A DNA stretch of 64,000 nt, taken from contig NZ_CP108538.1 of the NCBI RefSeq assembly GCF_035994185.1, positions 7,505,501-7,569,500 on the forward strand. The letters run 5' to 3'. A model generated the notes under the pieces. That model was not told where the DNA came from and ran no database searches. It saw only the letters and a list, made by a program, of their open reading frames with translations. Shown here in pieces: positions 1 through 64,000 of the stretch. Position numbers and translations under genes: made by a program. Positions within the stretch are counted from its first letter, which is position 1, and each line of letters starts with the position of its first letter. The stretch comes from Streptomyces sp. NBC_01217 (GTDB lineage Bacteria; Actinomycetota; Actinomycetes; Streptomycetales; Streptomycetaceae).

Positions 1-637
1 CCTCCAGCACCCGGCGGGTGCAGGGCGCGCAGCCCACGGAGGCGTAACCGTCCATCAGCAGCGGGTTGGTGAGAACGCCGTGCTCCGCCACGTACGCGTC
101 GACGTCGTCCTGCGTCCAGCGGGCGATCGGTGAGATCTTCACCTTCTGCCGCTTCTCGTCCCAGCCGACGACCGGGGTGTTCGCCCGGGTGGGGGACTCG
201 TCGCGGCGCAGCCCGGTCGCCCAGGCCGCGTACGAAGTCAGGCCCTGCTCAAGGGGCTTGACCTTGCGCAGCTTGCAGCACAGGTCGGGGTCGCGGTCGT
301 GCAGCTTCGGCCCGTACTCGGCGTCCTGCTCGGCCACGGACTGCCGCGGGGTCAGCGTGATGACGTGGACGTCCATCACGGCGTCGACCGCGTCGCGGGT
401 CCCGATCGTCTCCTCGAAGTGGTATCCGGTGTCGAGGAAGACCACGTCGACGCCCGGGAAGGCGCGCGAGGCGAGGTGGGCGACGACCGCGTCCTCCATC
501 GAGGAGGTGACGCAGAACCGCTTGCCGAAGGTGTCGGCGGCCCACTTCAGGATCTCCAGCGGGGAGGCGTCCTCCAGCTCCCGGCCCGCCCGCTCGGCCA
601 GGCTTCTGAGGTCATCGGTCTGCAGAGTGTCCGTCAT
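1..637 (-). CDS. cysH: APS/PAPS reductase (partial)
   Basis: Reduces adenylyl-sulfate (or PAPS) to sulfite in assimilatory sulfate reduction. The 3' end lies outside the window; about 212 residues are present. The substrate-binding P-loop-like region and two cysteine pairs are visible: Cys-Cys in DLCCKLRKVKPL and Cys-x-x-Cys in VGCAPCTRRV. In the CysH family these four cysteines bind a [4Fe-4S] cluster and mark the bacterial iron-sulfur (APS-type) enzymes as opposed to the E. coli PAPS type. The ATG at 637 overlaps the stop of the upstream zinc-ribbon gene (ATGA), so the two are translationally coupled. It is the third gene of a sir-zinc ribbon-cysH operon. Substrate preference cannot be settled from the sequence alone, but the cysteines favour APS. 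Confidence 0.93.
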   Translation of the reverse strand, partial: MTDTLQTDDLRSLAERAGRELEDASPLEILKWAADTFGKRFCVTSSMEDAVVAHLASRAFPGVDVVFLDTGYHFEETIGTRDAVDAVMDVHVITLTPRQSVAEQDAEYGPKLHDRDPDLCCKLRKVKPLEQGLTSYAAWATGLRRDESPTRANTPVVGWDEKRQKVKISPIARWTQDDVDAYVAEHGVLTNPLLMDGYASVGCAPCTRRVLE

Positions 638-813
638 ATCCCGTCCCCGTCACCGTCGTTGCGCCGAAGGCCCCGGGTCAGCAGACCCAGGAACTTCAGC
701 TGGAACGCGCGGTTGCAGGAGGCACATTCCCAGGCGCCGTGCCCGGTCTCGTTGGGCCTGAGGTCCTCGTCGCCGCAGTACGGGCAGTGGAACGGCGCGG
801 CACGCTCGCTCAT
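634..813 (-). CDS. Small zinc-ribbon protein of the sulfite reductase operon
   Basis: A 59-residue protein with two CxxC pairs (CPYC near residue 10 and CASC near residue 34), the layout of a single zinc ribbon, followed by a short basic then acidic tail. It sits exactly between sulfite reductase and cysH, overlapping both neighbours by 4 bp (ATGA at each junction), so it is certainly translated with them. Proteins of this size and pattern occupy the same operon position in other streptomycetes as far as I recall; no biochemical function is known to me. A role in handling iron-sulfur, siroheme or electron-transfer steps is only suggested by context. Confidence 0.85.
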   Translation of the reverse strand: MSERAAPFHCPYCGDEDLRPNETGHGAWECASCNRAFQLKFLGLLTRGLRRNDGDGDGI

Positions 814-2507
814 GACAGCGCCTCTTCGGAGGCGCGGGACGCCCAGGTGGCGAACCGCTCGCCGTCCTCGCGCTCCGCCTGGAAGCGCCCCAGGACCCGC
901 TCGATGTAGTCGGGCAGCTCGGCCGAAGTGACCTTCAGGCCACGGACCTTGCGCCCGAATCCGGCGTCCAGGCCCAGCGCGCCGCCCAGGTGCACCTGGA
1001 AGCCCTCGACCTGATCGCCGTTGCTGTCCAGTATCAGCTGGCCCTTGAGGCCGATGTCGGCGACCTGGATACGGGCGCAGGCGTTGGGGCAGCCGTTGAT
1101 GTTGATGGTGATCGGTTCGTCGAACTCCGGGATGCGCCGCTCCAGTTCGTCGATCAATGAGGCGCCGCGCGCCTTCGTCTCGACGATGGCGAGCTTGCAG
1201 AACTCGATGCCGGTGCAGGCCATCGTGCCGCGCCGGAACGGCGAGGGCGTGACGCGCAGATCGAGTGCCTCCAGCCCCGCGATCAGGGAGTCGACCCGGT
1301 CCTCGGTGACGTCGAGCACGATCATCTTCTGCTCGGCGGTGGTACGGAGCCGGCCCGAGCCGTGCGCGTCGGCCAGCTCGGCGATCTTGGTGAGGGTCGC
1401 GCCGTCCACGCGTCCGACGCGCGGGGCGAAACCGACGTAGAAGCGGCCGTCCTTCTGTTTGTGCACACCGAGGTGGTCGCGCCAGGTGCCCTGCGGCTGC
1501 TCGGGCGCCGGGCCGTCGACCAGCTTCCGCTGGAGGTACTCGTCCTCCAGGACCTGCCGGAACTTCTCGGCGCCCCAGTCGGCGACCAGGAACTTCAGCC
1601 GGGCACGGGTGCGCAGCCGACGGTAGCCGTAGTCGCGGAAGACGCCGATGACACCGCCGTAGACGTCGGGCACCTCCTCCAGCGGCACCCAGGCGCCGAG
1701 CCGCACGCCCAGCTTGGGGTTGGTGGAGAGTCCGCCGCCGACCCAGAGGTCGAAGCCGGGGCCGTGCTCGGGGTGGTCCACGCCGACGAACGCGATGTCG
1801 TTGATCTCGTGCGCGACATCGAGCTGCGGGGAGCCGGAGACCGCGGACTTGAACTTGCGGGGCAGGTTGGAGAAGTCGGGGTTGCCGATGAACCGCCGCT
1901 GGATCTCGTCGATGGCCCACGAGCCGTCGATGATCTCGTTCTCCGCGATGCCGGCCACCGGGGAGCCGAGGATCACACGGGGCGTGTCACCGCAGGCCTC
2001 GGTGGTGGAGAGCCCGACGGCCTCCAGCTTCTCCCAGATCGCCGGTACGTCCTCGATCCGGATCCAGTGGTACTGGACGTTCTGCCGGTCGGTGAGGTCC
2101 GCGGTGCCGCGCGCGTACTCCTGCGAGATCTCACCGATCACCCGGAGCTGCTCGGTGGTCAGCCGGCCGCCGTCGATCCGGACCCGCAGCATGAAGTACT
2201 TGTCGTCCAGCTCCTCCGGCTCCAGGATCGCGGTCTTGCCGCCGTCGATCCCGGGCTTGCGCTGGGTGTACAGGCCCCACCAGCGCATGCGTCCGCGCAG
2301 GTCGTTGGGGTCGATCGAGTCGAAGCCGCGCTTGGAGTAGATCGTCTCGATGCGTGTCCGCACATTGAGACCGTCGTCGTCCTTCTTGAACTGCTCATTG
2401 CCGTTGAGCGGAGTGTGGTGTCCCACGGCCCACTGGCCTTCGCCACGGTGGCGTCCGGCCTTGCGGCGGGGCGTGGTGGTCGCAGGCTGTTCCGGGGTAG
2501 CGGCCAT
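810..2507 (-). CDS. sir: Ferredoxin-dependent nitrite/sulfite reductase
   Basis: Reduces sulfite to sulfide with six electrons, using siroheme and a [4Fe-4S] cluster (565 aa, normal for the monomeric ferredoxin-dependent family). The cluster ligands are visible: C431 and C437 in CTGIEFC, and C473 and C477 in CPNAC; the last one bridges to siroheme. Two ferrite-reductase-like and two siroheme-binding half-domains fit the length. I choose the ATG at 2507 because the message has AAGGAC about 10 nt before it; the upstream in-frame ATG at 2555 has no better site and adds 16 unconserved residues. Being operonic with cysH argues for sulfite rather than nitrite as substrate. A candidate leader peptide lies about 115 nt upstream. 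Confidence 0.95.
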   Translation of the reverse strand: MAATPEQPATTTPRRKAGRHRGEGQWAVGHHTPLNGNEQFKKDDDGLNVRTRIETIYSKRGFDSIDPNDLRGRMRWWGLYTQRKPGIDGGKTAILEPEELDDKYFMLRVRIDGGRLTTEQLRVIGEISQEYARGTADLTDRQNVQYHWIRIEDVPAIWEKLEAVGLSTTEACGDTPRVILGSPVAGIAENEIIDGSWAIDEIQRRFIGNPDFSNLPRKFKSAVSGSPQLDVAHEINDIAFVGVDHPEHGPGFDLWVGGGLSTNPKLGVRLGAWVPLEEVPDVYGGVIGVFRDYGYRRLRTRARLKFLVADWGAEKFRQVLEDEYLQRKLVDGPAPEQPQGTWRDHLGVHKQKDGRFYVGFAPRVGRVDGATLTKIAELADAHGSGRLRTTAEQKMIVLDVTEDRVDSLIAGLEALDLRVTPSPFRRGTMACTGIEFCKLAIVETKARGASLIDELERRIPEFDEPITININGCPNACARIQVADIGLKGQLILDSNGDQVEGFQVHLGGALGLDAGFGRKVRGLKVTSAELPDYIERVLGRFQAEREDGERFATWASRASEEALS

Positions 2508-2621
2508 GACAGTACGTCCTTCGGGACTGCAGGAGGGCGGCTCTGAACTGCACACTCGCGCTGAGGCGCGGCGGTGCGCAGGGTTTGCAGAGAAAAGGGG
2601 ATCGCGGCGGTGCTGGGACTC

Positions 2622-2681
2622 TCAGCCCGCCGGACAGATGGCGCTGGACATGCGGCCGAGGTCGACGTGGCGTCGACTCAC
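2622..2681 (-). CDS. Candidate leader peptide upstream of sir
   Basis: A 19-codon reading frame, GTG start, encoding MSRRHVDLGRMSSAICPAG then TGA, ending 114 nt before the sir start codon on the same strand. I recall that short peptides with an RRHVDL...SAIC signature are annotated as putative leader peptides ahead of sulfur genes in streptomycetes, which is the basis of this call. The near-terminal Cys codon would allow cysteine-dependent translational control of the operon. There is no strong Shine-Dalgarno sequence before the GTG, so it may be translated from a leaderless or very short 5' end. Its role is inference. Confidence 0.6.
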   Translation of the reverse strand: MSRRHVDLGRMSSAICPAG

Positions 2682-2875
2682 CAAGGCAATCCCAGTTCCA
2701 GACATGACGGAAGCGTGTCACGCGAGTCTCGGAGCAGTCCACCACTATCCATGATGTGGACGAGACTGTCCCGCAGTATGAGACGGTGTGGTGTCTGTCA
2801 CCCGGCCCGCCCGAACCGGGGTGTCCGTAATGGTCGCAATCGCCCCACCTGTCGCCGGGAGTCGCCGTCCGCGCG

Positions 2876-3466
2876 CTACCGCGCCGCTCCCGGCCACGGC
2901 CCCGGCGTGGCCACCTCGGGCTCCAGGTCCACCTTCGTGTCGAAGAGCCTGAAGCCGCGCCGCAGATAGTTGTCCATCGCGTGCGGGCCGTCCTTGGAGC
3001 AGGTGTGCAGCCACACCCGCTTCGTCGGCGTCCGCTCCAGCGGCCAGCGTTCCGCCAGGTCCCAGGCGCGGGCAACGCCCGTGGAAAGCAGATGGCCGCC
3101 GATCCGGCGCCCGCGGAAGGCCGGTATCAGACCGAAGTACATGATCTCGACCACGCCGTCGTCCTGCGGGTCCAGCTCGATGTAACCGGCCGGGGTGCCG
3201 TTCTCGTACGCCACCCAGGTCTCCGCACCGGGCCGGTCCAGGGCCTCCTGCCACTGCGCGTACGTCATCGTGAGCCGGTCCGTCCACTGGATGTCGCCGC
3301 CGACCGCCGTGTACAAAAACCGGCTGAACTCGGGCAGCGGCACCTCGGACCGCACGATCCGCACATCACCCTCCGGGACCGCGGCGGGGCGCAGATCGTC
3401 GGGGGAGGTCTGTTCCAGGGACCAGATGGTCACCTCGGCGGCGGCGGTGTGCGCGGGGTTGCTCAT
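2876..3466 (-). CDS. GNAT family N-acetyltransferase
   Basis: A 196-residue acetyl-CoA dependent acetyltransferase. The GNAT core runs from about residue 35 to 185: an acceptor-side strand region, the hydrophobic strand VVEIMYFGLIP, then the acetyl-CoA pyrophosphate loop RGRRIGGHLL (R/Q-x-x-G-x-G/A type) and a C-terminal NYLRRGFRLF motif typical of the fold. The substrate is unknown. It lies upstream of the sulfate operon on the same strand but separated by about 190 bp that contains the sir leader, so it is probably a separate unit. The first 25 or so residues are poorly conserved-looking; start at the ATG at 3466 is the only reasonable one. Confidence 0.88.
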   Translation of the reverse strand: MSNPAHTAAAEVTIWSLEQTSPDDLRPAAVPEGDVRIVRSEVPLPEFSRFLYTAVGGDIQWTDRLTMTYAQWQEALDRPGAETWVAYENGTPAGYIELDPQDDGVVEIMYFGLIPAFRGRRIGGHLLSTGVARAWDLAERWPLERTPTKRVWLHTCSKDGPHAMDNYLRRGFRLFDTKVDLEPEVATPGPWPGAAR

Positions 3467-3546
3467 GGCTGCCAGGGAACCGTGCCGCCCGGCCGGGACC
3501 CAAGCCGGTCCCACGGCCCGGACGGCGGAACCCTGCACGAAAGGCC

Positions 3547-4833
3547 CTACGCGTCCGTGCGCGCCCTGACCACCACCGGAGCCGTCGAGCGCGGCAGCAG
3601 ATCGGCCGGATGGTCCGGGTGGATCACCTGCACCTCGACCCCCTCGCCGAAGCGGTACGGGCGGTGCGCCAGCACCTCCGCGAGATGGCGGCGCATCCGC
3701 GAGATCTCCGCGCGCACCGTCACCGTCCGGGTCGCGTCGCCGAAGATGTCCTCGGCCAGTTCGGATGCCGTACGCCCCTCGCGATGCAGCGCCAGGGCGT
3801 ACAGCAGCTCCGCGTGGCGCGGCGAGAGCCGCTGCGTCCAGGTGCCCACCGCACCCACCACATTGACCGTGAGACCGCGCGGCCGGCTCAGGTCCAGCAC
3901 CACCCGCCGCGGCGGTCCGTCCGACGTCCCGTCCGTCACCCGCACCAGCCAGCCGCCGGGCAGCGGCTCGACCTGGCACATGCCGAGCGACGGCAGCCAC
4001 ACCCGGCCCGGCTGCAAGGACTTGGGCAGCGGCAGCCGGTCGACCGGCGGCATCCCGGTCACCGCGGCGAGCCACCCATGGGTGTCCACCGCCAGGGCCC
4101 GGCCGCCCAGCCGGCACAGCAGCGGCGCCGCCACCGAACGCAGCCGGTCGACCGACTGCAGATGCCGGTTCCTGATCTCGCTCTCGGCCAGCCTGGCGAC
4201 CGAACCGACCAGGGCCAGCGAGGTCGGATGGAACGTGGACACCGGACCGCTGATGTCGACGATGCCGATCAGCCGGCTGTCCCGTGGATCACGGACCGGG
4301 GCCGCCGCACACGTCCAGTTGTGCAGACTGCGCACGAAGTGCTCCGAGGAATGGACCTGGACCGGTGTCCGCGAGACGAGCGCCGTACCGATCGCGTTCG
4401 TCCCCGTGCTCGCCTCCGCCCAGGCCGCGCCCTCCGCGAGACAGATGCCGTCCGCCCGGCGCAGCACCCCCGTATTGCCCTGGCGCCACAGCACCCGGCC
4501 GTCCACATCGGTGACCACCACGATCTGCTGGGCCGCATCCGCCAGCGAGACCAGCCCCTCGCTCAGCAGCGGCATCATCTCGCCCAGCGTCGAACTGCGG
4601 CGACGGTGCTCGATCTCGTCCATCTCCAGCAGCACGCTCTCGGTGGACTGATCGGGGTCGACACCGCTGCGGAGCACCCGGTCCCACGAGGCACCGATCT
4701 CCGCCCGCGGGGCAACCGGTGCACGCTCGCCCACGAGCCTCGCCTCCCTGGCCCGGTGGATCATGCGCAGGGCCAGGACGGACTGCGGCACAGCCGACCG
4801 TGTCACTTCGGCAGCGCTTGTCTCCACTCTCAT
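3547..4833 (-). CDS. GAF-domain transcriptional regulator (AcoR-like N-terminus, no AAA+ domain)
   Basis: A 428-residue regulator. Residues about 40-60 (SWDRVLRSGVDP) and the GAF domain at about 70-235 (VVVTDVDGRVLW, GTNAIGTAL, PVQVHSSEHF, IDISGP) match the sensory part of AcoR/DhaR-type enhancer-binding proteins. The central sigma-54 AAA+ domain is absent. In its place, the C-terminal 90 residues (LSPRHAELLYALALHREGRTASELAEDIFGD ... VRAEISRMRRHL, quoted in parts) look like a winged helix of the OmpR/PhoB kind. This is a known actinobacterial arrangement. The ligand is unknown; AcoR relatives respond to acetoin, alcohols or aldehydes. An inverted repeat 87 bp upstream could be its operator. 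Confidence 0.85.
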   Translation of the reverse strand: MRVETSAAEVTRSAVPQSVLALRMIHRAREARLVGERAPVAPRAEIGASWDRVLRSGVDPDQSTESVLLEMDEIEHRRRSSTLGEMMPLLSEGLVSLADAAQQIVVVTDVDGRVLWRQGNTGVLRRADGICLAEGAAWAEASTGTNAIGTALVSRTPVQVHSSEHFVRSLHNWTCAAAPVRDPRDSRLIGIVDISGPVSTFHPTSLALVGSVARLAESEIRNRHLQSVDRLRSVAAPLLCRLGGRALAVDTHGWLAAVTGMPPVDRLPLPKSLQPGRVWLPSLGMCQVEPLPGGWLVRVTDGTSDGPPRRVVLDLSRPRGLTVNVVGAVGTWTQRLSPRHAELLYALALHREGRTASELAEDIFGDATRTVTVRAEISRMRRHLAEVLAHRPYRFGEGVEVQVIHPDHPADLLPRSTAPVVVRARTDA

Positions 4834-4919
4834 TCCCCCCAGATGCCGGAGCCGGTCCGAAAGCCCCCGGGCTCATCCTGCCGCCGCGAGGGATCCGACA
4901 GTGCATACTCCGCACAATG

Positions 4920-4937
4920 GTTGCAACCCTTTGCAAC
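4920..4937. promoter_or_regulatory. Inverted repeat GTTGCAA-N4-TTGCAAC, candidate operator
   Basis: A perfect 7-bp inverted repeat, GTTGCAA CCCT TTGCAAC, about 87 bp upstream of the GAF regulator start on its 5' side. Such AT-containing symmetry stands out in this GC-rich sequence and suits a dimeric regulator. Binding by the adjacent GAF regulator (autoregulation) is inference. Confidence 0.45.
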
Positions 4938-5022
4938 TCTGGCGAGAAGGTACGGGTCCGTACGAGAGTGACGACACACCGTACGGCAGGGCCTGTGCCC
5001 TGTCGTCCGGCGTGCACAGCAT

Positions 5023-5058
5023 GGAGGGTGGTGCCGTGTCGGCGCAGCACCACCCTCC
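5023..5058 (-). terminator. Stem-loop after aidB-like gene
   Basis: Arms GGAGGGTGGTGC and GCACCACCCTCC, 12 bp perfect with a 12-nt loop, starting about 30 bp past the stop codon of the acyl-CoA dehydrogenase gene. Position and strength fit a transcription terminator; there is no clear U-tract, as is common in streptomycetes. Confidence 0.65.
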
Positions 5059-5086
5059 GTCGCTGTCCCCCGCCGGACCTATCCGG

Positions 5087-6724
5087 CTAACGATCGACGG
5101 GCCGCGCCCGTTCCACGACCGAGGCCAGATCGAGGCTGTGCGGAAGCGTCCCGAACGCCGCGCCCCAGTCCCCGCCCAGCCGTGACGCGCAGAACGCGTC
5201 GGCGACCTCCGGCGGCGCCCAGCGCGCCAGCAGCGAACCCTGCAGCACCAGCGCCATCCGCTCGACCAGCCGGCGGGCCCGTGCCTCGATCCCGTTCAGG
5301 TCGGCCAGCTCGGTCAGCATGGCCTTGATCGCCCCGTCCAGCCGGTGATCCGCGCCGCGCGCCCTGCCGACCTCCTGGAGGAACGCGTTCAGCGCCGACG
5401 GCTCGCGCTGCAGCGCCCGCAGCACATCCAGCGCCTGTACGTTCCCCGAGCCCTCCCAGATCGAGTTGAGCGGCGCCTCGCGCAGCAGCCGTGGCATCCC
5501 GGACTCCTCGACGTAGCCGTTGCCGCCCAGGCACTCCAGCGCCTCGCCCACCATCGGCGCGCACCGCTTCGTCACCCAGTACTTCGCCGTAGGCACCGCG
5601 ATCCGCAGGAACGCCCGCTCCGCCTCCGTATCGGCGTCGTACGCAGCCGCCAGCCGCAGCGCCAGCACCGTCGCCGCCTCCGACTCCAGCGCCAGATCGG
5701 CCAGCACATTGCGCATCAGCGGCTTCTCGATGAGCACCCCGCCGAACGCGCTGCGGTACGTGCAGTGGTGGATCGCCTGCGCCACCGCCTGCCGCATGAG
5801 CGCCGCCGAACCGACCACACAGTCCAGCCGGGTCGCCGCCACCATCTCGATGATGGTGCGCACCCCGCGCCCCTCCTCACCGACCCGGCGCGCCCACGTC
5901 CCGTCGAACTCGACCTCGCTCGACGCATTGGAACGGTTGCCCAGTTTGTCCTTCAGCCGCTGGATCGCGAACATGTTCCGCGTGCCGTCGGGCAGCACCC
6001 GGGGCAGCAGAAAGCACGTCAGGCCGCCGGGCGCCTGCGCCAGCACCAGGAAGCCGTCGGACATCGGGGCCGAACAGAACCACTTGTGCCCGGTGAGCAG
6101 ATACTCACCCTCCGCGGACAGGGGCTCGGCCCGCGTGGTGTTGGACCGCACGTCCGTGCCGCCCTGCTTCTCCGTCATGCCCATCCCGAAGAGCACCCCG
6201 GCCTTCTGCGCGGCGGGCCGCAGCCCCTGCTCGTACACCTTCGAGGTCAGCAGCGGCTCCCACTCGGAGGCCAGCTCCGGATCGGTCCGCAGCGCGGGCA
6301 CAGCGGCGTGCGTCATCGACAGCGGGCAGCCGTGCCCCGCCTCGGCCTGCGTCCACACCAGGAAGCCGGCCGCCCGACGCACATGACCACCGGGCCCGCC
6401 CCAGGCGTCGGTCAGCCCCGCGCCGACCGCATGACCCAGCAGCCGGTGCCAGGACGGATGGAACTCCACCTCGTCGATGCGGTTCCCATAGCGGTCGTGG
6501 GAACGCAGCACCGGCGGATTCTCGTTCGCCTGCACCCCCCACGCCTGCGCCTGGGCGGAGCCCGCGGCCCTGCCCAGTTCGCCGAGACCGCCCAGGGCCC
6601 CAGCGAGGAGTTCGGGCGGCATGTGACGCCGCACCGCTTCGGAAAGCGCGAGGTCGGCGGCGAAGACGTCGTAGCCGACCAGCGGCGGTACCTGGTTGGA
6701 CACTGTGTGGGTGGTGGCTGCCAT
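5087..6724 (-). CDS. AidB-like acyl-CoA dehydrogenase family protein
   Basis: A 545-residue flavoprotein of the acyl-CoA dehydrogenase superfamily, AidB branch. The N-terminal signature (VPPLVGYDVFAADLALSEAV), the FAD-binding stretch GMTEKQGGTDVRSNTT, the TGHKWFCSAPMSDGFLVLAQ beta-domain and the C-terminal LRALQREPSALNAFLQEV region are all AidB-like. E. coli AidB is part of the adaptive alkylation response, binds DNA and has weak isovaleryl-CoA dehydrogenase activity; whether this one acts on DNA is unknown. I choose ATG at 6724; the upstream ATG at 6775 would run into the divergent yihY-type gene. Only 17 bp separate the two divergent start codons, so the promoters must overlap the neighbouring coding sequence or the messages are nearly leaderless. 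Confidence 0.87.
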   Translation of the reverse strand: MAATTHTVSNQVPPLVGYDVFAADLALSEAVRRHMPPELLAGALGGLGELGRAAGSAQAQAWGVQANENPPVLRSHDRYGNRIDEVEFHPSWHRLLGHAVGAGLTDAWGGPGGHVRRAAGFLVWTQAEAGHGCPLSMTHAAVPALRTDPELASEWEPLLTSKVYEQGLRPAAQKAGVLFGMGMTEKQGGTDVRSNTTRAEPLSAEGEYLLTGHKWFCSAPMSDGFLVLAQAPGGLTCFLLPRVLPDGTRNMFAIQRLKDKLGNRSNASSEVEFDGTWARRVGEEGRGVRTIIEMVAATRLDCVVGSAALMRQAVAQAIHHCTYRSAFGGVLIEKPLMRNVLADLALESEAATVLALRLAAAYDADTEAERAFLRIAVPTAKYWVTKRCAPMVGEALECLGGNGYVEESGMPRLLREAPLNSIWEGSGNVQALDVLRALQREPSALNAFLQEVGRARGADHRLDGAIKAMLTELADLNGIEARARRLVERMALVLQGSLLARWAPPEVADAFCASRLGGDWGAAFGTLPHSLDLASVVERARPVDR

Positions 6725-6741
6725 GCCGATACGGTAAGGAC

Positions 6742-7941
6742 GTGCAGGCAGCAAATGAAACACCCGAGCGGCCACCGGGTCGGCTCCACCGGGCCCGAGT
6801 CCTCTACCGCAACGTATCCAAGCGGAAGATGGCCTGGCAGTTGCTCAAGGACACCGTCAACTCGTGCATGGAGTACCGCATTCTCGGACTCGCCGCGGAG
6901 GCGGCGTTCTTCACTCTGCTGTCCCTGCCGCCGCTGCTCCTCGGCCTGATCGGACTGCTCGGATACGTCGACGAGTGGACCAACACCACCACGGTCGCCT
7001 CCATCGAGCGCAACATCCTCAACGCCGCGCAGACGGTGCTCAGCCAGCGGGGCGTCAACGACTTCGCCAAACCGCTCCTCGCGGACGTCACCACCGGCGC
7101 GCGGCCCGATGTCATCTCCATCGGCTTCGCGATCGCACTGTGGTCCGGCTCCCGCGCGGTGAACGTCTTCATCGACACGATCACCGTGATGTACGGCCTC
7201 GACGGTCAGCGCGGCATCGTCAAGACGCGGCTGCTCTCCTTCGTGCTGTACGTCGTCGCGCTGCTGCTCGGCGCCGTCGTGCTGCCGCTGCTCGTGGTCG
7301 GACCCGACCGGGTCGTGGAGCTGATCCCGTGGGGCACCGAGGTCATAAGCGTCCTGTACTGGCCGCTGGTGATCGTGCTGTCGGTGGCCTTCCTGACGAC
7401 GCTGTACCACGTGTCCGTACCGGTCCGTTCGCCCTGGATCGAGGACGTGCCGGGGGCGCTGGTGGCGCTCGCGATGTGGGTGCTCGGCAGTTTCCTGCTG
7501 CGGATCTACCTCACCAGTACGGTCGAGGGGCCCACGATCTACGGCTCGTTGGCGGCCCCGATCGCCGTGCTGCTGTGGATCGGTATCTCCGCGTTCGCGG
7601 TGCTGGTGGGCGCCGCGGTGAACGCCGCCATCGACCGGGTGTGGCCCTCGGTGGCGACGGCCGCTGCCCGTGCGGCCAATGACCGGGTACGGGTGGCCCA
7701 GGCCGCCGAGTTCGTGGCGAGGAAGCAAGCGGGGAACCAGGGCGGGGAGGGGGACTGGGACGACGGCGATGACGATGACGATGACGATGACGATGATGAT
7801 GACGACGGCGAGAGTCCCTATATGCCGTCCGAGTTCCCGGAGCGCTGGTCGCGGTTCCTGCCGCCGGACGATGTGAAGTCCCGGCTGCAGCCGAGCCGCG
7901 ACAAGGACGCGGACAAGCCGAACCCCCCGTCCGACGGCTGA
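6742..7941 (+). CDS. YihY/BrkB family inner-membrane protein with acidic tail
   Basis: A 399-residue integral membrane protein. About six hydrophobic segments lie between residues 50 and 295 (AAFFTLLSLPPLLLGLIG; FAIALWSGSRAVNVFIDTI; LLSFVLYVVALLLGAVVLPLLV; LYWPLVIVLSVAFLTTLY; PGALVALAMWVLGSFLLRIYL; IAVLLWIGISAFAVLVGAAV), the pattern of the YihY/BrkB family (old name ribonuclease BN, not an RNase). The cytoplasmic C-terminus is long and contains an almost pure aspartate run near residues 336-354, encoded by a GAC/GAT microsatellite at about 7764-7806. Function unknown. GTG start at 6742 lies 17 bp from the divergent aidB-like start; no clear ribosome-binding site, so the true start could be the ATG at 6829. 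Confidence 0.87.
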   Translation: MQAANETPERPPGRLHRARVLYRNVSKRKMAWQLLKDTVNSCMEYRILGLAAEAAFFTLLSLPPLLLGLIGLLGYVDEWTNTTTVASIERNILNAAQTVLSQRGVNDFAKPLLADVTTGARPDVISIGFAIALWSGSRAVNVFIDTITVMYGLDGQRGIVKTRLLSFVLYVVALLLGAVVLPLLVVGPDRVVELIPWGTEVISVLYWPLVIVLSVAFLTTLYHVSVPVRSPWIEDVPGALVALAMWVLGSFLLRIYLTSTVEGPTIYGSLAAPIAVLLWIGISAFAVLVGAAVNAAIDRVWPSVATAAARAANDRVRVAQAAEFVARKQAGNQGGEGDWDDGDDDDDDDDDDDDDGESPYMPSEFPERWSRFLPPDDVKSRLQPSRDKDADKPNPPSDG

Positions 7942-8010
7942 GGGCGGATGACCGAGGGCTGAAGGTGCCTGCAGGCTGATTCCGCCGGCCGCCGGGATTA
8001 GCGTGGGGGT

Positions 8011-8709
8011 ATGGGCGACAGGTACGAGGAGTGGGCGTCGCGCTTCGACGGTGCGACCGTGTGGACCTTGAGCGTGCCGCAAGGATCCGTTCATCCGGTG
8101 CTGCCCGACGGCTGCATGGACCTGCTCTGGATCGGCGGACGGCTGCTCGTCGCGGGCCCCGACACCCATGCCGAGACGCCCACGGCCGGGACCGGCGGGC
8201 AGTGCACCGGCATCCGCTTCGCGCCCGGCACCGCCCCCGCGCTCCTCGGCGTACCGGCGCACGAACTGCGCGACCGCCGGGTCGACCTCGCGGACCTGTG
8301 GCCTGGCGCGCTGGTCCGCGTACTCACCGAGCGCCTCGCCGAAGCCCCCGACCCGGCAGCCGCGTTGGAGGCCATCGCCCTGCGGCGGGCGGCCGGGACC
8401 GCACCGCCGGACCCGGTGATGCGGTTTGTTGCCGCACGGCTCGGCGACGGCCACTCCGTCGCGGACACCGCCCGTACGGTCGGCCTGGGCGCCCGCCAAT
8501 TGCACCGACGCTCGCTCAAGGCCTTCGGCTACGGTCCCAAGACGCTCGCCCGGGTCCTGCGGCTGCAGCGCGCGCTCGCCCTCGCCCGCTCCGGAACGCC
8601 GTACGCCGAGGCGGCCGTCGAGGCGGGCTGCACCGACCAGGCCCATCTCGCACGGGAGATGCGCGACCTGGCCGGGACCACCCTGACCGCCTACCTCAGG
8701 CCCTCGTGA
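8011..8709 (+). CDS. AraC family transcriptional regulator
   Basis: A 232-residue regulator. The N-terminal half has the [16 protein letters not shown] motif typical of the small AraC proteins with a DUF6597-like cupin sensor; the C-terminal 95 residues carry the double helix-turn-helix ([19 protein letters not shown] and the second helix pair [30 protein letters not shown], in parts). The ligand is unknown. It stands alone; the convergent VOC gene follows 28 bp later on the other strand and could be a metabolically linked target, though nothing in the sequence shows that. Confidence 0.88.
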
Positions 8710-8737
8710 CGGCGGGCCGCCGGTCGGACACCCGGAC

Positions 8738-9130
8738 TCAGCCGTTCCCGGCGAACAACGACACCGTGCAGCCGTCCGGATCGAGAACCACCGCGTAACG
8801 CTGCCCCCACACCGCGTCCCACGGCTTCAGATGCCCCCGGTACCCGGCGCCGGTCAGCTCCTCGTACACCGCGTCCACCTCCGCCGGGCTCTCGCAGACA
8901 AAGGCCAGACCTAGGCGCTCCCCGCCGCTCGGCGCGGCCCATCCGGGGTCGAACGAGCGGATCACGTCCTCGGTGTGCCACAGCAGGCGCTGCCCGCCGG
9001 GGAGCGTCACTTCGACATGGGGTGCGGATTCCGCTTCGGCGGGGATGTCGAGACCGAGCCGGCGGTAGAAGGCGAGCGATGCGGCCAGATCCGCGGTGAT
9101 GATGCCGATCGCGTCCATGCGTGGAGTCAT
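8738..9130 (-). CDS. VOC family protein (glyoxalase/bleomycin-resistance fold)
   Basis: A 130-residue protein with two beta-alpha-beta-beta-beta modules. Module 1 is IGIITADLAASLAFYRRLGLDIP followed by HVEVTLPGGQRLLW; module 2 is LAFVCESPAEVDAVYEELTGAGYRG followed by YAVVLDPDGCTVSLFA. This is the metal-dependent vicinal oxygen chelate superfamily, which includes lyases, dioxygenases and drug-binding proteins. Possible metal ligands (His and Glu near residues 39-41 and Asp in LDPDG) are present, but the reaction cannot be predicted. The start is at 9130; an ATG four codons further in is equally possible. Confidence 0.83.
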   Translation of the reverse strand: MTPRMDAIGIITADLAASLAFYRRLGLDIPAEAESAPHVEVTLPGGQRLLWHTEDVIRSFDPGWAAPSGGERLGLAFVCESPAEVDAVYEELTGAGYRGHLKPWDAVWGQRYAVVLDPDGCTVSLFAGNG

Positions 9131-9195
9131 GCTCCGACCGTAGGCGGGACCGCGGCACGGGTCTTGTACGAAACGGACAGGGCCCCGCCCCGCCG

Positions 9196-10758
9196 TCACG
9201 AGGACGCGGCCCCGGCGGCCGTGCAGTCGGCGGGCGATGTCCCCGGGTCCGTCAGCGCGAGACCGAGCTGGGCGCGTTCGGTGACCCAGCGGCTGGGGCG
9301 GTGGCGCGGGTCGCCCGTCGTACGGTGCAGGGCCCGGTGCAGCTCCAGCATCCGTTCGGCGCCGACCCGGTCGCCCCAGGCCAGCGGGCCGACGGGGTGG
9401 CCGAGCCCGGCCGTGACGGCCAGATCGATATCGGCGGGGGCGGCGAGGGAGCGCTCCGCGATCGAAGCCCCGACCGACACGATCGAGGCGAGCAGCCGCT
9501 GAGCGACCGAACCCGCCGTGTCCCGCACCACCGAGACCGCGTACGGCCCAGCGCCGTCCGCGGCCCTGGCCAGCACCGCGCGGGCGTCGCGCGCCGCGGC
9601 CGGGTCCGCCGCCGGGGTCACGGCCAGCACCCGGCGGCGACCGGCCGGAGGCAGCGGATCCACCCCGAAGGCGCGCCCGGCGGGCAGCCGGTGCCCGGCG
9701 ACCGCGGAGGCCACCGTGGTGCCCCAGACCGGTACCAGCACGAGAGCGTCGGCGGACGGCTCCGGGCCGGTCTCGATGACGGCGCCCGCGGCGGTTAGCG
9801 CGGCGGTCAGCGCGGCCGCGTCCCCGTCCCGCGCAGCGGCGGCGTGGACGAACACCGGCCGGTCCGCGTCGCCCGCGACCAGCGGTTCCGGGGCCGGGGA
9901 GGACGCCTCGGGGCCGTACGCGAACCAGCCGCGTCCGGTCTTGCGGCCGTGCAGCCCGGCGGCCACCCGGTTCGGGGTGAGATAGGAGGGGCGCAGCCGG
10001 TCCGCGTACCGGAATCCCTCCCAGATCGAGTCGATCACCGCGGCCGTCACATCCAGACCGGTGAGGTCCATCAGCTCGAACGGGCCCATGCGCAGGCCGA
10101 GCACGTCACGCGCGATCCGGTCGATGTCCGCCGGGTCGGCGACCGCCTCCTCCAGCAGCGCGAGGGCCTCGGTCACCAGGCCGCGTCCGGCGTGGTTGAC
10201 GAGGAAACCCGGGGTGTCGGCGACCGTCACCGCCCGGTGTCCGCAGCCCTCGACGAGCGCGGTCAGGGTCGGCGGGATCTCCGGGCGGGTGGCCGCGCCC
10301 GGCACGATCTCGACGATCTTCATCAGCGGCACCGGGTTGAAGAAGTGCAGCCCGGCCAGGCGCGTCGGGTCCTTCAGAGCCGCGGCGATCCGGGTGACCG
10401 ACAGGGACGAGGTGTTGGTCGCGAAGACGGCCGAGGCGGGCAGCGCCTGCTCCAGCCGGCCGAAGACCTCCGCCTTGGTGCCGAGGTCCTCCCGCACGGC
10501 CTCGATGACCAGCTCGACGTCCGGGCCCTGCGCCCACGGGTCGTCCAGCGGAACCAGCCGCTCCAGGGCGGCCGTACAGTCCTCGGCGGACATCCGGCCC
10601 TTCTGCACGGCCCGTTCGAGCATGGACCGTACGAAGTCCACGGCGGCCGTCACCGCCTCCGTGCGTACGTCGCACAGCTCGACGGTGTGTCCGGCGGTCG
10701 CCGCCCACTGGGCGATGCCGCGGCCCATGGCCCCGGCGCCGACGATCCTGATACGCAT
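9196..10758 (-). CDS. 3-hydroxyacyl-CoA dehydrogenase, PaaH-like
   Basis: NAD-dependent oxidation of a 3-hydroxyacyl-CoA to the 3-oxoacyl-CoA. A Rossmann fold opens the protein (IVGAGAMGRGIAQWAATAGH), followed by the catalytic region ATNTSSLSVTRIA and LHFFNPVPLMKIVEIV with the active-site His, and the C-terminal domain PGFLVNHAGRGLVTEAL. At 520 aa it is about 230 residues longer than the simple 280-aa enzyme and has a second C-terminal-like half (residues about 400-500: RLLASIVSVGASIAERSLAAPADIDLAV). This duplicated form is that of PaaH/PaaC, the 3-hydroxyadipyl-CoA dehydrogenase. GAGAGGAC precedes the ATG. It is last in an operon with the CoA-transferase genes, 40 bp downstream, which supports an adipate/3-oxoadipate-like role. 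Confidence 0.87.
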   Translation of the reverse strand: MRIRIVGAGAMGRGIAQWAATAGHTVELCDVRTEAVTAAVDFVRSMLERAVQKGRMSAEDCTAALERLVPLDDPWAQGPDVELVIEAVREDLGTKAEVFGRLEQALPASAVFATNTSSLSVTRIAAALKDPTRLAGLHFFNPVPLMKIVEIVPGAATRPEIPPTLTALVEGCGHRAVTVADTPGFLVNHAGRGLVTEALALLEEAVADPADIDRIARDVLGLRMGPFELMDLTGLDVTAAVIDSIWEGFRYADRLRPSYLTPNRVAAGLHGRKTGRGWFAYGPEASSPAPEPLVAGDADRPVFVHAAAARDGDAAALTAALTAAGAVIETGPEPSADALVLVPVWGTTVASAVAGHRLPAGRAFGVDPLPPAGRRRVLAVTPAADPAAARDARAVLARAADGAGPYAVSVVRDTAGSVAQRLLASIVSVGASIAERSLAAPADIDLAVTAGLGHPVGPLAWGDRVGAERMLELHRALHRTTGDPRHRPSRWVTERAQLGLALTDPGTSPADCTAAGAASS

Positions 10759-10798
10759 GGCGGTTGCGGTCCTCTCGGGATGTGACAGGTGATCCGTC

Positions 10799-11560
10799 TC
10801 AGCGAAGATAGACGCGGTCCGGGTCCACGTCCTCGCGCAGCAGCCGCAGTTCGGCCGCGGTCGGCGGTGGTACGGTCCCGACCGCGTCGGCGACCCCCAG
10901 GTCCCAGCCCGTGGCAGCCCGTACCTGTTCGACGGTGACGCCCGGGTGGACGGCGACCAGCCGCAGCTCCTCGCCGACGCCCGCGCGGGCCAGGATGCCC
11001 AGTTCGGTGATGACCCGGGTGACACCGGCGCCCAGCGGCCGGATGCCTTCGTCCAGCGCCCGGTCCGGGCCGGGGGTGGTGCAGAAGTCGAGGGTCTCGG
11101 CGAACGAGCGCGGATCGTGGCGGCGCATCACGACGAAGACCTCGTGGGCGTTGGCCATCACCTCGATGCCGCCGCCGGAGCCGGGCAGCCGGACCGTCGG
11201 GCTGTCCCAGTCGCCGATCACGGAGGTGTTGAGATTGCCGTGGCGGTCGATCTGCGCGGCCCCCAGGAATCCGACGTCGATATGGCCGCCCTGGAGGACG
11301 CAGCCGAAGAGCGCGGGCATGGAGAGGACCGCTTCGGCGCCAGTGATCAGGACCGCGTCGGCGATGGTCTCCGGCAGATGCGAGGGGTGCGTGCCGCAGA
11401 CCCCGGACTCGTACACGACCTCGATGTCCGGAGCGACCGTCAGATGCGCCAGCTCGGTGGCGAGCGTCGGCAGGCCGATCCCGGCGAACACGGTCCGGCG
11501 CGCGGCCAGTTCGCGCGAGGCGACGACGGAGAGCAGCTCCGACGAGGTGACGGTGGCCAT
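10799..11560 (-). CDS. CoA-transferase, beta subunit
   Basis: Second subunit of a class I CoA-transferase (253 aa). The conserved VYESG motif near residue 50 holds the glutamate that corresponds to the acyl-accepting catalytic residue in family I enzymes; GSGGGIEVMANA follows the usual glycine loop. Size and motifs fit the GctB/IpdB branch better than the shorter PcaJ. Together with the alpha subunit upstream, the thiolase and the PaaH-like dehydrogenase, a 3-oxoadipate CoA-transferase-like reaction (moving CoA between succinate and a 3-oxo acid) is likely. An IpdAB-like ring-opening hydrolase for steroid fragments is the main alternative; no steroid genes are nearby. Confidence 0.85.
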   Translation of the reverse strand: MATVTSSELLSVVASRELAARRTVFAGIGLPTLATELAHLTVAPDIEVVYESGVCGTHPSHLPETIADAVLITGAEAVLSMPALFGCVLQGGHIDVGFLGAAQIDRHGNLNTSVIGDWDSPTVRLPGSGGGIEVMANAHEVFVVMRRHDPRSFAETLDFCTTPGPDRALDEGIRPLGAGVTRVITELGILARAGVGEELRLVAVHPGVTVEQVRAATGWDLGVADAVGTVPPPTAAELRLLREDVDPDRVYLR

Positions 11561-11586
11561 GCCAGGCTCCCTCTCTCGTTCCGTAC

Positions 11587-12543
11587 TCACAGCCGCCGCC
11601 CGTAGTTCACCGGTTCGCTGAGCGCCTCGCCGACGGCCAGCCCCTCCCAGAACTCCTCGCCGAGCCTGTCGACGTACTCGGCGTGGTCGGCCGTGCCGCG
11701 CACCCACTCGTCCAGCCACTCCCGCAGCCGCTGCGGATCCTTGCTGATCTGCGACCAGGACCGGTAGAAGGCGTTGTCGCGGTCGTAGTACCCCTGCGCG
11801 AACGAGGGGTGCGCGCCGCGCGGGCAGACGACGACGGCGTCGACCGCGTGGGCCGGGACGAGCGTACGGTTCGGGTCCGAGCGGATCACCTCGTCGTCGA
11901 CGATCTCCTCCACGACGACGACCGCCTTGTCCGCCGCGTACACGGCCTCCGCCTGGATGCCGGTCAGGCCCCATATCTGGGTGTTGCCCCGGCGGTCGGC
12001 CCGCTGGGCGTGGATGATCGTCACATCCGGGTTGACGGGCGGCACCACATAGATCTGCTCGGGTTCGCCGTCCGGGCCCGGATAGGGCGAAGTGACCTTC
12101 CGCAGATCGCTGTTGACGGACGGCAGATCGCTGCCGCCGTAGCTTCGCAGCGGATGGAACGGCAGCCGCTGGGCACCGGCGAGATAGCGGCAGATCATCC
12201 CGTAGTGGCTGTACTCCTCGAAGGCGAGCGGCGCGGGATCGCCGGTCTCGACGCGCCGCCGCAGCTCGCCGAGCGAACCGGCCGAGGAGTTGCCGACGAA
12301 GGAGGAGACCAGCCGTGAGACACACCCCGCGGCGATCATCTGGTCGACGACGATGTCGGCGGTCATCCGGACGACGGTCAGGTCGCGGCGGCCCTGGCGG
12401 ATGATCTCGTGGCCCGCGGCGGTCGGGATGAGATGGGTGAAGCCTTCGAGGCAGACGGTGTCGCCGTCGTGGACGAAGGAGGCGATGGCCTCCCTCATCG
12501 ACAGTCTCTTGTCCGCCCTGCCGGCCCTGTCCGTCGTGACCAC
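11587..12543 (-). CDS. CoA-transferase, alpha subunit
   Basis: First subunit of the class I CoA-transferase (318 aa). The beginning DGDTVCLEGFTHLIPTAAGHE matches the CoA-binding loop region of the alpha subunits, and QRLPFHPLRSYGGSDLP with VTSPYPGPDGE is the pattern of the GctA/IpdA branch. Start GTG at 12543 has GAGGAG 5 nt ahead. The beta gene follows after 26 bp and the dehydrogenase after that, so the three form one operon, divergent from the LysR regulator. The two subunits would form a heterotetramer in the cytoplasm. Confidence 0.85.
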   Translation of the reverse strand: MVTTDRAGRADKRLSMREAIASFVHDGDTVCLEGFTHLIPTAAGHEIIRQGRRDLTVVRMTADIVVDQMIAAGCVSRLVSSFVGNSSAGSLGELRRRVETGDPAPLAFEEYSHYGMICRYLAGAQRLPFHPLRSYGGSDLPSVNSDLRKVTSPYPGPDGEPEQIYVVPPVNPDVTIIHAQRADRRGNTQIWGLTGIQAEAVYAADKAVVVVEEIVDDEVIRSDPNRTLVPAHAVDAVVVCPRGAHPSFAQGYYDRDNAFYRSWSQISKDPQRLREWLDEWVRGTADHAEYVDRLGEEFWEGLAVGEALSEPVNYGRRL

Positions 12544-12602
12544 GGTGCTCCTCTGCGTGTGCGTACGCGTGGCCCCACCGTGTCAGTGGCCATTGATTGC
12601 TG

Positions 12603-12641
12603 TCCAATACCAAATTAAGGTCGAATCAAGACTCCTGGTAT
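12603..12641. promoter_or_regulatory. Divergent promoter region with LysR-type symmetry
   Basis: The 131-bp gap between the divergent CoA-transferase operon and the LysR gene contains an AT-rich patch unlike its surroundings. ATACCA (12607-12612) and TGGTAT (12636-12641) form an inverted repeat with a 23-bp spacer. TATTGGA (complement of 12603-12609) recurs upstream of the thiolase at 13608-13614. LysR-type regulators usually bind such a divergent gap; assignment to this LysR is inference. Confidence 0.45.
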
Positions 12642-12674
12642 ATCAATCATGAATGAGGCAGGGAGGGGCGGGGA

Positions 12675-13574
12675 ATGGAGCTGCGTCATCTGTCCGCGTT
12701 CCTCGCCGTGGCCGAGGAACTGCACTTCGGCCGCGCCGCCAAACGCCTGCAGATGGCCCAGCCACCACTGAGCCAGCAGATCCGGCAGTTGGAGAAGGAG
12801 CTGGGGGTCCAGCTCTTCGAACGCAGTACCAGGTCGGTACGGCTGACCAGCGCGGGCGAGTCCTTCCTCCAGCCGGTACGGACCGTGCTCGACGGCCTCG
12901 ACACGGCGGTACGGGCCGCCAGGGCGGCCGGCCGAGGCGAGTACGGGCGGGTGACCATCGGCTTCGCGGGCGCCTCCAGCCACGAGACACTGCCGCAGCT
13001 GACCAGGGCGGTGCGCGCCGCCCATCCCGCCCTGGAACTGGTCATGAAGGGCCAGACATACGCGGACGTCGCCCTGGCAGGAGTGGCGGACGGCTCGCTC
13101 GACCTCGGATTCGTCCGGCTGCCCGTGACCCGGCCGGGTGTGCAGTACCGGGTGATCGACGAGGAGGAGCTGATCTGTGCCCTGCCCTTCGACCACCCGC
13201 TCGCCAGGCTGGACCGGGTCCCGATCGGGGCGCTCGCCCTGGAACCCTTCGTCTCCTTCCCCGCCAACACCGGCTCCACCGTGCGCGACGCGATGGTGGG
13301 GGCCTGCGAGGCCGCCGGGTTCAACCCGCGCGTGGTGCAGGAGGCGCCGGACTCGTACACCATCCTGGCCCTGGTCGCCGCGGGCGTCGGCGTGACGCTC
13401 ACCGTCACCTCCGTCCAGCACATCCAGCAGAACGGCCTCGTCTACCGGCCCCTGTCCGGACCGCCCATCCGGCTCCAGGCGGCGCTGGCCTGGCGGTCCG
13501 ACAACCCCTCCGCCGCTCTGCGCGCGGTGCTCGCGGTGGCGGCGAGCGCGCTGCCGACGCCGGTCGGCCATTGA
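12675..13574 (+). CDS. LysR family transcriptional regulator
   Basis: A 299-residue LTTR. The N-terminal winged helix-turn-helix is textbook (LSAFLAVAEELHFGRAAKRL then PPLSQQIRQLEKELGVQLFER), residues 1-60, followed by the linker helix and the two-lobed inducer domain (GRVTIGFAGASSHETLPQL, residues 90-290). The sequence resembles the CatM/BenM branch that senses aromatic-pathway intermediates such as muconate. GGGAGGGGCGGGGA provides the ribosome-binding site. It sits between the divergent CoA-transferase operon and a downstream thiolase and probably controls both in response to a pathway acid or CoA ester. Confidence 0.92.
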   Translation: MELRHLSAFLAVAEELHFGRAAKRLQMAQPPLSQQIRQLEKELGVQLFERSTRSVRLTSAGESFLQPVRTVLDGLDTAVRAARAAGRGEYGRVTIGFAGASSHETLPQLTRAVRAAHPALELVMKGQTYADVALAGVADGSLDLGFVRLPVTRPGVQYRVIDEEELICALPFDHPLARLDRVPIGALALEPFVSFPANTGSTVRDAMVGACEAAGFNPRVVQEAPDSYTILALVAAGVGVTLTVTSVQHIQQNGLVYRPLSGPPIRLQAALAWRSDNPSAALRAVLAVAASALPTPVGH

Positions 13575-13713
13575 GACGCACCACGTCTTGAACCAGGGCG
13601 AACTGGATATTGGACCGACTCAGTAGCCGGATGCAAGGGTCGACACAACACACACCCACTGCTCTCGCCCCACACCTCTTGCCCCCCGCCCCTCGCCACC
13701 GAAAGGTCACGCC

Positions 13714-14943
13714 GTGCCCGACCAGCAGCTCGATGTCGTCATCTGCGAACCGCTGCGCACCCCCATCGGCCGCTTCGGCGGGGTGTTCGCACAGCAGACA
13801 CCGGCCGCACTCGCCGCACGCGTCATCGCCGAGGTCGTCGCCCGCACCGGCATCGACCCGGCGAAGGTCGACGAAGTGATCCTCGGCCACGCCTACCCGT
13901 CCGCGGAGGCCCCCGCCATCGGCCGGGTCGCCGCCCTGGACGCCGGACTGCCCGAGACCGTCACCGGCGCCCAGATCGACCGCCGCTGCGGCTCCGGCCT
14001 CCAGGCCGTCCTCGACGCGGCGATGCAGATCAGGGCCGGCTTCAGTGAGGTCGTCATCGCGGGCGGCGTCGACGTGATGAGCGCCGCCCCGTACTTCACG
14101 CACGAGGGCCGCTGGGGCATCAAGGGCCCCGGCCTCCAGCTCCACGACGCACTGGCCCGCGGCAGGGTCACCGCGGGCGGCGTCAACCACCCCGTACCGG
14201 GCGGCATGATCGAGACCGCCGAGAACCTGCGCCGTGCGTACGGCGTCAGTCGCGCCGACCAGGACGCCCTCGCCCTGCGCTCGCAGCAGCGCGCGGGCCG
14301 GGCAGCGACGGAGGGCCGGTACGACGCGGAGACCGTCCCCGTCACCGTACGGACCCGCAAGGGCGAGACGCTTGTCACCGCCGACGAGCACCCCCGCCCC
14401 GACACCACCGCCGAACAACTCGCCGCGCTGCGCCCGGTCATGGTGAAGTCGGACCCCGGGGCGACCGTCACCGCGGGCAACGCCAGCGGCCAGAACGACG
14501 CGGCCGCCGCCTGCCTGGTGACCAGCGCGGCCACCGCCGAACGGCTCGGCCTGAACCCGCTGGTCCGGCTGGTCTCCTTCGCCCGCGCCGGGGTACCCGC
14601 CGCGACGATGGGCATCGGCCCCGTCCCGGCGACCCGGGCCGCCCTCGACCGTGCGGGACTCACCCTCGCCGACCTGGATCTGATCGAGCTCAACGAGGCC
14701 TTTGCTGCCCAAGTCCTGGCCTGCACACGTGAGTTGGGCCTCGGAGAAACCGACCACGAGCAGCGCATCAACGTCAACGGCTCCGGCGTCTCCCTCGGCC
14801 ATCCGGTCGGTGCCACGGGCGCCCGCATCCTCGCCACACTCGCCCGCGAACTGCACCGCCGCGAGGCCCGGTACGGTCTGGAGACCATGTGCATCGGCGG
14901 CGGCCAGGGCCTCGCCGCGATCTTCGAACGCATCGTGCCCTGA
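13714..14943 (+). CDS. Acetyl-CoA acyltransferase (thiolase), PcaF/PaaJ-like
   Basis: Cleaves a 3-oxoacyl-CoA with CoA to acetyl-CoA and a shortened acyl-CoA. All catalytic elements are present: nucleophile C92 in RRCGSGLQA, the NEAFA motif, H363 in GHPVGATGAR and C393 in MCIGGGQG (409 aa, normal size). GTG start at 13714 with GAAAGG ahead. In context (PaaH-like dehydrogenase, CoA-transferase, aromatic-type LysR) it is probably the 3-oxoadipyl-CoA thiolase yielding succinyl-CoA plus acetyl-CoA, but an acetoacetyl-CoA thiolase cannot be excluded by sequence inspection. Confidence 0.9.
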   Translation: MPDQQLDVVICEPLRTPIGRFGGVFAQQTPAALAARVIAEVVARTGIDPAKVDEVILGHAYPSAEAPAIGRVAALDAGLPETVTGAQIDRRCGSGLQAVLDAAMQIRAGFSEVVIAGGVDVMSAAPYFTHEGRWGIKGPGLQLHDALARGRVTAGGVNHPVPGGMIETAENLRRAYGVSRADQDALALRSQQRAGRAATEGRYDAETVPVTVRTRKGETLVTADEHPRPDTTAEQLAALRPVMVKSDPGATVTAGNASGQNDAAAACLVTSAATAERLGLNPLVRLVSFARAGVPAATMGIGPVPATRAALDRAGLTLADLDLIELNEAFAAQVLACTRELGLGETDHEQRINVNGSGVSLGHPVGATGARILATLARELHRREARYGLETMCIGGGQGLAAIFERIVP

Positions 14944-15009
14944 GTCGCACCGCGGACCTGGGCGTGCTCACCGGACCGGCGGCAGACGGTTCGCGTCACG
15001 CATACGCAG

Positions 15010-15049
15010 CAGGTCCGGTCGGGCAGCATCGGCTGTCCGACCGGACCTG
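15010..15049. terminator. Bidirectional stem-loop between thiolase and long chaplin
   Basis: Perfect 13-bp arms CAGGTCCGGTCGG and CCGACCGGACCTG with a 14-nt loop, placed between two convergent genes (ends at 14943 and 15078). A shared terminator is the simplest reading. Confidence 0.7.
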
Positions 15050-15077
15050 TTCGTCTCCCCGCGGACTGATCCGTGGA

Positions 15078-15956
15078 TCAGACCTGCGAGCGACGGGCTC
15101 GGCGCATTACCACCGCGCCACCGAGCAGCAGCGCGGCACTCGCTCCGGAGGCCAGGCCGAGGCCGGCAGCACCGGTGCGGGCCAGCTGGGTGTCGGTGCT
15201 CAAGGTCCCGGTGGAGGCCGCCGGGATACTGTCGATCAGGGCGTCATCGACGGCCGACGTGGAGACCGGGGTTGTGACCACGGGGGGTTCGACCACAGGG
15301 GGTTCGACCACGGGGGGCTCGATCACGGGCGGTTCGACCACGGGGGGCTCGATCACGGGCGGTTCGACCACGGGGGGTTCGACCACGGGCGGTTCGACCA
15401 CGGGGGGTTCGACCACGGGCGGTTCGACCACGGGGGGTTCGACCACGGGGGGTTCGACCACGGGGGGTTCGACCACGGGGGGTTCGACCACGGGGGGTTC
15501 GACCACCGGAGGCTCGTTGCTAGGCCTGCCCCCATTGGAGCACTCGTTGCCGAACGCAGGGTTCAGCGCGCCGACGATGTCGACACTGTTGCCGCAGGCG
15601 TTGACCGGGACGTCCACCGGTGCCTGGACAAGGTTTCCGGACAGCACACCAGGAGAGTCGGTCGCGACGCCTTCGGCGCTCGCCCCCTGGCCGCTGTTGC
15701 CGTTGTCGGAGCCGCCCCCGTTGGAGCACTCGTTGCCGAACGCGGGATTCAGCAGACCGACCACATTGACCGTGTTGCCGCACACGTTGACGGGAACGTG
15801 CACCGGCACCTGCACGGCGTTGCCCGAGCCGACGCCCGGCGATCCGATGGCGGCGCCATCGGCCGACGCGTCCGCGAAGGCGTACCCGCCCGCTGCGGTC
15901 AGAATTCCTGACGCCGCCGCCATGACCAGCACGCTCTTACTCAAGGCTTTTCGCAT
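15078..15956 (-). CDS. Long chaplin with LAxTG sortase signal
   Basis: Cell-wall-anchored hydrophobic surface protein of aerial hyphae (292 aa). Order: signal peptide ending at GGYAFA (about residue 27); chaplin domain 1 ([20 protein letters not shown] then [19 protein letters not shown]); a Gly/Ser/Asn linker; chaplin domain 2 of the same plan; about 16 PPVVE pentapeptides; sorting motif LARTG, hydrophobic helix and RRARR tail. LAxTG is the recognition motif of class E sortases in streptomycetes. Each chaplin domain keeps its two cysteines. Known long chaplins (ChpA-C) have two chaplin domains; the proline-rich stalk here is long. ATG at 15956 has AAGGAAGGG ahead and gives a clean signal peptide; the upstream ATG at 16007 does not. 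It is divergent from a rodlin. Confidence 0.94.
15277..15516 (-). repeat. 15-bp coding repeats ([10 protein letters not shown] stalk)
   Basis: About 16 tandem copies of a 15-bp unit (core GGTTCGACCACGGGG on the plus strand) encode the Pro-Pro-Val-Val-Glu stalk of the long chaplin. Two units read PPVIE. Near-identity of many copies suggests recent expansion, and copy number probably varies between strains and may be misassembled. Confidence 0.9.
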
Positions 15957-15983
15957 TGGTTGCCCTTCCTTAGGACATTCCGT

Positions 15984-16000
15984 GCGAGCGGAACGCTCGC
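15984..16000 (-). promoter_or_regulatory. Stem-loop in long chaplin 5' leader
   Basis: GCGAGCG and CGCTCGC with a 3-nt loop, 28 bp upstream of the chaplin start codon and just ahead of its ribosome-binding site. It could affect translation or mRNA stability; no function is established. Confidence 0.35.
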
Positions 16001-16052
16001 GGTTCATTCATCAGGCGGTGCAACTTATGCCGGGGGCGCCACCCCGGGGGTC

Positions 16053-16080
16053 TTCCTACGTGAGTCGGCAGCGGTGGTTG
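16053..16080 (-). promoter_or_regulatory. Possible BldN-type promoter of long chaplin
   Basis: Read on the minus strand: CAACC, 16 bp, GTAGGAA. Spacing and the -35-like element equal those of the three rodlin promoters in this island, but the -10-like element is less similar (GTAGG against GTTGA). About 97 bp upstream of the start codon. Confidence 0.35.
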
Positions 16081-16360
16081 CGGAAAGGCTCGAGAGACCA
16101 CGAAGAGGCGTTCTTCATGTGATAAGTCCTGTTCCTGCTCGGTGAACGCCCAAGCTGCGTGCTTGATGAAACCCATAACGAGGATGAATTGTTGAGGAAA
16201 CTCGAAATTTCGTGGAAATTTTGTAATCGCTCGAACGGGTTATGCGGGCGTGCTCACCTTGACGTATTTCGCGGCGCGCAGCTGCCCAACTCTGCATCGG
16301 AACAAGGAAGTTGGTCCGACTTCGCTTCGTACTGCTGTCCATGAGCCTTGGCATACGGGT
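16081..16360. other. Intergenic region between long chaplin and first rodlin
   Basis: This is most of the roughly 480-bp divergent gap. It is richer in A and T than the flanking genes, especially around 16180-16230. I see no credible gene in it; it presumably holds the upstream regulatory region of both surface-protein genes. Confidence 0.5.
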
Positions 16361-16369
16361 GAATGGAGA

Positions 16370-16397
16370 GAACCAAACGTCCGGTCGCGAGTTGGTC
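16370..16397 (+). promoter_or_regulatory. Conserved promoter-like element, rodlin 1
   Basis: GAACC (16370-16374), 16 bp, GTTGGTC (16391-16397), 43 bp before the start codon. The same two elements with the same 16-bp spacing precede the other two rodlins. This resembles my recollection of the sigma-BldN consensus (-35 with AAC, -10 with CGTTG), and BldN is known to drive chaplin and rodlin genes. Confidence 0.6.
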
Positions 16398-16440
16398 AGG
16401 GGGCTCCGGTACGGGGCATCCAGTACGAGAAGGGCTAATC

Positions 16441-16842
16441 GTGATCAAAAAGGTTCTGGCTACGGGCGCCGTTGCCGCCTCCATCCTCGGCCTGGGCGCG
16501 ACGCAGGCCATGGCGATCGGCGACGACAACGGTACGACCTCGGTCAACGGCAACGGAGCCTCGCAGTCGTTCGGCAACGCCGAGACCCATGGTGACGGCA
16601 GTCCGCAGTTCGGCCTGGTCCAGGGAAGCCTGAACAAGCCGTGCATCGGCCTGCCCGCCAAGGCCAACGTCGGCTCGCTCGTCGGCCTGGTCCCGGTCGC
16701 GGTCCAGGACATCAACGTGCTGGCCTCGCCGCAGAACCAGCAGTGCACGGAGAACTCCACCCAGGCCAAGGGTGACGAGCCGCTGTCGCACATCCTGGAC
16801 GACATCCCGGTGCTCTCCGGCAACGGTGCCGGCAACAGCTGA
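16441..16842 (+). CDS. Rodlin (first of three)
   Basis: Secreted protein of the hyphal and spore surface, 133 aa. Rodlins organise chaplin fibrils into the rodlet layer. A signal peptide (MIKKVLATGAVAASILGLG ... AMA) is followed by [20 protein letters not shown] and the strongly conserved block [37 protein letters not shown], and [22 protein letters not shown]. The two cysteines of the mature protein (KPC and QQC) are kept. GTG start with AGAAGGG 6 nt upstream. Length equals RdlA/RdlB of S. coelicolor (about 131-133 aa). It lies divergent from the long chaplin. Confidence 0.93.
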   Translation: MIKKVLATGAVAASILGLGATQAMAIGDDNGTTSVNGNGASQSFGNAETHGDGSPQFGLVQGSLNKPCIGLPAKANVGSLVGLVPVAVQDINVLASPQNQQCTENSTQAKGDEPLSHILDDIPVLSGNGAGNS

Positions 16843-16858
16843 TCCAGCCGCAATGACA

Positions 16859-16899
16859 GGCCCGGGCCGTCGGCATTCCTCCTCCGCGCGGCCCGGGCC
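16859..16899 (+). terminator. Terminator of rodlin 1
   Basis: Arms GGCCCGGGCCG and CGGCCCGGGCC (11 bp perfect, 19-nt loop), 17 bp after the rodlin stop codon. Confidence 0.7.
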
Positions 16900-17136
16900 C
16901 GATGCCGCCCATCCCTGTACTGGCACATCGGATTGTCCGATGATCGCGCCCGTTGCATCGGGTGATCGACACTGCGTCATTCGGGCGGTTTTTCGGGAAT
17001 CTTCTTCTCGAAGAGTTTCACCTACGGTCTTAAATCGTTACGAATTGCAGCGTCGGAGTTACGAGTGATTCAGGACCGCGCTCGTGCGGCACGAAAGACG
17101 TGGCCGCTCCGGACTCCGTCCAAGAAAGGAAATAAA

Positions 17137-17370
17137 GTGAAGTACACCAAGGTTGCCGCCATCGCCGCCGGGACTCTGATGGCGATGGGTGCCGCCGCGC
17201 CTGCCTTCGCCGACGCCGGTGCCGAGGGTGGCGCCGCCAACTCCCCGGGCCTGCTGTCCGGCAACGTCGTCCAGGTCCCGGTCCACGTTCCGCTCAACCT
17301 CTGCGGCAACACCGTGAACGTGATCGCCCTGCTCAACCCCGCCTTCGGCAACTCCTGCGCCAACAGCTGA
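17137..17370 (+). CDS. Short chaplin (ChpH/ChpE-like)
   Basis: Secreted 77-residue chaplin that self-assembles into an amphipathic amyloid film at the air-water interface and makes aerial structures hydrophobic. Signal peptide to AAPAFA (residue 25), then a single chaplin domain: [39 protein letters not shown]. Both cysteines that form the intramolecular disulfide are present. GTG start with AAGAAAGGA. A short chaplin beside a long chaplin resembles the chpC-chpH pairing of S. coelicolor, here separated by a rodlin. Upstream, GTTAC-N16-GTTACGA (17038-17063) is a possible variant of the rodlin promoter. Confidence 0.94.
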   Translation: MKYTKVAAIAAGTLMAMGAAAPAFADAGAEGGAANSPGLLSGNVVQVPVHVPLNLCGNTVNVIALLNPAFGNSCANS

Positions 17371-17407
17371 ATCTCTGGTCTGCCGAGCCGAATGCTCAAG
17401 ACCGGAA

Positions 17408-17440
17408 GGCCCCGGTACGCATCCGATGCGTACCGGGGCC
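17408..17440 (+). terminator. Terminator of short chaplin
   Basis: A perfect 16-bp inverted repeat, GGCCCCGGTACGCATC / GATGCGTACCGGGGCC, around a single base, followed by ATCCCCTTTTCC. It starts 38 bp after the chaplin stop codon and is one of the strongest terminators in the window. Confidence 0.85.
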
Positions 17441-17616
17441 ATCCCCTTTTCCGGTAATCGATCGAGTGGTACCCAAGGGAAAGTGACCCTGTCCAGTTGC
17501 CGTGTCGCAACCGCATCGTTACCCAGGGGGAAAGCGGCAGAAGTCACAGCTAAAGAAGGCTTGTGCGGCGCGTGTATGCGACCGAAACAGATGCCGCTGC
17601 AGAAGGGAACCCGAAA

Positions 17617-17907
17617 GTGAAGTACGCGAAGACTGCTGCGTTCGTTGCCGGTTCCGTGGTTGCTCTAGGAACGGCTGCTCCCGCCTTCGCCGTTACCACC
17701 GCCACGGCCCCCAATTTCAGCCTCAACGGCGGCGTCAACCAGGTCGTGGACAGCGCTCCACAGGCTGTCGACCCGGTCGTCGACGCGATCGGCGGCGCCG
17801 CCGATTCGGTGCAGAAGAACGGCACCGTCACCAAGCTGGCCGGGCAGGCCACCGGGGCGGCCAAGGGTGCGGCTCCGCTGATGGGCGGCCTGCCGATCGG
17901 CGGCTGA
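17617..17907 (+). CDS. Small secreted protein in the chaplin-rodlin island, unrecognised
   Basis: A 96-residue protein I do not recognise. Its signal peptide (MKYAKTAAFVAGSVVALG ... APAFA) is almost the same as that of the short chaplin next door, and it also starts with GTG behind AGAAGGG. The mature part of about 71 residues has no cysteine and no chaplin or rodlin motif. It is rich in Ala, Gly, Val and Pro with periodic hydrophobic residues (VNQVVDSAPQAVDPVVDAIG, then ADSVQKNGTVTKLAGQATGA), which suggests amphipathic helices, and ends in MGGLPIGG. Position between a short chaplin and a rodlin points to a surface or aerial-growth role; that is inference. Confidence 0.8.
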   Translation: MKYAKTAAFVAGSVVALGTAAPAFAVTTATAPNFSLNGGVNQVVDSAPQAVDPVVDAIGGAADSVQKNGTVTKLAGQATGAAKGAAPLMGGLPIGG

Positions 17908-18015
17908 TCCGCCGAGCCGCGGCAGTTCCCCTCATTCGTAGTTTTTCGCATTCCTCCGGTGCCGCGCATTCGACGAACAGCCGGACAGCAAAAGCACCGT
18001 TCGAGTGAACCGGCA

Positions 18016-18043
18016 CAACCATCCCCGTCGCCGCGAGTTGATC
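18016..18043 (+). promoter_or_regulatory. Conserved promoter-like element, rodlin 2
   Basis: CAACC (18016-18020), 16 bp, GTTGATC (18037-18043), 50 bp before the start codon. The spacer shares GTCGC-GCGA with the rodlin 1 element. Candidate sigma-BldN promoter. Confidence 0.6.
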
Positions 18044-18092
18044 AGGACGCTCCGGACAGGCGGGCAACAGAAAACCCCAGAAGGGCTATTTA

Positions 18093-18503
18093 ATGATCAA
18101 GAGGATTATGGCCTCGGCGGCCGTCGCTGCTTCGGTCGTCGGCGTCTCCGCCGCGATCGCCCCGCAGGCCATGGCCATCGGCAACGACACCGGCACGACG
18201 TCGGTCAACGGCAACAATGCCGTCCAGTCCTACGGCAACTCCGCCACCCACGGCGACTGGAGCCCGCAGTTCGCGCTCATCCAGGGCTCGCTCAACAAGC
18301 CCTGCATCGCTCTGCCTGCCAAGGCCAACGTCGGTTCGCTCGTCGGCGCCGTTCCGATCTCGGTCCAGGACATCAATGTTCTGGCCTCGCCGCAGAACCA
18401 GCAGTGCACGGAGAACTCCACCCAGGCCAAGGGTGACGAGGCCCTGTCGCACATCCTGAGCGACATTCCGGTCCTCTCCGGCAACGGCACCGGCAACAAC
18501 TAG
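18093..18503 (+). CDS. Rodlin (second of three)
   Basis: A 136-residue rodlin, the closest relative in the window of rodlin 1. After the signal peptide ([18 protein letters not shown] ... AMA), it reads [20 protein letters not shown], then the shared block [37 protein letters not shown] and [22 protein letters not shown]. Both mature-protein cysteines are present. AGAAGGG lies 7 nt before the ATG. It is on the same strand as rodlins 1 and 3, unlike the divergent rdlA/rdlB pair of S. coelicolor. Confidence 0.93.
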
Positions 18504-18610
18504 AACCGTAGGGCTCCGGCCGCTCGTCGCTGATCCCTCGAACCCTTTGTGGGACAGCGCCACGGGCGGCTTCGAGCATGCCTGCCCGCAGTGCGTGAAA
18601 CACCCCGTGG

Positions 18611-18662
18611 GGCCGGCACATCCACGCGGCAGCCATTCTTCGGCGGCCCGGATGTGCCGGCC
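18611..18662 (+). terminator. Terminator of rodlin 2
   Basis: Arms GGCCGGCACATCC and GGATGTGCCGGCC, 13 bp perfect, with a 26-nt intervening sequence, followed by TCGTTTCG. About 108 bp beyond the rodlin stop. Confidence 0.6.
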
Positions 18663-18770
18663 TCGTTTCGTGCGTCCGGAGTGGCGTCGACCCCTCGAAG
18701 GGGCGGGCGGACTGGGCCGGTTGCCGTAGTGGCGGCAGGCGAGACCCGCCTCACCGGGTAGGGGCCAGTC

Positions 18771-18971
18771 ATGGACCAGTACGACAGTCAACACCCCTGC
18801 GGTCGGCAACGGCAGCCACAGGACGTCACACCCATCTACGACCGGCTGCTCGCCGAATGGCAGGCGGCCCGCGGCGGACCGGAGCCGGCGCCGTCCGCGC
18901 AGCCCGAACGCCCCTGCGCGGGACGTCGCGTTCCCGCCGCCCGCACTTCTGACGAGGCCGTCGACGGGTGA
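18771..18971 (+). CDS. Small hypothetical protein
   Basis: A possible 66-residue soluble protein between rodlins 2 and 3. The stretch VTPIYDRLLAEWQAARG resembles a motif (TPIYD-LxxEW) that I recall from small streptomycete proteins of unknown function. The rest is low complexity (Pro, Ala, Arg, Glu). A GGGTAGGGG sequence lies just ahead of the ATG. It has no signal peptide. Without it, the 585 bp between the rodlins would be non-coding; I consider it more likely real than not. Confidence 0.5.
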   Translation: MDQYDSQHPCGRQRQPQDVTPIYDRLLAEWQAARGGPEPAPSAQPERPCAGRRVPAARTSDEAVDG

Positions 18972-19023
18972 CGGCGGGAGCGTCGAACTCAGGCCGGATC
19001 GAACCCATTTGAGTGGTACTGCG

Positions 19024-19051
19024 GAACCGACGCTTCCGTAGCAGGTTGATC
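19024..19051 (+). promoter_or_regulatory. Conserved promoter-like element, rodlin 3
   Basis: GAACC (19024-19028), 16 bp, GTTGATC (19045-19051), 38 bp before the start codon. Third occurrence of the same arrangement. Candidate sigma-BldN promoter. Confidence 0.6.
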
Positions 19052-19088
19052 AGTACGTTCCACAACGGGACGCTCCGAAAGGTGAAGC

Positions 19089-19502
19089 GTGATGAAGAAG
19101 ATGATGGCCGGCGCAGCAGTGGCCGTGTCCCTGGTCGGCCTGTCGGCCGCTGCGGCCCCGACGGCCATGGCGATCGGTGACGACCGGGGGACCACGTCGG
19201 TCAACGGCAACGACACCGTGAGCGAGTTCGGCAACAGCGTGACCCGGGGTGACGGCAGCCCGCAGGTCCAGCTCGTCCAGGGCACGCTGAACAAGGCCTG
19301 CCTCGGCGTGCCGCTCAAGGGCAACGTCGGCTCGCTCGTCGGCGTGCTGGTTCCGGTCGCGGTTCAGGACGTCAACGTGCTGGCCTCGCCGCAGAACCAG
19401 CAGTGTGCCGACAACTCCACCCAGGCCAAGGGCGACGAGGCGCTGTCGCACATCGCGGACGACATCCCGGTGCTCTCGGGCAACGGGACCGGCAACAGCT
19501 GA
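19089..19502 (+). CDS. Rodlin (third of three)
   Basis: The most divergent of the three rodlins, 137 aa. Signal peptide ([17 protein letters not shown] ... AMA), [81 protein letters not shown]. Conserved cysteines are kept (KAC, QQC). Differences from the other two include Leu for Ala in PLKGN and one extra residue in the VGVLVPVAV segment. GTG at 19089 and ATG at 19092 are adjacent; spacing from AAAGGTG slightly favours the GTG. Confidence 0.92.
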
Positions 19503-19541
19503 GCAGTATCCGGGGCGCGGTCCCAGGGCTCCACGCATGAC

Positions 19542-19575
19542 GATGCCCACCGTTCCACGGGGGGCGGTGGGCATC
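19542..19575. terminator. Bidirectional stem-loop between rodlin 3 and DUF5949 gene
   Basis: Arms GATGCCCACCG and CGGTGGGCATC, 11 bp perfect with a 12-nt loop, centred between convergent genes ending at 19502 and 19592. Confidence 0.7.
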
Positions 19576-19591
19576 CGGCGTACGGGGCGGC

Positions 19592-20092
19592 TCAGCCCAG
19601 GCTGCGTACCGGAAGGACGCAGTGGGCGGAGGTCATGATGACCTCCGCGTCTCCCGCGAACGAGCGCAGCAGTTCCTCGCTCACCGGCAGGCCCGGAGCG
19701 CCCTGGGGCCACGGGCGGGTGGCGAACATCGCGTGCACCTCGCCCCGCTGCCCGGCCGCGGCCAGCCACTCGGGCGGTACGGGGTACTGCGCGGTGAAGT
19801 GAGGCAGCGTCAGGACCGCCTGGCCGGCCTGGACGAGAAGCTTCACCGCAAGCCCCGGGGTCTCGGCGGCGTACACAGGGCCGGAGCCGACCGGCAGGCC
19901 GCTGCGGCTCAGGGCCACGCGCATGGCGGCCTCACCGGCGGCCGGGCCGTCGATCCCGTCGCCCAGTGAGTACACGAGAAGGAAGGCGACGTCGTGGCTG
20001 CCGTCAGGGTGTTCGCCGCTCCACCCGATCAGCGTCATCGTGCCCAACTGGGCCTGCGTGAACGTGCCGGTGGCGGTCTGGGGTGAGGTCAT
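19592..20092 (-). CDS. DUF5949 family protein
   Basis: A 166-residue soluble protein of a streptomycete family of unknown function. I recognise the pattern LGTMTLIGWSGEHPDG, LLVYSLGDG, GLPVG, LLVQAGQAVLTLP, VPPEWL, ATRPWP and the ending SAHCVLPVRSLG. No catalytic motif or membrane segment is evident. The start at 20092 is preferred because homologues begin with a short Thr-rich segment just before LGTM; an ATG 16 codons upstream is possible. It is convergent with rodlin 3 and divergent from rsgA, and its context gives no clue to function. Confidence 0.8.
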   Translation of the reverse strand: MTSPQTATGTFTQAQLGTMTLIGWSGEHPDGSHDVAFLLVYSLGDGIDGPAAGEAAMRVALSRSGLPVGSGPVYAAETPGLAVKLLVQAGQAVLTLPHFTAQYPVPPEWLAAAGQRGEVHAMFATRPWPQGAPGLPVSEELLRSFAGDAEVIMTSAHCVLPVRSLG

Positions 20093-20212
20093 GCTCGGCA
20101 CGATAACGGCCCGGGACCGGTCGTTGTGCATGCGTATCACCTGATCGAGGGAGATCGGTGGACATCTCCGATTGATGCGGTCGCGAGGCCTACTGCCGGC
20201 GCTCTAAATGTG

Positions 20213-20243
20213 TTGACGTCACCCGATGGGCGCGGGCTATCGT
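20213..20243 (+). promoter_or_regulatory. Possible vegetative promoter upstream of rsgA
   Basis: TTGACG (20213-20218) and TATCGT (20238-20243) with a 19-bp spacer, or GCTATC with a 17-bp spacer. Located 80 bp before the small 23-codon frame and 210 bp before rsgA. There is an AT-rich stretch (CTAAATGTG) just upstream. Confidence 0.4.
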
Positions 20244-20322
20244 GTGCAGCGTTCCGGACGGCGGACGAGATCAAGAACCGCCGGTGTCGGCCCCGTGCTC
20301 GAACCAGGAGGTGAGGACATTG

Positions 20323-20394
20323 ATGACTGTCGCTGCGGTGGGCGCTGCCCACAACCAGAAGAGCATCGTTCCCACCCCCGTGGTCGCCGGCTGA
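20323..20394 (+). CDS. 23-codon open frame ahead of rsgA
   Basis: A short frame beginning MTVAAVGAAHNQKS and ending in VVAG, with an unusually good ribosome-binding site (GGAGGTGAGG) 6-8 nt before its ATG, far better than that of rsgA itself. The stop codon lies 60 bp before the rsgA TTG start. It may be a regulatory leader or a real small protein. I do not recognise the peptide. There are no runs of one amino acid that would indicate classical attenuation. Confidence 0.45.
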   Translation: MTVAAVGAAHNQKSIVPTPVVAG

Positions 20395-20454
20395 CCTCTC
20401 CGAATCTCTGCGCGTCTGTGCGCGCCGCCGGGGCCACCCTGTGAAGGGTTTCCC

Positions 20455-21639
20455 TTGTCTTTCCCGTCTTCTCCTTCCTCTTCCTCCTCCGCTTCCTCTC
20501 TTCAGGGTTCCTCCGCGTCGCACCCGCTGTCCCCGTACGGCTGGGACGACGACTGGGCCGTCGCATTCGCTCCGTACGCCGAACAGGGCCTGCTGCCCGG
20601 ACGCGTGGTGCGGGTGGACCGCGGGCAGTGCGATGTCGTCACCCCGCACGGCATGCTCCGGGCCGACACCGCCTTCGTGGTACCGCGCGATCCGATGCGC
20701 ATCGTCTGCACGGGCGACTGGGTCGCCGTCGACCCCGACGGAGATCCGCAGTTCGTACGGACACTGCTGCCGCGACGCACCGCTTTCGTGCGCTCGACAT
20801 CGTCGCAGCGCTCCGAAGGACAGGTGCTCGCCACCAACGTCGACCACATCGTCATCTGTGTCTCGCTCGCCGTGGAGCTCGACCTCGGGCGGGTGGAGCG
20901 CTTCCTCGCGCTCGCCATGTCCAGCTCCAGCGGTGACGCGCTGCTGAGGGACGGTGCGTCCGCCACGGACGGCACCGCCCAGCCGATCGTGGTGCTGACC
21001 AAGGCCGATCTGGTGCCGGACGCCGACACGCTGTCGTATTTCGTCCAGGACATCGAAGCCGTCGCGCCCGGTGTACAGGTGCTGCCCGTCAGCTCCGCCA
21101 CCGGGGAGGGGCTCGATGTCTTCGGCGCCATCGTCGCGAGCGGCACGAGTGTGCTGCTCGGAGTGTCCGGCGCGGGAAAGTCGACCCTTGCCAACACGCT
21201 GCTCGGCGACGACGTGATGGCCGTACAGGCCGCCCGTGACGTCGACGGCAAGGGCCGGCACACCACCACGACCCGCAATCTGCTGGTCCTGCCCTCCGGG
21301 GGCGTGCTGATCGACACCCCCGGGCTGCGCGGGGTCGGCCTCTGGGACGCGGAGACTGGTGTCGGCCAGGTCTTCTCCGAGATCGAGGAGCTGGCCGCGC
21401 AGTGCCGGTTCCACGACTGCGCCCATGTGTCCGAGCCCGGCTGCGCGGTGCTCGCCGCGATCGAGGACGGCTCGCTGCCCGAGCGGCGCCTGGACAGCTT
21501 CCGCAAGCTGCTCCGCGAGAACCAGCGCATCGTCTCGAAGACCGATGCCCGGGTGCGCTCCGAAATGCTCCGCGACTGGAAGCGCAAGGGCGCCGAGGGC
21601 CGGGCCGCCATGAAAGCGAAGCAGGGCAGGCTCCGGTAG
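20455..21639 (+). CDS. rsgA: Ribosome small-subunit-dependent GTPase A
   Basis: Circularly permuted GTPase that assists late 30S ribosomal subunit maturation (394 aa). Order: low-complexity Ser-rich N-terminus, OB fold (about 45-115), then the permuted G motifs G4 (LTKADL), G1 (GVSGAGKSTL), G2-like (TTTTRNLL), G3 (DTPGLRG) and the C-terminal zinc motif CRFHDCAHVSEPGC. The likely start is TTG at 20455 with GAAGGG 6 nt ahead; no ATG precedes the OB fold. The Ser-rich N-terminal 25 residues are unusual. An Ada-AlkA gene follows 71 bp later. Confidence 0.92.
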   Translation: MSFPSSPSSSSSASSLQGSSASHPLSPYGWDDDWAVAFAPYAEQGLLPGRVVRVDRGQCDVVTPHGMLRADTAFVVPRDPMRIVCTGDWVAVDPDGDPQFVRTLLPRRTAFVRSTSSQRSEGQVLATNVDHIVICVSLAVELDLGRVERFLALAMSSSSGDALLRDGASATDGTAQPIVVLTKADLVPDADTLSYFVQDIEAVAPGVQVLPVSSATGEGLDVFGAIVASGTSVLLGVSGAGKSTLANTLLGDDVMAVQAARDVDGKGRHTTTTRNLLVLPSGGVLIDTPGLRGVGLWDAETGVGQVFSEIEELAAQCRFHDCAHVSEPGCAVLAAIEDGSLPERRLDSFRKLLRENQRIVSKTDARVRSEMLRDWKRKGAEGRAAMKAKQGRLR

Positions 21640-21710
21640 CGGCAGCGACCCGGCCGACGTCCGAAAACCGCCAGTGCGGCACCCGCGGGTGTCGCACACT
21701 GGACGGTGTG

Positions 21711-23060
21711 ATGGACGAACGGACCAGGTACGAGGCGGTGAGCAGCCGCGACGCCCGTTTCGACGGTGAGTTCTTCTTCGCCGTCGAAACGACCGGCATC
21801 TACTGCCGGCCGAGCTGCCCCGCCGTCACCCCCAAGCGGAAGAACGTCCGCTTCTTCCCGACCGCGGCCGCCGCCCAGGGCAACGGCTTCCGGGCGTGCC
21901 GACGGTGCCGCCCGGACGCCGTGCCGGGCTCGGCGGACTGGAACGTCCGGGCCGATGTCGTCGGCCGGGCCATGCGGATGATCGGCGACGGCGTGGTCGA
22001 CCGGGAGGGCGTGCCCGGTCTCGCCCACCGGCTCGGCTACAGCTCACGCCAGGTGCAGCGGCAGCTCAACGCGGAGCTGGGCGCCGGACCCGTCGCTCTC
22101 GCCCGCGCCCAGCGGGCCCACACCGCGCGAGTGCTGCTCCAGACGACCGGGCTGCCGGTGACCGAGATCGTCTTCGCCTCCGGCTTCGCCAGCGTCCGGC
22201 AGTTCAACGACACGATCCGGCGGATCTACGCCCGTACGCCGAGCGCCCTGCGCGCCGAGGCAGGGACGGGGCTGGGGGCGGCGGTACGGGAGGCGCGCAC
22301 CACCGGGATTCCGCTGCGGCTCGCGCACCGGGGCCCGTACGCGGTCCGCGAGGTCTTCGATCTCCTGGCCGGTGAGACGGTCGCCCGGATCGAGGAGGTC
22401 GGCGGGGCGCCCGGCGCCCGCACCTACCGGCGCACCCTGCGGCTGCCTTACGGCACCGGCGTCGTGGCCGTCGACGAACGGTCCGCCGGGTCCTGGCTGG
22501 ATGCCCGGATCCACCTCACGGATCTGCGGGATCTGACGACGGCCGTGCAGCGGCTGCGGTGTCTGTTCGACCTGGACGCCGATCCGTACGCCGTCGACGA
22601 GCGGCTCGGCGGCGACCCGCGGCTCGCACCGGGGGTCGCCGCCCGCCCCGGACTGCGCTCGCCGGGTGCTGCGGACCCGGAGGAGTTCGCCGTACGGACG
22701 CTGGTGGGCAGGGCCGGGGCCGAGCGGCTCGTCGAGACGTACGGGAAGGTCCTCGACATCCCCTGCGGAGGGCTCACGCATGTGTTTCCCGAGCCTGGAG
22801 TGCTGGCCGGTGCGGCGGACGGCCCGGAGCTGCGGGCCCTGGCGACCGCGCTCGCCGACGGGGACGTACGGCTCGACGCCGGGGCCGACCGCGACGAGGC
22901 CGAGCAGGCACTGCTGCGGCTGCCGGGGATCGGTCCGGCTGACGCTGCGCTCATCAGGATGCGTGCGCTCGGTGACCCCGATGTGGATCCGGACGGGAGG
23001 CCCGAGGCGGAGCGGTGGCGGCCCTGGCGCTCGTACGCCGTACGCCATCTGAGCCTCTAG
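21711..23060 (+). CDS. Ada/AlkA fusion: DNA-3-methyladenine glycosylase with AraC-type domain
   Basis: Repair of alkylated DNA and probable regulation of the response (449 aa). Residues 1-80 are an Ada zinc domain with four cysteines (YCRPSC and ACRRC), whose first cysteine in E. coli Ada accepts methyl groups from phosphotriesters. Residues 90-185 are an AraC helix-turn-helix pair (GLAHRLGYSSRQVQRQL, TEIVFASGFASVRQFNDTI). Residues 190-449 are the AlkA glycosylase part, with the helix-hairpin-helix LPGIGPADAALIRMRALGD and catalytic Asp in GDPDVD. The O6-methylguanine methyltransferase domain of Ada is missing; this AdaA-AlkA arrangement is known in actinobacteria. GTG at 21708 is an alternative start. 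Confidence 0.9.
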   Translation: MDERTRYEAVSSRDARFDGEFFFAVETTGIYCRPSCPAVTPKRKNVRFFPTAAAAQGNGFRACRRCRPDAVPGSADWNVRADVVGRAMRMIGDGVVDREGVPGLAHRLGYSSRQVQRQLNAELGAGPVALARAQRAHTARVLLQTTGLPVTEIVFASGFASVRQFNDTIRRIYARTPSALRAEAGTGLGAAVREARTTGIPLRLAHRGPYAVREVFDLLAGETVARIEEVGGAPGARTYRRTLRLPYGTGVVAVDERSAGSWLDARIHLTDLRDLTTAVQRLRCLFDLDADPYAVDERLGGDPRLAPGVAARPGLRSPGAADPEEFAVRTLVGRAGAERLVETYGKVLDIPCGGLTHVFPEPGVLAGAADGPELRALATALADGDVRLDAGADRDEAEQALLRLPGIGPADAALIRMRALGDPDVDPDGRPEAERWRPWRSYAVRHLSL

Positions 23061-23160
23061 GTCTCCTCCTCGTCCGGGCCCCGGCGCGGCGCGGTCAACT
23101 CCCCGTGGATCAGCGGGTGTCCGTGCCGGTGTCGATCCGGATGTCCATGGGGCCGGCCTG

Positions 23161-23643
23161 TCAGGACCAGATCACCGCGCCCAGCCAGGCCCCTGTCACC
23201 AGCAGACACGCGAACAGCTCGACGAGCACCGCATAGCCGGTCGCCCGCATCACCGAGCGGACCGATGCCCACCCCGCCCCGCGGCTGCCGAGCCGCAGCC
23301 GCTCCGCCCCGTAGATCGCCCCCACGTATCCGGCGATCCCGCCCACCACCGGCACCACGAAGAAGCCCACGATCGCGCCGATCCCGCCCAGCATCAGCGT
23401 CTTGCGCGGTGCCCCCGACTCATGGGGGCGGCGCGGCGGCAACAACGGCTTCAGCGCCTGGTTCACCAGCAGCAGAGCGGTGGCGGCGATGAGGACACCC
23501 CAGGCGACCGGAGTCATGTCGGTCAACGCCCACCACAGCACGGCGGCCCAGACGATCGCCTGCCCGGGCACCCCCGGCACCAGCACGCCGACCAGGCCGA
23601 GAAGCATGACCAGGCCGACCGCGACGAGTTGCCACACACCCAT
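23161..23643 (-). CDS. DUF456 family membrane protein
   Basis: A 160-residue membrane protein with about four helices: VAVGLVMLLGLVGVLVPGVPG, VLIAATALLLVNQ, IGAIVGFFVVPVVGGIAGYVGAIYG (glycine-rich re-entrant-looking pair), and AVLVELFACLLVTGAWLGAVIW. The VGVLVPGVPGQ opening and the GAIVGFFVVPVVGG motif identify DUF456. Function unknown. Stands alone, convergent with the Ada-AlkA gene. Confidence 0.87.
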   Translation of the reverse strand: MGVWQLVAVGLVMLLGLVGVLVPGVPGQAIVWAAVLWWALTDMTPVAWGVLIAATALLLVNQALKPLLPPRRPHESGAPRKTLMLGGIGAIVGFFVVPVVGGIAGYVGAIYGAERLRLGSRGAGWASVRSVMRATGYAVLVELFACLLVTGAWLGAVIWS

Positions 23644-23747
23644 CTCACCAGCCTGCCGGAGTCCGGCCGCTCCCGCCCGTCAACACGGCCGGGTCCGGGG
23701 CCGTCGGTGCAGCTCAGAGCGGTGTCGACGCGGTGGGGACGTCTCGG

Positions 23748-24737
23748 TCAGGCCCGTGGTGTCCGGGACACCCAGCCCCGTTCGTACGCGTGCCAGCCCA
23801 GCTGCAGCCGGGTCGACACCCCGGTCAGCTCCATCAGGCCCTTCACCCGCCGCTGCACGGTCCGCAACCCCAGATCCAGCTGCTTCGCCACGCTCGCGTC
23901 CGTCAGCCCGGCCAGCAGTAGCGAGAGAACCTCCAGGTCCGTCGTATCGGGCCCGATGGACTCCTCCTCCAGCCGGCCGTGCTCGCCGATCCGGAGCGGC
24001 ATGGCCTCGCGCCACACCGCCTCGAAGAGCCCCATCAGCGACTCCAGCAGCCCGGAGGCGTGAACCACCAGCGCCGCGGGCTCGACTCCCCGACCGGTCA
24101 GCGGCACCATCGCCAGGGCCGTGTCGGCGATGACCAGTTTGGTGGGCACCCGGTCGACGACCCGGCACTGCTCATCACGGTTCAGCGAGGCCGCCAGCTC
24201 CGTGATCCCGGACGGCAGCGAGAGCACCTCGCGCTCGATCACCACCCGGAACGACACCCCGCGCGCGGCCGCCTGCTCCTCCGACTCGTTCTCCATGCCG
24301 CTCACGGCGATCGGCTTCCCGGTGACCAGGGCGCACACCTCGCGCGCGGCACCCAGCTGCAACTGGTGGAACCGGTGCGCCACCGCGCTCGCGCCCGTGA
24401 CCACCTCGACCAGATCGTGCACGGCCGAATCGGTGGCCTCGGCCCGGTACTCCTCGGCGAGCAGCACCGCCGCGAGCTCCGCCTGATCCAGCTCATGACG
24501 CTGCTGGGTCAGCAGCGCACCCAGCGCCACTCCCGGTGGCGCCGCCACCCAACGGCCCGGGCGGGCCGACGACTGCGCGGCCAGCCCGTGCTGCTCCAGC
24601 CGGCGCAGCGCCCGTTCGGTGTCCGGCTCGGGAAGTGCCAGCCGATGCGCGAGATCGGAGACCTCCGCTGCTCCCACCGCCACGAGGGCGCGGTACGCCG
24701 ACTCCTGAATCTCGTCGAGACCTATGGCTCCCAGCAT
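23748..24737 (-). CDS. LuxR-type regulator with TrmB-like N-terminus
   Basis: A 329-residue regulator. Residues 1-60 form a TrmB-like winged helix (GLDEIQESAYRALVAVGAAEVSDLA, LRRLEQHGLA), the middle resembles the phospholipase-D-like sensor part of these proteins, and the C-terminal 65 residues are a LuxR/GerE helix-turn-helix (DLEVLSLLLAGLTDASVAKQLDLGLRTVQRRV). Start ATG at 24737 follows GGGAGGGG; an ATG at 24779 would add 14 residues. In streptomycetes this family is often found singly or beside secreted proteases. It is divergent from the S8 protease gene (210 bp), so it may control it; that is inference from position only. Confidence 0.86.
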   Translation of the reverse strand: MLGAIGLDEIQESAYRALVAVGAAEVSDLAHRLALPEPDTERALRRLEQHGLAAQSSARPGRWVAAPPGVALGALLTQQRHELDQAELAAVLLAEEYRAEATDSAVHDLVEVVTGASAVAHRFHQLQLGAAREVCALVTGKPIAVSGMENESEEQAAARGVSFRVVIEREVLSLPSGITELAASLNRDEQCRVVDRVPTKLVIADTALAMVPLTGRGVEPAALVVHASGLLESLMGLFEAVWREAMPLRIGEHGRLEEESIGPDTTDLEVLSLLLAGLTDASVAKQLDLGLRTVQRRVKGLMELTGVSTRLQLGWHAYERGWVSRTPRA

Positions 24738-24947
24738 CCCCGGACCCCTCCCGGACGCATTGATTCCGCACGATGTCACTGTCCGCGGGCGCCCGGTCGT
24801 GGCGGAAAGCGGCCACGGCGTAAACCCGCCGTGTACATCATCCCTTTATCCTTCGTCGCTCTGCCAATGTGGCGCCACCGCAGTACCAACAACTTCCGGA
24901 ATGCCACGGTTTGTTCGATGGTGTTCCGGTTTCACTTGGGGAGAGCG

Positions 24948-27900
24948 ATGCGTCCGATATCGCGTACGGCGCTGGGGGCGGCCACCGCCGCGGTCCTGGC
25001 CGTCACCGCGATCGCACCGTCCGCGGCAGCGCCGCAGGACGACACGACCGCGAAGAGGCCACTGACCGGCAGTGCGGCCGCCGGTGCCAAGAAGGGCGAA
25101 CCGGCCACCGTCACCCTGGTCACCGGCGACAAGGTCCTGGTGAGCAGGGGCGGTTCGGGAGCGCCGTCGGTCACCGCGCTGCCGCGCGAGGACGGCACCG
25201 TCCCCCTCGTGCAGACCAGGCAGTCCGGCGATGACCTGTACGTCTACCCGGACGACGCCGTCGAGGCGCTGGCCGCGGGCAAGGTCGACGAGGAACTCTT
25301 CAACGTCACCGGACTCATCCGCCAGGGCTACGACGACGCGAGCACCAAGTCGCTGCCGCTGATCGCCGTCTACGGCCAGGACATGGCCCGCTCCGCTCCC
25401 GTCACCCCGCGCGGCGCGAAGCGCGGACTCGCGCTCGACGCGATCGACGGCGTCGCCCTCAAGGCCGACAAGGCGAAGGCCGCCGACTTCTGGTCGGACG
25501 TCACCGACACCCGCTCCCGCTCGGCCTCCGGTCTGAAGAAGCTCTGGCTCGACCGCAAGGTTCAGGCCACCCTCGACAAGTCGACAAAGCAGATCGGTGC
25601 CGACCTCGCCTGGGCCGCCGGATACGACGGCAAGGGCACCAAGGTCGCCGTGCTCGACACCGGTGTCGACGCCGAGCACCCCGACCTCAAGGGCCGGATC
25701 GCCGCCTCGGAGAACTTCACCGACTCCGACACCACCGACGACCGTCAGGGCCACGGCACCCACACCATCTCCACCGTGGGCGGCACCGGCGCGGCCAGCG
25801 GCGGCAAGAAGAAGGGCGTCGCCCCCGGCGCCGACCTGCTCGCCGGCAAGGTCCTCAACGACGGCGGATCCGGCGCCGAGTCCTGGATCATCGCCGGTAT
25901 GCAGTGGGCCGTCGACCAGAAGGCCGACGTCGTCTCGATGAGCCTCGGCAGCCCGACGCCCACCGACTGCACCGACCCGATGGGCGTCGCCGCCGAGGAG
26001 CTCTCCCGGAGCGGCAACACCTTGTTCGTGATCGCGGCCGGCAACTCGGGACCGACGCTGAACACCGTGTCCTCGCCGGGCTGCGCCCCCAGCGTGCTGA
26101 CCGTCGGCGCCGTCGACCGAGACGACTCCACGGCCCAGTTCTCCAGCCGCGGACCCGTGATCGGATCGCACACGCTCAAGCCCGAGATCGCCGCTCCCGG
26201 CGTCGCCATCTCGGCCGCCGCTGCCGGTGGCCGAGGCGTCTACGCGTACCAGACGATGTCCGGTACGTCGATGGCCACCCCGCATGTCGCGGGCGCCGCG
26301 GCCATCGTGAAGCAGCGTCACCCGGACTGGACCGCTCAGCAGATCAAGGCGGACCTCGTGTCGTCCGCGAAGAGCGACGTCCCCGGCGACGTGCGCGAGA
26401 TCGGCGGCGGCCGCCTCGATGTGAAGGCCGCCGTCGACACCACCGTCGTCGGCGCCCCCGCCGTCCAGGGCGGCACCTTCAACTGGCCGCAGGACAGGAG
26501 CGACCGCACCACGGTCGAGGTCCCGTACACCAACTCCGGCACCGAGCCGGTGAAGCTGTCGCTGAAGGTCCAGGGCGTCACCGGCAACGACGGGTCGGAT
26601 GTCCGCTCCTCGGTCGCGAAGCTCGACGCGAGCACCGTCACCGTCCCGGCCGGAGCCACCGTCGACGTACCGCTGGAGATCGACCCGACCGCGAGGCTGA
26701 AGGCCGCCCAGTACGGCGACGTCACCGGACGCGTGCTGGCCACCGGGCCCGGCGGTGTGAAGGTCTCCACCCCGTTCTCGATGTACGTCGGACCGGAGAC
26801 CGTCACCCTGCGCGTCAAGCTCGTCGACCGCGCGGGCAAGCCCGCCACGGGCTCCTCCTCGCTGGACGTCATCGCCACCGACACCGCCGGCGGTGAGCGT
26901 CGCTTCAACGACGGTGCCACCGACCAGGTCTACCAGGTGCGCCCCGGCGCGTACTTCGTCTCCAGCTTCATCACGACGCCCGACGCGAAGGACGCCACCG
27001 GCAGGATGGTCGAGTCCGTCGGCTACCTCGCACGGCCGCAGCTGAACGTCACCAAGGACACCACCCTGGTCCTGGACGCCCGCAAGGCCCACCGGATCCA
27101 GGTGAAGACCGAGGACCGCAAGTCCGAGAACCGCTCCACGACGCTCACGTTCGGCCGCAGCTGGGACGACACCTGGCTGCACGCCGGCTCCATCTCCGCC
27201 GGCCGCGCCATCAAGAACTACCTGGTCGATGTCGAGGGCAGGGCCGGTGACGGCGACTTCGAGTTCGCCGGTGTCTGGCGTGCGTACGCACCGCAGCTCG
27301 AAAAGCTCTCGGTCGTCGGCGGCGGCGAGTTGCACGCGCAACTGGCCAGTACCGGATCCGTCAACCTCGACGGTAGGGGTGAGGCCGCCCTCGTCGACGC
27401 GGGCGCCGGCACCCCCGACGAGTTGAAGGCCGCCGGTGTCTCGAACAAGATCGCCCTGGTCAAGATCGCCGACGGCGCCGCGATGGCCGTCCCGGCACGG
27501 GACGCCAAGGCGGCCGGTGCGAAGGCGGTCATCGCGTACCGGCCGTCGGCGGGCCCCTGGCAGCCGTCCGTCGGCTTCGGCGCGGCGCCGCTGCCCTCCC
27601 TCGGAATCGAGACGAGTGAGGCCGACGGCCTGAAGGCCGCCCTGGCCGACGGCCCCGTGACGCTGCGCTGGAAGGGCACCGCCGTCAGCCCGTTCGTCTA
27701 CAACCTCGCCTTCCCCGAGACCGGCCCCATCACCTCGGACCGCACCTACAAGGTCCGTGACAGCAAGCTCGGCAAGTCCACCGCCACGTACGAGGCAATG
27801 GGCGTCGCGGCCGACTACGTCGACTCGGCCGTCTTCAACCGGCCTTACGGCGGGCGCTACTCCGCAGGGACGTTCGACACCGTCGCCGCCCCGGGCAGGC

Positions 27901-28715
27901 GCACCGAGTACTACTCGGCGGGTGACACCGGCTGGGAGCGGTACATCTCCTCCAGCTTCCCCTGGGGCGAGACCATGGTCGATCCTTCCCGCACGTACAA
28001 GGCGGGCTCGCAGCGGACGGAGAGCTGGTACCGGGGCGTGGTCGGCCCGTCGGCTCCGCTCGACACCCAGGGCAAGCAGCTGCTCGCCGCGGAACGTCAG
28101 GACAACCTGATCGGCGTCGCTCCCGGCTTCTGGGCCGACACCGAACACGGCGGCGTCCAGGGCTCCTTCGGAGACCTCGGCAACATGCGGCTCACCAGTG
28201 GTGGTCAGGTCCTCGGCGAGTCCGGGTGGCCGTCCGGGGTGTTCACCGTCCCGTCCGAGGACGCGGCGTACGAACTCACCATGACGACCTTCAAGGTCGG
28301 TCAGCCCGCCGCCGTGTGGAAGCGGTCCACCCACACCGAGACCACCTGGAAGTTCCGCTCGAAGCGGGACGAGAACGTGTACTCGCAGGGGATTCCGCTG
28401 CTCTTCCCGGGCTACGACCTGGACACCGACGGGCTCAAGACCCTTGCCGCGAAGGACGGTCAGACCATCGGCCTGAACGTCACCGGCCACGCGGGCTACA
28501 CGCCCGGCAAGCTGGTCGCCGCCAAGGTCTCGTACTCCTACGACGGCGGCGAGACCTGGACCACGGCCACCACCGCGCAGCGCGGCGGCCACTGGACCGC
28601 GACCGTGAACCACGCGGGCGCGGCGGGCAAGCCGGTCGCTCTGAAGACCGAACTGACGGACGCCAACGGCAACTTCGTCGTCCAGACCGTGAACGACGCA
28701 TACGCCGTGCGCTGA
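24948..28715 (+). CDS. Secreted S8 family serine peptidase (first paralogue)
   Basis: Large extracellular subtilisin-like protease, 1255 aa. Signal peptide to PSAAA (about residue 27), a propeptide of about 190 residues, then the peptidase S8 domain with triad D237 (VAVLDTGVD), H269 (GHGTHT) and S441 (SGTSMATPHVAGAAA). The oxyanion Asn lies in AAGNSGP. A long C-terminal region follows, with a PA-like domain at about 825-865 (KIALVKIADG, AKAAGAKAVIAYRP), and beta-rich segments. GGGGAGAG gives the start at 24948. Its closest relative in the window is the protease at 59602, which shares architecture and the conserved TWKFRS-type late region. Probably feeds peptides to the mycelium. Confidence 0.93.
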   Translation: MRPISRTALGAATAAVLAVTAIAPSAAAPQDDTTAKRPLTGSAAAGAKKGEPATVTLVTGDKVLVSRGGSGAPSVTALPREDGTVPLVQTRQSGDDLYVYPDDAVEALAAGKVDEELFNVTGLIRQGYDDASTKSLPLIAVYGQDMARSAPVTPRGAKRGLALDAIDGVALKADKAKAADFWSDVTDTRSRSASGLKKLWLDRKVQATLDKSTKQIGADLAWAAGYDGKGTKVAVLDTGVDAEHPDLKGRIAASENFTDSDTTDDRQGHGTHTISTVGGTGAASGGKKKGVAPGADLLAGKVLNDGGSGAESWIIAGMQWAVDQKADVVSMSLGSPTPTDCTDPMGVAAEELSRSGNTLFVIAAGNSGPTLNTVSSPGCAPSVLTVGAVDRDDSTAQFSSRGPVIGSHTLKPEIAAPGVAISAAAAGGRGVYAYQTMSGTSMATPHVAGAAAIVKQRHPDWTAQQIKADLVSSAKSDVPGDVREIGGGRLDVKAAVDTTVVGAPAVQGGTFNWPQDRSDRTTVEVPYTNSGTEPVKLSLKVQGVTGNDGSDVRSSVAKLDASTVTVPAGATVDVPLEIDPTARLKAAQYGDVTGRVLATGPGGVKVSTPFSMYVGPETVTLRVKLVDRAGKPATGSSSLDVIATDTAGGERRFNDGATDQVYQVRPGAYFVSSFITTPDAKDATGRMVESVGYLARPQLNVTKDTTLVLDARKAHRIQVKTEDRKSENRSTTLTFGRSWDDTWLHAGSISAGRAIKNYLVDVEGRAGDGDFEFAGVWRAYAPQLEKLSVVGGGELHAQLASTGSVNLDGRGEAALVDAGAGTPDELKAAGVSNKIALVKIADGAAMAVPARDAKAAGAKAVIAYRPSAGPWQPSVGFGAAPLPSLGIETSEADGLKAALADGPVTLRWKGTAVSPFVYNLAFPETGPITSDRTYKVRDSKLGKSTATYEAMGVAADYVDSAVFNRPYGGRYSAGTFDTVAAPGRRTEYYSAGDTGWERYISSSFPWGETMVDPSRTYKAGSQRTESWYRGVVGPSAPLDTQGKQLLAAERQDNLIGVAPGFWADTEHGGVQGSFGDLGNMRLTSGGQVLGESGWPSGVFTVPSEDAAYELTMTTFKVGQPAAVWKRSTHTETTWKFRSKRDENVYSQGIPLLFPGYDLDTDGLKTLAAKDGQTIGLNVTGHAGYTPGKLVAAKVSYSYDGGETWTTATTAQRGGHWTATVNHAGAAGKPVALKTELTDANGNFVVQTVNDAYAVR

Positions 28716-28728
28716 TCACGTCCCGACC

Positions 28729-28782
28729 GGTCCGCCGGGCGTCCTTCCCGTGGGGGGTGGGGCCGCCCGGCGGACCTTTTTT
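28729..28782 (+). terminator. Intrinsic terminator of S8 protease 1
   Basis: Arms GGTCCGCCGGGCG and CGCCCGGCGGACC (13 bp perfect) followed directly by six T residues, 14 bp after the stop codon. A textbook factor-independent terminator. Confidence 0.92.
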
Positions 28783-28842
28783 CACGGCCACTTTTTCCGG
28801 ATGACCCGTTTTCGTACGGCCCGTGCGGTCGACAATAAGGGC

Positions 28843-30180
28843 ATGAGTCAGCAGGGGGAGAGGCCCGCCGCCCATGAGGACGACTGGTGGCGCAGGCTGT
28901 ACGACGAGACCGCCATGGACGCCAGGGCGAGCCGGGCGGCCGACAGCCTCGACGACCGCTTCGACTCGGCATCGGACGCGGTGAGTCCGAGTGGGCCGCC
29001 GCTCCCGCTCCCGCCGCCGACTCCGACGCCGCCTCCGCCCTCCGTGCCGGTGGTGCCCGAGCGGGTGCGCGTGCGTGCACCGTGGGAGCCGCCCGGTGAG
29101 GACGTACGCGCCCCGGAGGCGTCCCCGGCAGGCCCGTCGCAGCCGCGCACCTTTGCCGCACCGCCGGTTCCCGAGCCCGAACCCGCCCCCCACCGACCGG
29201 TGATAGGCCATGTGGGTGACCGGCCGCCCACGTACGACGCCGAGCCCACCGCGTTGCCCGCCACCGTCCCCCAGGAACTCCACGGTCTCGTCGCCGACAC
29301 CGTGCTCGACGGCGCCCAGTACGGCACGTACACCCTGCGTGCCGCCTCCGTGCGCGGGGACTCCGCGCGCTTCCGGGGCGATCCCCGCCGCGACGCGCTG
29401 CTCACCGTGCGCTTCGGCACCGACAGGAGCGCGCTCGTCCTGGTCGCCGTCGCCACCGGGGCCCGCGCCACCGCGCGGGCGCATCTGGCGGCGGCCGACG
29501 CCTGCCACTGGATCGGCGGTGCCGTCGGCCGCAGTCACGTCAGGCTCTCCGAGGACATAAGGGCCGGCCGCCGCGGCGACCTCAAGTCAGGCCTGCACCG
29601 TCTGGCCGACCGCAGCTACGGCAAGCTGCGCGCCCGCGCCGCCGAGCTGGGGCTCGAACCGCAGCAGTACACGGCGAGCCTGCGCTGCCTCCTGCTGTCG
29701 GCGGACCCCGACTGCCGTACCAGGGTCTTCTTCGGCGTCGGTGGCGGTGGGCTCTTCCGGCTGCGCGACGGCGTGTGGCGGGATCTCGAACCCGAGGTTC
29801 CGGAGGCCGCCGACCTCGGCGGCGAACCCGTGGTCGGATTCGGCTCCCCGCCTCCCGGGAGCGGCCCGGGCAGCGATGACCACCTCACCATGGATCTCGG
29901 CATCGCCACGCCCCCGTCCCCCTACATCGAAAGCCCGCTCGCACCGCCCGCCGAGCCGTTCCGGTTCAGGGCCTCGGTGGCCCGGCCGGGGGACACGCTC
30001 CTGCTGTGCAGCACCGGCCTCGCCGAACCGCTGCGCGGCGAGCCCGCCCTGGCCCGGGAGCTCGCCGAACGCTGGAACAACCACCCGGCCCCCGGGCTCG
30101 CCGCCTTTCTCGCGGACACCCAGCTCCGGGTGAAGGGGTACTCCGACGACCGTACGACTGCCGGCGTCTGGGAGGCGTAA
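28843..30180 (+). CDS. PP2C-like domain protein, probably catalytically degenerate
   Basis: A 445-residue cytoplasmic protein. The first 125 residues are disordered (Pro, Ser, Glu-rich). Residues about 140-440 resemble a PP2C Ser/Thr phosphatase fold (ALLTVRFG, ALVLVAVATGARATARAHLAAADACHWIGG, TASLRCLLLSA, FFGVGGGGLFRLRDGVW, GDTLLLCSTGLAEPL). The usual metal-binding VxDGxGG motif is replaced by VAVATGARA, so the first metal-binding Asp is missing; it may be a pseudophosphatase or a binding module. Start ATG at 28843 after AATAAGGGC. Confidence 0.75.
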   Translation: MSQQGERPAAHEDDWWRRLYDETAMDARASRAADSLDDRFDSASDAVSPSGPPLPLPPPTPTPPPPSVPVVPERVRVRAPWEPPGEDVRAPEASPAGPSQPRTFAAPPVPEPEPAPHRPVIGHVGDRPPTYDAEPTALPATVPQELHGLVADTVLDGAQYGTYTLRAASVRGDSARFRGDPRRDALLTVRFGTDRSALVLVAVATGARATARAHLAAADACHWIGGAVGRSHVRLSEDIRAGRRGDLKSGLHRLADRSYGKLRARAAELGLEPQQYTASLRCLLLSADPDCRTRVFFGVGGGGLFRLRDGVWRDLEPEVPEAADLGGEPVVGFGSPPPGSGPGSDDHLTMDLGIATPPSPYIESPLAPPAEPFRFRASVARPGDTLLLCSTGLAEPLRGEPALARELAERWNNHPAPGLAAFLADTQLRVKGYSDDRTTAGVWEA

Positions 30181-30245
30181 CCGCGCGCGCCATGGGTTGA
30201 TGGATGCGGAATCCGGAAGCCGAAGCGCGGAGAGGGCACCCACCC

Positions 30246-31988
30246 ATGGCCAAGCAGAACGTGTCGGAGCAGTTCGTCGACATCCTCGTCCGGGCGGGCG
30301 TCAGGCGTATGTACGGCGTCGTCGGCGACAGCCTCAACCCCGTCGTCGACGCCATCCGCCGCAACTCGGCCATCGACTGGATCCAGGTCAGGCACGAGGA
30401 GACCGCCGCGTTCGCCGCCGGGGCCGAGGCCCAGATCACCGGCTCGCTGGCGGCCTGCGCCGGATCGTGCGGCCCCGGAAATCTGCACCTCATCAACGGC
30501 CTCTACGACGCCCACCGCTCCATGGCGCCCGTGCTCGCTCTCGCCTCGCACATCCCTTCGGGCGAGATCGGTCTCGGCTACTTCCAGGAGACCCATCCGG
30601 AACTGCTCTTCCAGGAGTGCAGCCACTACAACGAGATGATCTCCAACCCGCAGCAGATGCCGCGGCTGCTCCAGACGGCCATCCAGCACGCGATCGGCCG
30701 AGGCGGGGTGAGCGTCGTCTCGATGCCGGGTGACATCGCCTCGCAGCCGGCCCCGGAGAAGTCGGTCGAGCACGCCCTGGTCACCTCGCGGCCGACGGTA
30801 CGGCCCGGTGACGAGGAGATCGAGAAGCTCTGCCGGATGGTCGACGAGGCGAAACGCGTGACCTTGTTCTGCGGCAGCGGGACGGCCGGTGCCCACGCCG
30901 AGGTGATGGAGTTCGCCGAGCGGGTGAAGGCCCCGGTCGGGCACGCGCTGCGCGGCAAGGAATGGATCCAGTACGACAACCCGTACGACGTCGGCATGAG
31001 CGGACTGCTCGGCTACGGCGCTGCCTACGAGGCGACCCACGAGTGCGATCTCCTCATCCTGCTCGGCACCGACTTCCCGTACAACGCCTTCCTCCCCACC
31101 GATGTGAAGATCGTCCAGGTCGATGTGCGCCCCGAGCACCTCGGCCGCCGCTCCAAGCTGGATCTGGCGGTCTGGGGCGATGTCCGAGAGACGCTGCGCT
31201 GTCTGACCCCGCGGGTGAAGGTCAAGACCGACCGCAAGTTCCTCGACCGGATGCTGAAGAAGCACGCCGACGCGCTGGAGGGCGTGGTCAAGGCGTACAC
31301 CCGCAAGGTCGAGAAGCACATCCCGATCCACCCCGAGTACGTCGCCTCGGTGCTGGACGACATCGCCGACGACGACGCCGTGTTCACCGTCGACACCGGC
31401 ATGTGCAATGTCTGGGCCGCCCGCTATCTCTCGCCCAACGGCAAGCGCCGTGTGATCGGTTCGTTCAGCCACGGCTCGATGGCCAACGCGCTGCCGCAGG
31501 CCATCGGCGCCCAGTTCACCGACCGGAACCGGCAGGTGGTGTCGATGTCCGGCGACGGCGGATTCTCCATGCTGATGGGCGACTTCCTCACCCTGGTGCA
31601 GTACGACCTGCCGGTGAAGGTCGTGCTGTTCAACAACTCCTCGCTCGGCATGGTCGAGTTGGAGATGCTGGTCGCCGGACTGCCGTCCTTCGGTACGGCC
31701 AACAAGAACCCGGACTTCGCCGCGGTCGCCCGGGCCTGCGGAGCGTACGGCGTACGGGTGGAGAAGCCCAAGCAGCTCGAAAGCGCCCTCAAGGACGCCT
31801 TCAAGCACAAGGGACCGGCGCTCGTCGACGTCGTCACCGACCCCAACGCGCTCTCCATCCCGCCGAGGATCAGCGCGGAGATGGTGACCGGCTTCGCGCT
31901 CTCCGCCAGCAAGATCGTGCTGGACGGCGGAGTCGGCCGGATGGTCCAGATGGCCCGCTCCAACCTGCGCAACGTGCCCCGCCCCTGA
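30246..31988 (+). CDS. Thiamine-diphosphate pyruvate oxidase/dehydrogenase, PoxB-like
   Basis: Decarboxylates pyruvate (or a related 2-keto acid); PoxB-type enzymes pass electrons to quinone at the membrane or to oxygen. 580 aa with the three domains of the ThDP family: pyrimidine-binding (GVVGDSLNPVVDAI, HEETAAFAAGAEAQ with the catalytic Glu), the FAD-binding middle (LFCGSGTAGAHAEV ... GTDFPYNAFLP) and the ThDP-pyrophosphate domain (SGDGGFSMLMGDFLTLVQYDLPVKVVLFNN, in parts, with the GDG...NN motif). ATG at 30246 follows GGAGAGGG. Acetolactate synthase is a less likely alternative because of the overall PoxB-like sequence. Confidence 0.85.
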   Translation: MAKQNVSEQFVDILVRAGVRRMYGVVGDSLNPVVDAIRRNSAIDWIQVRHEETAAFAAGAEAQITGSLAACAGSCGPGNLHLINGLYDAHRSMAPVLALASHIPSGEIGLGYFQETHPELLFQECSHYNEMISNPQQMPRLLQTAIQHAIGRGGVSVVSMPGDIASQPAPEKSVEHALVTSRPTVRPGDEEIEKLCRMVDEAKRVTLFCGSGTAGAHAEVMEFAERVKAPVGHALRGKEWIQYDNPYDVGMSGLLGYGAAYEATHECDLLILLGTDFPYNAFLPTDVKIVQVDVRPEHLGRRSKLDLAVWGDVRETLRCLTPRVKVKTDRKFLDRMLKKHADALEGVVKAYTRKVEKHIPIHPEYVASVLDDIADDDAVFTVDTGMCNVWAARYLSPNGKRRVIGSFSHGSMANALPQAIGAQFTDRNRQVVSMSGDGGFSMLMGDFLTLVQYDLPVKVVLFNNSSLGMVELEMLVAGLPSFGTANKNPDFAAVARACGAYGVRVEKPKQLESALKDAFKHKGPALVDVVTDPNALSIPPRISAEMVTGFALSASKIVLDGGVGRMVQMARSNLRNVPRP

Positions 31989-31989
31989 A

Positions 31990-32004
31990 CCGTCCGAGGG
32001 ACGG
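31990..32004. terminator. Short stem-loop between convergent genes
   Basis: CCGTCC and GGACGG with a 3-nt loop in the 29-bp gap between the convergent PoxB-like and GH38 genes. Weak terminator candidate. Confidence 0.35.
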
Positions 32005-32017
32005 GGCGGGCGTTCGC

Positions 32018-35000
32018 TCATGCCGGGGTCAGCCGCACCGTCAGGATCTGGAACGGCCGCAGCGCCAGTACGAGACCGTGCTCATCGGTCGTCGCCCCGT
32101 GCAGGGGCCGCTCCAGCAGGTCGGTGATCTGTGCCTGTACGACGGGGAAGCCGACCCGTAGCGAGCCCTCGGCCCGGCCGCCCGCCGACTCGTACAGCCG
32201 CACGATCACATCGCCGCTGCGGTCCTCGGCGAGCTTCACCGACTCCACGGTGACCGCCGGATGCCCGGTGGTGATCAGCGACGGCACCGCTGGGGCCACC
32301 GCCGCCCGCAACGGCAGGTTGAGCGCGAGCCCCTCCCGTACCGCGTCCGTGACCTGTGCCCCGGGCGCCAGCGCGTACCGGAACCGGTGCGTGCCGAGGT
32401 CGGTCTCCGGATCCGGGCTGTGCGGGGCGCGCAGCAGCGTCAGCCGTACGGTCGTGCCGAGACCCGCATCGTGCGGGGTCCGGGTCACCTCGTGCCCGTA
32501 CGTCGAGTCGTTGAGCACCGCGACCCCGTAACCCGGCTCGGCCACCCGCAGCCAGCGGTGCGCGCAGATCTCGAAACGGGCCGCGTCCCAGCCGGTGTTG
32601 TCGTGCGTGGGCCGGTGGATGTGGCCGAACTGGATCTCGGCCGTGGACCGTTCGGCGTGCACATCGAGGGGGAACGCGGCCTTGAGCACCTTCTCCGACT
32701 CCTGCCAGTCCACCTCGGTGTCGATGTCGATCTGCCGGCTGCCCGCCGCCAGCCGGATCTCCTGCACGATCCGCGACTTCCCGAACGAACGCACCACGCG
32801 CACGGCGGACCGCAGCGGCCCCCGCTCGACCGGCTCCACGGAGTCGGCACCGGTCAGATCGGTGTGCGAGCGACGGTAGTGCCGGTCGATGTCCCAGGCA
32901 TCCCAGTGGTTGGGGTGATCCGGGTGCAGCTGGAGGAGATTGGCCCGGTGCCCCGGGACAAGGACCTCGCGCCCGGCGTCCAGATCGCGGACGGCGCAGA
33001 TCAGCCCGTCGGAGTCGACAGTGACGCGCAGCCGCCCGTTGTCGAGGACGGTCCCGCCGTCCGCCGTGCCGGTCGCGGTGGCCCGTGCCCGCGGCGCCGC
33101 CGCACCGTCGAGCGGTCCCGCGCCGAGCCCCGGCGACTCGGCGAGCACCGCCGTACGCCCGCCGCCCAGCGGCTGCACAAGCGCGCCGGACGGCAGCACC
33201 GCGCTCGCCTCCGCGTCCAGCTCGATCACCTGACTGCGGTCGTACGGGGACGAGTTGAGAGCCACCAGCCCCTGCGCGCCGCCCAGCGCCGTCACCGCGT
33301 CCGCCACCAGTTCCGCCAGCTCGGCGCGCACCTGCTCGTAGGTGTCGCGGGCCTCACGGTGCACCCAGGCGATCGACGAGCCCGGCAGGATGTCATGGAA
33401 CTGATGCAGCAGGACCGTCTTCCACACCCGGTCCAGAGTCTCGTACGGGTACCGGTAGCCGGGCGCCCGGAGCGCCGCCGCCGTGGCCCACAACTCGGCC
33501 TCGCGCAGCAGGTGTTCGCTGCGGCGGTTGCCCTGCTTGGTCTTGGCCTGGGTGGTGTACGTGGCCCGGTGCAGCTCCAGATACAGCTCGCCCGACCAGA
33601 CCGGCGCCTGCGGCCCGTACTCCTGCTCGGCCGCCGCGAAGAACGCCGACGGCCTGACGATCTCGACCCTCGGCGAACCCTCCAGATCCCTGAGCCTGCG
33701 CGCCTTCTCCAGCATCTCGCGGGTCGGGCCGCCTCCGCCGTCACCCCAGCCGAACGGGACGAGGGAACGGGTCGCCGGTCCCTTCTCCGCGAAGTTCCGT
33801 TCCGCGTGGGCGAGTTCTCGGCCATGGAACTGTGCGTTGTAGGTGTCCACGGGCGGGAAGTGGGTGAAGACTCTGGTCCCGTCGATGCCCTCCCACCAGA
33901 AGGTGTGATGCGGCATCTTATTGCTCTGGTTCCAGGACAGCTTCTGCGTCAGGAACCATTTCACCCCTGCCAGTCGCGCCAGTTGCGGGAAGGCAGCCGT
34001 GTAGCCGAAGGAGTCCGGCAGCCAGATCTCCTCCGTCTCCACCCCCAGCTCCTGCTCGAAGAACCGCTTTCCGTGCACGATCTGCCGGGCCAGTGCCTCA
34101 CCGCCCGGCATATTGGCGTCGGACTCCACCCACATCGACCCCACGGGCGCCCACTGCCCGTCCGCCACGGCCTGCTCGATGCGCGCCCAGATGTGCGGCT
34201 GGTGCTCCTTCACCCAGGCGTACTGCTGGGCCTGCGAAGCGGCGAAGACCAGCTCCGGATAGTCCTGGGCCAGGGCGGTGACATTGGCGAAGGTGCGCGA
34301 GGCCTTGCGCACCGTCTCGCGCAGCGGCCACAGCCAGGCCGAGTCGATGTGCGCGTGCCCGGTGGCCGAGATCCGGTGTGCGCTCGCCGACGCCGGGCGC
34401 GACAGGACCTCGGTCAGCCGTTCCCGGCCGGCCCGGGCCGTGCCCGTCACATCGTGCAGATCCAGCGCGTCCAGCATGTGCTCCAGCGCCCGCAGGATCT
34501 CGTGCCGCCGGGAACGGTCCACGGGCAGTTCCCGCATCAGCTCGCAGAGCACCTCGATGTCCAGTACGAGATGCCAGACCTCCTCGTCCAGCACGGCGAG
34601 GTCCGCGGAGGCGAACCGGTAGAGGGGCCGGTCACCCGCCGTCCTTACGTCTCCGAGAGGCGTCGGCGTGAAGCCGTGCTCCAGGACCGCCGGGTTGGCC
34701 GCGGCCTCCAGGAGCAGCGAGACAGGTTCGCCGCCCGCGGCCGGGGACGCGACCGTCAGATGCCGGTTGCGCGGGTGGACGCCCTTGAGCGGGACGCCCT
34801 CGGTGTCGTACAGCATGCCCTCGGCCTGGAATCCGGGGCCCTGACCGGAGAAGCCGGGGTCGACGACCACCTCGACCCGTCGTCCCGCCCAGTCCTCGGG
34901 CACCGTTCCCTCCAGCCGGAACCAGCTGGTGGACCATGGCTTCCCCCACTCCGTACCCGCGCTGAAGGGCTCGTACGTCCCCTTCAGCGCCTCGGCCACC

Positions 35001-35131
35001 GGTACGGGCTCGCCGGGGATGTGGTGGACGGAGAGGGTGAGCCAGGTGCGGGCCGGGTACTGGGCGGGGCGGATGAACTGGTGGAGGGCCCGTTCGAGGC
35101 GGTCCTCCACCAGGGTGCGGTCGTCGTGCAT
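32018..35131 (-). CDS. Glycoside hydrolase family 38 alpha-mannosidase
   Basis: Retaining, zinc-dependent alpha-mannosidase of 1037 aa with no signal peptide, so cytoplasmic. After an N-terminal beta domain, the GH38 catalytic domain carries the zinc ligands in GHAHIDSAWLWPLRET (H261, D263), the nucleophile D373 in EIWLPDSFGY, and the downstream FHDILPGSSI histidine. The C-terminal half is the beta-rich domain of the family. GAGGAG precedes the ATG at 35131. The role would be trimming mannose from imported oligosaccharides or glycopeptides. It is divergent from the hydroxyproline cluster; whether it is co-regulated is unknown. Confidence 0.93.
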   Translation of the reverse strand: MHDDRTLVEDRLERALHQFIRPAQYPARTWLTLSVHHIPGEPVPVAEALKGTYEPFSAGTEWGKPWSTSWFRLEGTVPEDWAGRRVEVVVDPGFSGQGPGFQAEGMLYDTEGVPLKGVHPRNRHLTVASPAAGGEPVSLLLEAAANPAVLEHGFTPTPLGDVRTAGDRPLYRFASADLAVLDEEVWHLVLDIEVLCELMRELPVDRSRRHEILRALEHMLDALDLHDVTGTARAGRERLTEVLSRPASASAHRISATGHAHIDSAWLWPLRETVRKASRTFANVTALAQDYPELVFAASQAQQYAWVKEHQPHIWARIEQAVADGQWAPVGSMWVESDANMPGGEALARQIVHGKRFFEQELGVETEEIWLPDSFGYTAAFPQLARLAGVKWFLTQKLSWNQSNKMPHHTFWWEGIDGTRVFTHFPPVDTYNAQFHGRELAHAERNFAEKGPATRSLVPFGWGDGGGGPTREMLEKARRLRDLEGSPRVEIVRPSAFFAAAEQEYGPQAPVWSGELYLELHRATYTTQAKTKQGNRRSEHLLREAELWATAAALRAPGYRYPYETLDRVWKTVLLHQFHDILPGSSIAWVHREARDTYEQVRAELAELVADAVTALGGAQGLVALNSSPYDRSQVIELDAEASAVLPSGALVQPLGGGRTAVLAESPGLGAGPLDGAAAPRARATATGTADGGTVLDNGRLRVTVDSDGLICAVRDLDAGREVLVPGHRANLLQLHPDHPNHWDAWDIDRHYRRSHTDLTGADSVEPVERGPLRSAVRVVRSFGKSRIVQEIRLAAGSRQIDIDTEVDWQESEKVLKAAFPLDVHAERSTAEIQFGHIHRPTHDNTGWDAARFEICAHRWLRVAEPGYGVAVLNDSTYGHEVTRTPHDAGLGTTVRLTLLRAPHSPDPETDLGTHRFRYALAPGAQVTDAVREGLALNLPLRAAVAPAVPSLITTGHPAVTVESVKLAEDRSGDVIVRLYESAGGRAEGSLRVGFPVVQAQITDLLERPLHGATTDEHGLVLALRPFQILTVRLTPA

Positions 35132-35272
35132 CACGGCTCCTCGGGGTCGGCGCCTGGGGTGTGTCCATGGCTCCACTTCCCCGGCGGCGCGACCGGCACC
35201 CCTGCGATCGGTGCGAGGGGGTGACGGCCGGTCAACCGGCCCTGTGCGCGCACCCTTGGCGACCCAAAAGCA

Positions 35273-35286
35273 ATGTGACATATTAC
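35273..35286 (+). promoter_or_regulatory. TGTGACAT motif in promoter of the hydroxyproline cluster
   Basis: TGTGACAT at 35274-35281, running directly into the -10-like TATTAC (35281-35286), just before the first gene of the cluster. A repressor bound here would cover the promoter. See the related copies at 38364, 41357 and 42381-42434. Assigned to the cluster's GntR regulator by inference. Confidence 0.55.
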
Positions 35287-35296
35287 TGCCGTGCTC

Positions 35297-36457
35297 ATGA
35301 GACAGCCCCTGGATGTCGTCGTCGTCGGGGCCGGAGTGGTAGGTGCGGCCTGCGCCTACTACGCCTCCCGGTCCGGACTGTCCGTGGCCGTCGTCGACCG
35401 CGGACCGGTCGCCGGGGGCACCACAGGAGCCGGGGAGGGCAACCTCCTGGTCTCCGACAAAGTACCGGGACCCGAACTGGAACTGGCCCTTCTCTCCGCC
35501 TCCTTGTGGCGCCGGCTGTCGGAGGAACTTGCCTCCGACATCGAGTACGAGCAGAAGGGCGGCCTGGTCGTGGCGGCGTCCGGGGACTCGCTGACCGCCC
35601 TGGACGCGACCGCCGCCGGCCAGCGGGGAGCCGGAGTCGAGGCGTACCACGTCACATCCGACCGGCTCCGCGATGTCGAGCCCCACCTCGCACCGGGCCT
35701 CGCCGGAGGGTGCCACTACCCGCAGGATGCCCAGGTCCAACCGGCCCTGGCAGCAGCCGAGTTGTTACGGGCAGCCGGTCGGGCCGGGGCTCGCCTGCGC
35801 CTGGGGGAGGAGGTCGTCGGGATCCTCAGGGACCGGGAGGGCGCGGTACGCGGGGTGCGCACCGCACGGGACGAACTGCGCGCCCCGGTGGTCGTCAACG
35901 CGGCGGGCACCTGGGGCGGCGAACTGGCCGCGCTGGCCGGGGTGGGCCTGCCGGTCCTGCCGCGCCGGGGATTCGTGCTCGTCACCGAGCCGCTGCCGCG
36001 GCTGATCCGGCACAAGGTCTACGCGGCGGAGTACGTGGCCGATGTGTCGAGCGGGTCCGCGGCGCTCCAGACCTCCCCGGTGGTGGAGGGAACCCCCGCG
36101 GGGCCGGTGCTGATCGGGGCCAGCCGCGAGCGGGTCGGCTTCGACCGGACGCTGTCGGTCCCGGTGATCGCCCGGCTCGCCGCCCAGGCCGCCGCACTCT
36201 TTCCCGTACTGGCGGATGTGCGGGTACTGCGCGCCTACCACGGGTTTCGCCCCTACCTGCCGGATCATCTGCCCGCGATCGGCCCGGACCCCCGGGTGCC
36301 CGGTCTCTTCCACGCCTGCGGGCACGAAGGAGCCGGAATCGGGCTGGCCCCCGCGACCGGCCTGCTGATCGCCGAAGCGCTGGCCGGGCAACAGCCCGTA
36401 CTCGATCTCGGACCGTTCGCCCCGGACCGGTTCGACACCACATGCCATGCCCCATGA
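35297..36457 (+). CDS. D-hydroxyproline dehydrogenase, FAD (DAO-type) subunit
   Basis: Oxidises cis-4-hydroxy-D-proline to 1-pyrroline-4-hydroxy-2-carboxylate as part of a multi-subunit enzyme (386 aa). The N-terminal dinucleotide fold VVVVGAGVVGAACAYYAS, the FAD motif VDRGPVAGGTTGAGEGN, and the C-terminal GLFHACGHEGAGIGLAPATG place it in the DAO family, close to the beta subunit of HcnC/LhpB-type dehydrogenases. Its stop overlaps the next start (ATGA). No ribosome-binding site precedes ATG 35297 or the in-frame GTG 35291, and a -10-like TATTAC ends 4-10 nt before them, so the transcript may be leaderless. Substrate is inferred from the epimerase and deaminase downstream. Confidence 0.85.
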   Translation: MRQPLDVVVVGAGVVGAACAYYASRSGLSVAVVDRGPVAGGTTGAGEGNLLVSDKVPGPELELALLSASLWRRLSEELASDIEYEQKGGLVVAASGDSLTALDATAAGQRGAGVEAYHVTSDRLRDVEPHLAPGLAGGCHYPQDAQVQPALAAAELLRAAGRAGARLRLGEEVVGILRDREGAVRGVRTARDELRAPVVVNAAGTWGGELAALAGVGLPVLPRRGFVLVTEPLPRLIRHKVYAAEYVADVSSGSAALQTSPVVEGTPAGPVLIGASRERVGFDRTLSVPVIARLAAQAAALFPVLADVRVLRAYHGFRPYLPDHLPAIGPDPRVPGLFHACGHEGAGIGLAPATGLLIAEALAGQQPVLDLGPFAPDRFDTTCHAP

Positions 36458-36819
36458 CGGCGGAGGGGCCCCGTGCCCCGGGAGAGGACCCTGTGAGACG
36501 CAGCCGTGCACGCACCCCCGCCGAACTCGTCGGGGCACAGCCCGGACCGGAATTCCGGCTGACCTTCGACGGACGTGCGATCCGTGGACTGCCGGGCCAG
36601 AGCATCGCCGCCGCACTCTGGTCGGCGGGCATCCTGACCTGGCGCACCACCCGGGTCCACGGCAGGCCGCGGGGAGCCTTCTGCGGCATCGGTGCCTGTT
36701 ATGACTGCCTGGCCACCGTCAACGGCCGGCCCAACCAGCGCGCGTGCCTGCTGCCCGCCCGGCCCGGCGACGCCATCACCACACAGGAGGGCGACGGGCA
36801 TGCCGTGCTCGACGGATGA
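36454..36819 (+). CDS. D-hydroxyproline dehydrogenase, small [2Fe-2S] subunit
   Basis: A 121-residue ferredoxin-like subunit of the HcnA type. The plant-type [2Fe-2S] motif CGIGACYDCLATVNG with a fourth Cys in QRAC is at about residues 78-100; DGRAIRGLPGQSIAAALWSAG before it is the conserved ubiquitin-like beginning. It overlaps the DAO subunit by 4 bp and the following flavoprotein gene by 20 bp. It presumably passes electrons between the two flavin subunits. The first 30 residues (Arg- and Pro-rich) have no counterpart that I recognise. Confidence 0.87.
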   Translation: MTAEGPRAPGEDPVRRSRARTPAELVGAQPGPEFRLTFDGRAIRGLPGQSIAAALWSAGILTWRTTRVHGRPRGAFCGIGACYDCLATVNGRPNQRACLLPARPGDAITTQEGDGHAVLDG

Positions 36820-38326
36820 CCACCGGTCAGGGGATGGGGACCGCGCCGAGCTCGCCGTGGTGGGCGCGGGGCCGGCCGGCCTGGCCGCGGCCGTCACAGC
36901 GGCGGACCACGGGCTCGCCGTGGTTCTGCTGGACGCGTCCGTCACGCCCGGTGGGCAGTACTACCGCAGCCCGGCCGACGGGCTCGGCGCCACCCGGCCC
37001 GCCGCCCTCCACCACGCCTGGCCGGTCTTCGCCGCACTCTCCGCACGACTTGCCGCGCACCGCGCGTCCGGCGCGATCCGCCATCTCCCCGGTCACCAGG
37101 TGTGGACGCTCGAACGAGCCGGTGACGGCGACTGGGTGCTGCACGCCGTGACCGGAACCGAGGAGGATCGCCACTCTGTCGTCCGGGCCCGCCGGCTGCT
37201 GCTGGCCACGGGCGCCCATGAACGCCAACTACCCTTCCCCGGCTGGACACTTCCCGGTGTCGTGGGCGCGGCCGGTGCCCAGGCGTTGCTCAAGTCCGGT
37301 CTGGTGCTGCCCGGTCGCCGGATCGTGGTCGCGGGGAGCGGACCGCTCCTGCAGGCCGTCGCCCTCTCGCTGACGCGTGCCGGGGCGAGCGTTCCTGTGC
37401 TGATCGAGGCGTCGGGCTATGGGGTGTACGCACGTGCACCCGGGGTGCTGGCCGCCAACCCCGGCAAGTTGGCGGAAGGAGTCCGGCACGGGGCGTCACT
37501 GACCCGTGCCGGAGTCCGGGTGCTGACCCACCGGGCGGTCACCGAAGTGCACGGCGATGACCGGGTGGAGGCGGTGACCGTCAGCCGGGTGGACCGACAG
37601 TGGCGTCCGCTGCCCGGGACCGGCCGCGAGATCGCCTGCGATGCGCTCGCCGTGGGACACGGGCTCGTTCCTCAGCTGGAACTCGCCCTGGCGGCGGGCT
37701 GCGATACGCGCGTGGGCGCCGACGGTACGCATGCGGTCACCCTCGACGAGCGGCTCAGGACCACCGTGCCAGGGGTCTGGGCGGCAGGGGAGACCGGCGG
37801 CATCGGTGGTGTGGAACTTGCCCTGTGTGAAGGGGAGTTGGCGGCGTTGTCCATCAGCTGTGAGGTACGGGACGAGGTGCGGCGGACAGCGGCGCGCAGA
37901 GCGGTCGCCCTGCGTCGTGCCCGGCGCCGCCTGCGGGCCTTCGCCTCGTTGATGGGCGCCGTGCACCGGCCGGGGGCGGGATGGCGCGAGTGGCTCACCG
38001 CCGACACGGAGGTCTGCCGTTGCGAAGAGGTCACCGCGGGCCGGATCCGTACCGCGTGCGAGGAACTCGGAGCCGGTGACACCAGGACCGTCAAACTGCT
38101 GACCCGGGCCGGAATGGGGTGGTGCCAGGGCCGGACCTGCGGATTCGCCGTCCGCGAACTGGCTGCCGCACACGGCACGGGACACGGCACCGGAGGCGGC
38201 TCCCGACGTCGTTGCGTTGAGGAGCAGGAGGGGCCCGGCCCCGACCGGCGACCGCTGGCCTGCCCCGTGACACTGTCCACGCTCGCCGGCCTGACCGACC
38301 CCGGGGAGACCACAGCCACACCCTGA
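36800..38326 (+). CDS. D-hydroxyproline dehydrogenase, NAD(P)/FAD-type alpha subunit
   Basis: A 508-residue flavoprotein like the HcnB/LhpF or sarcosine-oxidase alpha subunits. FAD-binding fold near the start (LAVVGAGPAGLAAAVTAADHG, TPGGQYY), second dinucleotide fold RRIVVAGSGPLLQAVAL at about 170, GVWAAGETGGIGGVELAL at about 330, and a C-terminal BFD-like [2Fe-2S] domain with cysteines in VCRCEEV and GMGWCQGRTCG. AGGAGGG precedes ATG 36800. About 40 extra, low-complexity residues follow the BFD domain. Works with the two preceding gene products, probably donating electrons to the respiratory chain. Confidence 0.87.
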   Translation: MPCSTDDHRSGDGDRAELAVVGAGPAGLAAAVTAADHGLAVVLLDASVTPGGQYYRSPADGLGATRPAALHHAWPVFAALSARLAAHRASGAIRHLPGHQVWTLERAGDGDWVLHAVTGTEEDRHSVVRARRLLLATGAHERQLPFPGWTLPGVVGAAGAQALLKSGLVLPGRRIVVAGSGPLLQAVALSLTRAGASVPVLIEASGYGVYARAPGVLAANPGKLAEGVRHGASLTRAGVRVLTHRAVTEVHGDDRVEAVTVSRVDRQWRPLPGTGREIACDALAVGHGLVPQLELALAAGCDTRVGADGTHAVTLDERLRTTVPGVWAAGETGGIGGVELALCEGELAALSISCEVRDEVRRTAARRAVALRRARRRLRAFASLMGAVHRPGAGWREWLTADTEVCRCEEVTAGRIRTACEELGAGDTRTVKLLTRAGMGWCQGRTCGFAVRELAAAHGTGHGTGGGSRRRCVEEQEGPGPDRRPLACPVTLSTLAGLTDPGETTATP

Positions 38327-38363
38327 CACCTCTCTCCTACGCCTCGGCACACCGCGCCGTGGC

Positions 38364-38371
38364 ATGTCACA
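38364..38371 (-). promoter_or_regulatory. TGTGACAT motif before the deaminase gene
   Basis: ATGTCACA on the plus strand (TGTGACAT on minus), in the 62-bp gap between the alpha-subunit and DapA-family genes, 18 bp before the start codon and just before the ribosome-binding site AAGGAG. The same octamer is found in two other gaps of the locus. Confidence 0.5.
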
Positions 38372-38388
38372 CCTCTCAAGGAGTCACG

Positions 38389-39297
38389 ATGCAGACGAAC
38401 GCCCACCCGCGCAGCCGCCCCTGGCACGGTGTCATGGTCGCCACACCACTGACCCTGCGCGACGACTGCACCATCGACTACGACGCGTACGCCGCGCACG
38501 TCCACCAGCTCATCGCGGCGGGCTGCGACGGTGTGGTGCCCAATGGATCGCTGGGGGAGTACCAGACCCTGACCGACAGCGAACGCGAGCAGGTGGTCCG
38601 GGTCGCCGTCGAGGCGGCGGGCGACGGCAGCCGCGTCATGCCGGGGGTCTCCGCCTACGGCAGCGCGGAGTCACGGCGCTGGGCGGAACAGGCCGCGGAG
38701 GCGGGCGCCGGTTGTGTTCTGCTCCTGCCGCCCAACGGCTACCGCTGCGAGGACGCGGCGGTCCGCGCCCACTACGCGGCCGTGGCCGAAGCAGGGGTTC
38801 CGGTCGTCGCGTACAACAACCCCTACGACACCAAGGTGGATCTGACCCCGGGCCTGCTCGCCACCCTCCACCAGGAGGGCAGCATCGTGGCGGTCAAGGA
38901 GTTCAGCGGCGACGTGCGAAGGGCGTACGAGATCGCCGAGCGAGCGCCGGGCCTCGACCTGCTCGTGGGCGCCGACGACGTCCTGCTGGAACTGGCACTC
39001 GCCGGGGCCGTCGGCTGGATCGCGGGCTGCCCGAACATGCTGCCGTCCTGCTGCGTCGAGCTGTACCGGGCCGCTGTGACGGGTGACATGGCAACTGCCC
39101 TGCCGCTGTACCGGGAGCTGCATCCCCTGCTCCGATGGGACTCGAAGCCGGAGTTCGTCCAGGCCATCAAGGCATCCATGGACGTGGTCGGACGCCACGG
39201 CGGCCGTACCCGCCCGCCACGCCTTCCCCTGCCCGCCGACGACGCGGCCGCCGTACGCGCCGCGACGGAGAAGGTACTGGCGGGGGGCCTCGCCTGA
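38389..39297 (+). CDS. 1-pyrroline-4-hydroxy-2-carboxylate deaminase (DapA family)
   Basis: Schiff-base enzyme that converts 1-pyrroline-4-hydroxy-2-carboxylate to 2-oxoglutarate semialdehyde and ammonia, the third step of hydroxyproline degradation. The 302-residue TIM barrel has the DapA-family Schiff-base lysine K170 (VAVKEFSGD), proton-relay Y142 (YNNPYDT) and the substrate-carboxylate loop GSLGEYQTLT (in place of the GTTGE of true dihydrodipicolinate synthase). AAGGAG precedes ATG 38389. The family is broad; the assignment rests on the neighbours (epimerase and D-Hyp dehydrogenase). The next enzyme, 2-oxoglutarate semialdehyde dehydrogenase, is not in the window. Confidence 0.85.
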   Translation: MQTNAHPRSRPWHGVMVATPLTLRDDCTIDYDAYAAHVHQLIAAGCDGVVPNGSLGEYQTLTDSEREQVVRVAVEAAGDGSRVMPGVSAYGSAESRRWAEQAAEAGAGCVLLLPPNGYRCEDAAVRAHYAAVAEAGVPVVAYNNPYDTKVDLTPGLLATLHQEGSIVAVKEFSGDVRRAYEIAERAPGLDLLVGADDVLLELALAGAVGWIAGCPNMLPSCCVELYRAAVTGDMATALPLYRELHPLLRWDSKPEFVQAIKASMDVVGRHGGRTRPPRLPLPADDAAAVRAATEKVLAGGLA

Positions 39298-39371
39298 ACG
39301 CCGGCCCGCCGACGCACACCCTTGCCCGTACCCGACCCGGCCGTGTCCTTCTTGCCGAACCAGGGAGAGCC

Positions 39372-40373
39372 TTGCAGACACGTCATATCTTCCATGCCGT
39401 CGACTCACACACCGAAGGCATGCCCACCCGCGTCATCACCGGTGGCATCGGCACCATCCCCGGTGCCACGATGGCCGAACGGCGCAGGTACTTCCAGGAG
39501 CACCGGGACGCCGTGCGCACCCTGCTCATGTACGAACCCCGCGGCCACGCCGCCATGAGCGGCGCCATCCTCCAGCCGCCCACCCGGCCCGACGCGGACT
39601 TCGGCGTCCTCTACATAGAGGTCTCGGGCTTTCTGCCGATGTGCGGGCACGGCACCATCGGCGTCGCGACCGTTCTGGTGGAGACCGGCATGGTCGAGGT
39701 GACCGAGCCCGTCACCACCGTACGGCTGGACACCCCGGCCGGACTCGTCAGCGTCGACGTCCGGGTACGCGACGGCGCGGCCGTCGCCGTCACCCTGACC
39801 AACGTCCCCGCGTTCAGCGTCGCACTCGACCGGACGGCGGACGTGCCCGGCTACGGAGCGGTGCGCTACGACCTCGCCTACGGCGGCAACTTCTACGCGA
39901 TGGTGCACCTCTCCGACCTCGGGCTGCCCTTCGACCGGGCACGCAAGGAGGACATCCTGTCGGCGGGACTCGCCCTGATGGACGCGGTCAATGCCGCCGA
40001 CCGGCCCGTCCACCCGGAGGATCCGGACATCCACGGACTCAAGCACGTGCAGTTCGTCGCACCCGGTTCCGATGCCCGCCACTCCCGGCACGCGATGGCG
40101 ATCCACCCCGGCTGGTTCGACCGGTCGCCCTGCGGAACCGGCACTTCGGCACGTATGGCCCAGCTGCACGCGCGCGGTGAACTTCCCCTGGACACCGACT
40201 TCGTGAACGAGTCCTTCATCGGCACCTCGTTCACCGGGCGCCTCGTCGATGAGACCACCGTGGCCGGGCGGCCCGCCGTCGTCCCCACCGTCACAGGACG
40301 GGCCTGGATCACCGGTACCGCACAATTCTTCCTGGACCCGTCCGACCCCTTCCCCGAAGGATTCCTGTTGTGA
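39372..40373 (+). CDS. 4-hydroxyproline 2-epimerase (proline racemase family)
   Basis: Converts trans-4-hydroxy-L-proline to cis-4-hydroxy-D-proline without cofactor. The 333-residue protein begins with the family signature IFHAVDSHTEGMPTRVITGG and has both catalytic cysteines: C91 in MCGHGTIG and C254 in SPCGTGTSARMA. Two cysteines identify a racemase/epimerase; the trans-3-hydroxyproline dehydratases of this family have Thr at the second site. TTG at 39372 is the likely start, with CAGGGAGAG just upstream; no ATG occurs before the conserved sequence. Overlaps the next gene by 4 bp (GTGA). Proline racemase is the alternative, but the catabolic neighbours favour hydroxyproline. Confidence 0.9.
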   Translation: MQTRHIFHAVDSHTEGMPTRVITGGIGTIPGATMAERRRYFQEHRDAVRTLLMYEPRGHAAMSGAILQPPTRPDADFGVLYIEVSGFLPMCGHGTIGVATVLVETGMVEVTEPVTTVRLDTPAGLVSVDVRVRDGAAVAVTLTNVPAFSVALDRTADVPGYGAVRYDLAYGGNFYAMVHLSDLGLPFDRARKEDILSAGLALMDAVNAADRPVHPEDPDIHGLKHVQFVAPGSDARHSRHAMAIHPGWFDRSPCGTGTSARMAQLHARGELPLDTDFVNESFIGTSFTGRLVDETTVAGRPAVVPTVTGRAWITGTAQFFLDPSDPFPEGFLL

Positions 40374-41314
40374 ATCTGCCCCTGCTCGGCGCCGACGACA
40401 TCGAGGCCCTGGGACCGACCGGAGCCGCGGACGCCCTGGAGGCGGCGCTGAGCGGGGGACTCGATCCGGAGAGAACCCCCGCCCGGCACCATGTCACCGT
40501 GCCCGGCGGGGAACTGCTGATCATGCCCGCCACCACCCGGCAGGTGACCGGGGTGAAGATCGCCGGAGTCGCGCCGGGCAACCCGGCGCGCAACCTGCCC
40601 CGGATCACCGGGAGCTATCTGCTGCTCGACGGCCCCACTCTGCTGCCGCTCGCCCTGCTCGACGGGGCCGCGCTCACCGCGCTGCGCACACCGGCCGTGT
40701 CCGCACTCGCGATCCGGCACCTCACCGGGCCCGTCGTGCGGCATCTGGTGCTCTTCGGAACCGGCCCCCAGGCATACGGACACCTTGCCGCGGTGCTCGC
40801 CGAACGGCCCGTCGAACGCGTCACCGTGATCGGCCGTACCCCGCACCGGGTCGCCGCACTGGTCGAGCACGCCCGCCGGCTCGGCACGGACGCCCGTGCG
40901 GGTGGGGCGCGCGGGGCCGAGGAGGTCGCGACGGCCGATCTGGTGCTCTGCTGCACCACGTCCGCAACCCCGCTGTTCGACGGCACCCTCGTACCGGACG
41001 GGGCGACGGTCGTGGCGGTCGGCTCGCACAGCCCGGATGCCCGGGAGGTCGACACCGCTCTAGTGGCGCGCTCCGCCGTGATCGTCGAATCGAGGTCGGC
41101 GGCCCTGTCGGAGGCGGGCGATCTGCTGATCCCGATGGCGGAAGGAGCGTTCACAGCCGAGTCCGTCGCCGCCAATCTTGCCGAGCTGGTGGCGGGCCGG
41201 AGCCTCGGTGGGAAAGCGGCCGACCCGGAGCGCCCACGGCTCTTCAAGAGCGTCGGAATGGGCTGGGAGGACCTCGCGGTCGCGGCCGCGGTGCACCGGA
41301 AGTCGGCGCCCTGA
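40370..41314 (+). CDS. Ornithine cyclodeaminase/mu-crystallin family protein
   Basis: A 314-residue NAD(P)H-binding enzyme. Motifs: PARHHVTVPGGELLIMPA, GVKIAGVAPGNP, the Rossmann fold HLVLFGTGPQAYGHLAAVLAE at about 125, and VVAVGSHSPDAREVD. Family members include ornithine cyclodeaminase and ketimine reductases that reduce 1-pyrroline-2-carboxylate to L-proline. In this operon a 1-pyrroline-2-carboxylate-like reductase (as in trans-3-hydroxyproline use) fits better than ornithine cyclodeaminase, but the partner dehydratase is absent, so the exact substrate is open. GTG start overlaps the epimerase stop, which makes co-translation certain. Confidence 0.83.
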   Translation: MNLPLLGADDIEALGPTGAADALEAALSGGLDPERTPARHHVTVPGGELLIMPATTRQVTGVKIAGVAPGNPARNLPRITGSYLLLDGPTLLPLALLDGAALTALRTPAVSALAIRHLTGPVVRHLVLFGTGPQAYGHLAAVLAERPVERVTVIGRTPHRVAALVEHARRLGTDARAGGARGAEEVATADLVLCCTTSATPLFDGTLVPDGATVVAVGSHSPDAREVDTALVARSAVIVESRSAALSEAGDLLIPMAEGAFTAESVAANLAELVAGRSLGGKAADPERPRLFKSVGMGWEDLAVAAAVHRKSAP

Positions 41315-41355
41315 CCTGGTTGTCCACAGGCGGGGAACGACGGGCCCGGGTGGAA

Positions 41356-41370
41356 ATTTGACATTGTATT
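41356..41370 (+). promoter_or_regulatory. TTTGACAT variant motif before the GntR gene
   Basis: ATTTGACATTGTATT, 33 bp before the GntR start codon and its GGAGGAG ribosome-binding site. It shares TTGACAT/TTGTAT with the site at 42381-42399 (TGTGACAT ... CATTGTAC). Suggests autoregulation. Confidence 0.45.
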
Positions 41371-41402
41371 CTGAGGGCCCGTACGGCGCTGGAGGAGCAG
41401 AT

Positions 41403-42131
41403 ATGGCCCGCCTGACGACGCTCAACACCCTCTCGGCGCAGGAGCACTTGCGCGACCGAGTGGCGAACGCCCTCAGAGCGGCCCTGATCGCAGGGGATCT
41501 CCGTCCGGGCACGATCTACTCCGCTCCCGCGCTCGCCGCCGAATTCGGGGTGTCCGCCACCCCGGTCCGCGAGGCCATGCTCGACCTGGCGCGCGAGGGC
41601 CTGGTCGAAGCGGTCCGCAACAAGGGCTTTCGGATAACCGAGTTGACCGAGCAGGATCTCGACGACTTCACCGAACTCCGGGCCATGATCGAGGTCCCCA
41701 CCGTCGGGCGCATCGCCCGGATGGGCAAGGCCAAGGAGCTGAAGGCGCTGCGGCCGCTCGCCCTGGAGATCGTCGCCGCCGCTGCCGAGCACGACATCAT
41801 CGGCTACCTGGAGGCCGACCGCCGCTTCCATCTCGAACTGCTCGCCCTGGCCGGCAACCGTCGGCTGGTGGAGGAGGTCGGCAATCTGCGCAAGCGGTCG
41901 CGCCTCTTCGGGCTGAACCGGCTTGCCGCGACGGGAATGTTGACCGCATCGGCCGAGGAGCACGTCGAACTGCTCGATGTCATGATCGCCGGTGACGCAC
42001 AGCGCGCCGAGCGACGCATGCTGACCCATATGTCACATGTCAGGAACCTCTGGGCCGAGGAGCAGGCGCGCGACACGGGCACGGGAGACAGGCGGATCAA
42101 AAGGGTGCCGCTGCCGGTCGCCGAAGCCTGA
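41403..42131 (+). CDS. GntR family regulator (FadR subfamily, FCD domain)
   Basis: Probable regulator of the hydroxyproline cluster (242 aa). The winged helix is at residues 15-80 (HLRDRVANALRAALIAGDL, APALAAEFGVSATPVREAML, GLVEAVRNKGFRIT), and the all-helical FCD ligand-binding domain follows (ELRAMIEVPTVGRIARMG; D-x4-H-type metal motif DRRFHLELLALAGN; EEHVELLDVMIAGD). FCD regulators usually bind small organic acids through a metal. GGAGGAG precedes the ATG. It is the last gene of the catabolic block and lies just before the collagenase. A paralogue with the same YSAP-x-L...FGVSATPVREAM pattern is at 48870. Confidence 0.9.
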   Translation: MARLTTLNTLSAQEHLRDRVANALRAALIAGDLRPGTIYSAPALAAEFGVSATPVREAMLDLAREGLVEAVRNKGFRITELTEQDLDDFTELRAMIEVPTVGRIARMGKAKELKALRPLALEIVAAAAEHDIIGYLEADRRFHLELLALAGNRRLVEEVGNLRKRSRLFGLNRLAATGMLTASAEEHVELLDVMIAGDAQRAERRMLTHMSHVRNLWAEEQARDTGTGDRRIKRVPLPVAEA

Positions 42132-42159
42132 ACCGACTGCCTCGTCCGGGAGTTCCAGG

Positions 42160-42177
42160 GAGCGCGAAGCAGCGCTC
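42160..42177 (+). terminator. Weak stem-loop after the GntR gene
   Basis: GAGCGC and GCGCTC with a 6-nt loop, about 30 bp after the stop codon. The rest of 42178-42378 holds no gene that I can support. Confidence 0.35.
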
Positions 42178-42380
42178 GCCACGCGTGCCGTCGCGCCCGC
42201 GGAAGACTTCCACCACATCCTCGAACCCCGTCACCGTCGCATCGACGGACGGGGCCACGCCGCCGAGCGCCCGTACCGGTGGCGGCGACCGGGTGCGAGC
42301 GCGGGCTTCGGCTGAAATCCGTTGCTGGCTGGGGGAGTTGACGCGGAGGCGAATGCGTACGAGAGGGCTTCCGAAGGACA

Positions 42381-42434
42381 TGTGACATGTGCCATTGTAC
42401 AGCGCACAGAGGGAATGGGTCGTGTCCATGTCAC
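42381..42434. promoter_or_regulatory. Paired TGTGACAT sites upstream of the collagenase gene
   Basis: TGTGACAT at 42381-42388 and its inverted copy ATGTCACA at 42428-42435 lie in opposite orientation about 40 bp apart, with CATTGTAC (42393-42400) between them. They are 100-150 bp before the collagenase start codon. A regulator bound at both sites could loop or block the promoter. The same octamer precedes the Hyp-catabolic genes. Confidence 0.55.
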
Positions 42435-42532
42435 AACGTGAGCCGAAGTCGGACCCGGCCCGACCCGGCCCCCGCGCATTCCCCCACAGCCGCGCGCGGT
42501 CGCGCGGTCACCACTCCGCTGGGAGGCGGCAC

Positions 42533-44854
42533 GTGAAGAACCGAACGGTTCGACAGAGACTGACCGGACTGTCCACTGCGGTCCTGGCGGCATGCCTGGG
42601 CCTGGGCCTGCTCTCCGCACCGAGCCAGGCCGTCCAGCAGCGCCCCACCGCACCGTCCGCGACCGACCGCACCGGCCCCGCCGCCGAGGCGCCGACCGCG
42701 CCCGCCAACGACGCCGCCCACATCAGCCGCAAGGCCTTGAAGGCCGCCGACCGGCCGCCCCTGTCCGCGTCCAAGGACGCGCTCAGACGCGACTACGACG
42801 ACCCCGGCGCCGCGCTCCCGAGCCACCCGGCTCCTTCGATGAAGGCCGGAGCCGGGGCCCGGCCCGCGGCCGCCTGCGAGGTCGGCGACTTCACCGGCCG
42901 CACCGGAAGCGCCCTCGTCCAGCAGATCAAGGCATCTACCGCCGACTGCGTCAACACGCTGTTCGGGGTCAAGGGCAACGACGGCTATCTGGCCTTCCGC
43001 GAGGCGCAGATGGTCACCGTCGCCGGCGCCCTGCGCGAGGGGTCGGCCGCCTATCCCGGGGACAGCAGCACCGGCATGCCCCAGCTGGTCCTCTATCTCC
43101 GGGCCGGGTACTACGTGCAGTACTACGACCCCGGCACCGTGGGCAGCTACGGGCCGCAGCTGCGTATGGCCGTGCAGGGCGGGCTCGACGCGTTCTTCGG
43201 CGCCTCCCACGCCTTCGACGTCACCGACGCCAACGGTGAGACCCTGGCCGAGGCCGTCACATTGATCGACAGCGCCGAGCAGAATGCCCGCTACCTGTAT
43301 GTCGTCAAGCGGATGCTGGCCGACTACGACGCCTCGTACGACGGCTCCTGGTACATGCTCAACGCGCTGAACAACGTATACACGGTGACATTCCGCGGTC
43401 ACCAACTGCCGGAGTTCATCAGTGCCGTGGAGTCCGATCCGAGTCTGCTGGACGCGCTCCACGACTTCGCATCGCGCCATCTCGACCTGCTGGGTACGGA
43501 CCGGTCGTACCTGACCTCCAACGCCGGGCGCGAGCTGGGCCGCTTCCTCCAGGAGGCATCACTGCGACCGTCGGTGCGTCCGCTCGCCGCCGGACTGCTC
43601 GGCCGGAGCTCCCTCACCGGCCCCACCGCCCCGCTCTGGGTCGGTGTCGCGGAGATGGCCGACGCCTACGACAGGGCGAACTGCTCGTACTACGGCACCT
43701 GCGACCTCGCACAGCGTCTCAAGAGCGCCGTCCTGCCCGTCAACCACGCCTGCAGCGACAGCATCCGCATCCTGGCGCAGCAGATGTCCGCCGCGGACCT
43801 CGCCGCGAGCTGTACCAGTCTGCGCGGCCAGGACTCCTACTTCCATGGCATCGCCCGGGACCAGGGGCCGGTCGTTGGCGACCGCAACACCACCATCGAG
43901 GTCGTGGTCTTCGACTCCAGCACCGACTACCAGACCTACGCCGGCGCGATCTACGGCATCGACACCGACAACGGCGGCATGTACCTGGAGGGTGATCCCT
44001 CGGCCGCCGGGAACCAGCCCCGGTTCATCGCCTACGAGGCCGAGTGGGTCCGCCCCGAGTTCCAGATCTGGAACCTCAACCACGAGTACACGCACTACCT
44101 TGACGGCCGCTTCGACATGTACGGCGATTTCGACGCCGGAACGATCACGCCGACCATCTGGTGGGTCGAGGGCTTCGCGGAGTACGTCTCGTACTCGTAC
44201 CGCGATGTCACGTACGACGACGCCGTCGCCCGGGCCGCGGCCCACACCTACACCCTGCGGACCCTGTTCGACACCACGTACGACAACGCCGACCAGATCC
44301 GCGTCTACAACTGGGGCTATCTGGCGGTCCGTTACATGCTGCAGTCCCACCGCGCGGACGTGGACACCCTCCTCGGCCTCTATCGCAGGGGCGACTGGAA
44401 CGGCGCCCGCACCCTGCTCACCTCGACCATAGGAAGCCGTTACGACGCCGACTGGAACGCCTGGCTGACCGCCTGCGCGGCCGGCAGCTGCGGTACCGTC
44501 ACCGACCCGCCCACCGACCCCTCGGCCGAGTGCACGGGCGGCGACACCCGGGAGCTGGGCAAGGACTGCAGGCGCAGTGGGCTCGCCGCGACCCGGGGCA
44601 ACTACTCCTATCTGTACCTCTACATTCCGGCGGGCACCGCCCGGCTGACGATCACCGCGTCGGGCGGCACTGGCGACGCCGACCTCTACTACGGCGCGGA
44701 CGGCTGGGCGACCACGGGTGCGTACTCCCAGCGGGCCGTCGGCGCCGGGAACGCGCACACGCTGACCATCGACCACCCGGCGGCCGGAGCCCACTTCATC
44801 AGTCTCCACGCCGTCGAGGGCTTCGACGGTGTGACCGTCTCCACTCACTACTGA
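42533..44854 (+). CDS. Secreted M9 family collagenase
   Basis: Extracellular zinc metalloprotease that cleaves native or denatured collagen (773 aa). Signal peptide from MKNRTVRQRL to PSQA (about 33 residues), a propeptide-like region, the M9 N-terminal activator domain (about 100-400), then the peptidase unit with zinc motif HEYTH (H517-H521) and the third-ligand Glu in WVEGFAEYV (546-550). A C-terminal pre-peptidase (PPC) domain at about 685-773 (ARLTITASGGTGDADLYYGA) helps binding or folding. GTG start at 42533 has GGGAGGCGG ahead and gives a clean signal peptide; earlier ATGs at 42389 and 42428 would add an Arg-rich leader. No PKD domain is evident. Confidence 0.93.
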   Translation: MKNRTVRQRLTGLSTAVLAACLGLGLLSAPSQAVQQRPTAPSATDRTGPAAEAPTAPANDAAHISRKALKAADRPPLSASKDALRRDYDDPGAALPSHPAPSMKAGAGARPAAACEVGDFTGRTGSALVQQIKASTADCVNTLFGVKGNDGYLAFREAQMVTVAGALREGSAAYPGDSSTGMPQLVLYLRAGYYVQYYDPGTVGSYGPQLRMAVQGGLDAFFGASHAFDVTDANGETLAEAVTLIDSAEQNARYLYVVKRMLADYDASYDGSWYMLNALNNVYTVTFRGHQLPEFISAVESDPSLLDALHDFASRHLDLLGTDRSYLTSNAGRELGRFLQEASLRPSVRPLAAGLLGRSSLTGPTAPLWVGVAEMADAYDRANCSYYGTCDLAQRLKSAVLPVNHACSDSIRILAQQMSAADLAASCTSLRGQDSYFHGIARDQGPVVGDRNTTIEVVVFDSSTDYQTYAGAIYGIDTDNGGMYLEGDPSAAGNQPRFIAYEAEWVRPEFQIWNLNHEYTHYLDGRFDMYGDFDAGTITPTIWWVEGFAEYVSYSYRDVTYDDAVARAAAHTYTLRTLFDTTYDNADQIRVYNWGYLAVRYMLQSHRADVDTLLGLYRRGDWNGARTLLTSTIGSRYDADWNAWLTACAAGSCGTVTDPPTDPSAECTGGDTRELGKDCRRSGLAATRGNYSYLYLYIPAGTARLTITASGGTGDADLYYGADGWATTGAYSQRAVGAGNAHTLTIDHPAAGAHFISLHAVEGFDGVTVSTHY

Positions 44855-44897
44855 GCGCCGGTACGGAGTGCCTTCGTATACGAGGCACCCGGCGCTC
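44853..44897. terminator. Stem-loop between collagenase and barstar genes
   Basis: Outer arms GAGCGCCGG and CCGGCGCTC enclose an inner hairpin (GTGCCT ... AGGCAC-like around TCGTATACGA). It begins at the collagenase stop codon and ends 7 bp before the barstar stop, serving both convergent genes. Confidence 0.65.
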
Positions 44898-44903
44898 CAC
44901 GGC

Positions 44904-45293
44904 TCACAACAGCCGTAGGGCGCCGGGTGCCGTTCCGTCTCTCAGGGTCTCCACGAGCAGGTCGAACAGTGTCGGTCCGCGCCCGGCCAGGGCCTCGTCG
45001 AGCCGCTGCCGGAACGCGGATCTGTTGCTGGGGTGCACCCGGCTCAGGCTCTGCCGCAGATACCGCGCCGTCTCCTCATGGCCCAGGGCCCGCGCGGAGA
45101 GGGCGTGGTCGCGCCATTCGAAGACGAAGTCGCCGTCGTCCGGGGTGCCCATTCCACCGCCGAGGCAGTCCGCGAGGGCGTCGAAGTTGCGGCCGAAGTA
45201 TCCGCCGGGGCCGTTCACCGCCTCGCCGATCACTTCCCAGAACTGTTCCAGGCCGGTGACCCGGGAGCCGTCGATCACATAGGTCACGGTCAT
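44904..45293 (-). CDS. Barstar family ribonuclease inhibitor
   Basis: A 129-residue cytoplasmic protein with the barstar fold: VTYVIDGSRVTGLEQFWEVIGEAV, then the diagnostic loop GGYFGRNFDALADCLGGGM that in barstar inserts into the RNase active site, and FEWRDH. Barstar homologues neutralise extracellular-type guanyl RNases inside the producing cell. The gene upstream on the same strand (45388-45807) encodes such an RNase, so this is its likely immunity partner. ATG at 45293 is preferred; an ATG at 45308 is possible. Confidence 0.9.
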   Translation of the reverse strand: MTVTYVIDGSRVTGLEQFWEVIGEAVNGPGGYFGRNFDALADCLGGGMGTPDDGDFVFEWRDHALSARALGHEETARYLRQSLSRVHPSNRSAFRQRLDEALAGRGPTLFDLLVETLRDGTAPGALRLL

Positions 45294-45387
45294 GTGGGGA
45301 GGGTACAACTCCGACCGCTTCCCGGAGGTTTGTGATCCGCGCCGCAGGTGGGGGGCTACGGCGCGGATCGGCTCGGATGACCGGGCG

Positions 45388-45807
45388 TCAGCAGCCCTGG
45401 TCGATCAGGTCGAACGTGGCGTAGTGGTCGCTGGTGTAGTAGTCCTCCTGGAACTCCTCACCCGTGACGATCCGGCGCGCGCCGCGGGTCGGGGAGCCCG
45501 GAGTGATGACCGTGTACTCGTGGTAGTAGCCGGTGCTCCGGCTGGGCAGGACGCCTTCGCGGTTCTGGAAGACGGAACCGTCCTGCGAGTAGGGGAACGG
45601 GCCGCCCTCGTCGATGAGGTCGAGGGTGTCGTGTGCCTGGGCGGGCAGTGCCGAGTAACAGATGCTGCCGACCGAGGCGGCGGAGGCCGTGGCGGTCGTG
45701 GTGACCGGGCTGCCGACGAGCAGGACGGACAGGAGGGCGGCTGCGCCACCGAGCGTGGTGATCCGTGGGGGGATTCGCATAGCCATCATGATGACGCGCG
45801 TAGACAT
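45388..45807 (-). CDS. Secreted guanyl-specific ribonuclease, RNase Sa type
   Basis: Extracellular RNase of the microbial N1/T1/Sa family (139 aa, mature about 95). Signal peptide from MRIPPRITTL to ASAAS. The mature sequence closely follows RNase Sa of S. aureofaciens: SALPAQAHDTLDLIDEGGPF, YSQDGSVFQNREG, YYHEYTVITPG (catalytic Glu), RGARRIVTG (catalytic Arg), DHYATFDLID (catalytic His), ending in Cys; the first mature Cys (SICYSAL) completes the disulfide. Start codons at 45807, 45789, 45786 and 45780 are all possible; the signal peptide is intact in each. Degrades RNA outside the cell for nutrient or competition. Confidence 0.93.
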   Translation of the reverse strand: MSTRVIMMAMRIPPRITTLGGAAALLSVLLVGSPVTTTATASAASVGSICYSALPAQAHDTLDLIDEGGPFPYSQDGSVFQNREGVLPSRSTGYYHEYTVITPGSPTRGARRIVTGEEFQEDYYTSDHYATFDLIDQGC

Positions 45808-46041
45808 GGTCCCGTCAACGCCAACCGGTGTGAATTTTTTGGGAGTTAACCGGAGGGGTGGGAATGTGACAGCCGTGTGTCCGCAGCTCCGGACGGTATC
45901 GCCCGTTCCCTGTTCACTTATTGATGAATCGACAAGCGTGGCAGCCCGCCAGTGGGGCATGCATCCCCGTGAAGGTGTTCCGCGAAGGAGCGCGATGAGA
46001 AGTCGAGAAGGGGGCGATTCACTGTGCGGGCGGGGGAGACG

Positions 46042-46497
46042 ATGGAGCGTCACGGAGATGCCGATGCCAGGGCGGGCGGGGAGGCGCACGAGCCAGGGGC
46101 CCGGGGACAGCAGCCGGTCCGGCTGCACCGCAGACTGGACCGCACCGATCTGGCGGCCGTGAGCGAAGTGCGGTGTGCGCTGCGGGAGTTCTTGCGCTAC
46201 CGGTGGCGGGTTGAGCCGGCCGAGGTGGCGGAGCTCCTGCTCAGCGAGCTGGTGACCAACGCACTGGTCCACACCGGGCGCGGCGCGGTCGTCACGGTGA
46301 GCGTGGTGCCCGCGAAACTACGGGTGGAGGTACGGGACTTCGTGCCCGCAATGCCCCTGTCGTACGTACCGAACGCCGACGACGGTACGCATGGCCGGGG
46401 GCTGATTCTGGTGCAGAGCCTCGCGGACGCCTGGGGGGTCGGCGCGCACGCTCTGGGCAAGGTCGTGTGGTTCGAGCTGGACGGCGAAAGATCCTGA
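46042..46497 (+). CDS. ATP-binding protein, HATPase/anti-sigma factor-like
   Basis: A 151-residue single-domain histidine-kinase-like ATPase of the kind abundant in streptomycetes (RsbW/SpoIIAB-like). Motifs: VRCALREFLRYRW, the N-box ELLLSELVTNALVHTG, the G1 region VEVRDFVP, and GRGLILVQSLADAWG (G2). Such proteins act as anti-sigma factors or serine kinases; the partner is unknown. ATG at 46042 follows GGGGGAG and is preferred to the GTG at 46024. The N-terminal 25 residues are low complexity. Confidence 0.85.
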   Translation: MERHGDADARAGGEAHEPGARGQQPVRLHRRLDRTDLAAVSEVRCALREFLRYRWRVEPAEVAELLLSELVTNALVHTGRGAVVTVSVVPAKLRVEVRDFVPAMPLSYVPNADDGTHGRGLILVQSLADAWGVGAHALGKVVWFELDGERS

Positions 46498-46559
46498 GAG
46501 TGCCCTGAGGGAGCCCGGAGAGCGCGAAGAGGCCCTGAGAGCGCGGAAGGGTCCGGGCC

Positions 46560-46613
46560 GTCAGGGCCTCGTGCGAGTGATCAGCTGTCAGGGCCTCGTG
46601 CGGCGGATCAGCC
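46560..46613. repeat. 27-bp tandem duplication at the end of the DUF2637 gene
   Basis: Two copies of a 27-bp unit beginning GTCAGGGCCTCGTGCG (46560-46586 and 46587-46613), identical at 23 of 27 positions. The second copy contains the stop codon of the DUF2637 gene and the first contains an equivalent TGA. This indicates a local duplication at the 3' end. Confidence 0.7.
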
Positions 46614-47684
46614 GAACTGCTGCTCCAGATCCTTCAGCTTCCGCTCCAGCGAGTCGAGCCGGGGCAGTGCCTGGGTGTCGTCCTCGGCGGTGAGGTCGAC
46701 GGTGATCGGGTCATTCGCGTTCCGGTCCGAGGCGTGAGAGCTCGGACCCGTCACGGCCTGCAGGGACGGCCGGGCGCGCAGGGGCAGTTGTCCCGGCTCG
46801 GATATGGCGGGCTCCACGACGGACTGCGCGGAGGCCGTCGCGGGGGCGATCGCCTGGACGTCCACCTGGGTGCCGCCCCGGCCGACCCGGCGCCAGGCCC
46901 GGTTCTGCCGGTTCAGCGCCCTGATGTGGGCCCGGTCCAGCTTCTCCTGGTCCCTCCTGCGGAGGCGGTTCTGTTCCTTCTCCCGCCGGTCCTCACGCAC
47001 CTCGTCGACCGCTTCGTCCAGGGTACGTACGCCCTCCAGCAACATCAGCGACCAGGCGCCGAAGGTCTCCCGGGGGGCGCGCAGCCACCGTACGATCCGG
47101 ATCTGCGGCAGCGGACGGGGCACCAGGCCCTGCTCGCGCAGCGCGGCCCGGCGGGTCTGCTTCAGCGCGCGGTCGAAGAGCACGGCCGCCGAGAGCGACA
47201 TCCCCGCGAAGAAGTGCGGGGCGCCCGCGTGGTCGATTCCGCGCGGCGCGTGCACCCAGTTGAACCAGGCGGCCGCACCGGCGAACGTCCATACGAGCAG
47301 CCGCGATCCGAGCGCCGCGTCGCCGTGGCTGGCCTCGCGCACCGCGAGTACGGAACAGAACATCGCGGCCCCGTCGAGGCCGAACGGAACGAGATACTCC
47401 CAGCCACCGGAGAGGCCGAGGTTCTGCTCGCCGAAGCCGACGAGCCCGTGGAAGGAGAGTGCGGCGGCGACGGCGGCGCAGCAGAACAGCAGGACGTACG
47501 AGGCGGTGGCGTACAGCGCCTCCTTGCGTCGGCGACGCTCCTCGCTGCGCTCCCAGCTGTCGTCGGCCGCGGAGTTGTCAGCGGCGCGCTTGCCGCGTGC
47601 GACCACCGCCACCGCCGCCAGGACCCCCGCGAGCAGCACGGCGCCCGGAAGCAGCCAATTCAGCGATATGTCGGTCAGTCTCAT
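46608..47684 (-). CDS. DUF2637 domain membrane protein
   Basis: A 358-residue protein with a first helix (LLPGAVLLAGVLAAVAVVA), a charged cytoplasmic loop, then three or four helices (ASYVLLFCCAAVAAALSFHGL; PFGLDGAAMFCSVLAV; LLVWTFAGAAAWFNWVHA; FFAGMSLSAAVLFDRAL) that make up DUF2637. The soluble C-terminal part is long and coiled-coil-like (REDRREKEQNRLRRRDQEKLDRAHIRALNRQNR, in parts), ending in LDSLERKLKDLEQQFG. DUF2637 proteins occur near transfer and replication functions of actinobacterial plasmids (SpdB-like) and in chromosomes; the function is unknown. AAGGGAC precedes ATG 47684. Confidence 0.85.
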   Translation of the reverse strand: MRLTDISLNWLLPGAVLLAGVLAAVAVVARGKRAADNSAADDSWERSEERRRRKEALYATASYVLLFCCAAVAAALSFHGLVGFGEQNLGLSGGWEYLVPFGLDGAAMFCSVLAVREASHGDAALGSRLLVWTFAGAAAWFNWVHAPRGIDHAGAPHFFAGMSLSAAVLFDRALKQTRRAALREQGLVPRPLPQIRIVRWLRAPRETFGAWSLMLLEGVRTLDEAVDEVREDRREKEQNRLRRRDQEKLDRAHIRALNRQNRAWRRVGRGGTQVDVQAIAPATASAQSVVEPAISEPGQLPLRARPSLQAVTGPSSHASDRNANDPITVDLTAEDDTQALPRLDSLERKLKDLEQQFG

Positions 47685-47729
47685 GCGCGGTCCCTTGCAT
47701 CGCGTAGGGCATTTCGGGCGCCATGATTG

Positions 47730-47760
47730 CCGAAACCCCGTCACGCTCAGGGGGTTTCGG
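47730..47760. promoter_or_regulatory. Stem-loop in DUF2637 gene leader
   Basis: CCGAAACCCC and GGGGTTTCGG, 10-bp perfect arms with an 11-nt loop, 46 bp upstream of the DUF2637 start. It may be an operator or a leader hairpin. Further upstream (47810-47850) TATTCGA occurs twice on the minus strand next to a TACTAT -10-like element. Confidence 0.4.
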
Positions 47761-47875
47761 GGCAAGAGAACGCCATTGGGTTGGCAGGGCATACGGATAG
47801 CCGGGATCTGATCGAATATCCGTACACGGCCACTGATCTGTGTTCGAATAGTACTACCCGTACGGGCGGTGTGGA

Positions 47876-48724
47876 TCAGTGAGTGGGCGTCAGTTTCCGT
47901 ACGCGCTCGGCATCACAGGTGCGCGGGCAGGTGACGCAGGTGTCCTCGGGGCGCAGCGTGTAGAAGAGGCAGCAGCTCGCCCGGTCGCGGGTGGGCAGCG
48001 ATTCGCCGTTCGGCCCGGTCAGTTCACGGAAGCCCGCCGTGCCGACGTACGGCTTCGTGGTGCCCGGCAGGAGCGCCTCCAGCTCGGCCATCGCCCGCCG
48101 CTCCTCGCCGAGCAGATGGGCGATGTACCAGAGGCCCTCGACGACCTCGTCCGTCGCCATGCCCCACAGCGCCCGCTTGCCGCGCCGCATCCGTGGTCCG
48201 AAGCCGTCCAGCACCGGGCCGATGTGGTCGGCCACGGCGGCGAGCACCTCTGCCCGCAGCGCCGCCTCGTCGGAGACCACCCGGGCACCCGGCAGCCCGG
48301 CCGCCGGATCGTCCGGGAGGCAGGCGAATTCCCTTACGCGGAGGGTCAGATGGCCCAGGGTCCGCTGGAACGACACATCCTCGACGGGGACCCGGGGCAC
48401 TCGCCGGTGCAGGAACCACGGCACCGTCACCAGCAGGCAGGCGGGCCAGGCGTACCGGTGCAGTCCGAAGCTTGCGACCACATCGGGGCGGGGCTGCTGC
48501 CCGTAGTCCCGCACCACCTGCTCGTGGTCCCAGGCGAGGAAGGCGTCGAGCGCGGCACCACCGGCGGCCAGCTCGTGCGCTCCCACCCAGCCGGAATCGC
48601 GGGGGGCGCTCTCGCCGTCCGTCAGCACCTCTGCGCGCAGCCCGGGGAAGACCTCGGCCAGGCGTGCGTACGCGCCCGTCACGGCGGACGCGGTGGTACC
48701 GGGAAGGAGAACGGGGGGTGTCAT
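47876..48724 (-). CDS. FhuF-like (2Fe-2S) siderophore-iron reductase
   Basis: Probably reduces ferric siderophores to free iron in the cytoplasm (282 aa). The C-terminal CC-x10-C-x2-C motif (SCCLFYTLRPEDTCVTCPRTC) is the unusual [2Fe-2S] site of FhuF. The rest is a helical fold with HRYAWPACLLVTVPWFLHR and RRGKRALWGMATDEVVEGLWYIAHLLG (in parts), as in FhuF-like proteins. An iron box lies 28-46 bp upstream of the start, so expression should rise under iron limitation. It is divergent from a GntR gene. Confidence 0.88.
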   Translation of the reverse strand: MTPPVLLPGTTASAVTGAYARLAEVFPGLRAEVLTDGESAPRDSGWVGAHELAAGGAALDAFLAWDHEQVVRDYGQQPRPDVVASFGLHRYAWPACLLVTVPWFLHRRVPRVPVEDVSFQRTLGHLTLRVREFACLPDDPAAGLPGARVVSDEAALRAEVLAAVADHIGPVLDGFGPRMRRGKRALWGMATDEVVEGLWYIAHLLGEERRAMAELEALLPGTTKPYVGTAGFRELTGPNGESLPTRDRASCCLFYTLRPEDTCVTCPRTCDAERVRKLTPTH

Positions 48725-48751
48725 GCAGGGACCGCCGAATCGGGATCGTTT

Positions 48752-48770
48752 GCAGGTAAGCCTTACCTTA
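48752..48770 (-). promoter_or_regulatory. Iron box (DmdR/DtxR-type operator)
   Basis: On the minus strand TAAGGTAAGGCTTACCTGC, which agrees at about 14 of 19 positions with the streptomycete/corynebacterial iron box TTAGGTTAGGCTCACCTAA. It contains the palindrome AGGTAAGGCTTACCT. Located directly upstream of the FhuF-like gene. Confidence 0.8.
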
Positions 48771-48869
48771 CCCGAACGGATCGATGTTTGAACTGCGGCC
48801 CCCTGCGCCTATCGTGCACAGGGGCATGGCGCACGCGAGCCGCGCCCGCGGCAGGCCGAGGAGGTCCCA

Positions 48870-49706
48870 GTGGAGCAGCGCAGAGGGCGTGAGCAGGCAC
48901 GGACGTCGCACACGTCCATCGCGTCCATGGCGACCCCGGCCTCCGTCCGGGTGCCCGAGCAGTCACGCGGCGATCAGGCTCGCGGTGAACAGGTACGCGG
49001 TGATGAGGCTCGCGGTGAACAGCCCCGCAGTGAGCAGGTGCGTGGCGAGCACACCCACAGCGGGCCGACCGCCCCGCGCCATGCGGTACGGCGTCACTCC
49101 GTGCGCGGCCAGATCCTGGACGCCCTGCGCGCCGCCCTGGTCGACGGTCAGCTCGTCCCCGGGCAGGTCTACTCCGCCCCCGTCCTCGGTGTCCGCTTCG
49201 GGGTCTCCGCGACCCCGGTGCGTGAGGCCATGCAGCAGTTGGCCATCGAGGGTGCCGTCGAGGTCGTACCGAACCGCGGCTTCCGGGTGTCCGAGCGGGG
49301 CCCGCGTGAGCTGGCCGAGCTGGCCGAGGTGCGGGCCCTGATCGAGGTCCCGGTCATGCTGCGACTGGCCCGCAGCGTCCCGCCCGCCCGCTGGTGCGCA
49401 CTGCGCCCGCTGGCCGACGCCACCGTAGCGGCCGCGGCCGTGGGCGACCGGGCCGGCTACGCCGAGTCCGACCGGGTCTTCCACAGCGCGGTCCTCGCGC
49501 TCTGCGGCAACGAGCAGCTGGTGATGGTCGCAGACGATCTGCACCGCCGCTCCCAGTGGCCCCTGGGGAACAATCCCGTCACCCGCCGCGCCGACCTCCT
49601 GGCCGACGCCGCCGAACACACCGCCCTGCTCGACGCGCTCATCGCCAAGGACCTCGCCGTCGTGCAGTCGCTCGTACGGGAGCACTTCACCGGCGCCGAG
49701 GGCTGA
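48870..49706 (+). CDS. GntR family regulator (FCD) with repetitive N-terminal tail
   Basis: A 278-residue FadR-subfamily regulator. Residues 1-75 are disordered and contain six pentapeptide repeats of the form RG(D/E)Q-x. The winged helix follows (HSVRGQILDALRAALVDGQL, YSAPVLGVRFGVSATPVREAM, GAVEVVPNRGFRVSER), then the FCD domain (VRALIEVPVMLRLARSVPP; DRVFHSAVLALCGN; EHTALLDALIAKD). It is clearly a paralogue of the GntR at 41403. GAGGAGG gives the GTG start. The signal it senses is unknown. It is divergent from the FhuF-like gene. Confidence 0.88.
   Translation: MEQRRGREQARTSHTSIASMATPASVRVPEQSRGDQARGEQVRGDEARGEQPRSEQVRGEHTHSGPTAPRHAVRRHSVRGQILDALRAALVDGQLVPGQVYSAPVLGVRFGVSATPVREAMQQLAIEGAVEVVPNRGFRVSERGPRELAELAEVRALIEVPVMLRLARSVPPARWCALRPLADATVAAAAVGDRAGYAESDRVFHSAVLALCGNEQLVMVADDLHRRSQWPLGNNPVTRRADLLADAAEHTALLDALIAKDLAVVQSLVREHFTGAEG
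48966..49055 (+). repeat. 15-bp coding repeats in GntR tail
   Basis: Six consecutive 15-bp units (consensus CGCGGTGAACAGGCT) encode RGDQA, RGEQV, RGDEA, RGEQP, RSEQV and RGEHT. The pattern indicates tandem expansion within the N-terminal tail of the regulator. Confidence 0.85.
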
Positions 49707-49761
49707 ACCGTGCGGCCCTGTCGGCCCGGCCGGCGGCCATGACGCCTGCTGCCGGGCCCTC

Positions 49762-50562
49762 TCAGTTCGCCCCGGCCGTCTCCGGGGGCGGCGGGTCCAG
49801 ATGCGGGGCCAGCCACGTCGGTACGCCCCCGAGCAGCCGGAAGAGCCGGCCGGCCTCGGCGCGCAGCCGGGTCGCGGCCTCGGGCTCCGGCTCGGAGTCC
49901 GCCAGCGCGATGAGGGCCGGGGCCGTACCGATCAGATAGCCGAGCTCCTCCCTTATCCGCAGGCACTCGGCGAAGCCGTGCCGCGCCTCCGCCAGTTCGC
50001 CGTCGCGCAGGGCGAGCAGGGCGAGATGACGCCAGGTCGAGGAGAGCAGCAGCGCGTCGCCCTGGGCGGTGGCACCGGCGTGGGCCCTGCGGTACGCGGC
50101 GCGCGCGGCCTGCGGCGAGTCGGCGATGTTCTGCGCGATCAGGCCCCGGCGGAAGTCCAGCAGCGGGCGGCCCGGCGCGGACGGGGCGAGCAGTGCGGCG
50201 GCCCGGCTCAGGGCGACGCTGGCCTCGTCGGCCCGGTCACGTACTCCCAGAAGCGTCGACGCGTACGCCAGATGGCCGCGCTCACAGGCGGCCGCACCGC
50301 GTTCGGCGTCGTCCTGGGCCAGCGCCTCGGCGGTGCGCAAGGCGTCCTCGGCGTCGGTCCAGCCCTGCCCGGTGTACAGGCAGCGCTCGGTCAGCAGCGC
50401 GGTCCGCTGGAGGGCCGCCGCCGGATCGGTGGCGGCGTCCTGTTCGAGCAGCGCGGCGGCGTCCGTCCAGCAGGCGCGTGATCGCAGCCGCCATACCGCT
50501 GTCTGGAGCGGCGGATCGTCATCTGCTGTCGTTCCGGAACCAGACATGGCGGTATGCGCCAC
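49762..50562 (-). CDS. TPR-like helical repeat protein
   Basis: A 266-residue cytoplasmic protein made almost wholly of amphipathic helix pairs of the tetratricopeptide type, for example DAEDALRTAEALAQDDAERG, ACERGHLAYASTLLG, ARAAYRRAHAGATAQGDALL, LALLALRDGELAEARHGFAE. No catalytic domain. Such proteins mediate protein-protein contacts; partner unknown. GTG start at 50562 is supported by GGAGGG 5 nt upstream; ATG at 50547 is the alternative. It lies just downstream of pucR on the same strand, separated by about 150 bp. Confidence 0.75.
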   Translation of the reverse strand: MAHTAMSGSGTTADDDPPLQTAVWRLRSRACWTDAAALLEQDAATDPAAALQRTALLTERCLYTGQGWTDAEDALRTAEALAQDDAERGAAACERGHLAYASTLLGVRDRADEASVALSRAAALLAPSAPGRPLLDFRRGLIAQNIADSPQAARAAYRRAHAGATAQGDALLLSSTWRHLALLALRDGELAEARHGFAECLRIREELGYLIGTAPALIALADSEPEPEAATRLRAEAGRLFRLLGGVPTWLAPHLDPPPPETAGAN

Positions 50563-50710
50563 ATTGCCCTCCCCGAGCACGCCATTGAGCTGTTGAGTCT
50601 GGCCGCATCTCAGCACGGAATGGCACGCCGGGCCAAGGGGTCGGGTCAATGTCAGGTGAAAGATTTCACAAACGACCGGACCCGCCCGGAGCCGTGGCAG
50701 GGCTTGGAAG

Positions 50711-52465
50711 TCAGCTCATACGCAGGGCGAGGAAGAAATCGAGCTTGTCCTCCAGGCGCGAAAGGTCACGCCCCGTCAACTGCTCGATTCGCCCGACCCG
50801 GTAGCGCAACGTGTTGACATGGAGATGGAGCCGGGACGCGCAGCGGGTCCAGGAACCGTCGCAGTCCAGGAACGCCTCCAGCGTCGGGATCAGCTCCGCG
50901 CGGTGGCGCCGGTCGTAGTCGCGCAGCGGGTCGAGCAGCCGTGCGGTGAACGCGCGGCGCACGTCGTCGGGGACGAACGGCAGCAGCAGGACGTGCGAGG
51001 CCAGTTCGTGGTGGCCGGCCGCGCAGACCCGGCCGGGGCGGGCCGCCGCCACCCGGCGGGCGTGCCGGGCCTCCTCCAGGGCGCCGCGCAGACCTTCGGG
51101 CGAGTGCACGGCCGCGCTGACACCCAGTGTCAGCCGGCCGTCGTCGGCGAGGCCCGCGGAGAGCGGTTCGCGGACGGCGGCGAGCAGCACATCGGCGTGG
51201 AGCGCGGGGTCCTGACCGGCGGACTCCCCGGCGTACGCCGCGTCGGCTTCGTCGGCCGGTACGGGCGCGGTGACGGCGGGCAGCGGTACGAGGGCGACGG
51301 CCTCGTCGCCCGTGTGGGCGACCGCGATCCGGTCCGCGGACTCGGGGCCCGCGACCGCGGGGTCGACGAGGATCTCCTCCAGCAGCGCCTGGGCGACCGG
51401 GCCGCCCGCGAGGGCGGAGCCGGAGCTTCCGGCCGGGCCGCCCGCCGCGGCGGAGCCCTCCGCGCCGCCCCACTCGACCCGCGCCACCACGACCTGCCAG
51501 TGCGGCGCGGTCCCGAGGCCCGGCAGCAGCACCGGGGCGGCGACCCGCAGCCTGGCCGCGATCTCGGCCGGCGCGGCACCCGTCTGGACCAGTTCCAGGA
51601 CTTCCTGGGCGAGCCTGCGGCGTACCGTACGGGCCGCGTCGCGCCGGTCCCGTTCGACGGCGATCAGCTGGGTGACGCCCTGGAGCAGATCCAGCCGGGC
51701 GGGCGGCCAGTCGCTCGCGTCCGCCTCGACGGCGAGCAGCCAGTCGGAGAGCACCGACTCGCGCACGTCGCGGGAGGCGGGGACCGCGCCCCGCACGGCG
51801 TTGCGGATCGGGAAGAGCGAATACGTGATGCCCTCGACCGTGGCCCGGTGCGGGGCCCGGCGGCCGGTGCGGGTGGCGGCCAGATGGTGGCCGGCGAGCG
51901 CCGCGCCGACCGTTCCGGCCAGCGGTGCGTCACCGGCGCCCGCGATCTGCCGGCCGGTGGGGGAGAGCACCCAGGCGTGCAGGTCGAGGTCGGAGCCGAG
52001 CAGATCGAGGACCACCTCGGGGCCGCCGCCCGCCGGACCCGAGGTCATGAGCCTGCGGTGCCGGTCCACGACCGCCGCCAGATCACCCGCCCGCTCGCCG
52101 GACACCTGGCGCACCACATGTTCGGTGATCGTTGCGAACGCGACGGTCTCATGGACGGCGAAGAGCGGCAGGTGATGCCGCTCGCACGCCTCGATCAGAT
52201 CGCCCGGGATCTCGCCGAGTTCCGCCTCGCCCGCCGCCAGCCCGGCGACCCCGGCGCCCGTGAGGATCCGTACGAACGGCTCCGAGTCCGCCGCGTCCCG
52301 GCGCCACGCCAGGCCGGTCAGTACCAGTTCGCCGCCGGTCAGATAGCGGCTCGGATCCCGCAGGTCGGTGGTCATGACGCCGCGGACGGACCGGTCGAGT
52401 TCGTCCTCGCCGCCGAGCAGCCGCAGGCCCAGCGCATCGGTTTCCAGCAGGGCGCGCAGCCGCAT
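50711..52465 (-). CDS. pucR: PucR family transcriptional regulator
   Basis: Regulator of purine catabolism (584 aa). The N-terminal PucR domain (residues 1-125) begins MRLRALLETDALGLRLLGG and has VMTTDLRDPSRYLTGGELVLTGL. A central region and the GGDEF-like domain follow. The C-terminal PucR-type helix-turn-helix (LEAFLDCDGSWTRCASRLHLHVNTLRYRVGRIEQLTG, in parts) is at 520-575. It is divergent from the xanthine dehydrogenase genes, the usual target. A Gly/Ala/Ser-rich insert near residues 335-360 is not part of the family core. Confidence 0.92.
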   Translation of the reverse strand: MRLRALLETDALGLRLLGGEDELDRSVRGVMTTDLRDPSRYLTGGELVLTGLAWRRDAADSEPFVRILTGAGVAGLAAGEAELGEIPGDLIEACERHHLPLFAVHETVAFATITEHVVRQVSGERAGDLAAVVDRHRRLMTSGPAGGGPEVVLDLLGSDLDLHAWVLSPTGRQIAGAGDAPLAGTVGAALAGHHLAATRTGRRAPHRATVEGITYSLFPIRNAVRGAVPASRDVRESVLSDWLLAVEADASDWPPARLDLLQGVTQLIAVERDRRDAARTVRRRLAQEVLELVQTGAAPAEIAARLRVAAPVLLPGLGTAPHWQVVVARVEWGGAEGSAAAGGPAGSSGSALAGGPVAQALLEEILVDPAVAGPESADRIAVAHTGDEAVALVPLPAVTAPVPADEADAAYAGESAGQDPALHADVLLAAVREPLSAGLADDGRLTLGVSAAVHSPEGLRGALEEARHARRVAAARPGRVCAAGHHELASHVLLLPFVPDDVRRAFTARLLDPLRDYDRRHRAELIPTLEAFLDCDGSWTRCASRLHLHVNTLRYRVGRIEQLTGRDLSRLEDKLDFFLALRMS

Positions 52466-52725
52466 GTCGTTGCCGCCGATCTCTTTCGTTGGTGCGGGTG
52501 AAAACTGGGTATTGCGGTGAGGTTACTGAGCCCCGCCATTCGTTCGAATCTACAAGACGAGGACGGAGACCAGCCAACTCCTTCATGGTTTCGGTGACTG
52601 CACCGCGTGGAGTCCCGGTTGTGTACTGGGCCACACACCGCGTTAACAGCACATGAACGAGCCAATCGAGGGCCGGCCGTCCCCAGCCCCAGCGAACGAC
52701 CCGATTGAGAAGAAGAGAGCCACTC
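52466..52725. promoter_or_regulatory. Divergent pucR-xdh control region
   Basis: A 260-bp gap that must hold promoters for both directions. An inverted repeat ATTCG-TT-CGAAT lies at 52538-52549 and an AT-rich patch at 52500-52530. Binding by PucR is expected but no known consensus is evident. Confidence 0.45.
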
Positions 52726-53616
52726 ATGGACTTCCTTCGCCCCGCCAGCTGGGAGGAGGCGCTCGCCGCCAAGGCCGAGCACCCGACGGCTGTGCCCATC
52801 GCGGGCGGCACCGATGTGATGGTCGAGATCAACTTCGACCACCGGCGGCCCGAGTACCTCCTGGACCTGAACCGCATCGGTGAGCTGTCCGAGTGGGAGG
52901 TGAGCCAGGAGAACGTGCGGCTCGGCGCCTCCGTGCCGTACAGCCACATCATGGAGCACCTGCGGGCCGAGCTGCCCGGTCTTGCGCTCGCCTCGCACAC
53001 CGTCGCATCGCCGCAGATCCGCAATCGCGGCGGCGTCGGCGGGAACCTGGGCACCGCGTCGCCCGCCGGTGACGCGCACCCGGCGCTGCTCGCCGCTGGC
53101 GCCGAGGTCGAGGCCGAGTCCGTACGCGGCACGCGGATGATCCCGATCGACGCCTTCTACACCGGCGTCAAGCGCAACGCCCTCGAACCGGACGAGCTGA
53201 TCCGGGCAGTGCACATCAAGAAGGCCGACGGGCCGCAGCAGTACTCCAAGGTCGGCACCCGCAACGCGATGGTCATCGCGGTCTGCGCCTTCGGCCTGGC
53301 CCTGCACCCCGAGACCCGCACGGTCCGTACGGGCATCGGCTCGGCCGCGCCCACGCCCGTACGGGCGAAGGCGGCCGAGGAATTCCTGAACGCCGCGCTC
53401 GAAGAGGGCGGGTTCTGGGACAGCCGCACGATCATCACACCGTCCATCGCCGCGCAGTTCGCCATGCTCGCCGCCGGCGCCTGCAACCCGATCGACGATG
53501 TGCGCGGCACCGCGAGCTATCGCAGGCACGCGGTGGGAATCATGGCCCGCCGCACCCTCGGCTGGACCTGGGAGTCGTACCGCGGCAACGGCCGCAGCAC
53601 CGAAGGAGCTGCCTGA
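52726..53616 (+). CDS. Xanthine dehydrogenase, FAD-binding subunit
   Basis: Carries the FAD that passes electrons from the molybdenum and iron-sulfur centres to NAD (296 aa). The CO dehydrogenase flavoprotein fold is clear: FLRPASWEEALAAKAE, the FAD-binding PIAGGTDVMVEIN, ASPQIRNRGGVGGNLGTASPAGD, and PDELIRAVHI. C-terminal CODH_FAD_C domain with KVGTRNAMVIAV. AGAAGAGAG lies upstream of the ATG. The iron-sulfur and molybdenum subunit genes follow after 2-bp gaps, so the enzyme is a heterotrimeric type in the cytoplasm. With XdhC and the permease it forms a purine-use cluster. Confidence 0.92.
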   Translation: MDFLRPASWEEALAAKAEHPTAVPIAGGTDVMVEINFDHRRPEYLLDLNRIGELSEWEVSQENVRLGASVPYSHIMEHLRAELPGLALASHTVASPQIRNRGGVGGNLGTASPAGDAHPALLAAGAEVEAESVRGTRMIPIDAFYTGVKRNALEPDELIRAVHIKKADGPQQYSKVGTRNAMVIAVCAFGLALHPETRTVRTGIGSAAPTPVRAKAAEEFLNAALEEGGFWDSRTIITPSIAAQFAMLAAGACNPIDDVRGTASYRRHAVGIMARRTLGWTWESYRGNGRSTEGAA

Positions 53617-53618
53617 TC

Positions 53619-54212
53619 ATGCGCGTCAATTTCACGGTCAACGGCCGCAGGCACGAGGCGGACGACGTCTGGGAGGGCGAGTCCCTCCTCTATGTACTGC
53701 GCGAGCGGATGGGTCTGCCCGGCTCGAAGAACGCCTGCGAGCAGGGCGAGTGCGGGTCGTGCACGGTCCGGCTGGACGGTGTCCCGGTCTGCTCCTGTCT
53801 GGTCGCCGCGGGCCAGGTCGAGGGCCGCGAGGTCGTCACCGTAGAGGGCCTCGCCGACTTCGCCGCCCACCGCTCCGAGGCACACCCCGGTAGTGGCTGC
53901 GCCTCCGGCGCCTGCGGGACCGAGCTCGACAAGGCCCGCCGCTGGGAGGCGAAGCCGAGCGGTGAGCAGTCCCGGGACGCCGGTGAACTCTCCCCGATCC
54001 AGCAAGCGTTCATCGACGCCGGAGCCGTCCAGTGCGGCTTCTGCACCCCCGGTCTGCTGGTCGCCGCCGATGAGCTGCTGGAGCGCAACCCGGAGCCGTC
54101 CGACGCGGACATCCGCGAGGCACTCTCCGGCAACCTCTGCCGCTGCACCGGCTACGAGAAGATCCTCGACGCGGTCCGTCTCGCGGCCGCCCGCGCGGAA
54201 GAAACGGTCTGA
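53619..54212 (+). CDS. Xanthine dehydrogenase, [2Fe-2S] subunit
   Basis: Two [2Fe-2S] clusters (197 aa). The N-terminal plant-type motif CEQGECGSCTVRLDG with the fourth Cys in VCSC, and the C-terminal CGFCTPGLL plus CRCTGYEKI motif that is specific to the xanthine oxidase family. Between them is an extra stretch of about 40 residues (from AHRSEAHPG to GEL) containing two additional cysteines (GCASGACG). Most subunits of this kind have about 150-165 aa, so this insert is unusual. It follows the FAD subunit with a 2-bp gap. Confidence 0.93.
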   Translation: MRVNFTVNGRRHEADDVWEGESLLYVLRERMGLPGSKNACEQGECGSCTVRLDGVPVCSCLVAAGQVEGREVVTVEGLADFAAHRSEAHPGSGCASGACGTELDKARRWEAKPSGEQSRDAGELSPIQQAFIDAGAVQCGFCTPGLLVAADELLERNPEPSDADIREALSGNLCRCTGYEKILDAVRLAAARAEETV

Positions 54213-54214
54213 CG

Positions 54215-56599
<2,385 letters not shown>

Positions 56600-56835
56600 G
56601 ACCGGGCTGCCTCCCCAACTCTCCGGGCGGTGCGTGCCTCCCAGGAACGTCACACTTCCGCTGCCCGCACCGCCCGGAGTATGCAACACCTCGCACATCA
56701 CGCGTCACGTTCCACTCAGCATGAACAGTTCGCCTCGGGCCGTCCCCCGGGTCGTGCAGCCAGCACAGTCATCCCAAATCCCGCATATCGATTCTTCATC
56801 GCGGGTGCCCCTGTGAACCTTGGGAGTCAGGCATC

Positions 56836-58287
56836 ATGACCCAGCAGTCAGTGGAGCCCAGGACCAGTGCGAAGGACGTGGGCCCGGGCTCGCGCGTCCC
56901 CGCCGGAAGGTCCTGGCTCGACCGTTACTTCCACATCTCCGACCGTGGCACCACCGTCACACGCGAAGTGCGCGGCGGCATCACCACCTTCATGGCGATG
57001 TGTTACATCCTTCTGCTCAACCCGCTCCTGCTGTCCGGGCCGGACGTGGCGGGCCACCGCCTCAGCCACGCCGGGCTGATCACGGCGACCGCGCTCGCCG
57101 CGGCCGTATCCACCCTGCTTATGGGCTTCATCGGCAAGGTGCCCCTCGCCCTCGCCGCGGGACTCTCCGTCTCCGGCGTCCTCGCCACCCAGGTGGCACC
57201 CCATATGACCTGGCCGCAGGCCATGGGCATGTGTGTGATGTACGGCGCGGTGATCGTGCTGCTGGTCGTCACCGGGCTGCGCGAGATCATCATGAACGCG
57301 ATACCGCTGGCCCTGAAACACGGCGTCACCATCGGCATCGGCCTGTTCATCGCCCTGATCGGACTGGTCAACGCCGGCTTCGTCGGCAAGGGCGCCCCGG
57401 TCACGCTCGGTGCGGGCGGGCAGCTGACCGGCTGGCCCGTACTGCTCTTCTGCGTCACGCTGCTGCTCATCTTCATGCTCCAGGCCCGCAATGTGCCCGG
57501 CGCGATCCTGATCGGCATCGTCGTCGGCACGATCCTCGCCGTCGTCGTCAACGCGGTCGGCGACATCAGCCCCAAGGCCTGGGGCGGCAGCGCACCCGAA
57601 CTGCAGGGCAGCGCCGTCTCGATGCCCGACTTCGGGCTCTTCGGCCATGTCGAGTTCGGCGGCTGGGGCGACATCGGCGTCATGACGGTCGGTATGATCG
57701 TCTTCACCCTGGTGCTGGCCGGCTTCTTCGACGCGATGGCGACCATCATCGGCGTCGGTACGGAGGCCGGGCTCGCCGACAGCAGGGGCCGGATGCCGGG
57801 CCTGTCCAAGGCGCTGTTCATCGACGGCGCGGGCGGGGCGATCGGCGGGGTCTCCGGAGCCTCCGGCCAGACCGTCTTCATCGAGTCGGCGACCGGCGTC
57901 GGCGAGGGGGCCCGCACGGGCCTGTCCTCCGTCGTCACCGGGGTGCTCTTCGCCGCCGGACTGTTCTTCACCCCGCTCGCCCAGATCGTGCCGGGGCCGA
58001 TAGCCGCCGCCGCGCTGGTCGTCATCGGTGCGATGATGATGCAGAACGCCCGCCATGTCGACTGGAGCGACCGCTCCGTCGCGGTGCCGGTCTTCCTGAC
58101 CGTGGCCCTGATGCCGTTCACGTACTCCATCACCGCCGGTGTCGGCGCCGGAGTGATCTCCTTCGCCGCGATCAAGGCGGCGCAGGGCAGACTCCGTGAG
58201 GTCGGCGCCTTCATGTGGGTGCTGACCGCCGTGTTCGTCGTGTACTTCGCGCTCAGCCCGATCGAGAGCTGGATCGGCGCCGAATAG
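56836..58287 (+). CDS. Purine permease, AzgA-type (NCS2/AzgA family)
   Basis: Membrane transporter for adenine, guanine or hypoxanthine (483 aa). The start of the membrane domain YFHISDRGTTVTREVRGGITTFMAMCYILLLNPLLLS (in parts) is the AzgA signature; about 12-14 helices follow. The conserved FFDAMATIIGVG and SGASGQTVFIESATGVGEGARTGLSS blocks are substrate-binding regions. The final helix is FMWVLTAVFVVYFALSPI. Located between the xanthine dehydrogenase subunits and XdhC, so it supplies the substrate. GGGAG lies 10 nt upstream of the ATG. Confidence 0.92.
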   Translation: MTQQSVEPRTSAKDVGPGSRVPAGRSWLDRYFHISDRGTTVTREVRGGITTFMAMCYILLLNPLLLSGPDVAGHRLSHAGLITATALAAAVSTLLMGFIGKVPLALAAGLSVSGVLATQVAPHMTWPQAMGMCVMYGAVIVLLVVTGLREIIMNAIPLALKHGVTIGIGLFIALIGLVNAGFVGKGAPVTLGAGGQLTGWPVLLFCVTLLLIFMLQARNVPGAILIGIVVGTILAVVVNAVGDISPKAWGGSAPELQGSAVSMPDFGLFGHVEFGGWGDIGVMTVGMIVFTLVLAGFFDAMATIIGVGTEAGLADSRGRMPGLSKALFIDGAGGAIGGVSGASGQTVFIESATGVGEGARTGLSSVVTGVLFAAGLFFTPLAQIVPGPIAAAALVVIGAMMMQNARHVDWSDRSVAVPVFLTVALMPFTYSITAGVGAGVISFAAIKAAQGRLREVGAFMWVLTAVFVVYFALSPIESWIGAE

Positions 58288-58344
58288 GAAAGGCCCCAGG
58301 GCCTTTCCGCCCCTCCGCACCCCCGTAGCAGAAGGAGAAACGCC

Positions 58345-59496
58345 ATGCTGGACATCGCCGAAGAGCTCCACCGGTGGGTCGAGCAGGGACGTGACTTCGC
58401 CGTGGCCACCGTCGTGGCCGTCGGCGGCAGCGCGCCCCGGCAGCCGGGAGCCGCCCTCGCCGTCGACCGCGAGGGCACGGCGATCGGCTCGGTCTCCGGC
58501 GGGTGTGTGGAGGGCGCGGTGTACGAACTGTGCGAGCAGGCGCTGGACGACGGCGCCACCGTGCGCGAACGGTTCGGCTACAGCGACGAGGACGCCTTCG
58601 CGGTCGGGCTGACCTGCGGCGGCGTCATCGACATCCTGGTGACACCGGTCCGTGCGGACGATCCCGCACGGGCGGTGTTCGCCGCCGCGATCGCCGCCGC
58701 CGCACGGGGGGAGGCGGCGGCGGTCGCCAGAATCACCGAAGGGCCCGCCGAACTCCTCGGCCGCCCCCTGCTCGTCCACCCGGACGGCTCGTGCGAGGGC
58801 GGGCTCGGCGGCCACCCGGAGCTCGACCGCACCGCGGCGGCCGATGCCCGCGCCATGCTGGACGCGGGTCGCACCGGCTCCGTCACCATCGGCGCCGAGG
58901 GCTCGCGCTGCGGGCAACCGCTCACCCTGCTCGTCGAATCGAGCGTCCCGCCGCCCCGGATGATCGTCTTCGGGGCCATCGACTTCGCCTCCGCGCTGGT
59001 CCGGGCGGGGAAGTTCCTCGGCTACCACGTGACCCTGTGCGATGCCCGTCCCGTCTTCGCCACGAAGGCCCGTTTCCCGGAGGCCGACGAACTGGTCGTC
59101 GACTGGCCGCACCGCTATCTCGCGACGACCGGTGTCGACGCGCGCACCGTGCTGTGCGTCCTCACCCACGACGCCAAGTTCGATGTCCCGCTCCTGGAAC
59201 TGGCGTTGAGGCTGCCGGTGGCGTACGTCGGAGCGATGGGCTCGCGCCGCACCCATCTGGACCGCAACGACCGGCTGCGCGCGGTCGGCGTCACCGAACT
59301 CGAACTGGCCCGGCTGCACTCGCCCATCGGCCTCGACCTCGGCGCACGCACGCCCGAGGAGACGGCCCTCTCCATCGCCGCCGAGATCGTCGCCGACCGG
59401 CGCGGCGGCAGCGGCGTACCGCTCACCGGGGCGCACACCCCGATCCACCACGAGGGCGGCAGGCCGCCGACCGAAATGATCACATCCGTGGCCTGA
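58345..59496 (+). CDS. xdhC: XdhC family molybdenum-cofactor insertion protein
   Basis: Binds and sulfurates the molybdenum cofactor and inserts it in xanthine dehydrogenase (383 aa). N-terminal XdhC/CoxI domain (FAVATVVAVGGSAPRQPGAAL, GSVSGGCVEGAVYE, GLTCGGVIDILV) with conserved Cys residues; C-terminal Rossmann-like XdhC_C domain (MIVFGAIDFASALVRAGKFLGYHVTLCDAR, LPVAYVGAMGSRRTHLDR, in parts). AGAAGGAGA gives a strong ribosome-binding site. It follows the permease by 57 bp in the same direction. Confidence 0.93.
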   Translation: MLDIAEELHRWVEQGRDFAVATVVAVGGSAPRQPGAALAVDREGTAIGSVSGGCVEGAVYELCEQALDDGATVRERFGYSDEDAFAVGLTCGGVIDILVTPVRADDPARAVFAAAIAAAARGEAAAVARITEGPAELLGRPLLVHPDGSCEGGLGGHPELDRTAAADARAMLDAGRTGSVTIGAEGSRCGQPLTLLVESSVPPPRMIVFGAIDFASALVRAGKFLGYHVTLCDARPVFATKARFPEADELVVDWPHRYLATTGVDARTVLCVLTHDAKFDVPLLELALRLPVAYVGAMGSRRTHLDRNDRLRAVGVTELELARLHSPIGLDLGARTPEETALSIAAEIVADRRGGSGVPLTGAHTPIHHEGGRPPTEMITSVA

Positions 59497-59601
59497 ACCG
59501 TCCGGCGAACCATGCGGGTCCGAGGGCGGAATACCGCCACGGCGGCTTCACGCCAGGTGTGAACTCAACCGTGGCCGTGGATTTGCCTTTAGATCTGCTG
59601 C

Positions 59602-62600
59602 ATGACATTCACACTCTCCTCCGCCTCCGGCCGGGCGAGATCCGCGCGTGCGGGACGCAGGGCCCTGCTCATAGCGACCTCCGTCGCACTGCTGAGTGGC
59701 GCACTGCTTCCCGCGGCGGGCTCCGCCTCCGCCGCCGGCCCGTCAAGGACCGCCGACCGCCACGCCGATGCCGCCGTCAAGGAGTACGACATCACCCTGG
59801 TCACGGGCGATGTGGTGCACTACACGGACGGCGTCGGCAAGCAGGACACCGTCACCGTGGACCGCCCTGACGGCGCGGTCGGAGGCGTGCATGTCCAGCA
59901 GGCCGGTGACGACCTCTACGTCCTGCCCGACGAGGCCAACTCCCTGCTCGGGGCAGGGAAGCTGGACCGCCGCCTGTTCAATGTCTCGACCCTCGCCGAG
60001 ATGGGGTACGACGACAAGAAGTCGGGCGGCATCCCGCTGATCGCCACCTACCCGGCGAGCCAGGGCCGTTCGCTGCCGGTCGCCCCCCGGGGCGCGAAGA
60101 AGACCAGCACCCTGGACAGCATCCACGGCGCCGCGCTGAAGGCCGACAAGGACACCACCCGGGCCTTCTGGAACGACATCGCCCGTACCTCCACGGCCCG
60201 TTCGCTGGACAACGGCATCGCCAGGCTCTGGCTCGACGGCCGGGTGAAGGCCGCGCTCAAGGACTCCGTGCCGCAGGTCAACGCCCCGCAGGCATGGGCC
60301 GAGGGCTACGACGGCAAGGGCACCAAAGTCGCCGTCCTGGACACCGGCATCGACGCGACCCACCCGGACGTCAAGGACCGCATCCTCGAATCCAAGAGCT
60401 TCGTGCCGGGCGAGGAGGTCCTCGACAAGCACGGCCACGGCACGCACGTCGCCTCCACGATCGCCGGCTCCGGCGCCGCATCGGAAGGCGCCAACAAGGG
60501 CGTCGCCCCCGGCGCCGACCTGATCATCGGCAAGGTGCTCGGCAACGAGGGCTCCGGCGCGGACTCCGGCATCATCGAAGCCATGGAGTGGGCGAAGGCA
60601 GAAGGCGCCGACGTGGTCTCCATGAGCCTCGGCTCCAGCATCCCCGACGACGGCTCCGACCCGATGTCCCAGGCCGTCGACGCCCTCTCCGCCGACGGCG
60701 GTCCGCTGTTCGTGATCGCCGCGGGCAACGCGTACGGCGAGGGCACCATCGGTTCGCCCGGTTCGGCCGACAAGGCGCTGACCGTCGCCGCCGTCGACAA
60801 GCAGGACGTCCGCGCGGACTTCTCCTCGATGGGCCCGCTCACCCGGTCGAACGGGCTGAAGCCCGACCTGTCCGCCCCCGGCGTCGACATCAACGCCGCC
60901 GCCTCGCAGGCGATCCCCGGCATCAGCGGCATGTACCAGCAGATGTCCGGTACGTCGATGGCGACACCGCACGTCGCGGGCGCCGCGGCGATCCTGAAGC
61001 AGCGTCACCCCGACTGGTCCGGTCAGCGAATCAAGGACGCGCTGATGTCCTCGTCGAAGCAGCTGCCCGACTACACGCCTTACCAGCAGGGCACCGGCCG
61101 GCTCGACGTGAAGGCGGCGATCGACACGACGATCGAGGCCACCGGCTCCGTCGCGGTCGCCTCGTACGACTGGCCGCACAGCGCCTCCGACCCGGTCGCC
61201 GGGCGGACGATCACGTACCGCAACACCGGTACGCAAAACGTCACCCTGGACCTGGCCACCGACACGGACTCGGCCGCGTACACGCTCTCGACGGCGAAGC
61301 TCACCGTCCCCGCCGGTTCCACCGCCGACGCAGTGCTGTCGCTGGACCCGTCGAAGGTCGAGGCCGGCACCACGTCCTCCGGCCAGGTCGTCGCGAAGGA
61401 CGCGTCCGGCGCGACCGCCGCGCACACCGGCTTCGCACTGAGCAAGGAGCGGGAGCTCTACGACCTCACGTACAAGCTCCGCGACCGTGCGGGCGAGCCG
61501 ATGGACGGGTATGTCGTCCTCGGTGAACTGAACGACCCGTACGCCGGCCTCAACGTCGTCCCGGTCTCCGGCGACACCACGCTGCGGCTGCCCCCGGGGA
61601 CCTACACCTCCTGGGCCGCCGTCGACGTCGACGGTGACCGCCCGGACTCCAAGGCCGTCGCCTTCCTCATGGAGCCGGAGACGGTCCTCGACAAGCCGAC
61701 CACCGTCACCCTGGACGCGTCCAAGGCCCGCAAGATCAGTGTGCGGACGCCGAAGGAGACCGAGACCCGGCAGCTGCGCTACGACATGGCACGCACCGCA
61801 CCGAGCGGCATGGTCTTCCGTGACGCGTACCAGATCCCGGTGACGTACGACCAGCTGTGGGCAAGCCCCACGAAGAAGGTCACCCAGGGCAGCTTCAGCT
61901 TCCTGACCCGCTGGCGCCAGGGCGAGAAGCAGATCGACCTGTCGGTCGACGGCCGTGATGTGCCGGTGGCAGTGCAGGGCGGTGCGCTCATTGCCGAGGA
62001 CAGCAGCCAGAAGCTGACCGCTGTCTTCGCGGGCGACGGCGCAGCGGCCGACTATCAGGGGCTGGACGTCAGGGGCAAGGCTGTCGTCGTCCGCCGCAGC
62101 GACGCGGTCGCCCCGGCCGAACGGCTGGCCAACGCGCTTGCCGCGGGCGCCAAGGCGCTCTTCGTCGTCAACGACGGACGCGGCGTGGCGACGGAGTGGT
62201 ACACCGAGTACGGCACCACGACCACCATCCCGGTCGCCTCGGTTCAGCAGCTGGCCGGTGAGAGTCTGATCAAGGCGGCCACGCGGGGCAAGAAGCTCAC
62301 CATGACCCAGCGCAGGTTCGCCCGGTACGTGTACGACCTGGTCGACCGCCACAACGGCACCGTCCCGGACCGCTCGCTGGCGTTCGCGCCGTCGACCCGT
62401 GAGCTGGCGAAGGTGGAGAACACCTTCTACGGTCACAAGGCCACGCTCGGCGGTGGCTACCGCTACGACATTCCGGACTACGGGCCCGGCCTCGGCTTCG
62501 CGGAGTACGAGAAGTTCCCCGCCACCCGTGACGAGTGGGTCACCCCGCTTCCGGGCGCCTCCTTCTGGTACGAGGACCACTCGGTCTTCAACGCCACGGA

Positions 62601-63363
62601 GACCGGTTTCGCGCACGAGATGCGCAGCGGCGAGATGGACTACACGGCGGGTCGCACCTATCCCGCCGACTGGTTCGCGCCGATCAGCCGCCCGCGTCTG
62701 GGCACCGGCTTCTGGGGTCCGTTCCGTTCCGTCACCAACGACATGCAGTTCAATTTCACCCCGTGGACGGACTCGGGCGCGGGCCACTCGGGCTCCATGC
62801 CCGAGGACGAGTACGACACCACCACCACCGCCTTCTACCAGGGCGACACCCTGATCCAGAACGTTGCGGGCCGGGCCGGGTACATCGGCGGCCTGTCGGC
62901 GCAGAAGCTGCCGTACCGCTTCGTCCTCGACTCCACCCGCGACGGCGACGTGTGGAAGACCTCCACCCGCACGCACACCGAGTGGAGCTTCGTCTCGGGC
63001 CAGATGGACCAGAACGGTCCCTGGCAGGCCGACCTTCCGTTGCTCCAGCTCGACTACAAGGTCGACACCGACCTCGCCGGTGACGTCGAGGCCGACGAGT
63101 GGACCGAGATCTCTCTGGCCTCCGGCACGCAGGAGTGGCTGGACGGAGCGGTGAAGGCGAAGAAGGCCTCGCTGTCGGTGAGTTACGACGACGGCAGGAC
63201 CTGGAGCGCCACGGAGCTCCGCAGGACCTCCGAGGGCGCCTGGACCGCCCGGTTCAAGACGCCCAGGAAGGCGGGCGGCTTCGTCTCGATCAAGGCACAC
63301 GCCGAGGCCGGGAACGGGCTCGGCATCGATCAGGAGATCATCCGGGCCTTCGGCCTGAAGTGA
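59602..63363 (+). CDS. Secreted S8 family serine peptidase (second paralogue)
   Basis: Extracellular subtilisin-like protease, 1253 aa. Signal peptide to ASA (about residue 45), a propeptide, then S8 domain with triad D247 (VAVLDTGID), H279 (GHGTHV) and S452 (SGTSMATPHVAGAAA). The long C-terminal part has beta-sandwich regions and a PA-like insert (LAAGAKALFVVNDGRGVA, about 845-865). Domain order and many motifs match the protease at 24948. No ribosome-binding site is visible, and a -10-like TAGATC ends 7 nt before the ATG, which suggests a leaderless message. The gene is beyond the purine cluster and is probably independent. Confidence 0.93.
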   Translation: MTFTLSSASGRARSARAGRRALLIATSVALLSGALLPAAGSASAAGPSRTADRHADAAVKEYDITLVTGDVVHYTDGVGKQDTVTVDRPDGAVGGVHVQQAGDDLYVLPDEANSLLGAGKLDRRLFNVSTLAEMGYDDKKSGGIPLIATYPASQGRSLPVAPRGAKKTSTLDSIHGAALKADKDTTRAFWNDIARTSTARSLDNGIARLWLDGRVKAALKDSVPQVNAPQAWAEGYDGKGTKVAVLDTGIDATHPDVKDRILESKSFVPGEEVLDKHGHGTHVASTIAGSGAASEGANKGVAPGADLIIGKVLGNEGSGADSGIIEAMEWAKAEGADVVSMSLGSSIPDDGSDPMSQAVDALSADGGPLFVIAAGNAYGEGTIGSPGSADKALTVAAVDKQDVRADFSSMGPLTRSNGLKPDLSAPGVDINAAASQAIPGISGMYQQMSGTSMATPHVAGAAAILKQRHPDWSGQRIKDALMSSSKQLPDYTPYQQGTGRLDVKAAIDTTIEATGSVAVASYDWPHSASDPVAGRTITYRNTGTQNVTLDLATDTDSAAYTLSTAKLTVPAGSTADAVLSLDPSKVEAGTTSSGQVVAKDASGATAAHTGFALSKERELYDLTYKLRDRAGEPMDGYVVLGELNDPYAGLNVVPVSGDTTLRLPPGTYTSWAAVDVDGDRPDSKAVAFLMEPETVLDKPTTVTLDASKARKISVRTPKETETRQLRYDMARTAPSGMVFRDAYQIPVTYDQLWASPTKKVTQGSFSFLTRWRQGEKQIDLSVDGRDVPVAVQGGALIAEDSSQKLTAVFAGDGAAADYQGLDVRGKAVVVRRSDAVAPAERLANALAAGAKALFVVNDGRGVATEWYTEYGTTTTIPVASVQQLAGESLIKAATRGKKLTMTQRRFARYVYDLVDRHNGTVPDRSLAFAPSTRELAKVENTFYGHKATLGGGYRYDIPDYGPGLGFAEYEKFPATRDEWVTPLPGASFWYEDHSVFNATETGFAHEMRSGEMDYTAGRTYPADWFAPISRPRLGTGFWGPFRSVTNDMQFNFTPWTDSGAGHSGSMPEDEYDTTTTAFYQGDTLIQNVAGRAGYIGGLSAQKLPYRFVLDSTRDGDVWKTSTRTHTEWSFVSGQMDQNGPWQADLPLLQLDYKVDTDLAGDVEADEWTEISLASGTQEWLDGAVKAKKASLSVSYDDGRTWSATELRRTSEGAWTARFKTPRKAGGFVSIKAHAEAGNGLGIDQEIIRAFGLK

Positions 63364-63383
63364 TCTGCTGAGTTCGGCTCCTG

Positions 63384-63423
63384 AGGCGGCCGCACACCCC
63401 CTGACCGGGGTGTGCGGCCGCCT
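63384..63423 (+). terminator. Terminator of S8 protease 2
   Basis: Perfect 17-bp arms AGGCGGCCGCACACCCC and GGGGTGTGCGGCCGCCT with a 6-nt loop, 20 bp after the stop codon. No U-tract but very stable. Confidence 0.85.
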
Positions 63424-63460
63424 GTGAGCTGTCACATCGCCTCGGGTAGTCTCGGCGCCC

Positions 63461-63976
63461 ATGTCGTCCTCCCCTTCCCGTAATCGCCCTTCCTTCGACG
63501 CGGACGAGCGGACTCAGCTGGTCGGCTGGCTCGACCTCCAGCGGGCGATCGCCCGCTGGAAGTGCGAAGGGCTGTCGGAGGCGGACGCCCACCGGCCCGT
63601 CCTTCCCGCCTCGCCCCACATGACGGTTGCGGGTGTCATGTCACACCTTCGATGGGCCGAGCACCTCTGGTACGAGGTCGTCCTGCTGGGCCGTCCGGCC
63701 GTCGGGCCCATGTTCGACGGGCCCGAGGACGCCGACATGATGGTCGAAGGTGTCCCGCTCGCAGAGCTCCTCGACGACTACGACCGGCAGACGGTGGTGT
63801 CGAACGAGATCGTTGCGGCGAAGTCGCTCGACGACGTGGGCCGGCACCCGGACTTCGATGCCTCGGCCGCGAGCGTGCGCTGGATCATGTTCCACATGAT
63901 CGAGGAGACCGCCCGCCACGCGGGCCATCTGGACGCGATCAGAGAGATCCTGGACGGCGAGAAGGGCCACTACTGA
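63461..63976 (+). CDS. DinB family protein
   Basis: A 171-residue four-helix-bundle protein of the DinB/DUF664 superfamily, which in actinobacteria includes mycothiol- and bacillithiol-dependent transferases. The pattern LVGWLDLQRAIARWKCEGLSE, MTVAGVMSHLRWAEHLWYEVVLLG (His as first metal ligand), and MFHMIEETARHAGHLDAIREIL (two more His) gives three histidines suited to bind a divalent metal. The reaction is unknown. A -10-like TAGTCT ends 8 nt before the ATG with no Shine-Dalgarno, so the message may be leaderless. It sits just downstream of the S8 protease terminator. Confidence 0.88.
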   Translation: MSSSPSRNRPSFDADERTQLVGWLDLQRAIARWKCEGLSEADAHRPVLPASPHMTVAGVMSHLRWAEHLWYEVVLLGRPAVGPMFDGPEDADMMVEGVPLAELLDDYDRQTVVSNEIVAAKSLDDVGRHPDFDASAASVRWIMFHMIEETARHAGHLDAIREILDGEKGHY

Positions 63977-64000
63977 CCCGGCGGCTTGCCGCGCCGCAGC

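Follow-up and report, generated by a model that had tools for sequence, protein, structure and literature searches.

The window, by which we mean the whole 64,000-nucleotide stretch of Streptomyces sp. NBC_01217 DNA analysed here, very probably (roughly 0.9) carries a compact HypR regulon of Streptomyces, in which attack on collagen and use of hydroxyproline (Hyp) are held under joint repression. In S. coelicolor A3(2), the FCD-GntR regulator HypR (SCO6294) is described as repressing five genes for Hyp use along with an M9 collagenase and its own gene, with the regulon comprising SCO6294, SCO6289-6293, SCO5912 and SCO5281 (kgd), and the evidence given consists of footprints, EMSA, reporter and knockout, the collagenase SCO5912 included (Kotowska et al. 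2019, PMC6608401). The preliminary description of this DNA knew of no account of such a unit, a view ruled out by that 2019 report, where the regulon already contains the collagenase. The regulon is thus largely known, and what is added here is the linkage of the collagenase in one clade, a 20-base operator and a possible operator in hypR. The features of the cluster are as follows, with operators as read from the sequence.

35274-35288, plus strand: putative HypR operator or promoter element upstream of the dehydrogenase, TGTGACATATTACTG
35291-36457, plus strand: D-hydroxyproline dehydrogenase beta subunit (dhB), DAO family, SCO6289 counterpart (PF01266, E 6.7e-75)
36454-36819, plus strand, start by eye: D-hydroxyproline dehydrogenase gamma subunit, 2Fe-2S, Fer2_4, SCO6290 counterpart (PF13510, E 6.1e-26, run on 36457-36819)
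36800-38326, plus strand, start by eye: D-hydroxyproline dehydrogenase alpha subunit (dhA), Pyr_redox_2 and Fer2_BFD, SCO6291 counterpart (PF07992, E 2.6e-27; PF04324, E 2.3e-08; run on 36818-38326)
38359-38371, minus strand: putative HypR operator before the deaminase, near-palindrome GTGGCATGTCACA
38389-39297, plus strand: pyrroline-4-hydroxy-2-carboxylate deaminase, DapA family, SCO6292 counterpart (PF00701, E 1.1e-46)
39372-40373, plus strand, TTG start: 4-hydroxyproline epimerase, SCO6293 counterpart (PF05544, E 5e-131; NF010578, 357 bits, below the 376-bit cut-off)
40370-41314, plus strand: OCD/mu-crystallin family, probable Delta1-pyrroline-2-carboxylate reductase (PF02423, E 3.6e-45; NF004793, 227.5 bits, below the 322-bit cut-off)
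41357-41371, plus strand: putative site of HypR autoregulation, TTTGACATTGTATTC, which departs by one mismatch from GTGACATTGTA, the core of the published footprint
41403-42131, plus strand: hypR, FCD-GntR, predicted repressor (PF00392, E 6.7e-17; PF07729, E 7e-22; alignment; tree)
42027-42038, minus strand: intragenic operator-like site ATGTGACATATG, hypR codons 209-212, clade specific
42380-42402, plus strand: putative collagenase operator ATGTGACATGTGCCATTGTACAG, which can be read as three heptads, TGTGACA TGTGCCA TTGTACA
42428-42435, minus strand: second, inverted octamer before the collagenase; the inverted core lies here in 5/17 clade loci (L031, L033, L114, L115, L120)
42533-44854, plus strand, GTG start by eye: M9 collagenase, putatively secreted (PF08453, E 1.8e-68; PF01752, E 6.5e-126; PF04151, E 3.6e-11)

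Pfam searches gave the order DAO, Fer2_4, Pyr_redox_2 + Fer2_BFD, DHDPS, Pro_racemase, OCD, GntR + FCD and Peptidase_M9_N + M9 + PPC, all on one strand, and so upheld the gene families and shared strand claimed earlier; the epimerase sequence keeps both Cys (motifs MCGHG and PCGTG). The same claim had called the Hyp entry pathway complete, which holds through the deaminase; no alpha-ketoglutarate-semialdehyde dehydrogenase occurs among the genes of 35291-44854, and the last pathway enzyme lies outside the cluster. When the Aldedh protein that adjoins hypR in one relative (L183) was used as a query, it matched 19 places in the strain's own genome, at best with 40% identity, and none in the window. 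An octamer was seen about 280 bases upstream of the aldehyde dehydrogenase frame with the second-best match (G000:C1:6552978, L234; 38%). The epimerase is the sole Pro_racemase match in its genome, so that the second racemase homologue found in relatives is not present there. Its best-scoring model is NF045511, for T3LHyp dehydratases (261 and 293 bits, below the cut-off of 540), yet that homologue keeps ACGHG in 45/46 and SPCGSG in 18/20 listed. Together with OCD it may make up a trans-3-Hyp dehydratase / Pyr2C reductase module in relatives, although such dehydratases are known to lack one Cys.

Gene order, operator and relatives indicate that the window regulator is very probably the HypR orthologue. 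The gene adjoins the operon of epimerase, deaminase and three-subunit D-Hyp dehydrogenase, and the best PDB match of its family profile is a GntR regulator (3fms_A). D139, H143, H187 and H209, which we take to be the FCD metal ligands, are invariant across 12 aligned homologues. In a tree for which any protein containing a stop was cut at that stop, the window falls into an 18-member clade with 100/100 support. Two relatives (L153 and L165) are arranged like SCO6289-6295, divergent ABC transporter included, and their HypR is 69-70% identical to that of the window.

The regulator family, the five Hyp genes in order and an M9 collagenase are common to the window and S. coelicolor, as are the operator core (ATGTCAC / GTGACAT) and the position of the hypR site, for which autoregulation is published; the published operator, CTNTGC(A/C)ATGTCAC, contains the core GTGACAT in its reverse complement (PMC6608401). 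The window differs from the S. coelicolor operon as published in having an OCD gene between epimerase and hypR, from the HypR regulon as reported in having a site before the deaminase, and from SCO5912, listed with a PKD domain, in that its collagenase shows none in Pfam at E 0.001. According to the same report, the HypR of Sinorhizobium meliloti (White et al. 2012, as cited there) is likewise a GntR/FadR-type repressor of Hyp catabolism, and the S. meliloti dehydrogenase, HypO, is not significantly homologous to the enzyme with three subunits. Streptomyces lividans TK24 can grow on t4Hyp, with induction of the epimerase and the genes around it, which are identified through SCO6289-6293 primers, in a paper whose main text mentions neither collagen nor GntR (eLife 2014;3:e03275, PMC4113996).

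Operator conservation was assessed in relatives' loci from two sources, namely 80 neighbourhoods taken by hand among the matches listed after 199 genus genomes were searched, and the best 80 of 581 confirmed stretches, none of them an S. coelicolor record. Removing five with an identical hypR stretch left 155 of the 160 loci, 140 of which span at least 20 kb, and "clade" denotes a hypR identity of at least 76%. A search for the octamer in orthologous gaps, proposed with the preliminary description, found its core kept: GTGACAT occurred within -330 to +40 of the start of hypR in 135/155, dhB in 85/107, the deaminase in 73/123 and the collagenase in 33/41, counts that are non-independent because the loci were chosen for having a HypR homologue, include many close relatives and may have one site in a short divergent gap counted for two genes. 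Control genes carried the word in 6/299 cases (epimerase 1/120, dhA 2/114, OCD 3/53, the second GntR gene gntR2 0/12). Permuted heptamers had a mean of 1.0-2.4 matches in the four target sets, and the few among 629 permuted words that equalled the observed count (two for dhB, ATGTGAC and TGTGACA; none for hypR; one for the deaminase, TGTGACA; one for the collagenase, TGACATG) are shifts of the same block. There was no enrichment before the epimerase, where 166 of the 629 words reached the observed count.

The word footprinted in S. coelicolor, TACAATGTCAC, precedes hypR in 115/155 of the relatives' loci, and the published 11-mers are seldom exact elsewhere (dhB 17/107, deaminase 5/123, collagenase 2/41); what the hypR, dhB, deaminase and collagenase sites have in common is the seven-base core. 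Even this is missing in exact form at 20/155, 22/107, 50/123 and 8/41 of these genes, respectively, some of which hold an altered form. Of the 85 plus-orientation sites at dhB in relatives, 59 have the core at -16 relative to its start, and the deaminase site is a perfect palindrome, GTGACATGTCAC, in L031, L032, L033, L105, L106 and others. The window's own hypR site has a core mismatch (TTTGACAT) and reads TTGACATTGTA, one mismatch from the word above, whose reverse complement is the footprint core given in the feature list. The octamer makes up just a portion of the operator, since the GTGACAT core is followed by TTGYAC, AKTACTG or GTGCCATTGTAC as a second element, and in seven printed clade loci without an exact octamer core at hypR, ATTGTA remains.

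The collagenase has the zinc site HEYTH at residue 517 (HExxH), an N terminus that resembles a signal peptide and a nearest solved chain of 7esi_A (E 1.1e-117), and it is the sole M9 match in its genome. Within the clade it lies downstream of hypR, at most 3.1 kb away, in 18/18 loci, and on the same strand in all 17 of at least 20 kb; two of these 17 have no Hyp genes in the stretch. More distant M9 homologues (22-28% identity) were seen near the Hyp operon or hypR in 40/123 loci, and the three tested were all true M9 by Pfam. One could suppose that the regulator governs just the Hyp operon and itself, and that the collagenase, a mere syntenic passenger, is controlled in some other way and has copies of TGTGACAT only incidentally; this would agree with the presence of this collagenase type in the stretch of just 24/123 loci outside the clade and with the distant position of SCO5912 in S. 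coelicolor, but we consider it improbable, given that GTGACAT precedes 33 of the 41 collagenases as counted above, that a conserved 20-base operator, TGTGACATGTGCCATTGTAC, is found in 16/17 clade promoters, the remaining one (L035) differing from it by a single change, and that SCO5912 is bound and repressed by HypR despite being unlinked (PMC6608401). This operator is followed directly by A in 10 of the 17 and by T in the other 7.

Copies of TGTGACAT at 35274(+), 38364(-), 42381(+) and 42428(-), and of TTTGACAT at 41357(+), were all correctly placed in the preliminary description, which overlooked two more copies of TGTGACAT, one within the regulator gene at 42030(-) and one at 63638(-) that, lying within an MST/DinB-type gene (63461-63976), is presumably due to chance. 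The six copies compare with 0.70 on average (sd 0.77) after dinucleotide shuffling, and none of 100 shuffles reached six, so that the expectation of well under one copy by chance was slightly optimistic. TTTGACAT alone was not significant in the window (1 observed, 0.26 expected, reached in 23/100 shuffles). The strain's genome has 70 copies of TGTGACAT in 9,034,013 bases (0.50 per 64 kb) vs. 9 for the backwards control, against which the octamer is not rare genome-wide; what stands out is its clustering at the locus, with five copies within 7.2 kb vs. ~0.06 expected from the genome rate, for a stretch picked post hoc. Exact GTGACATDKYAC occurs twice outside the window, once in coding sequence (L194) and once in the gap before an apparent sugar-uptake gene (L195, by eye), and with at most one mismatch it has 125 genome matches vs. 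42 for the backwards control; at 25 loci, some overlapping, no Hyp- or collagen-related genes stood out by eye among the matches listed (100 of 125). That several Streptomyces regulators use GTGACAT as a general promoter or FCD-GntR word, and the octamer defines no single regulon, is still less probable, since the surplus of genome-wide copies and the sites before unrelated genes (by eye the sugar-uptake gene and another FadR-type GntR, L229) are set against the five copies at one pathway, the near absence of the core before the epimerase, dhA, OCD and the neighbouring second GntR, and the agreement of the extended hypR site with the HypR footprint.

Gene families, operator conservation and linkage are established here at the level of sequence, and by analogy the window strain would behave like S. 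coelicolor. The earlier proposal that one regulator joins the collagenase and the Hyp genes through a shared motif fits both the S. coelicolor experiments (PMC6608401) and the 155 loci. Its further proposal that the regulator senses a Hyp-derived ligand and switches these genes on needs correction: in S. coelicolor HypR is a repressor, relieved in vivo by L-Hyp supply, with induction requiring the epimerase, and neither L-Hyp nor D-Hyp changed its DNA binding in vitro (PMC6608401). Under the joint repression we favor, HypR without substrate would occupy operators with the GTGACAT core and repress hypR, the downstream secreted M9 collagenase, the operon that runs from the dehydrogenase through deaminase and epimerase to OCD and, as a fourth unit, probably a further start just ahead of the deaminase. 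Peptides from collagen, which we infer to be the natural source of Hyp, would supply trans-4-hydroxy-L-proline; a pathway metabolite, probably made after D-Hyp, would relieve HypR, and collagen attack and Hyp use would rise together.

More tentatively, control by HypR in the clade might exceed a simple promoter operator, in that the triple-heptad collagenase operator and an operator at the 3' end of hypR could let the repressor block read-through or form a higher-order complex over hypR-collagenase. The intragenic ATGTGACATAT has the same 11 bases as the dehydrogenase operator, and its A/T-ending TCA and CAT codons are kept in about half of the clade; the possible operator is retained in 10 of 20 hypR genes.

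Because a single 10-kb clone holds the regulator together with the collagenase and the Hyp genes, the clade is a convenient place to look for the actual ligand of HypR, a step beyond the 2019 work. The 155 loci give independent support for a HypR regulon that links collagen breakdown outside the cell with Hyp use inside it across many Streptomyces, and they sharpen its operator.

The window (G000:C1:7505501-7569500 of a 9.03-Mb genome) carries on its plus strand, by Pfam assignment, genes for the beta, gamma and alpha subunits of a D-hydroxyproline dehydrogenase, followed by a DapA-type deaminase, a 4-hydroxyproline (4-Hyp) epimerase, an OCD-type reductase, an FCD-GntR regulator (hypR) and an M9 collagenase. 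The regulator is 84% identical to its homologue in S. atratus and 83% to that in S. gelaticus, among named relatives (best 80 of 581). Genome-wide, Pfam returned one epimerase-family and one collagenase-family match, such that the window genes are the sole members, and both proteins have solved relatives (7esi_A for collagenase, 7pb3 for epimerase). No transporter was found among the genes of 35291-44854 and no alpha-ketoglutarate-semialdehyde dehydrogenase within the cluster. In one relative an aldehyde dehydrogenase gene (L183:8583-9950) sits between epimerase and hypR and possibly supplies this final step of the pathway; as a query it found 19 places in the window's genome, the best at 40%, which are general kin only. 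Flanking genes were:
32018-35137, opposite strand, upstream of the dehydrogenase: frame of ~1040 amino acids, putative mannosidase, syntenic in several loci of the window's clade
47876-48724: gene with an FhuF C-terminal 2Fe-2S domain
48870-49706, divergent from the preceding gene: second FCD-GntR gene

All octamer (TGTGACAT) positions reported in the preliminary description were confirmed, and further copies occur at 42030, inside the regulator gene, and at 63638, inside an MST/DinB gene. The octamer is clustered in the window (6 copies, 0.70 expected from shuffles), and the word is not rare in itself, with 70 copies genome-wide vs. 9 for a backwards control.

The preliminary description knew of no such unit, but the regulon is already published. 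According to Kotowska et al. 2019 (PMC6608401), HypR of S. coelicolor (SCO6294, an FCD-GntR protein) recognizes TACAATGTCAC in the hypR promoter and related words upstream of SCO6289, SCO5912 and SCO5281; the consensus is CTNTGC(A/C)ATGTCAC. Deletion of hypR activates the promoters of SCO6289, SCO5912 (an M9 collagenase) and SCO5281, L-Hyp induces those of hypR and SCO6289, and growth on L-Hyp requires the epimerase SCO6293, while binding in vitro is unchanged by L-Hyp or D-Hyp and prevented by zinc ions (PMC6608401). Read on the opposite strand, the octamer is ATGTCACA, which extends the motif core by one base. The trans-4-Hyp pathway had been observed in S. lividans in 2014 (PMC4113996), and HypR is cited in PMC9739823. 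Among the literature matches listed, only Kotowska et al. 2019 concerned the regulon's collagenase, and a search whose coverage left out most subscription journals found no report of physical collagenase-hypR linkage.

Conservation was assessed in 155 distinct loci (80 HypR-homologue neighborhoods from genus genomes and 80 from named genomes, the best 80 of 581, duplicates removed), 140 of them at least 20 kb long. The core GTGACAT was sought from -330 to +40 around gene starts, counting collagenases of at least 45% identity. It was present before hypR in 135/155 loci, the dehydrogenase beta gene in 85/107, the deaminase in 73/123 and collagenase in 33/41, the rest being misses, and the S. coelicolor footprint word preceded hypR in 115/155. 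Genes without an expected site rarely had the core (epimerase 1/120, dehydrogenase alpha 2/114, OCD 3/53, second FCD-GntR 0/12). The preliminary description had named absence of the octamer at orthologous positions as a refutation, and these counts favor the regulon. The observation of genes and octamers at this locus is right, and the proposed reading of one regulator for both collagen attack and Hyp use is very probably right.

The octamer is merely part of the operator. Before the dehydrogenase beta gene, the core lies at -16 from the start in 59 of 85 plus-orientation sites, inside the block ATGTGACATATTACTG, and therefore probably covers the promoter. The block conserved before hypR is AACGTGACATTGTAC, and that before collagenases of the window's clade (hypR identity at least 76%) is ATGTGACATGTGCCATTGTAC, then A or T, then G, which may be read as TGTGACA-TGTGCCA-TTGTACW. 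TGTGACATGTGCCATTGTAC precedes collagenase in 16 of 17 clade loci, with one change in the other (L035). Because ATGTGACAT is a palindrome around a single central base, plus and minus copies are distinguished solely by that base. ATTGTA is retained in the seven clade loci listed without an exact core at hypR.

A tree built from 141 HypR proteins places the window in a clade of 18 (support 100/100), in each member of which collagenase lies no more than 3.1 kb 3' of hypR in the same orientation. Among the 17 relatives, Hyp genes are absent from the sampled stretch in two (L035, L117) and lie ~7 kb from hypR in L039, and the second FCD-GntR gene follows collagenase within the stretch in 12; six of the 18 members, window included, have the OCD gene. 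Outside the clade, 24 of 123 loci have the same collagenase type in the stretch and 40 a distant M9 (<35%). Each collagenase label required 11 changes on the tree, compared to shuffled means of 36.7 and 35.3. In L153 and L165 the genes are arranged as in S. coelicolor, including a divergently oriented ABC transporter. The genus therefore shows several arrangements, of which the split in S. coelicolor is one, and linkage is common. In S. celluloflavus (L158:7264-17655), hypR lies between a collagenase (48% identical) and a Hyp operon that includes a second racemase and an OCD gene. The distant M9 collagenases, ~25% identical to the window's, often lie directly 5' of the Hyp operon and are perhaps a second type under the same regulon; examples are:
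L048:778-2625, distant M9 collagenase
L061:3377-4939, distant M9 collagenase
L072:10432-12396, distant M9 collagenase

Codons 209-212 of hypR (CAT ATG TCA CAT; site 42027-42038) hold the octamer, and TCA then CAT, both A/T-ending, are kept in 10 of 20 clade hypR genes, window included. Four genes together provide 795 invariant codon columns, in which the mean A/T-third fraction is 9.3%. H209 (70%) and H212 (65%) rank first and second among the 25 His columns, and S211 (50%) leads the 31 Ser columns, though the fractions of some other columns are higher still and these values carry no correction for common ancestry. Loci outside the clade mostly have Gly or Ala in place of the Ser. Since these limits apply and the spacing between this site and the collagenase operator is not constant (window, ~350 bases; L031, ~2 kb), the intragenic octamer is a candidate extra operator on suggestive evidence, not proof. 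Relative to the published regulon, the additions here are the linkage of collagenase and hypR, a more closely defined operator and a possible site within hypR.
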